Source: Gracilariopsis chorda
Taxonomy: Eukaryota > Rhodophyta > Florideophyceae > Gracilariales > Gracilariaceae
Length of the DNA stretch: 64,000 nt
Assembly (NCBI GenBank): GCA_003194525.1
Contig: NBIV01000067.1
Coordinates: 232,673 to 296,672, forward strand
Reading direction: 5' to 3'
Shown: in pieces, positions 1 to 64,000 of the stretch
How the letters are laid out: each line of letters begins with the position of its first letter
How positions within the stretch are numbered: the first letter of the stretch is position 1
Position numbers and translations under genes: made by a program
Notes under the pieces: generated by a model
What the model saw: the letters and a program-made list of their open reading frames with translations, nothing else
Told to the model about the DNA's origin: nothing
Database searches by the model: none

Positions 1-528
1 CACAAACCTGTGGTTCGCGACCCAGATGCTCATCTTTCAGATGCGTTAGAAGCCCCTCAAATGGTATCGTCAATAGAAGCCCCCTCAAGGAGTGAAGAAA
101 CCGCGAAGCGGGATACTTTAACCCACAGCAAGGGTCCCGATACGCACCATCAAGTGGTCGACGCAACCGGCCGTGCCGAGGACCTCCAGACCCGCGAAAC
201 GGATGAACCTACCCGGAAACCGGTTAATGACCCCTCAAAGGGCATGTACAGGCAGTACCAAGCCATGCCCCTTCCGGGGAAGACTGTCCAACGCCCACCA
301 GTGGTGGTAGAGCCTGCCGTGCAGGACGCGATAATGCGAACACGGCGAGGCCGGGAAGTCTACAAACAGGAGTTTGTTGTTGACCACATTGTAGAACATT
401 CTTACCATCCAGATGGTTACATCCAGTACCGCGTACGCTGGTACGGTTTCGGGCCCGAATATGATTCGGATGAGCCGATAGAGCACCTCCCACGTTCGAA
501 AGTGGTTTCATATCATCGCAGAACGTGA
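1..528 (+). CDS. Element A: C-terminal end of Ty3/gypsy polyprotein with chromodomain (partial)
   Basis: The frame is open from the window edge to the TGA at 526-528. The first ~115 residues are a low-complexity, charged integrase tail. The last ~55 residues form a chromodomain (EFVVDHIVEHSYHPDGYIQ, then YRVRWYGFG, then EPIEHLPRSKVVSYHRR), as found at the end of chromoviral integrases, where it is thought to guide insertion to marked chromatin. It closely matches the chromodomain of element C (24265-27630, - strand). The usual DTWEP motif reads DSDEP here, so the third aromatic-cage residue is missing. The upstream pol lies outside the window. An antisense ORF and the 3' LTR follow. Confidence 0.88.
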   Translation, partial: HKPVVRDPDAHLSDALEAPQMVSSIEAPSRSEETAKRDTLTHSKGPDTHHQVVDATGRAEDLQTRETDEPTRKPVNDPSKGMYRQYQAMPLPGKTVQRPPVVVEPAVQDAIMRTRRGREVYKQEFVVDHIVEHSYHPDGYIQYRVRWYGFGPEYDSDEPIEHLPRSKVVSYHRRT

Positions 529-783
529 AAGGGAATCCCGGCATCGGTGATAAACGCCCAAGTGGGATAAGCAAGCCACTGCGGTGGAAGGAAGGAAATG
601 AAGGATCGAGTTGTGGGGTGGAAAGGAAGAAAGGAAAGGAAAGAAGAAGGAACACAAGTCAACTTGGGTTTTATTCGATACGATCGATGGAACACCGATT
701 AGTCGAAGGACTACACTACGTCACAAGGTTGCACTCCCATGGTGAGGGAACATGCCCCCTTACGGGTTGGAACCGCCCCCACC
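529..783. other. Element A: spacer between pol stop and antisense ORF stop
   Basis: These 255 bp separate the convergent 3' ends of pol (+) and the accessory ORF (-). A purine-rich stretch of GGAAGG/GGAAAG words runs at about 590-650. I see no coding potential. Confidence 0.6.
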
Positions 784-2600
784 TTAGTGGTTATTTCCCT
801 GGAGTAAGGCTATCAGAGCATCCCGCATCGCGGTGACATCGCCACTGGCCTCGTTACCTCCCAGCCCCACTTGGCGGAGGAACTGAGAGATCAAGGCAGC
901 CTGACCCGCAGGGGCCACGTTCGCCTCACCTGGCGTAGAGGACCCACCAGTGGGAAGACCGACCGACGGATTGGACGGCTAACTCGCAGGGGCGACTCCA
1001 GGAGCATCCATACCATATGGTTCTCCCTCCGCCTCGGCGTGACCGGCACCTTCGTCGGGCTCGTTGTCGAACATCGGATCCTCACCGTCGTAGACGTTGT
1101 AGTACTCCTCGGCGTCAACAAAACCGGTCGGATGCCCCTCGGGGATATATCTCGGTGCAAACCGGAGCTCGTTTGCTTCCTCCGCGGAGATCTCATGCCC
1201 CTCCCAAGGTTTGAAGTAGATGAAGTCACCCGCGAGCGGAGTTCGACGCCCTGGCGACAGGTCCTGTATCCGGCTACCGGCAGTACGCCCACTCTGCTCT
1301 AGAGGAACTGAAGCCCAGTCAACCTGGTCGATGAAATCGAGGAGCCCCGCTACTTCGTCAGCGTTTGCCTCACCACCTAGTGGGATTCGTAAGTCCAGCG
1401 CTCGGATGGCGGCACGGACCCGCAACGGGATAAAACACAGTCTGTACTGGTCATAAACCTCCCAGAGGATGAAAGCCGCTGTGCGGACCGCCCATTCGGT
1501 GACCACCACGGACCAGAGCCCGGACTGAGGATCCTCGATGAGGTATGAGCCGTAATACGTGATCACGGGAGGCAACTCGATGTAGCAACCTCGGCACGCT
1601 TCGAGATGCGACCACCACGGTGGAATCGGAACGTACTGACCCCGTCGGTTGACCACGCGGATGCGTTCGACTTCTACGTTCTGATACGGAATCAAATACG
1701 CGAATCGGGACCGTGCTCGCCGCTCAAAGCGTATCATTGACAAGAAGTTGGCCCTCGCTAAGCGACTCATATAGCGGAATTCAGCCCGAATGATCGGTCG
1801 TGTCCAGCACACCGCGTCTTGGCGCGCTGCGGGAATGCTTCTCCACAAGAGTGGTTCCAAACCCGCGAGGCGGTTGAAATACCCCATTTCACCTTGGGTG
1901 CGATAAAATCCGATGTCGGAGCCCATACCATCGGGGATGGGATACTCAAACGGAGCCCGGCGAAGCCGGTGATGAGCGAGTAAGACCAACGCCGCGTGCG
2001 CGGAAGCTGCTGATTCACGACCACGTCGGATTACCGTGTGCACGGGTATCGCTACGCGATTGCGCCAATCCCACGAAGTGGTCACGATTGCCGGAACGTC
2101 ACCGGGAGCATTCCGTTTCCATCGGTATACATCGCCAGAAGCGCATCATTGAACACCGCAGTTGGGTGGAACCACGGCGCCAGCCGGAGAGTCATCGCAT
2201 GTTGCGAAGGCTGCAGCCCGACCAGCATGTCGTACGAGGGCCATGCTGCCATTAGATACCCTCCCGTGGGAGCCGCACTCGCATTTCCGCCTGTTTGTTG
2301 CGAAGGAGTCGAGAGACCGCTCTGCGGTAGAGGCACGGAATGAAATCCGGAGAAGTACTGTAACGGTATGTTGCTGCCGGCATTGTCGTTGTTGTTGCTG
2401 TTGTTGTTGTTCATCGTAGATGAAGGAAGCCGAGTAATCGAAGAAGAAGGCCGTGAAAGCGTATGTGTTGTTGGAAGAACCTCGGAAGAGTTGGTCGCAG
2501 ATTCGCTGTTCGCAGCTAGGTGCTCGTTACCCAGAGTGGGATGGAGAACCGGCGAGCCGGACTTACATTTAAGGACCTTGCCCGGTGCTTCCGTCGCCAT
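784..2600 (-). pseudogene. Element A: antisense accessory ORF (aORF-A), near-intact
   Basis: Unrecognised protein encoded opposite to gag-pol between pol and the 3' LTR. The ATG is at 2598-2600, only 35 bp from the LTR. The first ~172 codons (Ser/Thr-rich, with an Asn run from an AAC microsatellite near 2388-2410) are followed by a change of reading frame near 2085. The second frame then runs through an in-frame TAG at 979-981 to a TAA at 784-786. Conserved blocks shared with the antisense ORFs of B and F include NRVAIPVHTVIRR, the segment LIEDPQSGLWSVVVTEWAV, ADEVAGLLDFIDQVDW and AMRDALIALL near the C-terminus. No sense-strand gene covers this stretch, so it is not a shadow ORF. Function is unknown. 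Confidence 0.75.
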
Positions 2601-2623
2601 CGTGGATGTCGTATTCGCACCTC

Positions 2624-2635
2624 AGGAGGGGGATA
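2624..2635 (+). other. Element A: polypurine tract
   Basis: AGGAGGGGGATA sits directly before the TG of the 3' LTR, where plus-strand DNA priming is expected. Element C has a matching TTAGGGGGGGGATA next to its own 3' LTR. Confidence 0.75.
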
Positions 2636-3538
2636 TGAAGTGCAATCCTCAAGGAGGAAGACTCATCGATGCCCTGTGGACTTGGTGTTTTTGCCACTTT
2701 CGCGTGTTTATGATTACTACCGCTACTAGCGGGTGTCTCAGCCCTCAGCGGATCCGCGCTGTGCGCCAGGTGCACACCTGTGCATGCACCGTGTGCCGCC
2801 CAAGGCGTGAGTGGACCACGTGTGACACGGATAGTCAAGAGGAGGTTGGCACCACGGTGTGGACATTTAGTTAAATTATATTTATTATTTATTATTTATC
2901 TACGCTACAGTAGGGAGATTACTACACTATATAGTGGCTCGGCGACCTCGCCCTGACACTGAGTAAACTTTCCCAACCAGGGTTCTTGGCTCTAAGTCTT
3001 TTCCGCTTTCGCGAGTTTTCTACACTACTCGGAGGTAAAGCCGCGTTACTAACGGTAGACCTATCCACCCTGCGTCACTAGGAGTATCACCGCCTTAGGC
3101 ACTTGTCACTTAGTTCACCACCACCGTGTTCTCTCCCCTGTATAGGGTTTCTTTTGTACCTTTTTCCGTGGTCCCGTTGGCCCACACCCCTGTCGCCCCC
3201 AATCGGGCATCCCCCGTACTCCCCTTACCCCACTCTAGTGGTTCCTACCCCTTTGTGTGGTTGCTCGTCACCGCTGACGCGTGTCTCTCGTGCCGGTATC
3301 CCGTGACGTCTTCCCCCACTTACGTGGACTCGTACTCCTTGGAAAGGCTGCTTTCCCATTCGTGGTGATCCTAATCCTACCGTTTCAACTCTCCCCGCTT
3401 GGCGTGAGGGTGAGCCTTGGCTTTACAACCCGACTTCGTCGTGCTCATCCGGAGAGGCTCCGTTCGCTGTGTTACCCTCCAGAGGGGAAGATTCCGAACG
3501 TCTTCGTGTGTTGTCCCGCTTGCGGGTGTTGCACTACA
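2636..3538 (+). repeat. Element A: 3' LTR (about 903 bp)
   Basis: Begins TGAAGTGCAA and ends TTGCACTACA, nearly perfect terminal inverted repeats that match those of the element C LTR (TGTAGTGCAA). An internal stretch (ACACGTG words, then an AT-rich TTTATTATTTATTATTT block at about 2875-2900) aligns with the C LTR, so A and C are related families. The LTR ends inside gene E. The adjacent GAGAA (3539-3543) would be the right copy of the target duplication; the left copy is outside the window. Confidence 0.85.
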
Positions 3539-5994
3539 GAGAATTAGGTTTATTGCGAGTAACACCCTTGTGTTTTCCGCTACGGGCCGTGGGCAGGATG
3601 GGCAGATGGAATGGAACTCGCAGCGAGACCAGACGCAACAGCTTGGGGATTTCAAGCAGCTATCTTTAACAGACACGAAGAAAGTATTTTTCGTTCCGCT
3701 TCATCTCCTTGCTAATTTAGATGATGATCCATACGGTACATCTGAAAATGACAATGGCCTGAAGATGCTAAGCGCTAGGAAAGTGGACAAGGAGGGACAC
3801 TCTGCGGATGCTGTGGCTGATGAACTGTTCAGGATTGTGCTCGCCTTGCGTTTTACACGTCGAGGAGAATCTCAACTTGATTCGGTTCGTCGCTTATTTG
3901 AGGTGCTAACGGAGGATCGTGGGGAGGGCACCACCAACAATTGCACAGTCACTACGGACAGATGCTACGTTAAGGCGTCTTGTATGGAGATATTGACAGA
4001 ATTGGGGTTCAGCTCAGTATGTTTAATGCCCAACCACCTACTCCACGTTCATTCACTTGCTGCTTCTTCGTACCTCAACCCTAGCAGTGGTGATGTCAAG
4101 GAAGGTCAGGAAATGGGCAAGGCGACTGGGAATGTGCTCGCCGTGGATACAAGCGAAAACGGGGATGATGGGATTGCTTCCAACGTTCAATTGGACAGAA
4201 GGCGAGGTTTTGTTGTGATCGAGAACCCACAGCTTGGACCGAAGGCTTTTTTTGCGACGAAAAATATTGGAACCTCCGGTACATGCGTTGTTGCGCAGAA
4301 TAAAACTACTGCAATGGCTGTTTGGTCACAGGGAATGGAGAAGTTTGCGAAGCTTCTGAGGTTTATGTACACTGTTCTCACGTCTTTGCAAGAAAGTTTG
4401 AACTTATGGATAGCTGTTGCTAAGCCAAACTACTCGCTTAACAAAGTTCTTTATACTCGGCGAAGCATTGAAGGAGGGCAAGTCTCCGAGCTGAAGACAA
4501 AACTGGAACAGGTGATTGAAAGTACCTGCGTGCCTCTCACCGTCCGACAAAGATGCGCAGATTGGTTTTTGCTTCGTCAGGGTAGCGTGACGGGCACTAA
4601 CGATGGCTTGAAGCTGCTTAGCAGTGAGACGGCAGAGTCTGCGCTGGGGATTGTTGGTTCGCGTCGGGAGAGCACTTTAGAAGATTGGTTTAAGCTTTCG
4701 TATGACGCACGGTTTTCATCTAAGAGGTCTACGGAGGCTATTATTCGTGGCACAGCGAACGAGGACGCAGTGCTAGCCACATTGCGTGCCCTTCCATTTG
4801 TAGAAAACGTTTTCGAGGCCGGTTGGCTAGCTCAGAAAGACGCCCCCCACCTCGCTTGCTCTCCTGACGGCATAGTGCTCCTCAAGAAGGCTACTTTGCA
4901 TTGTTTCAGTTCTGCTGTTGCTTCTGATGCAGGTCCAGTCCGTAGTTCAGATAACACTTTTGTACTTGGGACAGTTGAGATCAAGACGCGTGTCGCTGTA
5001 TCATTGCTCGGACAGAGCGTCACGGTATCGAAATCGGAACAGGTACTGTGTGAACTTGTAGATGCCCAGTTTCATACCTACTTTCCCGAAGATCACATGG
5101 CTCAGATTTTGCACCATCTTTTGGTGCCTGGCCTCAGCTGTGCTGTTTACGTTGCCGCCACAGAGACTGGTATCCTATAAATCGTTTTGATTATGATTCC
5201 TATGTCATTTCAAATGAATTGCCATGAGACTAATAAGTCTTTAGTTGCACCCTTTGTTGCCTGGGCGTACGAAGAAGATACAGGTATTCTGCCCTTTGTT
5301 TCTACATCACTGCACTCTACAATTACGACACGGCTGGATTTTTGGCGCATGATCTCTGGGCATGTCAGGGTGAATGGTGCATTTTTGCTGCTCAAATTTA
5401 AGCATGCTGCGCAGTCGTTCTACTCTAAAACAAAGGCGGGAGTTGATGGAGCCACACAGCAGAGCACGCTTCTGCACAGCTCTACTTCCCCTTTTAAGTG
5501 GGAACAGAAGAAAATGTCGCAGACTCTCGAAACAATTCCCATCTAAGTTTTCTTTGCCTCGCCCATGTTTGAACGGCAAAATGTTTTGGACTCTGAAGAG
5601 ACTTTTAAGTCTATTGACAACTTCAGAAATCTTATGAACAAGGTTCATGCTACTGCCTATTTTATGTATGATTTGTAAAAAGAGCTTTTATGCTATGCTG
5701 ATTCAGTGGAAGTTAAGGAAGGGCAGGAAGACGTTACCGACAACGAGCCGCTTCCCAAAACAGAAGCTGCAAGGCTAATTGCTATTGCCCAAGCACGATT
5801 ATGAAAACTAATGCTGCTTTTCAATAGTTAAGATGGTGTAGAGGTTCGCTTGAGTATTTCCAGTCATGTTCCGAAGCAAGGAAGAATGTTGTATTGCGCC
5901 ATGTGCGGCCAACACAAGGGCAAATGGAGAGGGCATCGCTATTCCTATTTCTGTCCTATTTGCAACGCTCAGTTGTGTGTAAGGACATACCCAG
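3539..5994 (+). pseudogene. Gene E, first part: composite DDE-like transposase with PD-(D/E)XK (YqaJ-like) nuclease
   Basis: One frame runs from the element A LTR to the element B insertion. The N-terminal part has a conserved FFVPLHLLANLDDDPYGT block and a TDRCY motif that looks like the second acidic position of a DDE fold. A second domain at about 4500-5160 carries the PD-(D/E)XK nuclease signature: RGTANEDAV, CSPDGI and VEIKTR, then a Gln-containing helix. A cysteine-rich tail follows (YCAMCGQ, SYFCPICNAQLCVR, 5862-5990) and resembles the zinc-binding end of piggyBac-type transposases. In-frame stops occur at 5178 (TAA), 5544 (TAA), 5676 (TAA), 5802 (TGA) and 5829 (TAA), with no frameshift. 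The 5' end is cut off by element A. The nuclease call is firm; the DDE call is inferred from motif style. Confidence 0.72.
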
Positions 5995-6560
5995 TCTGGT
6001 ACAGCCAGTGGTGAGCACAACGTTGGTAAAATAGGACTTTTAGATTCGAACTAACAGATGGGTTCCAATAGGTGGTCGTCTCCCTAATATAGAAGCAGCG
6101 ACCAGGGAAATCCTGAAAAGAGATCTGCAAGAACTAAACGGAGAGTGGGTTCTCTGGGCGGACGATAATCCTACAGGCACTGCTAAGGGATACGCTCGGT
6201 ATCGGCTGCTTCGAAAGCACACCTAGATGATGTCGCAATAGTGTAAATGAAGGTGAGTATCACGAGGTTGAACCAGAGGAACTAGAACAAGCCTGGAGGG
6301 TGCTTGGTTTACTTCTCCGGAGGTGGAGCTTCCAGCGGCGCACTATATACAGTGCCGCGAGCTGACCTCGTCGGAAACTCTCTACTGTACCCTATAAAAA
6401 CCTAAGATAGGTTATTCTACCTAATTGGATTACAGTCTGCTAGACCAATTTCTCTGGAGTGGTGTGCCACGTGGCACCAGTTTGAAAATACGAGTTCCCC
6501 GTTAGGAATCTTCCGTAATAGCCCATCCTTAGGAGCATGCATAGTACCCGCTGTACTACA
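5995..6560 (-). repeat. Element B: 3' LTR
   Basis: Aligns along its length with 14927-15495. The outer end reads TCTGGTACAGCC where the other copy has TGTGGTGCAGCC. The inner end is CTGTACTACA, followed by a pyrimidine tract (TACCCCCTTCCTT) that is the polypurine tract on the element strand. Confidence 0.88.
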
Positions 6561-6895
6561 TACCCCCTTCCTTGGATTGCACCACGTCCTCGAGGTTCAT
6601 CATGCCTAGGTGCTCGTCTCCCTCGGCAATTCTAAGGGTCCGCTCGGGGCGCGCCTTGCAGCGGTGATTCTTACCTCTATCGTAGGTGCTGTCCTCGCCT
6701 ACGCTTTTATTCCGTGCGGCGTCCGTTCGGAACCTCCAAGGCTAAAAATTGGCCCTAACCTCACGCGTATCCACCCGCGTCCACTCATACCTCAGGTGTA
6801 CCTCCTCCTGATGATCAGGTGCATATCAGCCCCATTTCTCTACTTCCTTGTGCGGGTGACTTTCATATTCTGGAGGAACGCCTGAACGCGAAACT

Positions 6896-8963
6896 ATGAA
6901 TCGTTTCCGTATTATGGAGCGGCCTGCGTCTCCTGCATCCTCCGAGGCGTCACCCGCCTGCATTTATCGACAGATTTGCGATAGTCCCGCGATTCCTGAA
7001 GGAAATGTAAGCGGCGGCACTCTTCTGCAGGTATCTTTCTCCTTTTGTGGTGTGAAAACACAACTTTCTCCTGATTTTCCTGCTTTCCTCTGCTCCTTTG
7101 GAATGTTTCAAGCTTATTATGATCAATCTTCGACTCCCGTGGATCTTCATGTCTATCACCCCTCTACTGGTGCGCCATTCTGGCCTGGGGAGCATCTCGA
7201 TCATCGTGCCACTTGGGTGTTCGTGCTTTTCCAAGATCGGCGGGTCAGCCTACCGTGTTCCGTCGGTGAATACATCCATTATTTCGCGCGATACCTTCAG
7301 GCGGGGCGCTTTGGCACGGTTCCCAAAACTCCCTGGGGTGAGGGCAAACGTAACCGTGAGGATTCGTATCGCGCTCATTGGCTCCACGTTCCGGTGCATG
7401 ACGATAACGCTCCGACAACGGTGGGGTACTGCGATACTCCCTACTCTAGGTGTATCGAAGAACGCGAAATGCAGTCGCGTCTGGAGCTTCTGCTTCAGGA
7501 GGAATCCATTCACCATGCGGAGCGTCATCCTGGCAACATTTCCGTTGGCCGCTCTCCTCTGGCGTTGCTTCTTTATGAACCTCCTTACGATGGTCTCTAT
7601 TTTTTACACCGCAGTAGCTGGGGTACCAAATCTGTGGACGAAACCCGTATCAGGAACACCTTTGGATTCTTCTTCGGATGTAACAACACGTAGTTCCATG
7701 ATACAGTTTCTGGTAAGCGCTCTAAATACTACGTCCCCATCGTCAACTCCTGGAGGGACCATTGGGTGTCGCTTCACCTGAGCGTGCCGACGCCGCTCGT
7801 CTTTTCATATCACACCTCCGAGGTACTCGATACCCACGGCTCCCTGAGAGGTTTCGTTATGTTGATTGCCTCTACGTAGTTCGCTGTGGGGCCCCTTATG
7901 GCGTACTTTCAGGCAGCAGATAAGGGTGTCCTCTCCTGTACGTGGAGCTGCGATAGTCGCCTCTACTGGGACTCGTCATACCACCCTACAAAAGGTCGTT
8001 TACTTCCCCTTTTGGGTGGCCATGATCCAGTATATCTGCTGCTTGGGTGTCCAAAACCTTGGAAAGGGCACCACGTGGAGTGCAGACGAAGCGGGACCTC
8101 TTCTTGATTACAAACTTTAGGTGGACTGGTCTGAAACCCCGGGTTTCCTGTGGTATGACTATGGAGGAGACAAGTTCTACCCCGTCAAGGGAAGTCCGAA
8201 CGGTGACGATGACGAGCGCGCATATGCTGCTTTTCCCTGCCATATTGAGGAGAGGACGCCAAAAGTGCCACGAGTTCAGGTCTCCGATTATGATTCTAAG
8301 GTGGAGAGTCTGTCGATCCGCACGCCAATTCCTTCGCCGGTTGGAGGATTAGCTATAGCTCCTGCAGTTAGCGGTGATACTTCTCCTACTCCTGCGTTTG
8401 TTGCTGCAGCTCCCGTTATTGTCACTCCGGCGTCGGTTTTCGCCGTCCCTGCGGTGGGGATGGATGTTTCTCCCATGAAGATAGAAGCGACCCCTCCTGC
8501 CCCGGTGGGTCCAAGGCCTTTGGTTCTTTGTGCCCTTCCGTCGCCGTCGGCTTTGGTGGCCGGACCTGCTTCTCCTATCCAGACCAGTGCGTCTTCCCCA
8601 ATGGTGGTATCCGCAGCTCCTTTGGTGATTGCTACCGCAGTCGGGTCACCGAAAGGTGCGATGGCAGTCGCCTTTTGGGATTTGGTGCAGGCCTGCATGG
8701 TTGTTGGCGTCAGCACACCAGCTTCTCCCGTTGAGGCGATGCGCGAAGCTCGCGGCTGGGTGCTAAAGCTCTGGAAGGCGGGTACTGATAGCGATTCTCT
8801 GAGGGCGATGCGTGACAGCCTGAAAGAGTTCATCGATAACCAGGCCACTGTGGCAAAGGCGCGCCTGGATGCGAAGTATGCGGTGCGCTTTGGCGGGAAC
8901 CTCTGGGCAGTTGACATAGCTTGTACGGAGCCAGTTGGAAAATTCAAAAAAGTTAGCCCTTAG
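6896..8963 (+). pseudogene. Element B: antisense accessory ORF (aORF-B), decayed
   Basis: Encoded opposite to B gag-pol, tail-to-tail with pol. An ATG at 6896 (or 6914) opens a 265-codon run ending at a TAG (7691-7693). The same frame continues (FHDTVSGKRSKYY, then LVFSYHTSEVLD) through a second TAG at 7877-7879. A shift near 8.0-8.1 kb leads to a frame with a third TAG at 8118, directly before VDWSETPGFLWYDY, and then runs open to 8963. Homology to aORF-F is clear: PPYDGLY vs PPYDGIY, FHD, YHT..LD, and TPGFLWYDY in both. The Ala/Pro/Val-rich centre is a linker. The C-terminal block AMRDSLKEFIDNQ and RLDAKYAVRFGG matches A and F. The three TAGs stand where a homologue has Glu, Glu and Gln. 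Confidence 0.75.
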
Positions 8964-9140
8964 GTGGTACAGCAGTTCAATCTAAGGTTATTGTTAAATT
9001 GTGTTAGTAAGTCCCTACAAGTGCGAAAAGACGCGAAAAGAAACCTGTAAAGTAGTGTGAAAATGTGTGTCTCCTCCTGTAGGTGAGGAAATCAGGGATA
9101 GACCATTTTTGAGCTCTCCCCCTTTCTTGAACGAAAACGC

Positions 9141-12138
9141 CTACGAGTAGTTGCGGTCTCGCTCCAGTGTGGCGAGGTATCGCTTGAGCAAGTCCTCCAG
9201 ATTGTGTTCCTAAGGTTCTTACGTATCACCCGCTGAGCTATAGACGTACCATCTGATGCAGTACTTGATTCCTGAAGGGCTTTGACGGTGCGACACGATG
9301 TGGTCCACTGCACATAGGGTCCCACCCTGGGGCTCCCGGAGTACGTACGGAGTATTTTGAGGAGTGTTGCATAAAGGAGGGGCATCGTCATTCATGGAAG
9401 AGCTAAGTGGATCCGCGGATACTACCTTAGGTGAACGGCACATGGCCGGTCTTGTTGCTGGTGTCGCACGCGGTGGAGAATGTGCGATGACTGGCTGCTG
9501 AGGTCGCTTCCGTGGGAGAGGTTCTGGTACTTTTGTCACCCGGTCTCGTGAGACGACTTCGTGGAGCCCGCTTACTTCGATGGCTATCGTATCCTTATAG
9601 GTAGCGAGGACCTTGTAGGGCCCTACGGTATTTGGCGCCAATTTGCGGGTGACGTCTGGCGGTTCTTCTGACGTCTTCTGGGGTTTTTCGAGGAAAAGTT
9701 CACCCCCTCCCTTCACCTGTGGGCCTTATTTCACCTTCAGGTCGATATCCTGTTTGTATCTCCTTTGAGAGGCAGTCAGCTTAGCCTTCGCAAGCGTGAG
9801 TGCGTTCTCATACTGCCAGACGGATGCCCGTTTTGACTGGGCTGCCGTGTGTCCAACAGTGGCGAGGCTCTCCTTACAGAAAGGGCCCGTGCCCTGCTTC
9901 TTTAAGAACCCCCCCATGGTTTTGGGGAGTACTTCGTTCTCCTCTTCAACTACGGCCATCACCTCGGGAATGCCGGCATGTTTTCCACTGGGGTTATTAC
10001 ATTTCACGAAATCTCCTGCAGGTTTGCTCCTTCCCTCGTGCCACATAGGGTGAGGCCCAGACCGGTGTCCTCCAAGGGGGTTGTATCTTCTCCATCGGTG
10101 GATATACGGGACAGAGCGTCCGCTGCCTGGTGTTTCGAGCCTGTTCGATGGAAGATATCAAACTCGTACTGCAGCAGGCGCAACCTCTGACGTTCTAGGC
10201 GTCCGGTCGCGTCAGTCAAGGACAATATCCAATTCAGTGGAGCATCATCAGTGCTCAAGCTAAAGCGCGTACCCCCCAAGTGGGGGTGCAGTAGTAGTAC
10301 TGCCCACACTATAGCGAGACACTCCCGCTCGGAGGTGGAGTAGTTCCGCTCCGCCTGAGAGAGGCCAGGACTGCATTAAACTATTGGCTTCAGTCCACCT
10401 TCTGATTGTTCCTGTAGGAGAGTGCATCCCACCTGGTACTTACAGGCGGCCGTAGCCAAACCCATGCGTCCGTGCCGTTTCGGTAGAACCAATATCGGAG
10501 CTTCAATCAGTTTCCTCTTCAGGATGTCGAAAGCATCATACTCCTCTTCCGTTAGAGTGCCAGTCTTTGTCGTTTATCTTTCTCCGAAAGGCAGTTCATT
10601 GGGGCCACGATTTGGGAGAAATTAGGGACAAACCTGCGCAAGACGTTGCTAAAACCTAGGAAGGAACGTAGTTCCGTCTGGTCCGTGGGATTTTTGGCTT
10701 CTTTGATGGCGTCTTGAGTCTTGCTTGATACCTGTAGGCGACTACGGAGCACTACTTGTCCCAGGTAGTCCACAGAGGACTTGAAAAAGCACTTCTCTAG
10801 CTTCAGGGTTAGGCCAGCATTTTTCACGAGTTGGAGGACGTGCCTCAAATGCGTGAAGTGCTCCTCCATGGTGCGCGAGTAGATAATGACGACGTCAATG
10901 TATACCAGGGCGTACTGCAACTTCAACTTTGACAGGAGTATGTCAACTGCCCGCTGGAAAGTGCCGGGGGGCGTCTTTCAATCCAAAAGGCATCCTCAAG
11001 AATCTGAATACGCCACAGTGGGTGGTGAACGTTGTCTTGTCCTTACCGGCGTCGTCCATGTCGATTTACTGGTATCCACTATTGGCGTTCAGAGTACAGA
11101 ATACCGATGCATGACTTAAGGAGTCCATAATATCATACATGCGTGGTATCTGGTAGGCATCCCGCATGGTTACCTCATTCAAGCGCCTGTAATCGATAAA
11201 AAACCTCATAGATCCATCTTTCTTCTTGGCGGACACCACTGCGGAGGCCCATTTGATGGTGGAAGGCTCAATCAAGATCTTGTACAACAATCGAGATCGC
11301 GTGTATGGGGATCAACTCTCCTTGGGAGTTGAAGCACCGGTTTTACCTCAGGGGTTAGCTGGATCCGGTGCTTGGTCACGTTCACTTGGCCTAAACGGCC
11401 GGAGCACGTATCCTCCAATGCAGGTGAAAGTTTTATTATCCTTTGGCGATACTTTACGAATTCTTCGCCAATATTAAGCTTCTCCTGCCATGAGGCAGGT
11501 GGTGTCTTCTCAGGAGGCGACGGTGAAGAATCAGTCTTCATTGCGATGAAAGTGTCCTGCACGGCAAGGTATTTCTTTGGCGGGATCTGAGCCAGTTCTC
11601 TAGGAGCGGACAGAGCTATCCCCACTACGGTGCCCTTGTGAATCTCAAATAGAGACTCCTTAGGGTTGGCAATGACAACCCTGAAGGGGATGGTTGGCAC
11701 TATTTCAATGACACAATTCGCCATCATGGAGTGCTTCCTCGTAGTAAGGTGAGGGCTCCCCTGCAAGAAGAACCAGCCTGAGGTGTATGATAGCACTCAG
11801 ACTTCGGCCTGGTTCCTCGCCAGTATCTGAACACTATTCACCAGTCGGAGTTTGTTCGACTGCGTCTCCTTTGGAAGTATACACACGTGACGCGCATATA
11901 CGTCGGGTCCCGGAGATGCAGACACGATACCTACAGTGGCGGCATTATGAAATATCACTTTCCGCAGGCGTGCGTAGATGGCATGCACATACCGGTACAC
12001 AAAAGAAGCCCCCAGTATGCCACGTGCGGCCAAGTTTGTCACCACCAAGAACCACATTCTTACCTTTAAGGATCCGACACGGAGATATAAAGGCAGAGCC
12101 CCGAGAATGTTTAACATTCGCCGCGAGGCATCGCGCAT
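9141..12138 (-). pseudogene. Element B: pol remnant lacking the integrase core
   Basis: Broken into short frames by indels and stops. In order on the - strand: protease-linker block ending near 11797 (RMWFLVVTNLAARGILGASF, close to F); RT start (KKDGSMRFFIDYRRLNEVT, 11066-11290); RT palm and connection (ALVYIDVVIIYSRTMEEHF, 10552-10926, YLDD changed to YIDV); RNase H (10004-10309); linker; then QRRYKQDID and a chromodomain (9141-9716) whose DTWEP Trp codon position is a stop. At about 9847 the text jumps from the linker before the integrase zinc finger (LATVGHT) to the region after the catalytic core, so roughly 830 bp present in F are deleted. It cannot encode an active integrase. Confidence 0.85.
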
Positions 12139-12299
12139 CTTTGGTAGTTTGTCCGTCCTTAAGGATTTCAGGGCGACCTGGGGAACATGTCGACATGTAC
12201 CGGGTTTGGACCGGCGCCTGTGTCCAAGGTGTCACGTGCGGTGGTTGATGCGAGAGGAGAGCATCTTAAGGAGACAAATACTTTATAGTTCTCGCGTCA

Positions 12300-14830
12300 A
12301 AGGGGATATACTGATTCCAAGAAGGTGGTCGATGGGTCCGCTGAAAATGGGGGATCCAGTGATTTCGTTGCGTTTTGGCGTGGGAGGTCCACCAATTCCA
12401 TTGCAACTTGGCACACTGATTCCGCCCCTTTCCTAGAGGTAACTTCCGTTGGACTGAGGCTCGATGGAAGGGAGCCACGCGGAGCCTCTACGCACAGTCC
12501 TGAGGCTTTTCTTAAGTGGAGGGTGTCGGAGCTCCACGAATTGCGTTTGGTTGCAACGGTGCAACTGGGGTCGCAGTGTTCCATTGCGAGGTGATAGGTG
12601 CTGCAGCCGGGGCAGCCGGTCCCTGCGTAAGTGATCCTGGGACAGGTTGAGCGGCTTTCCCCAATGGGGTGCCGTATCCATAACGACATTGAGGGGATCG
12701 GAAATCACCATGAGCTGTATGATAACTATCATTCTCCGAGTAGGTGTCTTTCGCTGCCTGGAAATTCTTCTCTCTCTACTGGAGCATGACTGCCCTCATT
12801 GCCAGGATGAGAGTGGTGCATTGCACCGGCTCTCAGGACAGGCAGATCCTACAAGGTGGTGGGTAACTTCGAGGATCTGCGAAGCGAACGATCCTAAAGG
12901 ATCTCGCTGAGGTTTATGAGGAGGGTGACGACCGTGTCCGTGAACGGGACAGTGCCCCTTGGGGTGACACGAAGCTGAGAGCAAAGACGTCCTGCTCGTG
13001 GTCGATTGTTAGATCGTCCATGTCTCCTGAGGTGCTTGTTTCCAACGTAAAGGCCATAGAAGTGTGATTAATTGAGTCGGAGAGTTTGTCCGAAAGTGGA
13101 GCGTGTGCTTCGCCATGCAGCGCGGTGGGTGTCCCCGTAGGATTCCGCGAATCGCGATAAATCCGTATTGGGGGTCCGAGGATTCGTGGTCAAATGGTTG
13201 CGCACCCTCGCGCGGATCGAAGGGAGGAGTCCCTCGACTAACAGCGACTTTAACCGCCGTTCAGAGTATACGTTTCCGCACCTTAAGGCATTGCTCCAGA
13301 GTGTCTAGGAAAACTCCGTTTTGGTCATTCCCGTGCTTTTTCGGTAGGAGGTGACGTCAACCTCGGCATCCGCAATCGCCTCATCTGTGGCGTACCGTTT
13401 GAGGAGGAAGTTGACCACCTCGGGGTACGTCATCAGGACTTCCGTTCCAGGATCATCCACAAGTGCGCTTTCTCCTGTGAGGTGGGGTTGCAGGAGGGAG
13501 TGCCCCTGCGCAGTTTGGTAGAACTGCAAGCACCACATGGCAGCACCTTCATGCACGCCGTTGGTGTTACACGCAGAAAGCAAGTTTGTAAGGAAGTTCA
13601 GCACTGAAATGGGGTCTTCGCCTGAACAGGTGTATTTATTCATTTGAATATCCATCCGGCGCTGAATCTTCGTAAGTCGCTTAGTGACCGACTTGTCGTA
13701 AAGGTTGGAGCGATTATGCAATCTCTACGTTTCATTATCCACCAACTTGGCGAATAGATCATTGAATGGGACGAACTTCGTGACCCTTGGCCGTTTCTCC
13801 TTCAAAGGTACTTCGTCCTCTGAGTCGGAGCTGTTCTCGGAATCGGAGCCCGTACTACTCCCTGAATCGGGATGTCTTCTATTTCTTCATCTGTCTCTCC
13901 GTTTTCAGCTTCGTCTTTCCTAGGTGGTGTCTGGGGGTCTAACGTGGTCCCCGTTATCGCGATTCACTATCGGAGTATCCTGTCATCCTCTCCGAAGGTG
14001 AATTTTGTCGCGACTCGTAACCTGTCCTCCTCCCTCCGGAGTCAGGTCCAAACGGTTCACAGGAGGATTCCTAGGGCTTCACCGTTTCCTTGCGCGGTAT
14101 CCCGTCCTTCTCCGGCGCGAGGAATGGCAGTATCCTGTCCTCCTTTGCCCGGCGTTCCCTTACGTGTTGATAGAGAAAACCTCTCCTGTACGGAAAATGC
14201 AATTTCAAACGCAGCTAACGGTTGTAGCTGCGTGGTTTGGGAGCAAACCTCCGCTCGGATAGCATCAGAAATCACCTCTAGGAAATCATTCGAATCCAAG
14301 AGAGCATCTGCCGCGTGGTGCGCCCTTTTGATCGCAATTTCCCCCACTAAGGCGTGGTGGGGGGGTCCAAGATGCGCCTCGACATCTGAAGGAATCCATT
14401 CAGCGAGCTTTTGCGAGAAAGTCGGTGAGGCGTGGGGCCATAGACTCGATAAGCGTATCAGGTTCTATCGCGCCCTGGGCCTGGATCTCGTGAGGCGGTG
14501 GCGGTTGTGACGCCGTCTGGGATTCTTCAACTTCCACAGCGGCATTCTCATGAGGCTTGGCTGGTTATCCGCTATCATCGAGTCATGTAGTCTCCTGGGG
14601 CGTTGTCGGAACCGGTCGACACTGGATCCCGCATTCCGTAGGGGGCGTTCAGGATCATCCAGCATGGCGGTAGGTCCTTGACGGACGTTGCACGTGCTGC
14701 GTCCACCCTGGAAGCCCAGTGTCTGAGGAGCCTGGGAGGGAGTTTCCGGGGTTGGTTTTTGAGGGCCCATAGAGGAGTAGGTCGGAGTGATTTGTTTCCA
14801 CTTCCGAATCAGCTTAACCAAGGATTCCAA
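12300..14830 (-). pseudogene. Element B: gag remnant
   Basis: Best block is 13305-13721, with SVLNFLTNLLSACNTNGVHE followed by GAAMWCLQFY and TYPEVVNFLLKRYATDEAI, colinear with F gag (VLRFLSQFRTACDQNGVHEG, YPEVVHYLLETYATDDVI). The N-terminal part is near 14465-14830 and begins MESLVKLIRKWKQ. Several frameshifts and stops separate the pieces. The nucleocapsid end cannot be traced with confidence. Confidence 0.75.
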
Positions 14831-14901
14831 TACGAAGGGGGTCCAGTCGGTGCGAGTATAGCGTTTTTCTTTCGCGCAGCATTAGATAAACCTTAGGGAA
14901 C

Positions 14902-14923
14902 GAATCTTTTAGGTCGGGAAACC
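14902..14923 (-). other. Element B: primer binding site (degenerate)
   Basis: The + strand GAATCTTTTAGGTCGGGAAACCA-like stretch corresponds to the PBS TGGTCTCCCGACCTAGAATC seen in C and F, with a few changes, and lies next to the 5' LTR. Confidence 0.7.
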
Positions 14924-14926
14924 AGT

Positions 14927-15495
14927 TGTGGTGCAGCCAGTGGTGAGCAAAACGTCTGTAAAATAGAAGTTTTACATTTGGCCTAACAAATGGGTTCCAA
15001 TAGGTGATGGTCTCCTTAATATAGGAAATATAGGAGCGGCAACCAGGGCAATCGTGAAAAGAGATCCGCAAGCACCAAACGGAGAGTGGGTTCTCTGGGG
15101 GGACGATAATCCTACAGGCGCTGCTATAGGACGAGCTGGGTATAGGAGGCTTAGAAAACACCTAGAAAATGACGTAATAGTGTGCTTGAAGGTGATTATC
15201 ACGAGGTTGAACCAAACGAGCTAGAACAAGCCTTGAAGGTGCTTGCTTTTCCTGGAGGTGGAGCTTCGAGCTGCGCACTATATACAGTGCCGCGAGCTGA
15301 CATCGTCGGAAACTCTCTACTGTACCCTATAAAAATCTAAGATAGGTTATTCTACCTAATTGGATTACAGTCTGCTAGACCAATTTCTCTGGAGTGGTGT
15401 GCCACGTGGCACCAGTTAGAAAATACGAGTTCTCCGCTAGGAATCTTCCGTAATAGCCCATCCTTAGTAGCATGCATAGTACCCACTCTACAACA
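14927..15495 (-). repeat. Element B: 5' LTR
   Basis: Starts TGTGGTGCAGCC and ends CTCTACAACA on the + strand, and pairs with 5995-6560. A conserved ACTATATACAGTGC and CCCTATAAAAA segment is present in both copies and could hold the promoter. Confidence 0.88.
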
Positions 15496-15811
15496 CCCAA
15501 GACTTGAAAAGAGTTGTTGGAGTTTATGGCATTCTTCCAAGGTTTTGAAACTGGGAACTGCGCCAAGTTTTGTTCTCAATTCTACCATGGAAGAAAACTC
15601 TGATTTTGTTGACGAAGGAGCAGAAAGAGAGTTAGTGGGAACTAACAAGTCTACAAATATGCCAATGACGCAAACAGAGGAGATAGTGGTTCAATGACGA
15701 GCCTCAGAGCTACTGTTGGAGAGAATGGTAGAGCAACCGTCATCTCGTGACAGTGAAAGCTCTATCACTGCAGCTGATGTGCGTTTAAGGCAAAAACAGC
15801 GGCGAAAGTAA
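15496..15811 (+). pseudogene. Gene E, second part: C-terminal end after element B
   Basis: After one CCCAR copy the gene E frame resumes with GLEKSCWSLWHSSKVLKL, completing the cysteine/tryptophan-rich zinc-binding tail begun at 5862-5990. An acidic, Ser/Thr-rich tail follows, with an in-frame TGA at 15695-15697. The frame ends in basic residues (RQKQRRK) at the TAA 15809-15811. The continuation across a 9.5-kb insertion without a frame change shows B inserted after the gene had formed. Confidence 0.75.
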
Positions 15812-17256
15812 ACCAATTGCGACTGGTTCATAGATGTGTTAAAATGTTCAAGACCCTGCATAATTAGTGCTGCGAGTGTTTAGAAGGTGCCGTTATTGAT
15901 CAATATAGTTATCAAAACGTCTTTTTGAGGCCTTGCAAAAGATGTCTAGTGGTTGAACTTTGAAAGCTTGCTGTGCGATTATCATTTCATAACCTGCGGT
16001 AAAAAATTTTGTATGAAAGCGGATAAACATGTTTTATGCTTCTTTGTCTTCGAGACTTTGGAATGTTGCTGTTCGCCGAACTATTGCGCTGCAGAGCATT
16101 GGGATCACTATAGTGATCTTCAAATAATGGCATTAGGGATATTCCAACATATCATGTAGAAAAGCATATGACTTCTACATTCTGATGGTCAATACCTCCT
16201 ATTACGTATCAGAGATACCTATGATACCCTTCATATCCTTGGGATCCATGTATTATCTGACACTAATCTTCTCAGTTCGAGAATACAAAGAACATTTAAT
16301 GGAACGCTAGCATACTTTCGCATGTATGGTTTCCAACAAGAATGGGTTTCTTGTCAATTGAAAAGCATATATCACAGCAGGGAACCGCTTGCCTTTAAGA
16401 AAAAAGGAAATCATTACTACAAATCTGTGCCGTGCGCTCACTGAGGATACAAGCTAATGCGTGGCGGGTGACTTAGTAGTGGATGCAGAAGTAGGGTTAT
16501 TTCATGGTCAAACAAAATCATTTTGCGGTTGATGGCATAAGCAATGAGCTTCTTGCAAATATCGTGCCCAAGCCGTTTTCTAGCTAAGCCATCTTTTATC
16601 ATGAACAAGAAAAATTACATAAGAATACTTATCCAACCGCTGATTCCTCCTGACATCCTCTTGCATGTTTTTTTGCCAAAATTGTAGTTCATGTTCCTTT
16701 TAACGTCCACAGACTAGTCCAACACTTGCAACAGACATGGCAGATAACTGTTGGCAAACTCTTCAAGAAAAAAACTTCTTTCTTTCGTCTCAGGCAGGTC
16801 GCCGCAAGAGTTCTTGGTCATTCTGTTCTTCTCTTAGCCCAGTTCAGGGTATACAACATGTAGTGAGTAGTTGGAAACTGAATGATTCCGTTTTCTAATC
16901 TCGTAGCTGAGCGGCTTTCCACGTCGGACGATGACGCTTGTCTGCGCAGGCAGTCTGGTCGGATCTCGAGATCCTTTTATTGCCTACCAGACTGCCGCAT
17001 GTTTAGATAGCCACGGGGGCAGTTCCTCAGAGAGTATCTCCACCTCCAAGCAGGATGTGAGAAATAGTTGAACAGTTAAGTAGAATAGGTCTGAAAAAAG
17101 AGAATAAGTACCAATACCTCTAGCTTTATCTGAGTGAAAGAAGAAGAAGGTACCTTGAACTATGGCACTACATGTTTCCTCTTGAAACTGCACTACACAC
17201 TGCACAAACTACGTTTTGGCAGGTTTGAACGTCTTTGTACGCGGGTTGTTCACGTA
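15812..17256. other. AT-rich stretch without recognisable genes
   Basis: Many stops in all frames. An inverted repeat GGCAGTCTGG / CCAGACTGCC (16949-16958 and 16987-16996) encloses a GGATCTCGAGATCC palindrome (16961-16974). A GCACTACATGTTTCC segment near 17165 resembles one near 19878 and may be a remnant of copia ends. Nothing else supported. Confidence 0.5.
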
Positions 17257-19870
17257 GAACTATGGGAAACGCTTTTGTTAGACTGCATAGGATACGTGGT
17301 CCTTTAATTAAGGTAGACATCTACCAAATGTTGTTCCGGAATATGGAACTTGTTTTAGGCACGAAGAGTGTTTGGAATGTTCTCAACGGCACTGATGTTC
17401 CGGATTCGAGTTAAACAGAAGGAGAAATGAAGAAGTATTGGGACAGGAAAGACATCACGGTGTCATATGTTCTACTGTCAGTTGGAGACTCATTTGTGAC
17501 GTCTGTAATTGACATGAACGACCCTGCAGTTGTTTGGTTTTGAAAAAAAACTTTGAAATGGTATCACAGGCTAATGCTGATGGTCTACCGGAGAAGTATC
17601 AAGAGATTCGTATGTCAGCAAAGGATTCTGTTCTTGAGTACATGAACCAACTGGCAGAGATTGATTCTAAACACAGCAGCATCCGAAAATGCCTAACCAA
17701 GTAAGAGAAGCTCAGAGAACTACTAAAAGTATTGACTAGAGAATTGGACGTGACGGTTGAAGTGATACGGGCAACTAACAAGATATTCAGAGGTGCTGTG
17801 CCCATATGATTATTTCTAAGCAAGGCCAGCTAGACTTGAGTCAAATCAGGGAGTCCAGTGAAGGAAAGGCTACTGCCTTTCTTGCAAAAGGACGGACGCC
17901 TCTCACTAAGAAAGGTTTTTTTGTAACAAGATGGTCCACATCAAGCTTTCTTGTCCAGAAAACACAAGACGGAGAGATCGAAATGCCAGTTGATGTTCCA
18001 ATAAGGTGTATAAGACGCAAGGAAAGGATGTATGTGAGCCAGAGTAAAAGGCATGGGTATCGTTAATAGCAGCTGGAATGGCTAGAGGAGACCACAGCTG
18101 TGCCGTTGTGAACCATACATGGTATCTTGAATCACGAGCAAGCCAGCACATGGTCAACGACATTGAAGTATTCGATGGTACTATAAATGACACACTACTT
18201 GGCACGGTATCCGTAGGCAATGGGCAGAACGTAGAGGTGAAAAGAACAGGGAAAGTGAAATGCTGAGGAACATGCTTTGGAGAAACACGCAACAGATCTC
18301 TCTCTAAGAAGTCCAATATGTTCCCGGATTGATGTGTAACCTTCTGTCAGTCATTGCCATCCGTCGAAAGGGATATATAGTGGTATTTTAGACCAATGAA
18401 AGAGACAATTGTATCTGCCTAATTGTTAATCAGACCACTGGTAAGGTGATGGCACTAGGAGTGGAGAAGGAAAAAGGCCTGTATGAGATGGGTTTTCAGC
18501 CTATCGTGAAAATATCTGCTTTTGTAAGCAAGAGCAAGGATGTGAATATGTCCTGGCATGAAATATTGGATCGCATAAGGGAAGAGGGAATCATAAAACC
18601 TCGGAAGGTGGTATAAGGTATGGAGGGTGGGAGAGTATCCGCTCTGGACTTCTGTGAGCCTTGTACCCTTGGAAAATCTTGAAGAGCATCGGCCCTATCC
18701 ACTGAATCCAGGATGAAGGGATGAAAAAGCATGCTGGTGGTACATTCAAATGTCATGGGTCCCATAAAAAATTCTTCTTTGAAAGGAGAACAGTATTGCG
18801 TAACTACCTGTGATGAAAAGAGTGACCTGTCTTTAATGCAATTTACCAGAATGAGATCGCAGCGGGCAAAAGCAGTAAGAGGAATGCCAGCAGAAATGGA
18901 GCAGCAGTCGGGAAGGCAGCAAAGAAGATTTCGGTGTGACAATGCAGGGGAGTATCTGTCACACTTCTTCCGGAAGTGGTTGAGAGGAAATGGAACTCAG
19001 TTGGAGACCACTCAAACATACAACCCAAAGCCAAAACGTATAAGCAGAGAGCCTTTACCGAACACTCAATGTAAGGCTCGAGCGATGCTCGTGACAGTTC
19101 AGTGCGCTCTACATCGAACGAATCTATGGGCGGATGCAATTATTACCATAAATTTTCTTCGCAACAAAATCTAGACCAGCCCCAATTCGGTTACACCATA
19201 CTAGACTTTTGTGGGAAGCGTTCCTGATGTAACACATTTACGCTCATTTGGTTCACAGTGCTATGTGCACATACCAAAACAGAAACGCAAGTCATTGAGC
19301 AATATGACGAAAGAGCGTGTAAGACTTAACTCATTTGTTATGAGAGAGGTTCTTGTTACAAGGTATTCTAGCCACATTCAAGGAAAAGTGAAATGTCGAA
19401 GGACTTCAGTGTAAATGAAGAACAAGTAGGATGTTTGAACAATATCAACGAAACAAAGGCGGAATCTCTCGACTTGACATCGGTAAGACGTGTAGAGGGC
19501 ACGATACAGCCTGAGGACAACGACGTTCTACCAGAAGTCAAGTCAGAGCACGCTGAAGCAGGGGAATACCCTGATGAAGATATATCAGAAATGGAGATCG
19601 GTTTGGAGCTGGTCACGCACTATTCAATTTCTCCAAGACATTCTGGAAGAATCTGGGGACCCACCACAAGGTATACCCCAGACGGTTTAATTTCTTTGAT
19701 GATTCGCGGATGGTTAGCACTGTCTCACAAGGACCTTCCAGACACATTCACGGACGCTTTGCGTAGAAATGAGGGACAGAAATAGAGGCAGGCAATGGAG
19801 GAAGAGATGGCGAACATGAAGAAATGAAGGTTTGGACGCTTGTAGAAGGCCCAGACGACTAGGTAGCTTG
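17257..19870 (+). pseudogene. Ty1/copia retrotransposon remnant (gag, protease, integrase, start of RT)
   Basis: Heavily mutated, in copia order. A gag-like block at about 17257-17800 (KKYWDRKDITVSYVLLSVGD). A retropepsin-type block at about 18110-18265 (WYLESRASQHMVND, where a WYLDSGAS motif is expected, so the catalytic Asp-Ser-Gly is altered). A pre-integrase HEILDRIREEG and zinc-type CEPCTLGKS at 18550-18680. Integrase core at about 18731-19174 (SSLKGEQYCVTTCDEKSDL; FRCDNAGEYLS as the second acidic motif). The opening of copia RT (AMEEEMANMKK, then KVWTLVEGPDD) lies near 19795-19860, where the element is cut off. Many stops and frameshifts. No LTR pair identified. Confidence 0.75.
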
Positions 19871-20388
19871 AACCACGGCACTACACCTTCCCTTTTGCAA
19901 CTGCACTACATACTGCAAAAACTAATTTCAACAGCTTGTTCTCAGTCGGAGGGGGCAGCAAGCAATACCAGCGGTTCTATTTTATGTTTTGTGCCAACCA
20001 TTGGCACGTGTGGTCAGCGTCCCAGTATCAGCATCTCCAAAATTCAATAAATGATTCATCCTTGCACTAATAGGATGAGATTTGTACTCAGCAAATGTAA
20101 ACAATCTTCGTAAATAAAAAACAATCATGCACTACGAAGCAAGCATAAAAGATAATTTGAAAATTCGCAATGGCTTGACGGAAAAGCTCCACCAAGTGTT
20201 ATTCACATTGAAATATGTCGCAAGAGCTCTCAAATGCGTGGAGATCAATGTGTTATTGCAGTTGTCAGTGGCAAATAAAGTAAACGAAGGATAATGGGAC
20301 AAAAGGTTGTTGAGGCTTAACCACTTCATTATATTTCTGCGACGGTATTGTACCTCTTTTATATAGAGGATCTGGGGGTCTAACCATT

Positions 20389-20416
20389 GCAAACGGGATG
20401 GGCTCATCCCGTTTGC
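20389..20416. repeat. Perfect hairpin, 12-bp stem, 4-nt loop
   Basis: GCAAACGGGATG (20389-20400), loop GGCT, then CATCCCGTTTGC (20405-20416). No T-run follows. It lies left of the piggyBac-like element in otherwise featureless DNA. Confidence 0.8.
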
Positions 20417-20749
20417 TCTTGATCCGTAATGGCGAGTTTTATCCACTTACACGGCTTGACGTCCAGTCTGCAAGCACCCGTGATCGTTGGAATCCAAACT
20501 CTGTGACGCTTAATACAATACATATCATTTGCGATAGACGCAAACTGCTGCGCGCACATTCTCATCCAACTTCAGGAATCCCACATGGCGCCCCGTAGGC
20601 GCATATGCGCCCTCCAGAGGGGATCAACCCGTTACTGGAATATCCATCACAACACAATGGTGTAAGACGATAAGCAAGTATGTCAAGAAATCCGTCTCTG
20701 CCTTAGGTTCGTTCAGAGGTAAGACCATTCTAGTGTCTATCGGACCGGT

Positions 20750-20775
20750 GCGCTGACCTCATATGAGGTCAGCGC
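20750..20775. repeat. 26-bp perfect palindrome at left end of piggyBac-like element
   Basis: Half-site GCGCTGACCTCAT followed directly by its reverse complement. The inner 16 bp recur with one mismatch at the other end of the element (33310-33325), so this is probably part of the transposase-recognised end. A second CATATG-centred palindrome (GGCGCATATGCGCC) lies outside at 20598-20611. Confidence 0.8.
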
Positions 20776-21253
20776 AACGGCACGCAAAATTTTAAAAAAA
20801 AATAAAATCTGATCCGCATGGCCCCACATTTCAAATTTTGAACTTGAAACATGGCCTACCGGGTGGTCTTTCAACTATAAGTACTTGTAGAAGACGACCA
20901 CTGAGCCATAACAGCAGCTCAGTGGTCGTCAGGTCACATGCGAGCAGCAAAACATGAGTTCCAACCTCGCTGAGTTTCATAAAACTCCAAAACTCCTTCG
21001 AGAGCTCGACTAATTCTAAATATCTTTAAACTCTCAGAACGTTTATAACACCCACCTAAACAGGAGAAAGAATACGGTGACATCTGTTAAATGGGCAGTT
21101 TCGTAATAGAGTTTAAAAAGTCTAGCAATTCTAAATAACGCAGATTGAATTAGTAGAAGGCTAAAGGTAAAATGAACTTATTGTAAACTTTTGCATTCAA
21201 ACATAGATTTTTAATATAAAAAAAGAAGGTTGACAAGGTTGTGGACATCTTCG

Positions 21254-23174
21254 TCAGCTTCTGAAATTCATTATACCGTGACACTCAACAATGTCTTCCA
21301 TAAAACAATCTCTATTAGTATCAGTGTGACATAAAAACACTTCTTTTTCCTTTCTGATATAGCAACCAGAACATAAAAACTTGGACTTTGTATCACCTTT
21401 GCAGAAACTGCATCGTCCTTGATATAAAGCTTTTGTAATCTTGCCATCCTTGTTTTTTCTCCTTCTATTCGTCTGCATTAAATGCAAGCCAGTGCCTGCA
21501 AACATTGGCTTCTCATGATAATTTTCACATTCTTGCTCATCTCTGCTCATTAGACCTGTGGTATCCCATGTATTCTCAATTAGTTCATCAGCCAACTGGC
21601 AATAGAAGTGGTGCGGACTTTTCACGTTTCGGGTTCCATTTGCGGCTTTGTACAACTTCCAGGCGTCCACAATACAAATCGATAAAAGAGAGCAGTTCAC
21701 TCGAAATGACCACTCTTTCACTTCAATTTTCTTCTCCAGATTCAGATCATCTTGTCTGCATCTGTTATGGCGATCGACCATTGAACAGTTTTTGTAATAC
21801 TCTTCACACACTTCGGCAATTGCGACCTTCATTTCCACTTTTTTAGAAATATTTCCCTCCCGTCTCCACCTTTCTCGAATAATAGGACAGCCAGGACTAA
21901 CCGTGCCAGAGGTTGATACGAAATACCTTCTTTCTCTGTCCATCCACATTACAGCCATTATATCATTATTGATAATGCTTCCTTTCGATAGCATAGATAC
22001 AAAATCTCCCCTGTCTGATAAAGTAGTTTCGGAGAGATGTGTCATGGGATATTCACGAGTAGCATTTTTGACAACTCCAGTAAACCTTAAACCTTTTTCC
22101 AGTAATGCTTTCGCTGTAATGACAGACGCAAAAAAGGAATCCGCACATACCAACCGTCCTGATCAAAACCATGGTTGCATTAAGCGAAGTAAGACTGCCG
22201 TTCCATGGGCGTTATCAGAATCAAAAACTTGTTCCGGAATATTTGCACCCATATTGAGCTCAATGTTCAGCATTATGCCACTTCGTGCACAACATACGGC
22301 CTTCATTTCAAGACCATTTTCCGACTTTCTGTCTAATGCCGTATAGTGCGGAAGCCCGACATCAATCCAATTACCGCCTAATCCGTACCATCGTGACATT
22401 CCTTCGTCAACACATAAGGCATGTGATGGCGTGACAAAAGAGCGACGATGGTCATTGATTGCCTTCACGAAATCTGTTACGAAGGACCAACGCGCGATTC
22501 CCTGCTCTTCAGTCACACCATTTCCGCTGAAGCATATTGAACTTCTAAGCATTTCAAATCTGTTCCGTGACATCGCAAGACAAATATTTGGCTGAGGAAT
22601 AAACTTAGAAAAAGGCTCGAGGCTCCAAAGATCCCGTCTGTTAGAAAACTCAATGCGAGTCATGAGGATAAGAATTCCAAAGAATTTGAGCAATTCTCCC
22701 CCTGAAGTCCTCCGAACGTCTTTTCTTTCTAACCGAACATTTGTTCTGTTCACTATGAACTGCCAATGCTGCATAGGGAACATTCAAAGAAAGAAATCTA
22801 ATGCACTCATGTTTGGAGGAACGTGACGCGGTGAGATAAAATCTCCAGCTGGGCCAACCACTTTCCACTGATGCATTTGCATACAACCATTCAGAGGACT
22901 CAACGTCGTACAGGTTTCCCACACACGACCGTGAATCACAGTTGATTGGACAGGTGCATTTTCGCTTAATGAACTTGTTTGCGGCTGCAAAACTTGCATC
23001 TGAGATGGTGTCACAAGAGCATCTTCCCCCACATTTTGCGTATTAATGGGTTCAACCTCGGTAATAGGCTCTTCTGCAGCATTCACGGCTTCGTCAACAC
23101 CGGTACCTAGCTTGACACTAGATAGAGGTAGAGTTACTTCTTTTTCTCGGTTCGGTAGACGAAACTTCACAGTC
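21254..23174 (-). pseudogene. piggyBac-family transposase, main part (two in-frame TGA codons)
   Basis: A single - strand frame from the element C insertion point to a TGA at 21254. It shows the piggyBac domain start (PPNMSALDFFL, then MFPMQHWQFIVNRTNV) and all three catalytic Asp contexts: CVDEGMSRWYGLGG, VCADSFFASV and MAVMWMDRERRYFVSTS. The C-terminal cysteine-rich finger reads CSFCKGDTKSKFLCSGCYIR, then FLCHTDTNRDCF. The frame is broken only by TGA at 22784-22786 (after FFL) and TGA at 22163-22165 (after MQPWF). The first part of the gene lies beyond element C at 32956-33137. Together the parts total 2103 nt, exactly 701 codons. Confidence 0.85.
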
Positions 23175-23179
23175 AGAAA

Positions 23180-24008
23180 TGTGGTGCAATGCCCCAAAGG
23201 GGAAAAACACCGAAAGACGTTCGGGATCTTCCTCTCACGAGGTGAACCCAGTTGGGTAGAGCCCTCCCAGAGGTGTCACGGCGAAGCCGGTTTGTAAGAC
23301 CAGGGACACCTGTCGCGACTCGCGCAGGGAGGTGAAGGCGAAGAATCGGTATCCGCGTGAGCGGGGGTGTGATCCTCAGTAGAGGTATGTTTCCACGTAA
23401 GTGGGGGTGTGTGAGCGGATGGGCACACGAGGGCCGCGGATAGCGGGAGGTGCTACCCTAAAAAGGGGAAAAAGGAAGGGCGAAGAGGAGGAAGGAAGGA
23501 CGAAGTGGGTCGCGAGAGCGACGAACAGATACGGCAATCCCGGTGGACAGGACTCCCTATACAGGGCGAAACACCAATGCAATTGGAACAATTATGCTCC
23601 CAGTGATGGGTCTCTTTAGATTTGCAAGGGGGTTAGATGTCCCGTGGTTCACGGCGTTTCCCTCCAAGGAGGAGTAGAGTACGCGCGCAAGCGGCAACAA
23701 CTAGAGCCAATTCCCCAGGATGGGGTCCCTTGTTGGGGAAGGTTTACTGGTGCGACGGCAGTGCGCCGTCGCACTAAGTACTAGCTTCCCAGAAATGGGT
23801 GTGAAAATAATAAATAATATTAACTAAAAATACTTCACATTTCCTGGCAACATCCACTACTGTTGCCAACCGCCAAGTGGCCCAAAACCGTGTCCCACGT
23901 GTCCATATCCACCATCGTGGGGCGTAGTTCATATACACACTACACAACCGATAATATCGGGAAAGCGTTCAAGTACCAAGAATCCCTCCCTGAGGGCGTT
24001 GCACTACA
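23180..24008 (-). repeat. Element C: 3' LTR (829 bp)
   Basis: Bounded by TGTGGTGCAA and TTGCACTACA on the + strand. Contains many perfect small hairpins, such as CCGTG-gtt-CACGG (23642-23654), CCTCC-aa-GGAGG (23661-23672) and an 8-bp stem GCGACGGC/GCCGTCGC (23752-23772). Confidence 0.95.
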
Positions 24009-24022
24009 TATCCCCCCCCTAA
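24009..24022 (-). other. Element C: polypurine tract
   Basis: TTAGGGGGGGGATA on the element strand, directly before the 3' LTR. Confidence 0.8.
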
Positions 24023-24264
24023 GACGGGAAAACGACCGCGGACGCGGAGGGTTCCCAGACGAAAATGGGTGATAAAAGCGCGTACGCCGTCTCCGGTTCT
24101 TCTTTCCTGGCATAGCCGGCTATTGTAGTATTGTGTTGTGAGGAGCTAGCTGCTCCCTTGAATAAACTTTGCCGTTTTGAACGTTGATTCTCGTTTGAGT
24201 TCCCTGTCTTCGATGGACCTTGCCTTGTTATCCTTTCCTATCGCTCTCCGTTCGCGCGGCAACG

Positions 24265-27200
24265 TTACCCAACTTGGGCATTTACCAGCGTGGCTGGAGC
24301 TGCAGTTCCCGTTTGACGGTGGTATCGCACGACCTGCGACCGTGGGAGGTGTTCGATTGGCTCCCACGTATCCCCACTGGGGTCATACCCGTACCAGCGG
24401 ACGCGGTATTGTAGAATACCATCCTGTTCCCAGGTGTGTCCGACAAGTCGGTCTACTACGAACTCTCGTTCGTAGACCTGCCGGCCGTGCCGGGTGGTGG
24501 TTGTACTTCCTTGCGGGGGCTGCCCGCTGTGCGGTATAATGTCCCTTAGCAGGGTGTTCGGCGATAACTCCGGCGTTGCCGTGCGCTGTGATAGTGACCG
24601 CTGCTCATGCGGGAAGATATCCCTCAAGAGGGTGTGTGGTGCCACGGTTTTCACCGGCAAGTCATTCCCAATTGGGGCAGGTTCATTTCTGCTTTCGTGG
24701 TATTGCGGGCGAGCCGCCAGTCGGCGGAGGACTTGGGCTCCGCCTTCGCGGTTGAGCTCACGAACCGCGAGTTTGCGGGAAGATGACCGCTCCCGCGGGA
24801 TCGGCATTTCCACAATCCCCTGGGGGGTCCCGTGCGACACGGTGATTGGGTGGCGAACCGCCTCCCTGCCAGGCGCACGAGCGCTCTGAACCATACGTTC
24901 CGGCGATGCCGTGGTGTCCCCGGCTACTGACGGGTTGCCTGGGGCTAACTCCGGTACATCGGTATTTTGGTCAAAATTCCCCTTTGGGGGGTGCCGGTGA
25001 GGTGCCGATGACACCCTTTTCAGGGGAATTGCCGCTAAGCGCAGTGCACCATCTCCATGAGGAGGAGCAGCGTCCGGTACGACCGGTTTCGAGCGTGCGA
25101 TGGCGCGCGTTATTCCCGAGTTCCTCGGTTCTTCGCCGCACCGATGCGGGGGTTGGCGCAAATTATTCCCCGTAGCGGGGGCTTCGATTTCGTCAACGAG
25201 GGGAGGCGTTTCCGGTGCTTGCGAGCCAGGGCTTAAAGCTTCGACTGCGGCTTGGCTTCCTTTTTCCCCAAGAGGGGTGTGGGTATTTCCCTGTGAGGCC
25301 GGCGTATCTGGGCGCCCCTTCTCCGCAAGGCGCGGGTCTGATCGACCTGATTGAACCGCTTCCGCGGGGACTTCCGCCAACGGCGGCTTCGAGGCATCGG
25401 GCGATTGCCTTTCCGATGCTGCGGTATTGGAGTGAGGCTTCTCGTTTTCCCGTGACAAACGGTGTACTTGCCGCTTTTGCGGGGCCTGCGCGTCTGGTTC
25501 CTGTTGCACAGCACTGCCCGGGAACGGGGGATTAGTGTCGCGTGACATACTCCGTGCTCCACGGTCAGTGTTCCGTATGTTACGGTGTGTTTCCCGTTGC
25601 GACGGCGATATTGTTCCTCGAAGATGAGTGTTCTCCTCCCCCTCCTTAGACGGAGCGGCGGGATAAAGGATAAAATTCCCCGCCTGGCGGGTATAGATGC
25701 GCGCCAGTGGGGCAGACGTGGTAGGGGCGGGCGCTGCGGGGCCCGAATTACCCGGCTGAGCCGGTGAGTCCGACAGAGTCGGTAGGTCTGAGAGTCCCCG
25801 GTTGGGGTGTGGTAGTACCGTAGGTCTAGTACTCCCGGATGGTTCCGGTGTTGCAGAGTCCGTAGAAACGGGGTTGCCTGGATCCAGGACTACCTCTGAC
25901 GAGGGAGGAGGGGCAAGGACAACACGATCACGGGAAATCCGTTCGTGCGTGTCGCCCATCTCTACCACGACTGTGTCCGTGTTAACAGAGATGACCTGGA
26001 ATGGTCCATCCGCCACAGGCGAGAGTTTATGGCGCTTCTCCCGTTCCGGGTTGTAGTACTCCTTCCTGATGAAGACGTAGTTATTCGCCCGAATCGGGGA
26101 CGGTTTCCCTCGCAAGCGAGCATCAAAATCCCGCTTGTAAGCGGCTTGGGCCCGTGCCATAGACTTCCGCGCAGCGGGGACCAGCTTGGAAAGCCATTGC
26201 TTCCATTGCTGCCGGTAGATAACCACAGATGGGAAATGGTCCAAGGTAGCTTGGGGTTCCAGCGCCACAGGCGGAGGTGTTCTAGATAGAACCAACTCGA
26301 ATGGCGAAACTCCGGTAGTCCGGTGTACCTGCGTATTGTACGCGTAGGTTACCGCATCATAGTAGAGATCCCAATTTGTTGGGTGGTCAGCGACGTAGGA
26401 ACGTAGCCCCGCGAGTAACGTCCGGTTAAACCGTTCAACTTGCCCATTACATTGGGGGTGGTAGGTAGTTGTGAACAAGTTCTTGACATCCAGGATGCGA
26501 CAAACATCCTGGAAGAACTTGCTCACGAACTGTTTCCCGTTATCGGAGAGCACCTCCACAGGGGGACCGTAGACAAAAATCCAGTGCGTCACCAGAGCCT
26601 GGGCCACCGTTAGAGCGGTTATCCTCCGAAGAGGGACAGTCCGTACCAGCTTAGAAAAGCGGTCGGTAATGACAAGTACAAACTTGTTTCCACGTTTCGT
26701 GGTGAGTAATGGTCCGAGGATATCGATCGCGATAAACTCGAGCGGCGCCCTTGCGGGGAATAGTTTCATCTTCTTCGCATATTTGCGGAGCTTGACGCGA
26801 TTCTTCGCGAATTCGCTACAAAACCGCACAGTTGCGTAGCAATCCACCACCATTGCGGGCCAATAGAAATCCCTTCGCAGGGTTAGGTAGAGTTTCCTCC
26901 CACCTGGGTGACCTCCAATCGGGGCGTAGTGTGATAGATGTAACACCCGCGATTGCAGGGAATGTGGTACCACAATCTTTGGGCGGGCTTCGACGTTTCT
27001 TACGAGGTAGCCTTTGTCGTTTACCCCGAAAGGGAGATCTTCACCACCGTTGATACGGGCACGAATTCTCGTACAGAATGGGTCGCCGAATTGTTCTCGG
27101 ATCATTTCTTCCGGTGATACCGGTACAAAGCTTCCCGGTAACGGGTTCTCAGATTTATCTCGCGATGCGAGTAGTTCGTCAAAATCAGCATCCTCGTCCC

Positions 27201-27630
27201 AGTTTTCTGGCCTAGCCTCGACGGCATATTCCGGATAATCCGGGTCTATAGCCATGAAACATGGGACTTCATCATCCTCCGTTTGGAGTGCTTCCCCACT
27301 TGTGGGTAACCGCGACAAAGCGTCGGCCTGGGTGTTCTGTGCACCCTTTTTATAAATGACTTGAAAGTCATATTCCGCGAGGCGGAGTCTCCATCGCATG
27401 AGGCGTCCAGACGGGTCGGAGATATTCATCAACCACCTCAATGAGGAATGATGCGTGTACACGGTGAAGTGAATTCCCATAAGGTAGGGGCGCAGCGTGT
27501 TCATCGCCCATACGACGGCGAGGCACTCTTTCTCCGATACGGAGTAGTTCCGCTCATGAACATTGAGCGAGCGCGACCAAATAACCAATTGGATGTCGTT
27601 CCCCCTCGGGGGTGGTTTGAAAAAGAGCAC
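24265..27630 (-). CDS. Element C: pol second frame - RNase H, integrase, chromodomain
   Basis: Begins inside RNase H (WSRSLNVHERNYSVSEKECL) and runs 1121 codons. The integrase zinc region has both His (LSHYAPIGGHPGGRK), but the Cys pair reads C-S-E-F where F has C-A-S-C, so one zinc ligand is lost. The catalytic core has D, D, E (AIDILGPL, LSDNGKQF, GQVERFNR). A ~500-residue Pro/Ser/Arg-rich tail precedes the chromodomain (EFVVDRLVGHTWEQDGILQ, YRVRWYGYDPSGDTWEP). It is separated from the first pol frame by an apparent 1-nt insertion in an AAA run at 27579-27581; removing one base would restore RNase H continuity. Confidence 0.9.
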   Translation of the reverse strand: MLFFKPPPRGNDIQLVIWSRSLNVHERNYSVSEKECLAVVWAMNTLRPYLMGIHFTVYTHHSSLRWLMNISDPSGRLMRWRLRLAEYDFQVIYKKGAQNTQADALSRLPTSGEALQTEDDEVPCFMAIDPDYPEYAVEARPENWDEDADFDELLASRDKSENPLPGSFVPVSPEEMIREQFGDPFCTRIRARINGGEDLPFGVNDKGYLVRNVEARPKIVVPHSLQSRVLHLSHYAPIGGHPGGRKLYLTLRRDFYWPAMVVDCYATVRFCSEFAKNRVKLRKYAKKMKLFPARAPLEFIAIDILGPLLTTKRGNKFVLVITDRFSKLVRTVPLRRITALTVAQALVTHWIFVYGPPVEVLSDNGKQFVSKFFQDVCRILDVKNLFTTTYHPQCNGQVERFNRTLLAGLRSYVADHPTNWDLYYDAVTYAYNTQVHRTTGVSPFELVLSRTPPPVALEPQATLDHFPSVVIYRQQWKQWLSKLVPAARKSMARAQAAYKRDFDARLRGKPSPIRANNYVFIRKEYYNPEREKRHKLSPVADGPFQVISVNTDTVVVEMGDTHERISRDRVVLAPPPSSEVVLDPGNPVSTDSATPEPSGSTRPTVLPHPNRGLSDLPTLSDSPAQPGNSGPAAPAPTTSAPLARIYTRQAGNFILYPAAPSKEGEENTHLRGTISPSQRETHRNIRNTDRGARSMSRDTNPPFPGSAVQQEPDAQAPQKRQVHRLSRENEKPHSNTAASERQSPDASKPPLAEVPAEAVQSGRSDPRLAEKGRPDTPASQGNTHTPLGEKGSQAAVEALSPGSQAPETPPLVDEIEAPATGNNLRQPPHRCGEEPRNSGITRAIARSKPVVPDAAPPHGDGALRLAAIPLKRVSSAPHRHPPKGNFDQNTDVPELAPGNPSVAGDTTASPERMVQSARAPGREAVRHPITVSHGTPQGIVEMPIPRERSSSRKLAVRELNREGGAQVLRRLAARPQYHESRNEPAPIGNDLPVKTVAPHTLLRDIFPHEQRSLSQRTATPELSPNTLLRDIIPHSGQPPQGSTTTTRHGRQVYEREFVVDRLVGHTWEQDGILQYRVRWYGYDPSGDTWEPIEHLPRSQVVRYHRQTGTAAPATLVNAQVG

Positions 27631-29847
27631 ACCCGACTTGGTAGCCGCTCGAGTCCGTATCTACGGAGTATGGCAACCCAAGTTTTGGGAGATGTAGGAT
27701 TGGTGCTGATGTGACAGCCTCCTTTAAGGAGTTGAAAGCTTCCGATTGCTCGGGCGTAAATGTTCCCAGTTTTGGGGGGTTCCCCTTTCGCAACAACGCA
27801 TTCAGGGGCGCCACAGTATCCGAAAAGTTCGGGATAAACCGTCGATAGACGTTGACCAGCCCCAGAAAGGAGCGCAGTTCCATTTGAGTACGGGGTTCTT
27901 TCGCCTCAACGAGGGATTTGACTCGAGCTTTCTCGATCGCTAACCGTCCAGGACGGATAATGCGACCCAGATACTTCACAGTATCTGTGTAAAACTCGCA
28001 TTTACTCAACTTGAGGGTAATTCCCGCATCGCGGAGTACGGTCAGCACGTCTCGGACGTGAGTGAGATGGTCGTCCAACCAGTTGGAGAAGATGATAATA
28101 TCATCAAGGTAGACCAGACAACTCCGCCACTTAAAGCGGTTGAGTAGAATATCTACTGCACGCTGAAAGGTGGCGGGGGCGTTGGTTAACCCAAATGGCA
28201 TCCGCTTGAAGCGGTACGTTCCTGCATGGCAGGTGAATGCGGTTTTGTCGCGATCCTCCTGTCTGACAGGTACTTGCCAATATCCCCAATTGGCATCAAG
28301 GGCCGTGAACACGGTGGCGTCTCCAAGGGAGTCAATGCACTCGTCCATACGAGGGATGGGGTACGTGTCCCTAACAGTCACGGCATTGAGCCGGCGGTAG
28401 TCGACACAGAACCTCCAGGTTCCGTCGGCCTTTAAAGCCAGTACAACTGGGGATGCCCAGAGTGATTGAGCGGGCTCAATCACACCTGCGCGGAGCATCT
28501 TGTCCACCTGGGACTGCTCCTCTTCCCGAGCTTTCGGACCTGCCCTGTAAGGGGGTTGTGCAACCGGTCGCGCACCGGGGATTAAATCGATCCGGTGTTC
28601 CGTTGCATTAATCTCGCCAAGCGAGCCATCCCACATTGTGGTGAATTCCCGTAACATAGTACGGAGTTTGTCGCGGTGCGACTCTGGCACGTGGCTGAAG
28701 TCCAGCGCTTCAAGTGCTTTTTCCGGATCAATCCGGTCATTGCTCGATGGAGCATTGTCCTGTGGAACAGGTGTGGTTCGCAATTCCGAGTTACTCGGTA
28801 TGTTCGGCGCTGAAGTAGCGGTTTCCTCCCCCTCCTTAGACTTGACGTCTTCGGACGGTGGGGCGAACTCCTCAGAAGAGGTGGTAACTCCGAGTACATC
28901 GGCGGCTGTCATCTTTGTTGGCAGCATTCCCATAGGATGGGGGGTTACACTCCCAATTACTTGGTGTTTGACCAGATACTGGGGGTGTTTGCCAAGGTTG
29001 GCAACCAATATCCGGAAAGGGACATCCGGGGAAATGGAGACAATTCCATTAGCCAGCGCCAGCTGGCATTTCTCGTACAACGAGGCGAGGGGTTGTATAA
29101 CCCGAAGACCGTGTTGACGGGAATTTACCTGCACCCAGACTTGGGACTCAGCCGGTATAGAAACCGAGGCAGCGACGCGGAGCTTGGTGGACTCGCGGGA
29201 CGCGGGCGGTGGTTCCTGCGCAGCAGGGAGCGGAACTTGTTTCCGAGAGGACCGCTTTAGCGGGCGGCGAAGAATCGGAACCGACGATCCGTCGTCAAGT
29301 TCTACACGCCTGAGGCGGGGCCTGATTGCGTCGACAAATCTGTCGCAGTAATCACATCCCAGTATGACTGGTGCTGCCAATGAATGGCAAACGATGAAGT
29401 CCAACTTCACCACAGAGGTACCAAGTCTCACGACGAGGTCCACTGTGCCCACCGTTTGTAACTGATTGTTGTTCGTATCCGAAATGTCGGGGACCGCGTC
29501 AGAGCGGATACGCGACCGCACAAGCGGGGGTAACAATGATTCCACAACGAAGTTGGGGCCTGCACCTGTATCCAGGACAGTGAGAAACCTCACCATAAAC
29601 TGGGGATCAAGGCCAAGGTCGGCATAGACCTTATAATTGCGTTTGGCCAAGACCAAGACTCTACCAGGAATCCGGGGATTTTTACTCCGTATCCACGGGC
29701 GACGCAACACACCAAGGTGCGCAGAGTCCGCGTCAGCGGTGTCTTTCCTCGAGAGGACTTTCACCGGGGAGCGAGGCGAGGACGCCTCGGGCGCCAACAG
29801 CCTCGTTCTTGAGGACGCCTTTCCCAAAGGGGAGACTCCCTCAGTTA
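27554..29847 (-). CDS. Element C: pol first frame - aspartic protease, reverse transcriptase, start of RNase H
   Basis: Reads in the -1 frame relative to gag and is open through the gag stop. Protease motif LDTGAGPNFV; RT motifs ALDANWGYWQVP and LVYLDDIIIFSN with the YLDD catalytic pair; connection (LRSFLGLVNVYRRFIPNFS); RNase H start VDTDSSGYQVGCALFQ. It ends where a 1-nt shift moves RNase H into the next frame (27579-27581). Probably not independently active as it stands, unless the extra base is a sequencing error. Confidence 0.9.
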
Positions 29848-32019
29848 GTTTTCCGCCTTCGGCGGTGGGTTGGTTTCCTCGACAACGAGTGCTTCATCTC
29901 GTTTACGGGGGTTTCTATCCGCATAAGCGGGGGTTGCAACGGATGGTTGCGTGATCTCCCGAATCGGGGTGTATGAAGCTTGCCGCGCACGCGGGGTCTG
30001 TGGTAGGGCATGGGAAAAGTCCGTTTTAGCACGGAGGTAGGAAGCAGTCGGGACGGAACGTTTCTCCTCTGGAGTGAGGGCCTCATAATTTGCCACCACC
30101 TTTACCATATCCTTCAGTGACCAAATACACTGAGGGGAGGTATGGCCATGGGCATAGCACAGGTGGCAAGTGAGAGCCAATACCGCGACACGCGGATTAT
30201 TATTCCGAGTATCGGGGAAGCGAACCGCAGGGCGGGTGTCAGTCCATCCAGGCCGTTGATAACGGGATTGACCATTTGAAAACGGGAGTCGTTAGGGTTG
30301 AACCCGACTGTTACCACCGTACAAAACGGGGTCTTCCGTTCCCGTATCACGGGTCATCTCCGTCGTTAACGGTAAATCACTGGTGGGTATCGACACACCA
30401 TCCTCCTGCACTAAATGCACGGTATCAAATCCCTGTCCAGGGTTCCCATCCGCGGTGAGCGGGAGAGAGGAAGCTTCACTTTCCAGCAACAACGCCTTGG
30501 CGGATTTAGACCGATTGTTCGGAGTTCTTGCACGAAGTGCATCCCCTTCCGCTCGGGCGTGTTGGACCAGCTCGAGGTAGGTGATCCTCCGCTTGTCCTC
30601 CCGATAACGGGTAACTAAACTCCGGATTGCCCGGTCAAGACCATCAATGAACATGTTACTGCGCTCCCCAGCGGGGTATACGTTACCACATCTGTGGAAA
30701 GCCTTGTTAAGGCGCACCGAGTAATCGGTCTCGGTCTCTCCCGCACGCTGGGGTGTATCTCGCAAAGCGAGGATAGCCTGCTGAATAGCGGTGTTGGTGG
30801 CGTAGGAGCGTAGAAGATACTGCACAGCCTCCGGCCAGCAAGTAACTCCTCCCTAGGAGGCGCGAGAAGATCCTTTGACAGAGGTGTATTGGTCCTCCGC
30901 CACTCCTCGTAAGAAATACGGTAAAGCCAAATAGGCTTGTCCCTCATTCATACCGAGGATATCGGCCTCCGCTACAAAGCGGGATAGGAAATCCAGTACT
31001 AAGACTGGGTCCTCTCCAGTAAAATACTGGTTGCGGAGCGAGAGCTGCATTCGCTTAATGCATTCTCGCACCTTTCCCGTACCACGGGGCGTACGTCCAA
31101 GTGACGAGTCTTCGAGCCGGTAGTACCGGTATGATAAATGCTTCCGGTAATCCGGGTTTGTCGGTTTCAACTCCCGAAGACCGGAGTGTCTTCTCCCCTT
31201 CTGGCGGGTTCGGACCACACCTTCAGTGGCCGATGACCGCTTCGAGCGGGAGGAGTAGCCTCGCTTCTCGTCCTCCGAGTCGGAGTCCGAGGAGCTCGAG
31301 CTAACCGAATGGTTTCGGGATGAGTCCGACGATGTCGAAGAATCGGAGCCCGAATATTTTCGGTGGTGTTTCCGTCGATGACGGCGTTTATTCTTCCCAG
31401 CAAGCTGGTCGTTGTGCGATGCCTCGTTTACCGGATCATCCGGGGATGGTTTGTCCATGAGGAAGAACTGCTCCAGCGTCTCCAGGCGGGCACCAATCCG
31501 ATCAAATCGGGCTTCAACTCCTTCGATGAAGGTGGCGGGTTGTCACAAACTCTCCAACACGGAGTTGACGTCAGACCGTAAAATACGGAGTTCCTCGGCG
31601 ACCTCCTTTACGGGGGTTGCCGAGACCACCTCTTGGAGAGATTTTAGTTCCCCAACAAGGGTGTCATGGGCGGTCCACAGATCGCGGACCTGGGATTCCA
31701 GGGAAGTCCCCTGGGGGTTGTTATCGCCCGTTCCACGGGGGCTTGAAGCCGCGACAGCGGGAGCAGGCCGGGGTGCCTGGGGCACTGCGGAAACAGCCGG
31801 AGTCGATGCTGCATTCCCCTGCGGGGGTGATAACGAGGGCAAAAGGAGGTTCCGGGGTTCCCGGTCGGGGGTATCATTCCGCGATGAAGCGGCGCCAGTA
31901 CGGCTGGAACTTGTCCGTATAGGGATACGGGGTACGAACCGAACTTCCGATGTGTCCGCGTTGTCGCGGGAGCGACTACGCGTAACCACTGGCTCCGCAT
32001 CGGAGGGATTTCTCGACAT
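29845..32019 (-). pseudogene. Element C: gag with three in-frame stop codons
   Basis: A single frame of 2175 nt, the same length as F gag. The start is the ATG at 32019. It has a charged low-complexity N-terminus, then a Ser/Asp-rich stretch, capsid (LSLRNQYFTGEDPVLVLDFL), the segment EAVQYLLRSYATNTAIQQA, and a CCHC zinc knuckle C-HL-C-YAHG-H-TSPQ-C near 30140-30180. In-frame stops: TGA 31543-31545, TAG 30853-30855 and TAA 30292-30294; the natural TAA is 29845-29847. There are no frameshifts. The heptamer GGAAAAC immediately precedes the terminal stop. Confidence 0.85.
29848..29854 (-). promoter_or_regulatory. Element C: putative -1 ribosomal frameshift site G GAA AAC
   Basis: In gag frame the sequence is GCG GAA AAC TAA. 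Pol is in the -1 frame and open here. The same heptamer occurs at the same place in F (55843-55849). It deviates from the XXXYYYZ consensus in its first half. Confidence 0.55.
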
Positions 32020-32103
32020 GAGAAAATACCGTTACGACGGGAAACGATCACGGAACTTCCGGTAAATAAAAAACAAACCTCGTAAAGAGGGAAAACAAAA
32101 ACC

Positions 32104-32123
32104 GATTCTAGGTCGGGAGACCA
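32104..32123 (-). other. Element C: primer binding site
   Basis: On the element strand TGGTCTCCCGACCTAGAATC begins three bases after the 5' LTR and would pair with a tRNA 3' end ending in ACCA. Identical to the PBS of F. I cannot name the tRNA. Confidence 0.85.
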
Positions 32124-32126
32124 CTT

Positions 32127-32955
32127 TGTGGTGCAATGCCCCAAAGGGGAAAAACACCGAAAGACGTTCGGGATCTTCCTCTCATGAGGTGAACCCAGTT
32201 GGGTAGAGCCCTCCCAGAGGTGTCACGGCGAAGCCGGTTTGTAAGACCAGGGACACCTGTCGCGACTCGCGCAGGGAGGTGAAGGCGAAGAATCGGTATC
32301 CGCGTGAGCGGGGGTGTGATCCTCAGTAGAGGTATGTTTCCACGTAAGTGGGGGTGTGTGAGCGGATGGGCACACGAGGGCCGCGGATAGCGGGAGGTGC
32401 TACCCTAAAAAGGGGAAAAAGGAAGGGCGAAGAGGAGGAAGGAAGGACGAAGTGGGTCGCGAGAGCGACGAACAGATACGGCAATCCCGGTGGACAGGAC
32501 TCCCTATACAGGGCGAAACACCAATGCAATTGGAACAATTATGCTCCCAGTGATGGGTCTCTTTAGATTTGCAAGGGGGTTAGATGTCCCGTGGTTCACG
32601 GCGTTTCCCTCCAAGGAGGAGTAGAGTACGCGCGCAAGCGGCAACAACTAGAGCCAATTCCCCAGGATGGGGTCCCTTGTTGGGGAAGGTTTACTGGTGC
32701 GACGGCAGTGCGCCGTCGCACTAAGTACTAGCTTCCCAGAAATGGGTGTGAAAATAATAAATATTATTAACTAAAAATACTTCACATTTCCTGGCAACAT
32801 CCACTACTGTTGCCAACCGCCAAGTGGCCCAAAACCGTGTCCCACGTGTCCATATCCACCATCGTGGGGCGTAGTTCATATACACACTACACAACCGATA
32901 ATATCGGGAAAGCGTTCAAGTACCAAGAATCCCTCCCTGAGGGCGTTGCACTACA
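32127..32955 (-). repeat. Element C: 5' LTR (829 bp)
   Basis: Matches 23180-24008 almost base for base. The differences I see are CACGAGG vs CATGAGG and AAATAATATT vs AAATATTATT. Confidence 0.95.
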
Positions 32956-33137
32956 AGAAAAGTGAGATTTCGATTGTTGATCTTACGTATGTCAACATTG
33001 AGGACAGAACCGTGTACCGTTGTTGACTTCCATAGAGATCCGTAATAATTTTTGCATTCAGCGTCATTTGTAACCAGACGAGCACGGCTGTTGACAGTTG
33101 TTCTAGCAGTTCTGCGAAGATCTGTGGACGGGGCCAT
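32956..33137 (-). pseudogene. piggyBac-family transposase, N-terminal part
   Basis: The ATG at 33135-33137 opens MAPSTDLRRTARTTV and continues ECKNYYGSLWKSTTVHGSV, then IRKINNRNLTF up to the AGAAA target duplication. The frame then joins that of 23174 downwards (LTVKFRLPNREKEV) with no base missing. A longer frame starting at 33235 also exists but does not join the transposase frame. Confidence 0.7.
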
Positions 33138-33649
33138 TGTGTACGAATGTTGTTGACGATAGTGCTTGATGTGACAGCTACGACTGTTGGTGATGTGTTG
33201 TGGACATGGTTCAGCGCTGCGGGCGTAGAAGACATGATGAGAAGATCAAAGCGAAAAAGTTTTTGGAAAAGTTTTAAGGTTTTGATAAAGTTCTAGAGTA
33301 ATTAAGATTGACCTCATATGAAGTCGCTGGTCAGATAGACACTAGTGAGACAAAACGTCATCTTATATCACAGAAACGACATCCTTTCTTCCAACTGTCG
33401 CCAAAGTTTTACGTAGAATATCAGACGAAGTCTAAGAATAAGAAAGCTAAACTTCTGGTAAAACAAAGCTTTGTTTCCTAGTGCTTCATGAGGACTGATT
33501 TAGATTCTTGACTAGATTTGACCAGCTAGAGCAAACGTGATATGACCGACTAACTTCAGATCTGCCAGTTCTGTCAGTGATGACTATTGTACGGTCCAGT
33601 ATAAAAGGATGCATGAGCGCATAAGAACTTTCCGCAGTTTCAGGTTCCG
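33138..33649. other. Right end of the piggyBac-like element and spacer
   Basis: Holds the subterminal palindrome (33310-33325) and outer inverted repeat (33334-33345) of the piggyBac-like element, then about 300 bp of AT-rich DNA without recognisable coding sequence up to element D. Confidence 0.6.
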
Positions 33650-33854
33650 TGTAACACTGAAGGCAGCCTACAAGCCCAGTCACGCCTGAACACCGTAATC
33701 GGCTTGTAGCTGTCATGTTCACAGACAGTAGCAAGCTTGTAGCGTAGTCATTGAAGTATCTAGCCTGCTACAAGATCTGTAAAAAAATGAGCGTCAGCTG
33801 ACCTTCTCCTTCATTTGGAGAAGATTAGAATCCATTCACCATCACTACGTTACA
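33650..33854 (+). repeat. Element D: 5' LTR (205 bp)
   Basis: Includes a hairpin CTTCTCC-TTCATTT-GGAGAAG towards its 3' end and a degenerate TATA-like TGTAAAAAAATG (TGTATAAAATG in the other copy). The PBS begins TGGTAGAATCTGC at 33857. Confidence 0.9.
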
Positions 33855-33929
33855 CTTGGTAGAATCTGCATTTCGATCCCCTCGCGTCCGCATTTTTCAG
33901 TCCCGTTACGACCACGATGCCCCCCGCAA

Positions 33930-34933
33930 GCGGAACGTGCTCCAGAGCACGCCTCAGAGCACAGAGAGCCAGCTAAACGTCCCGTACCGCAAATCCGTCC
34001 CCTCAAAACGGTTCAACCGGACATCAGCCACCCACCGCTCCGTCCCCACTGCACCAGCCGACCGCCGAATTGCCGCCTACGGATGACGCAGCTGCCTCCC
34101 GTTCACAATCTCCGGGACCACAAGGAATACTTCCGACATCCCTTGTCGAAATGATCCAGCAGCAGCAGGCTTCATTGGATGCGTTAGCCGCCCATGCAAG
34201 CTCCCTGACCGAGACTGTCGCTGGCATTTCTCCCGCATCGGGGCCTACAGTTCTTGCCACACCAACCCTCCCTTTGGACAGCACTCTGGTGGACCCACCA
34301 TCCCAGCACCAACCCGGAAGACCACCCCTTCTTCTGAACGTGTTGAAATCGTCAAACTTTACCACTTATCATGGGAAGGAATCTGAACAGACTTCCGTCA
34401 AAGTTCGTTCCTTTATCGCAGGTATCAGAAAAGTGACAAAATTGTGCTAAAGCATTTCTGAAGCTCAGGAAGTTGACATTGCCGTCTGTTTATTACGTGA
34501 TCATGCAGATCTGTGGTAGGCTCGCGCAACTCATGATGGAATTTCGTTCCCGGACCTCTCCGTTCTGCAAGAGGCTATGATAGCCGAATTTGTACATGCA
34601 AACGAACGTTCAATGGCTGGTGTTGATTTGATCCAACTGCGACTCAATGGTTCTATAGAGAGCCCTATCGTGAGGTTCACAGAACTCGTCAACATCTGTC
34701 ACAAACCTGTGTCTGAGGTTTTTACGTTTCTGCAGCTCTCGCTACCTCTGCTTTTCCGTCAGAGGTTATCCGAACGCTTTCCAGACGGTAATCCTATATC
34801 GATGTCCGAGGTTTACAACTACGTCTGCACGATCTATATCTCGGGGAAGTGGAACGATGCGAGCTCTTCCGACCCCAAGCAATCCAAAAGTTCTCACAAG
34901 AAGAAGGAATCAGGGAAAAAGAACGCAAATTAA
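33930..34933 (+). pseudogene. Element D: gag remnant
   Basis: A frame through PTLPLDSTLVDPPSQHQPGR, then SNFTTYHGKESEQTSVKV, an in-frame TAA at 34448 and a TAG near 34517, then a retrotransposon capsid-like region (ESPIVRFTELVNICHKP; FLQLSLPLLFRQRLSERFPD) and a Lys-rich end at 34933. I see no zinc knuckle. Confidence 0.65.
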
Positions 34934-35231
34934 ACGCATTCAGACCCCAATCTGATCGGTAAGGATCCCGATGCTGTTTTCTGGGGACCCGCCGACGTAC
35001 GAAACGCTGTCGAGAATGGTGTGTATCGAGCCAACGATCGCTGCACGAATGTGGAAAGAAGCGTTGGAGTGACCCCCTTCACTCTTGCCGCAACACTGTA
35101 GCTAATGCTGCAGCCCAGCACCCACCGAGCCACCCGGCAAAAAACTTGGAGCTTCGCACACAAGTGCGAATACAAGCAGTTCGACGGCCACACCGAAGCT
35201 CTCAGCCATCGACAGTGCTCCGAAGGGCAAA

Positions 35232-38200
35232 ATGATCTATAAGGGTACCTTGAATGGCCATAAGGTTGCCTCCCAACTCGATCGTGGAGCCTCCCACGCT
35301 TTCATGTCACTGAACTCGGCTCATCTCTGCCAACTCTCTCTCAGCGCTTCCGCATTCCCCTTTACTGAACTTGGCAACAATTCAACAGTTCCTATTCTCT
35401 TCGAGACAAAAACGCACATCTCCCTCGTCGACTTGTCTATTCCGGTCTCGGTTTACTTCATAGAGGTGAATGACGAGGATAAAGGTTTACCATTGTTAAC
35501 TGTAGGTCGAGAATGGCTTCGTTCTGCTCGCCCGCGCGTCTACCAGAAGACCTACAACCTTAACGTACAGCGCGCAAACGGTTCAAGGTTCAATGTTCTT
35601 CCTTGACAACTGACGCCTTCCCAGGCCCGCGTGAAGAAGCCCACTAGTCCAACTGTGTCCTACAAACGCCTTCGTTGAATGGAAAAGCAGAAGGGATGCG
35701 AACTGTATGCTTTGCGCTTACGCCCGTCTTCTTCCGTCAACTGCCACCCTGAATTGGCCTCCATAGTCGACGAGTTCCGAGACGTCTTTAAAGAGAAACT
35801 ACGTATGATCTCCCTCCTCAGCGGGAACAGGACTTCGAAATCAACCTGAGACCCAACTAGCCACCTCCCATACGGCCGATCATTCGGCTCTGAAACGAAG
35901 AGCTCCATCTCCTCTGCAACACATTGGAAGGGCTCCTCAGCAAAGGACTCATCTGCCCGTCTTCTTCCCCATTTTTTGCACCAGTTTTCTTCGTGAAGAA
36001 AAAGTCGGGACAGCTACGCATGGTTTGTGACTATAGAGGTCTCAAACGAATCACAATTCCGGACGCCACGCCTCCCTCTCTCATTGACGAAGCACTAGAC
36101 CAGTTTGCCGGAGAGAAGATATTTTCCCAGATATAACTCGTGGGAGCCTATCACCAGATGCGAATTAAGGAAGAGGACTGCCACAAAACTGCCATTCGCA
36201 CGCGCTTCGGCTCTCTTAGTGGCGAGTGCTCTGATTTGGGCTTTGCAACGCCCCAGCCGTCTTCTCTCGCCTAATCGCATCTGTTTTGAAAAACCTCAAT
36301 CGTCACTGCCTCGTCTTGTATCTCGACGATATTTTATTGTACAGCAGGACAATCGAAGAGCACAAAGATCACCTCCGAGAGGTCTTTGCCGCTCTAAAGA
36401 AACAACAACTATACGCTAAGCTCCGTAAGTGTGCGTTTGGTGTACCAGAAGTGGATGTCTTTGGCTTTCATGTTTCGGAAAAGGGTATTTCTACTCAGGA
36501 ACGTCTAATTTCATATATCTGAGAATGGCCTACACCTACCACACTCCGCCATGTTCAGCCTTTTGTTGGTCTCGCTAACTTCTATCGTCATTCCGTCAAA
36601 TTCTATGCTTCTATACTACAGCCTATCACCGATGTCATCCGCAAACACCCGTTAGAGTGGTCTACGGAGCAAGACCGAGCCTTTGCCGAGATCAAAACCG
36701 CTTTGACCACTGCACCCGTTTTTGGCTCACGCCGATCCGGATAAGCGCTTTGTTCTCGCCACGGACGCATCGAAGTACGCTGTTGGAGCAACGCTTTCTC
36801 AAGACGGACACCCAATTGCATTCATGTCGCACCGCTTGTCGGCAAAATAATCGAACTGGGATACCATCGATCAGGAATTGCTGGTTGTGATGATTGCTTT
36901 GCGAACTTGGGGCCCCTATCTTCGCGGAAGATACTTTAATCTACTCACTGATCAAGACCCAATCAGGTTCCTTCAGTCTAAGAGTAAGTTGAATGGGAGG
37001 CAGTGTCGTTGGCTTGAAGAAATCCAAGAATACAGCTTCGACGTCAGGCATATAGCTGGAAAAAAGAACGTTGTACCTGACGCGCTCAGCCACAGACCCA
37101 ACCAAACTCTGCCGCAACCACATGCATGCCGGGGTTGCACGATCGCATTCGTGGGACCTACGCCACGGATCTCTTGGCCACGAAATTGCTTTCGCATCTC
37201 AGAGACAGTTCGCAGTCCACTCCCGCCCGTTTTAACCGCTCAATAACCAACGTCGAGCTCATCGATGATCTCTTGTACTGGAAGGGGACCTCCTCTTTGA
37301 GGTTGTATATCCCTAAACCAAACAGGTGATTCGAGTTAAAGGATAACTTTAACAGAGTGGGACAACTGGGTGCTGATAAGACGTACTGCTCGGGTGTGCG
37401 AAGCGTGTAATGGCAGCAGGTGTATGGATATATACTTCGATTTGTGCGCAGCTGTCACCGTTGTCGGTCTAACAAGTCGTCCATGACTTGCCAGAAGGGC
37501 TTACTGAAGCCCCTACAGATCCCGAATCATTGTTGGGAGATAGTCACCTTCGAATTTCTGACTAAACTTCCCGTTCCGACTCCGGACATGACGCCATCCT
37601 TGTCTTCGTCGAAAAGCTTTCTAAGTATTCTATTTTCGTTCCGACCAAGAAGAATCCAACGGCGAAGAACACTATGGCTCTTTTCAACGCACATATTTTT
37701 CAAAGTACGGTGTACCTCACAATCTCGTTTCTGAACGCCATCCCAAGGTCAAGTATTGATTTTGGCGATCTATTATGCAACTTTTCAACTTCTCAATGTG
37801 AGGTGCAGTATTTGTGCTGCTAACCACTCGCAGACTGACAGAAAATCGGAGAACATGATTTTTACCCTCTCTTCCATGCTTCGCTCCTCCATTAAATCTC
37901 CGTCATCCGACTGGAACCGCCTTTTGCCGACTCTCGACTTCGAATACAACGCTTCTTGCCACGGCGGAACACGACGCGCGCCGTTCGAAGTCATTCTAGG
38001 CTACATCCCCCATACGTCAGTCAAGAGGTCTTTTCAGCACTGCAAATAACTCTCCAAAGAACCTCTCAACTATATTGGTCGTTTCAAGGCATTATTTGGA
38101 ATGGCAAGAGATAATTTGGCTACGGCAGTGTCGAAGCAAAAGTTTTACGCTGAAAGGACTCGTGCAGTCGTCTGGTTGGAAGTTAGAAACTTTTTTCTCC

Positions 38201-38628
38201 TCCGTACAGACAATCTTTGTCTTACACGACGCTCAAGTCTCCCGAAGAAGTGACAAACGCGTTGTATTGGCCCATTCCGCATTCGCAAAGTCTTGTTGCC
38301 TGCTACCTACCACATTAAACTACCTGCCACCATGTGCCGAGCTCATGATGTTTTTCATGATTCGAAACTGAAGCTATTTCACACTAACCAGCAGAACTCG
38401 CTGGATATTGTCATTAGCAACGATGGAACGGTTGAACAAGAAGCTTGCGCCATATTGGATAAGAAAAAGTTTAATCGCAAAGTTTTCTACCTGGTCCAGT
38501 TCGTTGGAGAAGCTTGCGAGGACACAGTTTGGCTCCCTCGAACTTCGCTTTTGAATTGCAAGGAACTGTTGGCATATTTTCAAAACTCTAAGACTTCGCT
38601 GGGACAGCTTCAGCTAAAAGCGGGGTGA
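35232..38628 (+). pseudogene. Element D: pol remnant (protease, RT, RNase H, integrase, chromodomain-like end)
   Basis: Protease near 35232-35606 with QLDRGASHAF where D-S/T-G-A is expected. RT from 35924 (FFVKKKSGQLRMVCDYRGLK; LVGAYHQMRI; LYLDDILLYSRTIEEH at 36310). RNase H at about 36750-37110 ([48 protein letters not shown]). Integrase fragments: zinc region CHRCRSNKSS near 37455, and core pieces to 38040. The last ORF (38293-38628) ends in a chromodomain-like FYLVQFVGEACEDTVWLPRT. Frame changes between blocks and many stops show it is dead. Confidence 0.85.
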
Positions 38629-38629
38629 G

Positions 38630-38833
38630 TGTAACACAGAAGACTGCTTACAAGCCAAGTCACGCTTGAACACCGTGATCGGCTTGTATCTGTCATTTTC
38701 ACAGACAGTAGCTAGCTTGTAGCGTAGTCATAGAAGTCTCTAGACTGCTACAAGACCTGTATAAAATGAGCGTCAGCTGACCTTCCCCTACATTTGGAGA
38801 AGGTCAGACTCCATTCACCATCACTACGTTACA
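38630..38833 (+). repeat. Element D: 3' LTR
   Basis: Matches 33650-33854, with TGTAACAC start and GTTACA end. The preceding AAAAGCGGGGTGAG serves as the polypurine tract. Confidence 0.9.
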
Positions 38834-40765
38834 TTCCGAGTTTTATCAACAAATGGAAACGCCAGTTGAGTCTTAAGTTAACAACCGGAGAGGTGGTTCG
38901 AATTAACGTGGAGGAGTTAGCATTTTTCTGATGCTCTCATGGTCTATTTTGTTGTGGTTTGCGCTGGTATTCGATTCGTGCTGAAAAAGCCAAAGAGTAT
39001 ACCAGATCATATGTTTGGAGATCAATTTAAGAAAATCTCTTATATTACAACCGCTTGGTACCATCTCTTACAAAGATGGTACCAACTCTTTCACATTGTT
39101 CAGGGATCTAGAATAGACGAGAAAGGGGATGAGGAAAGTTCAAACAAAATGTACAATCCTGGTTTCCAGAAGAGATTAATGCCTTCTTCTTCGAAGTATG
39201 CAGTTTATCTTTCGCTGCAAACGAGAGCAGAGGAAGACAAAGTCATCTTTTCATAGCATTTTCGGGTACAGGAAAGAGATGGAAGTGAATCTTTTGTGAT
39301 AATTGGCGTGTGGTCACCAGTACTGGAATCTCATAGTGCGCAGATGCAACCCCAAAGCAAAAAGACCTTTCTTAGATGCGGTACTTTGTGTACTTGTGTA
39401 TGAACTTGAACTGGGTGAGGCTCTTGAGTTTGTGATCGGTAAAAAGAGAGACTAAGTCAAAACATGAGCAAGTATATGATTGTCGCCCTAAGGTAAACCA
39501 ACGACAATGCGAACGGCGTGATCTGGAGTTCCAATTATTCCGGTTAGTTTATCAAAATATGTTTGACTCGGGAAGTCGTTAGAAGTAGCCCAGGTGACCA
39601 GCGGATTGATTGCTTACGTAGACCTGGGATGTCTGTAAAATCGACCAGGCAGTTGGCATACAGACGGGCCTAAGACTTCGGTGGCAGTGTCGAGAAAAGA
39701 CTTCTGCCGATCTGTGCGAAACAGAAGGCACGAGACAAGTGCAACAATGAAGATCTTACCAATCTTTTCCTGAAATTTCCCGGCAAAACCAGGAGTTTCC
39801 TACCAAAGCTGTGGCGGAGAACTAGAAGTTAGACCTCCCTTAAGCACTGCTTGGATGCTGCGATACCATCCGCCGGTACAGAGGTCTGAACGGTTGTGCA
39901 GGTGTTTTCTAGAACTTACGCTGAGATCTAAGGCACGCACAAGGGTCACCCCAATCTTACCGCCCGACATCGGCAAGGGTAAAGAGAAGAAGGAGGGTGA
40001 GATGTCACCAGATCCTCTGGGTGACGCAAAGGAGATACATGCAAACCACCTTTTCGCGGTGTACCCCTTAGCTGGCGTTCTCTGGAGCAGAGCAAAGGAT
40101 TAGCAGATAAAAGAACGACAAAAGAGAAACGTGCCAGAACGAAATGAATTTGCGATCGGGTCACCCCGCAGAAGTCTTACATCAGTCTACTTAGTCTTAG
40201 ATTACTAGCTGGTGAGCATAACACGGCTGCTGCAAGGTGGGAGCAAGCAACAGTTAGCTGCTGTATTTTGAGGCAGAAATCAAGATTGCTGCAACGGGAT
40301 AGACAGAGCTTTTCATTTACAAGGAGAGATTAGAGGTTAGTGATGAAGGTTTGGCTTCCGAATAATTTACCTTGTAGTTGTAATGATAGGTTCTACAACA
40401 GCCCCGTAATCAAGCAATATGCGCCCATAAAGATCAATCACTCAAATTTTTTTTCACTGTCGTCCTTCGTGCGATTAGCGTCGTTAGTTTTGGTCTTGTT
40501 CTTCCTTGTTTCTGAATTATACTTAGGTTTGTCGTTCATGACTACCTCTGCGCCTACTTACAGAGTTGCAGTTTGAATCCAAGCTTGGATCCCAAGTGCA
40601 TAAATTTTGTAGTTTCCGATTCCAACACAACTGGAAGTGGCCATTCATAGATACGAAATGGACACACCTCACAATGTAGAAAGTGAAACGCTAATCCTTG
40701 GACTGATCTTCGCTTTCCGCTGATGCGGCGTAGTAAGTCACGTGTTGGTGCACTCATCAGCCGTA
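38834..40765. other. Mostly non-coding stretch with one unassigned ORF
   Basis: The longest plausible frame is 38939-39256 (+), about 105 codons with a hydrophobic start (VYFVVVCAGIRFVL). I recognise no family and it may be chance. A perfect hairpin TTGGTACCATCT / AGATGGTACCAA (39055-39066, 39074-39085) lies inside it. Nothing else supported up to the membrane-protein gene. Confidence 0.4.
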
Positions 40766-42133
40766 CTACCTGACTTCTCCGACAACACCACCACGGAAGC
40801 TTTCAACCTCTGCCGTTTCCTCGAGCTCCAAGCCGAGCTGGCATCGCTCTCCATACTGATATTTCTTTCGGAACCGGACTCGTTCTACGTCTTTCCACAT
40901 CGTAGTATGTCGTTCTCCACAACCTAAACGATCCAGAATGAGAACTTCAAGGCCTTTTTCAACGTCATTGGCGAAGATCGTGCCAAGTGTTGCACGAACC
41001 AGCAGAAGAATGACGGCAACAACTATCAGCATGAACATGGAAGAGTTCCTCTCTGTTCTCTGGAGGAGCACATCGTTCTTGTTTTCGACGAAGTTACTGC
41101 CCAAATCTGACGCGTTCCGAACAAGAGTACTCTCCGCTTCAATGAAAGTCACTTTCTCTTTTAGGGATTCAACAATTTGAGTAGCATGCGTTCGTCTTTC
41201 CTCTTCCGAAATTGTCACGTTACCACAAGCCACTCGAACTGACGCAAGTAGTACCTTGTTCGTGCCAAACACGTCGTTCTGTTTCGGTGGCAGAGGCCCG
41301 AGTGTATTTCGTTCACCACAATGCTTCGCAAAACCGTCAAGTGCAATGTCTACTAAAGGTGCAACAGATCTGTTGGTAACTGCAGCCATGACATGCATTT
41401 CTACGTCATTTCCGTTCACCTGTGCATACTTTTGGCTCAACAAGACATAGCCCTGCAGTATGACTCTCACAACCACTTGTACTTGGTTTTCAAGCGAGAT
41501 TTCAACGCCAGTAACGTTTTCAGGTGCGTCTTCGGGTAAGCTTGGGCTCTCGCACAGTTGAAATGCAACTCTCACCAGGTCCTCGGGCCTTTCTTCAAAC
41601 TTCGCTAAATTGCATAGTGAAACATATGGAATTGTCTCAACAACGTTAAGCCCTCTATCTACACCAAGAAGAACACCGCGAAATCCAGCTTCTTCGAAAG
41701 TCAGTTCGTTTGTCCTGGACAACGATAGCGCGACAAGCATGGTATCAATCATTGGCGGAGCAATCACAAGCAGGAACAGAACTGAAGCCGTTCTAACGTG
41801 CACACTTGCAGGATCACGAGATATGTGAGTATCGCGAGGGATATCCCCTCTGTAATAAAGCCGAGTGAGCCAGTCTACCCTCAAAATACTGTTGAGGACA
41901 GCAAGTGGGGAGGAGAGGTATCTTGTCAGAAGCACTATTCCAAAGTTCTTCAGTTTTGTCTCGTGCCGTTTCTTCATTCCGAGAGTGATGGTGAATAAGA
42001 TGGAAGCGACTTGATAGGATATGAGCGTGACGAGAACCGATGTAACAAGGGAACTGAGAGACGTCTGCGAAATGTCAAAAAGATACCATTCCCTTTCAAC
42101 GGAGGCGTAAGATAGCTTATTGTTGCGTATCAT
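40766..42133 (-). CDS. Multi-pass membrane protein, paralogue 1 of a divergent pair
   Basis: Unrecognised family. I choose the ATG at 42131-42133 (MIRNNKLSYA) because its paralogue at 44368 begins MIRDEYLTYA; the open frame upstream has no ATG. The product is 455 residues. Hydrophobic segments lie at about 26-51, 115-138 and 366-388, with a weaker one near 63-84. The region between the third and last carries several N-glycosylation sequons (NVTG, NRS, CGNVT, NAS), which suggests it faces outside or the lumen. The end (GLEVLILDRLGCGE, then RFRKKYQY) matches ALEVIIKDRFGLK in paralogue 2. A TTTTTGCAG at 42243-42235 could be a splice acceptor of a 5' intron. Uncharacterised receptor, channel subunit or structural membrane protein; no function can be assigned. 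Confidence 0.75.
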   Translation of the reverse strand: MIRNNKLSYASVEREWYLFDISQTSLSSLVTSVLVTLISYQVASILFTITLGMKKRHETKLKNFGIVLLTRYLSSPLAVLNSILRVDWLTRLYYRGDIPRDTHISRDPASVHVRTASVLFLLVIAPPMIDTMLVALSLSRTNELTFEEAGFRGVLLGVDRGLNVVETIPYVSLCNLAKFEERPEDLVRVAFQLCESPSLPEDAPENVTGVEISLENQVQVVVRVILQGYVLLSQKYAQVNGNDVEMHVMAAVTNRSVAPLVDIALDGFAKHCGERNTLGPLPPKQNDVFGTNKVLLASVRVACGNVTISEEERRTHATQIVESLKEKVTFIEAESTLVRNASDLGSNFVENKNDVLLQRTERNSSMFMLIVVAVILLLVRATLGTIFANDVEKGLEVLILDRLGCGERHTTMWKDVERVRFRKKYQYGERCQLGLELEETAEVESFRGGVVGEVR

Positions 42134-44367
42134 GACAAACACCCTGAAGAGTTTTCCTACTTGCCTCTTGTTTCTTTTGGTCTGAAGCTCGTTGACGGCT
42201 ACAAAGTTTCCGCTACTCAAGAGCACATAATGTACTGCAAAAACGTCAGTTCACTAATGTCGAGCGGGACGGTAAGGTGGCGAAGGAGAGGAGCGAGGGT
42301 GAGTAAATAAATAGGTTAAAGGGGTACGTTAACGCAAGTCTTGTAAGTGCTGATGCGATAGCAGGGTATTGCGCAAGGTGTGTATTTATCAATGAGTAGA
42401 AAATAGGCTGAGGTCTAGGAGAGAAGTAGAATACGAGAGCATACTGTAGAATCTTCAGCACGGAACCCCTAGCTAGGCCCCAAGCACGCCACCTCCACTT
42501 ATCCGCACGCTTGGTCCATGCAATAAACAGAGGGTCGACAAAAGCCACTGTATGCATCCTTTCATACAACAATACCTTCTCTCCAAGGACGTACGGAGAT
42601 CATCAGAAGGACTGAAATGTGGGTCGAGATATCTAGCTCACACCTGAGTTGGCGGACAATGTTATTACTTACAATGCATCTTGACGGATCGTACTCTATT
42701 AACAAGAGTGAAAAATTAGTAACCCTTCGTAGATTCTTCTTTGGCTTAGTGCAAGAGCATATGGTCAGCACATTGTACCTGGTAGGTAGATAATCCTCCT
42801 AACCTTGGTAGACATCATTTCGTGCAAGTTCATTTATAACGATGCTCCTGCAAGCCGGTGCCCTATGTAACTCATGATATGGTAGGGTATATGTGACACG
42901 CATTCCCAACTCTTTTCTTTTCAGGAAACGCGCTGATAGAAGGATGGAGAATAGAAATAGGACATAGAAGAAGAGTTCGGTGACTGGAAGGGGCTCTTAT
43001 AGTAAGTGGTCAGCATCGTAAGGTTTTGCTCGTGGACCTAGTTAATTGGGAGTAAAACGTCTGCTCCAGGTTGTCGTTCTGTGAACGAATCACTGGAAGA
43101 GGGCACTGTGAACTGGCAAGTTATATTCTAAGACAAGAGTGGAACAGTTAGCGAGCTGATGTGCTTCACAAAATGCGATTATGATGTCATGGTCACGGCT
43201 GGAGGAGAAAAGAACGCATTGCCATTCTCAAATTCGTTGTGCTCGTCTCCCTTTGAATGATCATTGCTATTTCCAGGAATGCTAAAGCGGTATCTTAACC
43301 AAAATATCTAGATACGAGAGTTCCACGTGTGTTGCACACCATCCATGCAACCATTCATGATGTAGACCGCTTTTTAAAATAAGATATTTATGTTAGATTT
43401 CTCTGAAGTTGCAAAGGTGAGGTGGGAAGCGCCCTTTAAAAGTATGCTGTCATCAATGCAATGGCCTGAAGAAGCAACTACGGTTGGTAACAAGGGCGAA
43501 AGAATCCCAACCCCGTTGCTGATAACGCTAAATGCTAACCCTCCGCCATGTCACATTCATCTGGCATCAAAGCACCGTCATACGTTAATGAGCGAATGGA
43601 CTGTAGTACAGGTTTCATTACCCACCAGTTTTTCAATGCCATAAATCTTCTTACCTTCCCCCCCTTCCTCACTCCTGCACCCAGTGAAATTGACATCGGC
43701 TCTGCAGGGCATTCGAAAACCTGAGGCCACAACAATCGTAGTTCTTCGAAGTTAGCCCTGGGCTAGAAGGCTATCCCATTAACACTTCAGACAGAATGAC
43801 TGCGTTCCGCAGTTCGCTTGGTATCGGAATGTCAAAGTGAGAATGTATAATCTTTAGAAAAGCTTGTGAAGGTGATAATTTCAAAAAACATGTGGTAATC
43901 CGATCACGCCATCCCAAAACATGTGGACCAGATAGCGTTACGGTGATGCCGAATTCTGCACCCTGATAGTCCGTAGAATTATAAGACCATCACAAGGCGA
44001 AAGAACGCTGTCCGGGTACGGGGACTAGAAGGCTACCATTAATCGATGCCGTCCATCGTTTTGCGGCACTGCACAAAAACTCTTGTGCGCCTTTCGTCAG
44101 TGTAACAGGGAAATAGAGAAGGGGGACTAGTGGTGAGTTCAGGACCAAAATACCAGAACGAAAATCGCCTCTGGCAACAATGAAGAACACTTCAGCAATC
44201 TCTCGATGGACTCACAACACTCACAACTCTTCGATTCGCTAATATGGGAAGCATGCTGATAGTTACAAAAGCCCTCTTACCACAACTTCACCTCGGGCAA
44301 TCGGCTACGTCGTTGAGGACGGGAGCGTTCCTTGCAGATCCAGCTTTGTTTTCATCCCTCATCAGAC
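42134..44367. other. Divergent intergenic region between the two membrane-protein genes
   Basis: About 2.2 kb with short frames only. It should contain the promoters and 5' UTRs of both flanking genes. Pyrimidine-rich AGs (TTTTTGCAG near 42240 on the - strand; TTCCTTGCAG at 44328-44337 on the + strand) lie shortly upstream of both start codons and may mark 5'-UTR introns. No repeats or TE pieces recognised. Confidence 0.45.
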
Positions 44368-45717
44368 ATGATTCGCGACGAGTACCTGACCTATGCTGGC
44401 GCGCAGTCAGCATTTCGGAACTGGCGGCCAGAGAGCGATATTTTCTTTGAACTCGTCTTCGCTGTACTTGTCACTGTTTTCGTTTACCAGCTCACTAAAC
44501 TACTTCTTGAAGTAAGCCTAGGCCAAAAACGCAAGGGCGAGATAGTCATATCCGATCTCTACGTGTACATGGTTGTATCTGGCCTCTCTTTCAGTGCAGT
44601 TGTCTCCAACATTCGATCACTGTTCCGTGGCAAACAAGACGATTCCCAAGAGGAGCGGTCTCCTAGCTATGGTTTACTGTCTAGCAAGTCGGCACGTACA
44701 GCACGAGTACTGGCAAAATTTGTGCTGCTAGTACTGTCTATACCAGGTATCCATATCCTTGGTATATTCTTGAGCATAGAGACCGAAACTGATTTGAGCT
44801 TCAAAGATGTTAACTTTGGTGGCTTGGCGATGGGTCTGAGAGAAGATAGGTCCAATATAAAAATGAATAGAGCCTCCAGCTGTCCGAAGGTATTAACCCG
44901 CTTTGGACATGGAGAAACAGGAACATCAGATTTCTTTCGGTGTTATACAATGACTCCGCCGATTCCTTTCGATAACGAAGACAATCTGCAGGCTGGAAGA
45001 TTCATTGCTATCCTGAGATCAAGCTCGAATAACATTGGTGTTACCATTGTAACCCCTGGGAAAAGGTGGATTTCTTTCCTTACTCTAAACGTGAATGATG
45101 GGAAACAAACATATTTGCTCAAGAACACGCTTAGCTCTGATCAACGTTCACGAATATTCGAATCGGGCGTTCGAGAATTGGTGGCACCTTGCAACTCATC
45201 GTTGCAAACGAGGGGAATCGACATCTCCTGGGTCATACCTCCTTCTCTCGAGAACGAGCCGAAACAGGATATTCTGCGCGTATTAGTTGAGTGTCCCGGA
45301 TATGACGAAACGCATCTTGCACAAGTCGGGAATGACATGCTTAACAACGTTTCCTTCGTGCAAACAGAACGTTTTGAAGTGTCTGAATCATTTGTCTCTG
45401 AAGAGTTTGTTCCAGCGGATGACCTCATTTTTTTCCGAAGACGTGGGAGTAACGCGTCGTTACTCGCGATGCTTATAATTACTGTAATTGTGATTCTAGC
45501 GAGGGTACTTGTCGGGTTTGTGCTAAGCATCGAGGGCCCGTTCGCATTGGAAGTTATTATCAAAGATCGTTTTGGGTTGAAATGCTGCGATTCTATGCTT
45601 CAGTACGAGCAAAAGGTGAACTATGGAAAACACAGTGTGGACACAATTCCGAAAATCTATGCGCCCTCAGATGATGTAGAGACTTGCAGTTCTTCTCAGA
45701 CAGAGCCAGAATGCTGA
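44368..45717 (+). CDS. Multi-pass membrane protein, paralogue 2 of a divergent pair
   Basis: 449 residues from the ATG at 44368. Hydrophobic segments at about 27-50, 62-82, 112-136 and 362-387, placed as in paralogue 1. Shared text includes VLVTVFVYQLTKLL vs VLVTLISYQVASIL, the LSIETETDLSFKDVNFGG / LSLSRTNELTFEEAGFRG block after the third segment, N-[AS]-S just before the last segment, and LEV[IL]I near the C-terminus. The large middle domain contains several Cys (SSCPKV, FFRCYT, APCNSS, VECPGY) and sequons (NSS, NVS, NAS), consistent with an extracellular or luminal fold. The Cys pattern differs from paralogue 1. Function unknown. Confidence 0.8.
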   Translation: MIRDEYLTYAGAQSAFRNWRPESDIFFELVFAVLVTVFVYQLTKLLLEVSLGQKRKGEIVISDLYVYMVVSGLSFSAVVSNIRSLFRGKQDDSQEERSPSYGLLSSKSARTARVLAKFVLLVLSIPGIHILGIFLSIETETDLSFKDVNFGGLAMGLREDRSNIKMNRASSCPKVLTRFGHGETGTSDFFRCYTMTPPIPFDNEDNLQAGRFIAILRSSSNNIGVTIVTPGKRWISFLTLNVNDGKQTYLLKNTLSSDQRSRIFESGVRELVAPCNSSLQTRGIDISWVIPPSLENEPKQDILRVLVECPGYDETHLAQVGNDMLNNVSFVQTERFEVSESFVSEEFVPADDLIFFRRRGSNASLLAMLIITVIVILARVLVGFVLSIEGPFALEVIIKDRFGLKCCDSMLQYEQKVNYGKHSVDTIPKIYAPSDDVETCSSSQTEPEC

Positions 45718-48399
45718 ACGCGACCTAGGATTTGCTCGGCAAGTAGAGTAGTCATTTGTAAATCTCGTGTATAGATTATTGTAGATATAAACCCTAGAGC
45801 ACGACTACCAGGCGTGCGATCTCCTGGACTTTAGTTTGGCAAAGCTCTTAGCAGCTAACAGCAATTGATGTAGGAGGAGGGTGCGGATACCGCGACCTGT
45901 TTCCTACCAAAGGTCTCAAATATCTACAAAAGTAGACAAGAAATGATCAGCATGGCGATGTAATTCAATCATGGTTTGGCTTTTATCAACACAAACAGAC
46001 GCATGTGAGAGAAAGAGAGAAAGCCAGATGACATCACCGGTAGTGTGGTCAAGTGCAGGTGTGTGGGGGGTTAATCAAACGTTGGCAAATACACGACGAC
46101 GATCTGATCGCAACAATTGACCCCGGAAGAATAAGGCAAGACTGCCAATGAAGTAGTAACGCACTTCAACAGCAGCCCATCGATTGTGGACGAGCAGTGA
46201 TCGTACGTTTTCTCAACTCGTACGCAACGGTCAAACGCTAAACCCGAGGAAGAGCATCAGAAAACTCTGTAAAGCGGGCACGACCAACGTCCCCTGAAAA
46301 ACACTTGATAAATACGGCCAAGAACGGTGGGCAGACTCGAAATGACTGTCCGTTGTGCACGGAAATGTATGCGGAATCTTTCTGGCGGGGATCGCGGAAA
46401 GGCGGATCTGGGTACCATAAAAGAGTTTGCAAAGTCTTTGGTGCGAAATAGTTCGCTTCCGAAAGGCGCACGTGAACAAGATCGGAGTTCGTGTCGAAGA
46501 CAGTTGCAAGGCCCTCCGTAATGAAATTTGAGGGTCCATTTACGACGAACTGATCGTTTGGTATAGCGTTGTTGAAAGGTAGCTAAAGTGTGCGGTGGGC
46601 GCACTTGTGGCGACAACAGATGTGTTGAGAGGAGTGCAAACGGATGAACGTAAGGATAGTGTGACTGTATGTAGAGAACGACTGTATGTAGAGAACAACG
46701 GCGCATATCTGTTGCTGAGTGTGAGGTAATTAAGTAGCCGCCCTCGTACATGATTGCAGCCAGTACTCGCAGCTTTGATTGCGGACTGCGGAAACATTCG
46801 CTTGGGGAGGCAATCGGAGACGTGCCGAGGGGGCAGTGCCTAAAAATGTGTAGTACGACAGCGCTGCGCAAGCTGTGAGGGAAGGGTACGATACTGGCAG
46901 CTGTGAATGCGAAGTTGGTCGCAATCGAAGGTGATTCACAAAGCTAACTCGCACAGTCCCAAGATGAGGGGGAGGGGGTGGGGGGGGGGGGGGAGAGAAA
47001 GAGATGTGTGAGTGCGGCGAACATCTGGGTGGTGGGGCTTGAACAGGAGATTAGCTCGAGACACAACGGGCTGCAGACGGGAAGTGGCCGATGCTCGGAC
47101 GGGGCGAGCTAAGAGTAGTAATCCGCGATGGCATAGGGTGGTGGAAGCTGAGGTTGGCGATAATTCGGGGCAGCGCCAATTGAAAGCTCGGCGAGCAAGA
47201 GCAGTTGAAGAGTGGTGCGTGAGAAAGTCGAAAGCAGCGATGCGCGTGGAAGAATGAAGCACACGAGGTGCGGGGCGGGTGCGGCGTTGAGGAAGGAGGG
47301 GCTGGAAGCGGTGCATCATCGACATGGAAACGGCTTTGGAACAAAACGTGTGAAGCCGTGGGGAGGGCGTTCGGTACGTTTGCACCACGGGTACCGTTGG
47401 TACCTTTGTACCCGACGGGGAGCTTGACGGAGATTGGAGATGACGTGAGGCGGCGGGATGGTGACGGGTTGGGTGTGTACAGTATCGGAAAGCAAATGTA
47501 CGAAGGTAGTATACCCTTGGGGTTCGGAAGAGATAATATTTTTGGAAGGCGTGCAGTGCTGCATGTGTCATCGCTGATGCGATTCGGATGGAGAAAACCC
47601 GGCCTCTTGTTGTCTCGCGAATGGATGGAACGCCACGGCGGTGTAAAGGGATCCAGCTGAGCTGGCCTCAGTGTGCTCAGCGACAAACGGGTGATGACCG
47701 TGCCATGTGTTGGCACTTGTGTTCTGCAGTGGCCCCAGCGAACGTTCACCAAAACGAGTTGCAGGCGCGTCCGCATGCGGACAGCACTGCTAAACAAAGT
47801 GCTGTAGCCTTGCTCTACCTACCGGCGCGCTGTGCAACATGTCGTGCGGAAAACAGGCAACCACGGAGTTGCGCAACACGTCCGCTGACATGCTGTCTCA
47901 TGCACTCCCGCCGTGCAAAGCGCGGGGTGGAGGCGGAAGCGCAGCATGCACGGCGGCGCACCGGCACAAACACTTTAGCGGTAAACGGTGACTACCCCTG
48001 GTAGTTTATCTATAGTACAGTTGCCCTACGCGCAAGCTTGCGCGCCAGCGAGCGTCCTCGGCGCCGCATACACAAACAAGTTGAGTTGTCACTTATGACA
48101 CGCACCTCTACAGTACAGAGTCTGTACACGACGCACCCGCCTGCAGCGGCACGTGGCACAAGCGCAGTCGTACCCCACGTGAGCGCTCGCTCTGACAGTG
48201 GCCGCAGGGCCGTAGCAGTCGACGCGTGGCAGCTCGGCGCCACCTCCCCGCACGGCACACCTACCCTGCAACATATACGCCCCTTCGTGCTCACCCGCCC
48301 CGCCTTTCCCGAGCCCCCGCTCCCAGATCCCTTCCCCTTCCCCCACCATCCCTTTTTACAGCGCGCGGCGCTTCCGACCCGCACCCCAATTTCACCGCC
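45718..48399. other. Intergenic region, GC-rich towards the right
   Basis: A run of 14 G at 46980-46993 is the only clear simple repeat. Several long frames exist on both strands at 46.9-48.4 kb, including 47268-47660 (+), but base composition alone can explain them and I recognise no domain. The last ~350 bp are the likely promoter and 5' UTR of the protease gene. Confidence 0.45.
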
Positions 48400-49806
48400 A
48401 TGAAGATCGTTTTCAACCTCCTCTTCGCTGCACTTTTCACCGCCGTCTCCGCGAACGCTAAACATGTGTGCCCGCTCGTCTTGCCGGTGTTCACCGATGT
48501 GCGACCACCACGGCCCCCACCACCGCAGGTAGCGTCTCCACGAGTCATAGATGGAAGAGTACCGTCGTACAGAGCCACCACTTATCACGTTGCTCTATCA
48601 TCGCCCCCAAGACCCGCCACGAGGAGATGCACCGCCACTCGAATTTCGAAGCACTGGGTATTAACCGCCGCGCATTGTAAGGTCACCAGCAATTGGACCG
48701 TGTCTCTCTCAGCGCCGTCAATCTTCGGAGGCGCGCCAGCCGTCATTGAACGCGTATTCAACCACCCCAATTACACCAGCGTAACACAACGTCGCTTCGA
48801 CATCGCCCTCATCAAGGTGCGTCCCCCGCCCTTCGAGCCGCCCACCTTCGGCACCGTCAAACTCAACGCCAGAAGCGACCGCCCCGCGGACGAAGCCTTT
48901 GTGCGCGTATCAGGCTTCGGAAAGTCCACCGATGAACCGCCCACAATGTCCAACTTCGGCTCGCTGCGATTCGCAGACATCCCAGTATACCCGTTTTCCA
49001 AGTGTCGCGCCGCGTACAAAACGGTGCCGGCGGTGGGGCTACTGTCGGGACAACGGCAGCTCTGCGCGGGCTATGCGCGCGGTGGATGCGATGCGTGTGC
49101 GGGTGACTCTGGCGGCCCGCTGGTTCAGTTTGACGACGACGGAAACGTCGTGCAAGTGGCCGTTGTGAGCGCTGCAAAAGGCTGCGCGCTGGCGGGCTTT
49201 CCGGGCATAAATGCGCGCGTGGACGCCGTGTTGGATTGGATGCGGTCCGTGGGCGCGCAGTTTGACACGGGCGTGCCCGTGCAGCAGTTCAGAAACGGCG
49301 GCATTCTCGGCGGGCAGGACAAGGATGACGGTAAACAGGAGGCGCGGCCGCGACCGTCGAAAAGCTCCACGCCTACACCGCTTCCGGTGGGCGCGCCCGT
49401 GCCACCGCCGCCGCCGCCGCCGCCGCCGCTTCCGCCACGGCCGGTGCGCACGCCGCCGCCGCGCGCCTCCTCAGCGGACGTGGGACCGCGTCCGCCTCCC
49501 GGCGCTGGGCAGCCCGACGCTGCTGTGCAGCCGTCTGCGGTGCCGGAGGCGGCGGCATGGGCACCGGGCGGGGAGGCGGAAGATGATGAAGAGCTGATCC
49601 CGGACGCGAGCGTTGAGGCGGACGACGGAGATGGCGAAGGTGGTCTGCAGACGGGCGGCGACTTGCAGGGGTCCGGCGGACCGAGATCGCCCTCGGATAC
49701 CCGCCAAGCGGGCGGTGGTGTCAACGTGCTTGCGCTGGTGCTCGGCGTGGTGGGCGGCGCCGCGGCACTGGTGGCAGTGGTGCTGGTGTTCGTGTTGCGT
49801 CGGTAA
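48400..49806 (+). CDS. Membrane-anchored trypsin-like serine protease (S1 family)
   Basis: 468 residues. The start at 48400 (GCCATGA context) gives a signal peptide at 1-20. A short Pro-rich propeptide ends in a basic cleavage site (SPR followed by VIDG). The S1 domain spans about 49-285 with the full triad: His92 in WVLTAAHC, Asp134 in FDIALIKV and Ser237 in GDSGGPL. Asp231 six residues before the Ser predicts cleavage after Arg or Lys. A ~150-residue stalk rich in Pro, Ala, Gly and acidic residues, with an 11-Pro run, leads to a C-terminal transmembrane helix (about 441-466) and a two-Arg tail. So it is secreted and anchored by its C-terminus, with the catalytic domain outside or in a vesicle lumen. 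Intronless. The sulfotransferase gene follows 107 bp downstream. Confidence 0.93.
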   Translation: MKIVFNLLFAALFTAVSANAKHVCPLVLPVFTDVRPPRPPPPQVASPRVIDGRVPSYRATTYHVALSSPPRPATRRCTATRISKHWVLTAAHCKVTSNWTVSLSAPSIFGGAPAVIERVFNHPNYTSVTQRRFDIALIKVRPPPFEPPTFGTVKLNARSDRPADEAFVRVSGFGKSTDEPPTMSNFGSLRFADIPVYPFSKCRAAYKTVPAVGLLSGQRQLCAGYARGGCDACAGDSGGPLVQFDDDGNVVQVAVVSAAKGCALAGFPGINARVDAVLDWMRSVGAQFDTGVPVQQFRNGGILGGQDKDDGKQEARPRPSKSSTPTPLPVGAPVPPPPPPPPPLPPRPVRTPPPRASSADVGPRPPPGAGQPDAAVQPSAVPEAAAWAPGGEAEDDEELIPDASVEADDGDGEGGLQTGGDLQGSGGPRSPSDTRQAGGGVNVLALVLGVVGGAAALVAVVLVFVLRR

Positions 49807-49913
49807 CCTCTCACCCCACGCGCGCGCAGTACTGTAACAGCTATCCCACGAAAGTGCAATGAGTTCCGTCGTAGATAACTCGCAACGCCGTCAAGTTCCC
49901 CCCCCGCTCCCAC

Positions 49914-51171
49914 ATGATGCCGGCGAGATCGGCCCAGAAGCCGCCCTGGCGACCCCGACTGCCCTTCATCGCACCACTCTCGCCGCTGCTGTCCGTGCTC
50001 TTCCTCGCGCTCGTTCTGCTCTTCGTGCGCTACAAGGCAGTGTCGCCCGTCGTGCGACTGCCGGAACACCCCTTGCGCACCGTACGCCACGCCCGTGCCG
50101 CAGGCGCCAACACAGCCTCCCACCGTCTTTTTCCTGCACATTCCAAAGACCGCCGGCACCTTACTATTCAGTCTTTTGCAAAGCTTCGCTGTCAAGTCGC
50201 AAGGCTTTGTTTGTTTCTACGCGTTTGACGGCAGTCGACTCCCGTTTCACCATTTTGCGGTGTATGATCCGCTGCGGAATATACCTCCTTTGATCCTCAT
50301 TCTTTGCAGCAGCGTCTGCTCACTGCCTACCAAACGCGCGACTTCAAGCACAGGGCCACGCTTTTCGCGCAGGGCGCTTGTCGCGTGGTTCGCGGTCATG
50401 TCACTGTTTCCATATTATCGGCGTTTGAGACGCCCCCGTATACCGTCACCATTTTGAGAGATCCGCTATCTCGATTCGTCTCCATGTACGACTTTTGCGC
50501 GCGCCCTTATGAAGAGTCGGCCCATTGCCACAGGTTGGGACCCGTGGTTGCAGGCCGATTCTCTTGTGGATGAGCTCAACAACCCGTCCAGTTTGTTCCA
50601 TCGCGGCTTTTATGACCCGTATGGACAATGGCGGGAAAAGCGAAACGAGGGGTTCTCGTTCCATTTTTACGGCGTGCTTCAGCAGCTTAGTGGAATCACG
50701 CCGAGATTTGAGCATGAAGGCGGCAAGGACCGATTCCGAATTGCCAATGCTCACGTCATGGCACACGCTGCAAAACGACAGTTGTGCGCTACCCATGTAG
50801 TCGGCTTGCACTATCAGGTGGCTCATGCGCTTGACAGCGTTATGAATGTCACTGAGTCGTTTGCGCACTGGACGCCTGCGGAACGTTCGCGCTATTTAAG
50901 GATCGTGTTAAATAAGACGCCGGGACGGAGTAGTCGCAATGTTGAAGACCATCTCGATGCGCATTGGCAACGCGTCATTTCAGAACGACTGCGTCATGAA
51001 ATTGATGTGTATGGCTTTGCTGTTAGGCTGTTCGTTACCGTTCCGCTGTCAAGGCTGCGCGTGTTGCGAGCTGACCCTGTTTTCATCCCATCCGTACTTT
51101 GTAGCGTAAACCATATGAATCACATTAGTCCAGGCGGTGCGTGCCTTGCGAAGAGCTACGTTGTTGTTTAG
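49914..51171 (+). CDS. Sulfotransferase, Golgi type II membrane protein, with two tiny introns and one frame break
   Basis: Transfers sulfate from PAPS to a carbohydrate or similar acceptor, by family. Exon 1 (49914-50051) encodes a cytoplasmic tail and one transmembrane helix (PLLSVLFLALVLLFVRY). A 52-bp GT-AG intron (50052-50103) restores frame to exon 2 (50104-50259), with the 5'-phosphosulfate loop FFLHIPKTAGT. A 50-bp GT-AG intron (50260-50309) leads to exon 3 with the 3'-phosphate motif VTILRDPLSRFVSMY. Near 50525-50545 the frame changes by one base (CARPYEESAHCHR to WDPWLQADSLVDEL) with no convincing intron: either a real indel, a sequencing error or an unusual splice. The final frame runs to TAG 51171. 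Introns are inferred from frame and GT/AG only. Confidence 0.78.
50052..50103 (+). other. Predicted intron 1 of the sulfotransferase (52 bp)
   Basis: GTGCGACTGC...GTGCCGCAG, phase 0. Joins the membrane-anchor exon in frame to the catalytic exon. Confidence 0.6.
50260..50309 (+). other. Predicted intron 2 of the sulfotransferase (50 bp)
   Basis: GTGTATGATCC...ATTCTTTGCAG, phase 0, with a pyrimidine-rich acceptor. Joins the HIPKTAGT exon in frame to the RDPLSRF exon. Confidence 0.72.
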
Positions 51172-51546
51172 ACTTGTCTCTCTTTGTTCCGGTACCGCGA
51201 ATGCGAAATACAGTCGGTATCATTACCTTCTTAACGCCCATCGCTGCATCGAACGGTGTCACAATATGCGGTGCGCGCGTTCCGTCACGTCTCCTCCATC
51301 GCGCGCCTGATGATTCAGATTTCAGACAACAGCATTAGTCTAAAAGGTTACGAGCAGCTTAGGGCGAACCCACTCGTTCACGCCAACCTGTAAAAAACAT
51401 TGAAACGTGGCGTACAAAGATTGGTTCCCTAAACAGCAAGAAATTGAAGCGTTTCTTTACGACATGCAGTTTCAATGAAAGCTCCCTAACGCAAAGAACA
51501 GCGTGATCGGGATCACTGTCTTGTACGCCCGACCACCACTGCAGCT
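51172..51546. other. Spacer before the Harbinger transposase
   Basis: Short frames only. I looked for a terminal inverted repeat matching the DNA right of the transposase (52.8-53.1 kb) and found none convincing. Confidence 0.4.
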
Positions 51547-52842
51547 ATGTCTACCTCATCGGACTCATCAAACGATGATGTGATTGACTCTCTTTTGCTT
51601 CTTGTGACACAGCTAGTGACAAGTCGTAAACAAAAAGCCAAACAAGGTGGATCCAAACCTGGTAAGCAGCCAAATCGAGATATTGGGCGAGAAAGCGGCA
51701 AACGTCGTCTTGATCAAGACTACTTTTGTCGTGTTTCATTAGCTCCTTCTGTTTTCTTAACGGCAGAATTTGAAAGAAGATTCAGTGTCACGAGGACAAT
51801 ATACGAATCTATAAGAACGCGGCTACTTCAAAACGAGTCTTTTTTCAATGAACTGTCAGATTGCTGTCACGTTAATGGCGCTTCAGCTGATCAAAAATTA
51901 TGCGCAGCTTTGCGACAACTCAGCTCTGGAGCTACCGCAGATACTTTGGTAGACTACTTTCGGTTGTCTGAAACTACATTATTAAAAATTCTAAAGCACT
52001 TCTCCAAGGCTATAGTGCAGCACTTTGAGGAATATATCCGTCGACCAACACACGCAGAACTACTCAATATTGAAAAGCAGTATGCAAAACTGGGATTTCC
52101 TGGATGTATCGGTTGTGTTGATTGTTCTTCTTGGGAGTGGGCAAGGTGTCCTGTGGGATTGCAGGGTCAGTTTATTGGAAAAGAGGGGAGACCGTGTGTG
52201 CGTATGGAAACTGTAACGGACGACAAACTATGGATATGGCACATTCTGTATGGCGTTCCTGGTGCTCGCAACGATAGGACGACATTTGATCAAAGCCCCC
52301 TGTTTAATGATATCAAGACAAGACAATGGCCAACAGTGAAGCCCAATTATGTTGTAGGTGGAATGGTGATTGATTGGTTCTATTTCTTAGCGGATGGAAT
52401 CTATCCAAGCTTTCGCATTTTTGCCAAGCCACACCCCAACCCCACAAATGCGAAATCAAGGTTGTACACCGCGTCACATTCGAGTGCACGCAAGGCTGTT
52501 GAGCGCTTGTATGGCGTTCTTGACGCTCAATTTGAGATTCTTTCCCGCCCTTGCAGGTTGCATCACCTTCAAGAAATGAATGACGTCGTAATGTGCTGCG
52601 CCATTTTACACAATATGATTGTGAAAGAAAGGGGTTATGAAGGGACCGCAAAGTTTCGAATTCCTGACGCAGAACTACAGTCCTTGCCACCTACATTGTA
52701 GAACTATGAAACTTCCCACTGCACCTACAGGCAAGCCGACTTGTGGCGCGAAACAGTTGATGACCTTGACAGTGTTGCAGATCATAACCGTTTCCTCAAT
52801 GCGCTGATTCAGAACATATGGAACGCGCATGGAGACATTTGA
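51547..52842 (+). pseudogene. PIF/Harbinger-type transposase with one premature TAG
   Basis: DDE endonuclease of the plant-transposon/Harbinger group. The ATG at 51547 opens a 384-codon frame to a TAG at 52699-52701. Catalytic contexts: first Asp in GCIGCVDCSSWEW, second in GVPGARNDRTTFD, third in FLADGIYP, then Glu in ARKAVERLYGVLDAQF. After the TAG the same frame continues another 46 codons to TGA 52840-52842 with LWRETVDDLDSVADHNRFL and LIQNIWNAHGD, the usual end of Harbinger transposases. So the TAG is a single nonsense change in an otherwise complete gene, or it is read through. No companion Myb-like DNA-binding ORF is evident nearby. Confidence 0.88.
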
Positions 52843-53097
52843 TGATTTGCCGTAGTAAACTTTTATTGAGACACTTTGACTTTCATCCCGCACCATGACC
52901 GATGTCACTATCTTCATTCTGTGCACCACAGCCATGCTCACTGTTAACAGATACTGCCGATATTTGAAGTAATGTACTAGCACAGTTTGCATCAGCCCGA
53001 GCTTCGTCGTCTACTTCCCCCCTCCGTTGTTGTGGGACAATGTTCTTCTCTCCTGGTGCCAGAAGCCGGTTCATTAAGCGGCGCTTTAGTAAGCCGG

Positions 53098-53575
53098 TGT
53101 GAGATAGTGAAGTCCAGTGGATTCCGCAACTCTGGAGACCCATGTGGACGATACACGTTGTGTATCTGGCCCAAGGATGGCTATCTGTATTTTATATAAT
53201 TTATTTAATTTTATTGAATTAGTAACCATAGGACTAGATATAGCTACTGTAGAGTAGGGCACTTTACAGTGCCACAGGGTCGAGGCGCCTCGGTGCCGAT
53301 ACTTAGGCACCTCGAGCTGCGCCTCCCCTAGGGACAGTAAACTCAGACACCCTTGTGAGTCTTGAGCACCCCCGTACTCGGTACTCACAATTCCCTTTGG
53401 CCTTCAAGGTATCGCTACCGCAATTCCGACCTGTAGGACTGCGTAGTCAGCGCCACCCCATTGCGCCAACATTACCAGAGGTGTCGCCGCCGCTTCATTA
53501 ACCTTAGGACCCCCCAGCTCTGCCACGCTACCACGAGACCATTAGGAGCTTGCCCACTTGGCTCACTATCCTACA
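53098..53575 (+). repeat. Element F: 5' LTR (478 bp)
   Basis: Terminal inverted repeats TGTGAGATAGT / ACTATCCTACA. An AT-rich block (TTTTATATAATTTATT, 53190-53206) could hold the promoter. Confidence 0.93.
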
Positions 53576-53577
53576 TT

Positions 53578-53597
53578 TGGTCTCCCGACCTAGAATC
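53578..53597 (+). other. Element F: primer binding site
   Basis: TGGTCTCCCGACCTAGAATC, two bases after the LTR. Identical to the PBS of C and nearly so to B. Confidence 0.85.
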
Positions 53598-53680
53598 CCC
53601 TTTGGACGTTTCGATACAGACCTTTAGGAAAGAAGAATTTACGGGATTCTACCTTTGGACTTTGGACCGACGGACTGGTA

Positions 53681-55855
53681 ATGACAAGCAACCGCCCCAT
53701 GGATACCGAAAATAACAACCGACCAGATGACCAGAGGACGCCACAGGCTGGCCCCAGTGGACTGTCGACGGTTCCTGAAACCATTGGCCTCGCGGCCGAT
53801 GCGAGCAGTGACCGACGGAGTACGCGCAGTCAACCTTTAGGGCGTCCATTGACCCCCGTGGATAATCCTGAACGGATTGCGAGAGAGTCCAATTTGGCCG
53901 CTCGTCTCCGCTCACGCCTTAACAGGATCAATTCCCAGCCGGCCACGCCGACGCAAGACCTACAGGAAGCTTCTCCAGATGTGAGGGAAGACCTCTCCAG
54001 GGGTCTCGCAGATGTCCTTTGGCCGCAGCTGAAACGGCTCTGTGAGGAGCACGTCCAGTCCCTTTTGGATACGCGTGTTCCAGAGGTCCTTGACGGAATG
54101 ATTGACCAACGGATTACTCGCCTCGTTCCTCAGGTCCTGGAATCCACGACCTTCGTGGAAGCCATGGCCTCGACCATACGGACGGAGGTCACACGCCAGG
54201 TAGGCACCCCGGCCCTCGCGGCCAATATTCAAAGTATTCCTTCGGCCTCCGTGTGGCAACCACACTCCGAACCCCCGGGAGTGGCTGCTTTACCAGCCCC
54301 TCGCCGGGTAAACCAACAGGACGACCAAATGGAAGTGCACCCAGGGAGTGGAAGAGAGCCTCCCCGGCAAGAAGGCCTAATGACTGCACGACCCATGAGG
54401 TACCAGGGCTCCCAGCAGGCCCGCAGACCCATCGGATTTGGCGATGTCGAGATCGCTCCATTGGACGAGCGAAGTGCTGACCGAAGGAAGAATAGAAGAC
54501 CTAGAAGGAACAAGAAGTCGAGGAAGAGGAGAGACCATTCGGACGAGAGCGATGACGGGTCCAGTTCGGACTCGTCAGTTTCGACCGATACGGACGCGGA
54601 TGAGGCGGCTGTTCGACGCCTCAGGCCGCTGGCAACCACCAACGAACTTTTTAAGAAAGTGTTGGACTATCGGACTTACCGACTGGACAACAGGTCCTCA
54701 AGGTATTCCGGTTCGGTGGCTCGACGAGTCACCAAGTGGGCCAAACGGATGCAGCTTACCGTCACGGACAAATTCTCGGGCGCTGACCCGATTGCTGTCC
54801 TTAGGTTTCTGTCTCAATTCCGTACGGCCTGCGACCAGAACGGCGTCCACGAGGGAGCCGCTCTGTATCTGTTTCAGTTTTTCCTCAGTGGACAAGCGCG
54901 TGACCATGTGGTTTCGAAGATCTCCGGTTCCAGTGACCCAATGGATGCGACCGATAGGGAGCTCCTTAGGTCCTACCCAGAGGTCGTCCATTACCTTTTG
55001 GAGACGTACGCCACTGATGACGTAATCATGGATGCCCATCAGGACGTGATTTCCTTTAGGCAAAGCACTAACGTAACCGAAACGGACTTTGCTGACCAAC
55101 TGTGGAAGAAGGCGTACCGCTGTGGGAATGTGTTTTCCGAAGGGCGACTCAAGCAGCACTTCATCGCTGGATTGCTGCCGGCCATTAGGACTCACGTGCG
55201 TAATCACCACTCGGACAACCAACGCCTCTCGTTCCGACAGCTGGTCACATATGCCGAAGGATACGGCAAGACCTATAGGACATCCCGCCGAGCGGCTGAC
55301 TTGGATACCAGAGGCCGAGCATCACCCTTAAGGAAGAGTTCCAAAGTCCATATGGTCAACTCTTCTGAAAGCGAGTCCACTGGTAACATCCGTTCGGAAG
55401 AAGGAGATATCCTTGCGGTCTCTTTTTCTTCCGCTCCGTCTGGTGCTCCATCCATATCGGCCACTGGAACTACTACTACTCCATCTGGACAAACGACGCC
55501 GCGGTATACTTTCGTCCAACCTAGGAAGGACGTATTCACCCGCGGGCCCCCTTGCTACCTCTGCCTTTCCACGGCCAGGCCGTGTGATTGCATGAAGTTC
55601 ATGCCGGAGGACGTTCGCAAGAACCTGTTGGCCCTAAGGGATGAGAACTTCCAGGCCAGGAGGGCGGAGGGAAATTACCCTCGTCAGTACCAGCGGAATC
55701 AGTCCTCAGGGTCTAGTCGATACGCCACGCCGCGGGAGGCTCCAGCCTCTCAGGTCAACGCTGTCGATATTTCCGATACGGATACTGTCCCTCAGGTGAC
55801 CCCCGTGGAAGCTCCAGTGGACCGTCACGGAAAGACCGAACAGGAAAACGCGTAG
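53681..55855 (+). CDS. Element F: Gag polyprotein, intact
   Basis: 724 codons from the ATG at 53681. Acidic, Pro/Ser-rich N-terminus; a helical region (LWPQLKRLCEEHVQSLLDTR); an RS/RK-rich basic stretch; then capsid (AVLRFLSQFRTACDQNGVHE; YPEVVHYLLETYATDDVIMD; LKQHFIAGLLPAIRTHVRNH). The nucleocapsid motif is C-YL-C-LSTARP-C-D-C, lacking the His of a normal CCHC knuckle, whereas C gag has a regular one. Ends GAA AAC GCG TAG. Pol is in the -1 frame and overlaps the end. Same length as C gag (2175 nt). Confidence 0.95.
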   Translation: MTSNRPMDTENNNRPDDQRTPQAGPSGLSTVPETIGLAADASSDRRSTRSQPLGRPLTPVDNPERIARESNLAARLRSRLNRINSQPATPTQDLQEASPDVREDLSRGLADVLWPQLKRLCEEHVQSLLDTRVPEVLDGMIDQRITRLVPQVLESTTFVEAMASTIRTEVTRQVGTPALAANIQSIPSASVWQPHSEPPGVAALPAPRRVNQQDDQMEVHPGSGREPPRQEGLMTARPMRYQGSQQARRPIGFGDVEIAPLDERSADRRKNRRPRRNKKSRKRRDHSDESDDGSSSDSSVSTDTDADEAAVRRLRPLATTNELFKKVLDYRTYRLDNRSSRYSGSVARRVTKWAKRMQLTVTDKFSGADPIAVLRFLSQFRTACDQNGVHEGAALYLFQFFLSGQARDHVVSKISGSSDPMDATDRELLRSYPEVVHYLLETYATDDVIMDAHQDVISFRQSTNVTETDFADQLWKKAYRCGNVFSEGRLKQHFIAGLLPAIRTHVRNHHSDNQRLSFRQLVTYAEGYGKTYRTSRRAADLDTRGRASPLRKSSKVHMVNSSESESTGNIRSEEGDILAVSFSSAPSGAPSISATGTTTTPSGQTTPRYTFVQPRKDVFTRGPPCYLCLSTARPCDCMKFMPEDVRKNLLALRDENFQARRAEGNYPRQYQRNQSSGSSRYATPREAPASQVNAVDISDTDTVPQVTPVEAPVDRHGKTEQENA
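55843..55849 (+). promoter_or_regulatory. Element F: putative -1 ribosomal frameshift site G GAA AAC
   Basis: The heptamer ends three bases before the gag TAG. The pol frame (-1) is open for at least 100 nt upstream of the gag stop. Conserved in position with C (29848-29854). Confidence 0.6.
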
Positions 55856-55956
55856 AGGAGCGACCTGAGGCAAGCCGCCCCTCTGAGAATCCCTGCCTCA
55901 ACCCCGATGGACAGGAGTCATCTGACTCCAGAAGTCCTTCGGAGTCTCACCAACCA

Positions 55957-58900
55957 ATGGACGAATGGATCGACGACCCTTTGGAGCCGTCGCTGGATGA
56001 CCAGGACCCTATTTGTGTCCTGAGGAAGGAGAACTATAAAGTTCGAATGACCATAGGACTCCGCCCCTCACACTCTAGAGTGGCTACGAGTGTGCTGGAC
56101 ACGGGCGCTGGGCCCAATTTGGTACATCCTAAGGTCCTACCGAGTGGTTGGGAAGACAAGGTTCAGGTGAGGAAGACCCCTAGGATCACTGATGCTTCGC
56201 GCAGACCAATGGCCATTAAAGGAATCATTTCTTTATTTGTCCAACTGGGCAGTTTGCGAGTCCGCACGTGGTTCCTCGTATGTCCAAACTTGGGAGCGGA
56301 ATGTATCCTTGGGACTTCCTTCATCGACCGCTACGTGAAGGCCATCTACCCTGGCCTTCGGAAAGTCGCGTTCTATCGCGCACATCCTGTGGCCCTGATA
56401 GGTTCCAAGCCGGGACCTGAGGCAAACCCGCGGAAACCTCCACTGGCGACGAACACTGTGTCCAATAAGGTCAGGCTCACAAAAGCCCTGGTCATCCCTG
56501 CGATGACTCAGACCACCGCTTGGGTTCAGTGCGAGTCCTCTGGTCTTTTGACGCTGCAGAATCATCCCAAGACGATCCGGCGTCAACTCACCCTTATGGC
56601 CAATGGAGTTATGGACATCCGTCCGCGGCAGCCCTTTGTGGTCAGTATCAGTAACTTCACTGACCACCCGGTTCGATTACCTAAAGGAACAGTAGTTGGC
56701 ATCGCCCTGCCAGCTCCTGTGGCCATTATGGAAACCAATATGGACAACTCCCAACCGGACGACGACGAGGACGTCGAGTCCTGGGAGGGGGACGTCAACA
56801 TGGGCGACGAATTCGAATCCTATAGGCCTCAGGTTATAGAGCTCCTTCGGGAATTCAAATCCATGTGGTCTGGCCAGCTAGGCGAGATTCGGGCGACAAA
56901 GCACCGAATTGACCTTAAGGACGACGCGAAGCCAGTGTACCAGCACCCCTATAAGACGGGCCTAAAAGGAAGAACCATCGTGGCCGAACAGATGGACAAG
57001 ATGAGGAGGGCCAACGTCATCGAGCCAGCTCCTCCTCATCAGTCCGAATGGGCAAGCCCTTTTGTCCTTGTGGCCAAGAAGGATGGCTCCGTCAGGTTTT
57101 GCGTTGACTATAGGAAGCTCAACGCTATGACCAAACGGGATTCGTACCCTATCCCCCGGATGGACGACTGTCTCGATTCCTTAGGAGAGGCAGCTGTCTT
57201 TACCACCTTGGACGCCAATTGGGGATATTGGCAAATACCACTGGACGATGACGCGAAGCCGCTGACCACGTTTACGACCCACGAGGGACTTTTCCGATTC
57301 ATTCGGATGCCCTTTGGATTAATGAACGCACCCGCGACGTTCCAGAGGGCAATGGACATTATCCTATCTAGGGTCAAATGGAAGTTCGCGCTGGTCTACT
57401 TGGATGACGTTATCATCTTTTCGAAGACCATTGGTGAACATTTCTCCCATGTTAGAACAGTCCTGAGGATTCTCCGTGAGGCCGGAATAACTTTGAAGCT
57501 CCCCAAGTGCTTCTTTTTCCAGTCCTCTGTGGATTATCTTGGCCATGTGGTCCGCCCTGGCTGCCTACAGGTTGCCTCGAGGACGACTGACGCCATACGG
57601 AAAGCTAAGCCCCCCAGGACCCATACGGAGTTGCGTTCTTTTTTAGGTCTGTGCAACGTCTATCGTCGCTTTGTCCAAGGGTTTGCAAAGATCGCTGCGC
57701 CGCTTAACGACATGCTGCGCAAAGGGACCCCATCGGAGTTCGATTGCCTGACGGACGAACAATACGAAGCTTTTGAGGCCCTGCGGGATAAGCTTCTGAA
57801 CCCTCCTATATTGGCCTTGCCTAAACCGGACAAACCGTACATCCTTGATACGGATGCGTCCGATGGCCAAATTGGATGTGTTCTCCTCCAGGAACAAGAA
57901 TCTCCGAAGGACTATAGACCAATTGGATATTGGAGCCGCTCGCTAACGAGCCCAGAGCGGAATTATAGCACGTCCGAGAAGGAGTGCTTAGCCATTGTCT
58001 GGTCAGTATTAACCTTAAGGCCATACTTGGAAGGAGTCCGCTTTACCATTAGGACTGATCATCATTCCCTCAGGTGGCTTATGAACATGACCGACGCGTC
58101 CAGCAGGCTCGCCCGATGGAGATTGCGCCTGTCGGAGTTTGATTTCGACGTCGCCTATAGGCCGGGGATCAAGCACCGAGCAGCGGATGCCCTCTCTAGG
58201 ATCCTAACCGACGGCACCGACGAATCCCCACTGGACGACGAGCTACCCACGCCGGACCTTTCAGGTTATGAATCTGACCATGAGGATGACTTCCTTCTAG
58301 GACGCGTTAATTGCGATGACTCCGATGTGGACGTGAACGCAGTTTACCTTGTGGACTGGCCTATGGATGACGACAGCGAAGCGCGGACCCTTGAGGTTCA
58401 TGCGGTTCAACCAGAGGAAAAGGAGCTCTTGCCCATCACGCTGGATGAGCTCCTTCAGGCCCAAAAGGACGACGAGTACTGCAAAAACCAGGCTGACCTC
58501 GTCGGGACCCCTGGCTGTCTGTTTGACTACGACCGATTCGGACTGCTCTGTCGCAGAGCCCCTCTGGACGGAGCAATCCAGCGGGTCATTCCCAAGGTCC
58601 TCAGGGCACGGGTTCTATACCTCGCCCATTACCCCCGGTTGGCCGGCCATCCTGGCGGAACAAGAATGTATCAGTCCTTAAGGAAACATTTCTACTGGCC
58701 CTTTATGGCTAATGACCTCTGGCAGACCTCTAGGACATGCGCTTCGTGCGTGAAAGCACGCGGCTCGAAAACCATCCATCAGGCCAAGTTGAAGCTGTTC
58801 CCAGCCGCAGGACCACTGGAGTTTATCGCTACGGATATCCTAGGGCCATTACCGTCAACGACCCATGGGAACAAATTTATATTGGTGCTTACCGATCGGT

Positions 58901-60219
58901 TCACCAAGCTCACCAGAGCTATTCCCATGAGGTCCACTACGGCCACTGACGTAGCAATGGCGTTCTTGACCCATTGGGTGTATCCATATGGTCTGCCACT
59001 TTATCTCCTATCGGACAACGGACCACAATTCGTGTCGAAATTCTTCGCTCACGTCTGTTCGACCTTAGGAATTAAGCATGTCACCACAACGGCTTATCAT
59101 CCGCAGACCAATGGACAGGCTGAGCGCTTCAATAGAACCATTAAGGACAGGTTGGTGCATTATGTTGCAGAGCACCAGGCCGATTGGGATGACTACGTCG
59201 GACCACTGGTCTATGCGTATAACACGCAAGTCCATCGGTCCACGGGGACTACACCCTTCGACCTAACGCTCACGCGACAGCCCCCGCACTTTGCGGTTGA
59301 CCTTAAGGACAGCTGGATACCACAGGACTTCACGGCAGAAATGACCCCTGCCCAGGCCAAACGGTACACCCGGAAGCGGATTGACGATATCATCCGTACG
59401 GCCAGAGCACGGTTGAACAAGTCCCAACGGAGGTACAAGGATGACTTCGATAAGTCCGTCAGGTTTACGCTATCCTTTAAGGCCGGTGACATGGTCTACT
59501 TAGACCGCGCTCCATCGGATAAGCCGCAGGACGATATCGAGGTCATCACTCGAAAGCTCCTCCCACGGTCCACTGGTCCCTATAAGGTTCTCTCAGCTAC
59601 GTCCCATACGGTCACTATTGAAATCGATGGCCTACAGGACACCGTCGCAATTGACCGCGTTACGGCCGCGCCTATGCCGCCGAAGCCCACTGGTTCCCCT
59701 TTGGAAACTCCTGAGGACGCCCCTTCAGATGCTCCCAATTCCGCCGTACAGGACTCTACACCTACGGACGAGCAGCTTTCGTCCCGCCCTAAGGTAGTTA
59801 CGGCAGATCCATTGATCGCTACACCACCTCCAAAGGCCGTCTCGGCTGACCCACTGGCCCCCTCATCCCAAGAGGAACACAACGACGGAGTACCGTCCCA
59901 GTTGGCCAATGATGGTTACGCCCCTTTGGACGAGATGGATCTCCCCGAGGAGTGGCCTGTGGATGTTCCGAAGGACGTATCTTCACTTCCTAAGGAAAGC
60001 GCTATAGACCGTGTGGTCAATGCCGGCATTGACGACGACGGCGTCGTCAAATACCGTGTCCATTGGTACGGCTACAAACCCTCTGAGGACACATGGGAAC
60101 CCCGGGAGAACATCCCGGAGAACTTTGTCCTTAGGTTTTGGCGCCGCATGGGCCGCACGGAGCGCGACCTTAAGGAGGGGGCATACATATTGAAATCCAA
60201 TGGTCAAGGTTCGAATTAA
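55957..60219 (+). CDS. Element F: Pol polyprotein (protease, RT, RNase H, integrase, chromodomain), intact
   Basis: 1420 codons from the first ATG; the frame is open further upstream through the gag end, so entry by -1 frameshifting is likely. Protease TSVLDTGAGPNLVHP. RT with VRFCVDYRKLNAMT, TLDANWGYWQIP and ALVYLDDVIIFSK. RNase H with YILDTDASDGQIGCVLLQ. Integrase HHCC region (LAHYPRLAGHPGG; CASCVKARG) and core D,D,E (ATDILGPL; LSDNGPQFVSKF; GQAERFNRTI). A linker with two near-repeats (PKVVTADPL, PKAVSADPL). C-terminal chromodomain AIDRVVNAGIDDDG, VKYRVHWYGYKPSEDTWEP with all aromatic positions. No stops or shifts, so it is probably functional. Confidence 0.96.
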   Translation: MDEWIDDPLEPSLDDQDPICVLRKENYKVRMTIGLRPSHSRVATSVLDTGAGPNLVHPKVLPSGWEDKVQVRKTPRITDASRRPMAIKGIISLFVQLGSLRVRTWFLVCPNLGAECILGTSFIDRYVKAIYPGLRKVAFYRAHPVALIGSKPGPEANPRKPPLATNTVSNKVRLTKALVIPAMTQTTAWVQCESSGLLTLQNHPKTIRRQLTLMANGVMDIRPRQPFVVSISNFTDHPVRLPKGTVVGIALPAPVAIMETNMDNSQPDDDEDVESWEGDVNMGDEFESYRPQVIELLREFKSMWSGQLGEIRATKHRIDLKDDAKPVYQHPYKTGLKGRTIVAEQMDKMRRANVIEPAPPHQSEWASPFVLVAKKDGSVRFCVDYRKLNAMTKRDSYPIPRMDDCLDSLGEAAVFTTLDANWGYWQIPLDDDAKPLTTFTTHEGLFRFIRMPFGLMNAPATFQRAMDIILSRVKWKFALVYLDDVIIFSKTIGEHFSHVRTVLRILREAGITLKLPKCFFFQSSVDYLGHVVRPGCLQVASRTTDAIRKAKPPRTHTELRSFLGLCNVYRRFVQGFAKIAAPLNDMLRKGTPSEFDCLTDEQYEAFEALRDKLLNPPILALPKPDKPYILDTDASDGQIGCVLLQEQESPKDYRPIGYWSRSLTSPERNYSTSEKECLAIVWSVLTLRPYLEGVRFTIRTDHHSLRWLMNMTDASSRLARWRLRLSEFDFDVAYRPGIKHRAADALSRILTDGTDESPLDDELPTPDLSGYESDHEDDFLLGRVNCDDSDVDVNAVYLVDWPMDDDSEARTLEVHAVQPEEKELLPITLDELLQAQKDDEYCKNQADLVGTPGCLFDYDRFGLLCRRAPLDGAIQRVIPKVLRARVLYLAHYPRLAGHPGGTRMYQSLRKHFYWPFMANDLWQTSRTCASCVKARGSKTIHQAKLKLFPAAGPLEFIATDILGPLPSTTHGNKFILVLTDRFTKLTRAIPMRSTTATDVAMAFLTHWVYPYGLPLYLLSDNGPQFVSKFFAHVCSTLGIKHVTTTAYHPQTNGQAERFNRTIKDRLVHYVAEHQADWDDYVGPLVYAYNTQVHRSTGTTPFDLTLTRQPPHFAVDLKDSWIPQDFTAEMTPAQAKRYTRKRIDDIIRTARARLNKSQRRYKDDFDKSVRFTLSFKAGDMVYLDRAPSDKPQDDIEVITRKLLPRSTGPYKVLSATSHTVTIEIDGLQDTVAIDRVTAAPMPPKPTGSPLETPEDAPSDAPNSAVQDSTPTDEQLSSRPKVVTADPLIATPPPKAVSADPLAPSSQEEHNDGVPSQLANDGYAPLDEMDLPEEWPVDVPKDVSSLPKESAIDRVVNAGIDDDGVVKYRVHWYGYKPSEDTWEPRENIPENFVLRFWRRMGRTERDLKEGAYILKSNGQGSN

Positions 60220-61043
60220 TCCAATGGACGTCGCTAGCTATCGCGCTAAAGTCGCTGAGCTGACCATAGGACAGACGTACTGAGCACGCGCACTACGCGC
60301 GCTAAGCCGATCTGGCTTTCCATGGGCCACGGCGCGGAGCGCTAACCATCCTCTGGTCTAACTATAGTGCGGCCTGCCTCTGGCGCACACTAATTTTGGC
60401 ACTAACTATCAGCCCAATGAAACATCCGATGGACTTACAGCGCGGGCAGCGCCTGCCAAGGCGCGCGCGCTTGATCAAAAACGCCGTCGGCCAAATGGAC
60501 AATTTTTTGAAGTGGCGTTGCACGCCCCGAAATCGGCCAAAGCAAAGAACGGCCGATATCTCGGCTTCTAGGCCGCGCACAGACCAACGGACAGCCGATT
60601 CGGAGTCTCCTCGTTTCGGCCGAAACGGCACCGTACGGGCACATTGTGCGACGAGCACGCAAGAAGCGCGCGCGCTGGCCACTGGCATCTCAAAAAATCA
60701 ACAATTTCCAATGGACAATTTCTTCGCTTGATTTTTCGAGTGCCAAGGGTGTTGTCCAGAATGGGCACGAGCCCCAGCGCTCCCACGTTGGGCACGTGTC
60801 CACGCCCATTGGACAACCGCTGCCCTGAGAAAACCGGCCACGCCGAGCGAGATCACTACGCCTCCATTGGCTACTGCAAACTGTTGCAAGTCCACTGGAG
60901 CGCGAACCGTCGCGGTGCACCCTGAGGGAACCCACCGCACTAATTGACCTGAAGGCCGGTCAAGCCGACCTAAGGAAACGGACGTAATAACCAATGGATA
61001 ACTTGACTTTATTGAGACCTAACAGGCTAATTGAAGAGTACCC
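60220..61043. other. Element F: spacer between pol stop and antisense ORF stop
   Basis: About 820 bp, rich in GCGC and CCAATGG-type words. No supported coding sequence. Confidence 0.6.
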
Positions 61044-62965
61044 TCAGGCCGATGGAGCCGGCGTGATCGCGTCGCCGCCCTGGCCCTCAGACGCACCACC
61101 ACCGCCATCGGTTGGCGCCTGACCACCGGAACTCTGACCACTGGGACCCACCGTGCGCTGGCGCTTGCGCGGAGGACTGTGCGGACCACTGGACGCGGAG
61201 CCTGCACCGCCGCTACTGTCGCTCAAAGCGAGCCCCATAGCGAGCGTCGATGTCCGCAAGGACCTTGTTGGACAGCACATGAGCGTTCTCCTGTAGGATC
61301 TGCTCCACCGAGTCCTTTAGGGCCTCATTCTCCTCCAGCAGGGCCCCCGTAACGCGACGCACGACGCGCCCAAGACCTAGCGCGGCGCAATAAGTCCTCA
61401 AGGCCACCGGAAACATTGAGGCCAGCGGCACCAGCGACCTCACGGAGAGCTTCGGCCGCATTGGTTACGCCCATAGGGATAGCCGGGATAGGCGGCAGCG
61501 GGAGTGACCGACACGGAAAGCGCCCCCCACAAGGATGTAAGGTTGACCTCAGGAGCAGGTTCTTCCACTGGAGGACCACTGGAGTAGGCTCGACCACCGA
61601 GGACCAGCCGGGGGCGGAGCAGATGAAGGAACCGAAGGACCAACCGGGAACATGCGCGACCTCCGGACCTGCGAAGGCGTCCCCATCGTCCCATCGGTAA
61701 CCACCGAAGGACCCAAGGGAATCGCCAATGGAGCCGCACCACCCCCAGATTCGGGCAACGCCTCATCCTCCAGGAAATTCTTTGAAGAGAAGCCCTCACC
61801 CTTAGGCCAGTAGTCCTGTACGCTTCCTCGCGGGACGACCGGTGGATTCTCCTTCAACGGCTTCGCCAAGTAGGCCTTCCCGTTTTCATGACCCTGTGGG
61901 TGGCGGGGAATATTCCTGAAGGTATCGTCTCATAATCATACCAAAGGAAGCCAGGGGTGTTCTCCCAATCGACCTGCAGGACATGTTCCAAAAGGCCTTC
62001 GGTGTCCTCAACGGTGAACTCCGTCCCACGACTACGTTCTGAACCCCAAGGAAGTTGCGAAAATATTAATGAGCGAGACCGGAAGCGGACACACTCGACC
62101 TTTTGGACAGCTCATGCCAATTCCATCGGACCACACACGCCAATCCTTACTGCGGACGTTCCCCACGGACTTCCGTAGCGCGCGGTGTGCAAGAAAGGCC
62201 ATCAGGACGAACACGCCCCACTCCGCGAATGCAACCTGCCACAGGCGGCTCTCGGGATCGAGGAGCTGCCTGGTGTGATACGCAAAGACCGAAGGATCGG
62301 AACCAAGAGGAGCGGTGACACCTGCCAAAAGGACTGGAACCCAGACCCATCGGGAAACTCGTAGACCGGCGCATACAGACCTTCACGGTTACGGGCTGGC
62401 ATATCATGAAACTCAATGTTATGCCAGCCAAAAGAAGTATCCAAGGGACCTTCGATGCGAGAATCCGGCTCCACGATGTCTCCCCAAAAGTCCCTGTTGG
62501 TCATCCAGTATATTCCGTCATACGGCGGGAGGAAAATAGCAGGCCCCAATGGATTATGTCCCTTAGGAGGAAACTGGTCCGCAGAGCCCGCTGGGAAGTG
62601 GCGGAAGAGCTCGTCCACAAGGAAATTGAGGCGCCACTGGTTAGTCCGTTTCCTCCGAGCAGCGGACGAACGGTAATATCCACAGGACAAGTTCGCGAGT
62701 CTCCTTCCAGTACGGACGTCCATCGGCTGATGCAACCAACGGTTCTTCCACGAACGGGACGGGCATTCTTGCTCTGTCGCGGGAAGTCCGGAACGGCCTC
62801 GAAACGACGCGCGTCGAAATAACGCCCCCTCATGGACCCTACGTACTCCTCGACAGACCAAGGGACAGAGACCTTCGCGATTGGTGCGCGGTCTACCATG
62901 GGTGTGGTCGTATCGCGTGCCAGGGTCCAGCTGGAGCCGCGGCCGGCGCCGGAGGAACTAGCCAT
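61044..62965 (-). pseudogene. Element F: antisense accessory ORF (aORF-F), frameshifted
   Basis: Opposite to gag-pol. ATG at 62963-62965 (MASSSGAGRGSSWTLARD). An N-terminal block SVEEYVGSMRGRYFDARRFE aligns with GEYIHYFARYLQAGRFG of B. The text then passes through other frames: NQWRLNFLVDELFRHFPAG, PPYDGIYWMTN and FHDMPARN (62202-62861), then SVFAYHTRQLLDPESRLWQV and the EWGVFVLMAF block (62032-62328), then EDTEGLLEHVLQVDWENTPG and FLWYDY near 61915-62000. A Pro/Gly-rich linker leads to LKDSVEQILQENAHVLSNK and DIDARYGARFE (61213-61461), and a basic/Gly-rich tail ends at 61044. At least three frame changes, unlike the intact gag and pol beside it. Confidence 0.72.
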
Positions 62966-63576
62966 TCGGGCGATGGAAGGCGGCAGACCCACAGGAGTGA
63001 TGTCCGATACCTCAAGGTGAACGCGTCGTCCATTGGAGAGTCCGAGCGCCACTTATACTGTGACGCCGATAGCAGCCGTGACCGGTGGACAAGGCGATGG
63101 CGCGCGCGATCGCCGACGTGACCGATGGACGCGATCACGGATGAACCCACTTGGACAGCTGATGCCGCGTGCCGCCCGATCAACGGCGTCGACCAATGGG
63201 ACATCGCGAGGCGCTTGGAGCGCCCCCGACGCTGTATGAACTCCATTAGGACTCCTCAGGTCCTTCTCGCCCGATGGAAACAGCACCGTGGCACTACCAC
63301 TGGCCTCTCCGGAGACCGGACACCCGGCCTCCCCCGCCGTGCCGACCTTAGGACGAGATATGGTCGGAAAGAGTACGGACTAGGCTCCTCCAGGGGGGCG
63401 AACGCCCTCATGCACTCGGCCAAAGGGGAGCGGGGTGCCGCTGACAGCTGAATCGGACAGGTGCGTTGTAGGAACGGTGAGACCAAAGGAAAAACTTGGT
63501 AACCGGCCAATGGGCTGAAGATACCCGTGGAGGACAAGCGGTTCGACCGAGACGGTCAAGCCTAAGGAGAGGGCGA
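62966..63576. other. Element F: spacer between antisense ORF start and 3' LTR
   Basis: About 610 bp without supported coding sequence. It would be the 5' leader and possible promoter of an antisense transcript. The AAGGAGAGGGCGA run just before 63577 is the polypurine tract candidate. Confidence 0.5.
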
Positions 63577-64000
63577 TGTGAGATAGTGAAGTCCAGTGGA
63601 TTCCGCAACTCTGGAGACCCATGTGGACGATACACGTTGTGTATCTGGCCCAAGGATGGCTATCTGTATTTTATATAATTTATTTAATTTTATTGAATTA
63701 GTAACCATAGGACTAGATATAGCTGTAGGCACTTTACAGTGCCACAGGGTCGAGGCGCCTCGGTGCCGATACTTAGGCACCTCGAGCTGCGCCTCCCCTA
63801 GGGACAGTAAACTCAGACACCCTTGTGAGTCTTGAGCACCCCCGTACTCGGTACTCACAATTCCCTTTGGCCTTCAAGGTATCGCTACCGCAATTCCGAC
63901 CTGTAGGACTGCGTAGTCAGCGCCACCCCATTGCGCCAACATTACCAGAGGTGTCGCCGCCGCGCTTCATTAACCTTAGGACCCCCCAGCTCTGCCACGC
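63577..64000 (+). repeat. Element F: 3' LTR (truncated by window end)
   Basis: Begins TGTGAGATAGTGAAG and follows the 5' LTR to the window edge apart from the two small indels noted. Confidence 0.93.

Follow-up and report, generated by a model that had tools for sequence, protein, structure and literature searches.

The window, a stretch of 64,000 nucleotides from the red alga Gracilariopsis chorda, contained three LTR retrotransposons (elements A, B and F) that carried a coding frame on the strand opposite gag-pol, each at the place given by the initial annotation. Element A encoded gag and pol on the + strand, with the 3′ end of pol (1-528, +), including a chromodomain (Pfam Chromo, E 2.5e-6), inside the window, while its remaining gag-pol sequence and its 5′ LTR lay upstream (locus L048). 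Its antisense gene (784-2600, -) was followed by the 3′ LTR (2635-3538, +), which was 97.2% identical to the 5′ LTR over 904 columns (25 mismatches), and a 587-aa open frame (3417-5180, +) adjoined the element. The antisense product was of a 607-aa type, interrupted in this copy by one frameshift near 2103-2106, with residues 1-168 encoded by 2600-2103, residues 168-607 by 2106-787 and the stop codon at 784-786; intact sister frames of 603-615 aa were found at loci L002, L003, L005, L007 and L008. Element B was decayed: its 3′ LTR (5997-6560, -) and other LTR (14929-15495) were 86.7% identical, its gag-pol survived in pieces (9105-13787, -; pol 9105-12302, gag 13107-13787), and the frame of its antisense gene (6896-8963, +), of a B type related to that of F, was broken. 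Element F had a 5′ LTR (53095-53575, +), open gag and pol frames (53681-60219, +; gag 53681-55855, pol 55957-60219) with a chromodomain in pol, and a 3′ LTR running from 63574 to the end of the window, which was also the end of the contig. Both LTRs were seen for A, B and F, and the antisense frame lay between pol and the 3′ LTR, the arrangement of an aORF-3R.

The antisense gene of F (61044-63246, -) adjoined the contig end, and its frame in the window copy (61044-62965, -) was broken. Twelve full-length F copies were fetched, the window copy included, and 9 of them had a 735-aa frame, whose first ATG corresponded to about window position 63246. Against locus L045, the antisense gene of the window copy showed 27 indel events besides 2 mismatches, and 4263 columns of pol had 0 indels; since the indels fell in the gene, beside the contig end, and spared pol, the broken frames are probably assembly errors. 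The indels clustered in the final 4 kb before the contig end (window 61044-64000).

A and F were chromovirus-like Ty3/Gypsy elements, with Gag, RT, RNase H, integrase and a chromodomain at the C terminus of pol between their LTRs, and tblastn found similar pol ends in other families. A third, diverged LTR element (33649-38833; repeats 33649-33854 and 38629-38833) had a pol 27% identical to that of F over 337 columns, and a search of this element for an antisense gene match found none.

The position of the gene had been described as constant, tail-to-tail with pol and close to the 3′ LTR. The first part held for A, B and F; closeness to the LTR held in A, where 34 bp separated the ATG (2600) from the LTR (from 2635), and in the A2 subfamily (about 55 bp), but not in B or F, where the gap was about 330 bp. 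With only 34-55 bp between ATG and LTR, an antisense transcript of A and A2 would likely start inside the 3′ LTR. Possible polyadenylation signals (AATAAA) followed the antisense stops of A (670-675, -) and F (61008-61013, -). Such a signal lay 26-108 nt past the stop in A, A2, F and the 774-aa type (chance 0.062 per 250 nt), which suggests that the antisense gene may have its own transcription unit there; it was absent behind the stops of B, 755 and 630.

Spread and conservation of the antisense gene

The initial annotation had described the protein family from A, B and F. Homology proved real, and the family was larger: in the genome searched (91.3 Mb in 1081 contigs), Ty3/Gypsy chromodomain elements of at least 11 subfamilies had a homologous gene, antisense and encoding roughly 580-770 aa, tail-to-tail behind pol. 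A search with protein P0001, in which the best 111 of 1593 candidates were scored, gave 62 places at 86-100% identity (A1) and 49 at 60-62% (A2), and the matched stretch was free of in-frame stops, counted by eye, at 31 of the 62 A1 and 48 of the 49 A2 places. P0012 as query added A3, A4 (643-aa frames), A5 (583-aa frames) and others; F DNA matched at least 12 full-length places at 97-100% identity and at least 4 at 82-83% (F2); and the B protein gave at least 147 matches, including frames of 774, 755/630 and 708 aa and others, of which 755 and 630 formed one subfamily (99% DNA identity over 1834 bp of the gene). All of these place counts are lower bounds, since scoring covered the best candidates only. 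Many intact frames existed in the genome, and the gene was present in most copies and conserved as protein, the C subfamily (below) being the exception.

The tail-to-tail arrangement recurred at 29 of 29 loci (8 A1, 11 F, 4 F2 and 6 A3) and at the single loci read of A2, A4, A5, 774, 755, 630 and 708. Among 12 B-related loci, 10 had no pol match in the short flank; one of the other two was tail-to-tail, and the second had pol on the far side of the gene, where the match is perhaps to a neighbouring element. Separate searches returned five, two and five further homologous proteins outside the genome. An Agarophyton chilense protein (P0007) was related to the antisense family, and P0012, an annotated protein of 565 aa named Gracilariopsis chorda, matched six genome places at 97-99%. 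Four of its matches (C336, C305, C6 and C1) consisted of two blocks with about 66-70 bp between them. Both blocks sat in a single open frame (626-639 aa), so the intron that the annotation implies may be an artefact. Database protein P0011, in which a bacterial DnaA N-terminus was joined to an F-type antisense protein, probably comes from a chimeric contig.

Profiles of the A-type and F-type proteins aligned over 203 columns with a probability of 98.4% (hhalign, E 5.7e-15), and P0001 matched four F-type loci at E 7e-7 to 1e-10 (tblastn, in a database of only five loci). Pol identities of 45.9% (A-F), 37.9% (A-B) and 50.3% (F-B) agreed with the earlier view that the three copies are not one recent duplication. 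Between F and F2 the dN/dS was 0.11-0.14 at a dS of about 0.5, calculated on partial F2 frames (open stretches of 516 and 402 aa), and the differences at codon positions 1, 2 and 3 numbered 37, 47 and 147; the other five frames of the same DNA gave ratios of 0.25-2.2 and many stops, and no sense-strand frame explained the pattern. A and A2 gave 0.16-0.18 (about 0.17) with dS saturated, and pol of the same pair gave 0.14. Pairs inside one subfamily had few differences and ratios from 0.43 to above 1. The profile homology and the low dN/dS between subfamilies, far below 1, argue that the gene is an old and functional part of these elements, in line with the initial proposal of a real, selected accessory gene. 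We are nearly certain that it is an ancient accessory gene of a red-algal chromovirus group, lying past the end of pol and ahead of the 3′ LTR on the strand that does not encode gag-pol. LTR elements are known to capture genes, and a captured host gene or passenger might lie antisense by chance, unused by the element; with at least 11 subfamilies keeping the gene at one place and in one orientation at a dN/dS of 0.11-0.17, and with no terminal inverted repeats around it in the element copies compared, we consider this extremely improbable.

That the protein has no recognisable domain, as judged earlier by eye, was borne out. Pfam searches at E 10 with 12 aligned A4 members and 5 genomic proteins found no DNA-binding domain and no match except DUF6220 (E 0.16, below its cut-off), and a PDB sequence search with the antisense proteins found no match. 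Structure prediction of the A-type protein, recommended by the initial annotation, gave a confident core (about 85-455) with disordered ends (mean pLDDT 65, pTM 0.62), and this model had no fold match in PDB or BFVD. The proteins looked soluble, their pI ranging from 5.2 to 8.8. Several had clusters of basic residues, the 774 and 755 types ended in a basic tail, and hydrophobicity revealed no clear transmembrane stretch (maximum 19-residue mean 1.70).

A derivative without the gene

Element C (23180-32955, -; pol 24265-29827) was A2-like and lacked the antisense gene. Its LTRs (23180-24008 and 32127-32955) were 99.76% identical, its pol was 77.7% identical to that of A2, and the tree joined it to A2 (97/97) within the A group (99/100). 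C matched A2 through the 3′ LTR and the first antisense codons and then jumped to just past the antisense stop; the remnant start codon and first codons (24065-24100, +) ended at the deletion junction, where the two blocks overlapped by 9 bp (24092-24100). The junction was identical in the window copy and all five further copies read, and a 1321-bp query across it gave collinear matches in 40 of the 40 scored, at 93-97% identity (1096 candidates at first look). Identity between C and A2 (24092-27477 versus L041) swung from 73 to 96% in alternating blocks along pol, and this unevenness suggests that the two have probably recombined.

Since element C multiplied without the gene, its sequence indicates that the gene is dispensable in cis. 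Gene-bearing A2 copies were present in the same genome, and C may receive the gene product from A2 in trans or may have no need of it at all, the sequence fitting both. The loss of just the antisense gene, followed by multiplication, would also suit a brake, whereby copy number is held down by the antisense RNA or its protein product and C has escaped that control by mutation; antisense RNA can form dsRNA, a point discussed in excerpts of PMC7264820. Such a brake is hard to square with the numerous gene-bearing A2 copies, nearly all of them open (48/49), and with selection on the protein sequence and not on RNA alone, and we regard it as distinctly unlikely.

Dyad words along the elements

All 13 element stretches tested that carried the antisense gene, or were derived from carriers, were dense in dyad CC...GG words, and the class of word tracked the clade of the protein (z 4.8-31 over the 13 stretches). 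Elements A, A2, A3, A4, A5 and C contained perfect inverted repeats with 4-bp arms, 3-5 bp between them and CC mostly at the outer end, with 405 observed versus 138 expected in A, 277 versus 80 in A2 and 444 versus 122 in C, the densest array. The class was CCTNNAGG in B and 708, CCWNWGG and CCTNNAGG in F and F2, and CCGNNCGG in 774, 755 and 630, the classes overlapping partly, as other classes were also weakly over-represented in B and F (z about 3). F held 118 CCWNWGG words, against 15-23 expected under two shuffle models, and its words were spread alike over LTR, gag, pol, antisense gene and gaps. Neither the third LTR element (33649-38833) nor three other window stretches had an excess of the four classes, except for a weak inverted-repeat excess at 38900-53000 (z 2.6), and four copia loci had none (z at most 1.8). 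Copia elements (RVT_2) occupied at least 150 scored places among 2239 candidates in the genome, many with 1345-aa frames. The excess survived synonymous-codon shuffling in all 13 coding stretches of the elements (z 4.0-18.1); under the same shuffle, the hairpin class in three other window frames gave one z of 2.8 and two of about 0. Family-specific short motifs were enriched in the elements, as in VANC-type systems.

Perfect 4-bp arms exceeded chance 2.8- to 3.7-fold, in contrast to G-U wobble arms (1.1-fold, like A-C arms), and this lack of G-U enrichment suggests that the word is a unit of DNA rather than RNA. At CC N8 GG sites, the two inner pairs were both complementary 44 times out of 107 in A and 75 times out of 159 in C, an excess that was gone at longer spacings in A, and mispaired near-sites were hardly enriched in the A class. 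Words were kept from A2 to C at 88/140 versus 11/28 controls (reverse 88/133 versus 11/34) and from F to F2 at 33/47 versus 38/79 (reverse 33/40 versus 38/83). Hairpin positions turned over between A and A2 (kept 14/62 versus 3/24 controls; reverse 14/68 versus 3/16), and double changes that restored pairing were in weak excess (103/228 versus 19/50 controls). Tentatively, word centres in A2 (L041) and C had preferred spacings of roughly 20 and 42 bp, near the length of two and four DNA turns.

The words might carry no signal and be a mutational by-product, for example of RT template switching that perfects near-palindromes. An A class set by perfect pairing and not by fixed letters, with near-perfect arms hardly enriched, is in keeping with such a process, but the outer CC...GG preference evident in the CC N8 GG pairing of A and C, the fixed-letter words of F and 774/755/630 and the lack of words in four copia loci of the same genome all fit it poorly. 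Words were also retained above matched controls at moderate divergence, and on balance we think a by-product unlikely. Word class tracked the pol phylogeny as well, so common descent alone could give the match between class and protein, and the link between word class and antisense protein is correlative.

Possible role and comparison with known systems

By analogy with VANC, we propose, with a probability of roughly 0.4, that the antisense gene product is a trans-acting, sequence-specific nuclear factor that recognises its own element family. The antisense transcript would begin in or near the 3′ LTR, and the protein, soluble and roughly 580-770 aa long, is predicted to have a conserved core flanked by disordered ends. 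In the nucleus, this protein would bind DNA bearing the dyad CC...GG words of its family, whose arrays span LTR, gag and pol and extend over the antisense gene, and there it might counter host silencing or boost transcription of the element, on the model of the VANC proteins of Arabidopsis VANDAL. Because such a protein would work in trans, C could live without the gene, depending on the protein of others while retaining the words. Trans action is favoured by C itself, with no gene and LTRs at 99.76% identity, by the 40 of 40 junction matches and by the A2 gene copies in the genome; the density of the words, the match of class to clade, the survival of codon shuffling and the retention above controls favour the words as target. 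Against a trans-acting factor, Pfam found no DNA-binding domain and the predicted fold had no match, the inner arm bases of the A class vary freely yet pair, unlike a usual protein-DNA site, mispaired near-sites have hardly any enrichment, hairpin positions turn over between A and A2, C does without the gene in cis, and 755/630, B and A5 each lack one or another supporting mark. We also put forward, as a tentative possibility, a two-part self-recognition in which the antisense protein family and a matching, element-wide perfect-dyad code (paired 4-bp arms with a 3-5-bp centre, CCWNWGG, CCTNNAGG or CCGNNCGG) diverged together; gene-less cheaters would survive because they keep the code.

A general replication accessory, helping for example to import the pre-integration complex into the nucleus, export RNA or assemble particles, would leave the words to a separate cause. 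Reviews have proposed such a role for plant antisense ORFs on the strength of the nuclear Grande GENE23 (excerpts of PMC7264820). Selection on the antisense gene as strong as on pol would suit it, and C could likewise be supplied in trans, but the presence of words in every gene-linked lineage and in no other tested stretch would go unexplained, as would the match of word class to protein clade, and we hold this role to be somewhat doubtful.

No function is known to us for the antisense genes that LTR retrotransposons carry. A single genome here combines such a gene under strong selection, a derivative that lost it by natural deletion and multiplies, and family-specific words, and with the protein, a natural knock-out and a candidate target together, the function of such a gene becomes directly testable. 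Genes of this kind were already known; the literature searched appears to contain no description of this protein family, of its occurrence in red-algal chromoviruses, of the derivative lacking the gene or of the words. In density, shortness and occurrence through coding DNA the words recall HIP1, the highly iterated palindrome of cyanobacteria. HIP1 is spread over the whole cellular genome, whereas the red-algal words are confined to certain retrotransposons and differ by family.

The initial annotation had drawn an analogy with the antisense genes of complex retroviruses, where HBZ of HTLV is a bZIP protein and ASP of HIV a membrane protein. The likeness is one of position, both having a coding frame antisense to the element and near its 3′ LTR, and goes no further: the red-algal protein has no Pfam bZIP domain or clear transmembrane stretch, and hosts and elements are unrelated. 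An antisense promoter in the 3′ LTR is described for HTLV in excerpts of PMC7264820. Nearer precedents come from plants and fungi, whose LTR retrotransposons include some with antisense ORFs; in plants these are known between pol and the 3′ LTR (PMC7264820 and PMC11963269, in excerpt). The aORF-3R of Retand resembles the red-algal gene in place, orientation, presence in most copies, unassigned function and wide spread in its lineage, according to the same excerpts. Retand, however, is a non-chromovirus, and its antisense product contains TRP28 (PF04195), a domain with 0 matches in the genome searched here and no match in the antisense products. Element-wide dyad words and a gene-less derivative, as seen in the red-algal elements, are not mentioned for plant aORFs in the excerpted text of PMC7264820 and PMC11963269. 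A brown alga has chromodomain elements and an opposite-strand accessory gene (PMC12477816, in excerpt), but that gene sits in a DNA transposon and is not the same as the red-algal chromovirus gene.

For the proposed mode of action, the closest likeness is to VANC of Arabidopsis VANDAL, a set of related trans-acting anti-silencing proteins in which each element family is rich in its own motif (excerpts of PMC10398659). Both systems have related proteins in related elements and a family-specific short motif, sequence-specific action being proposed for the red alga; the likeness is drawn from that description rather than from sequence comparison, and anti-silencing here is putative. VANDALs are Mutator-like DNA transposons and the red-algal carriers LTR retrotransposons. 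As described in excerpts of PMC10398659, VANC motifs lie in noncoding tandem repeats, in contrast to the dispersed red-algal words, which include coding sequence. Should the words prove to be what the protein recognises, a retrotransposon would be capable of embedding a recognition code throughout the sequence that encodes its proteins.
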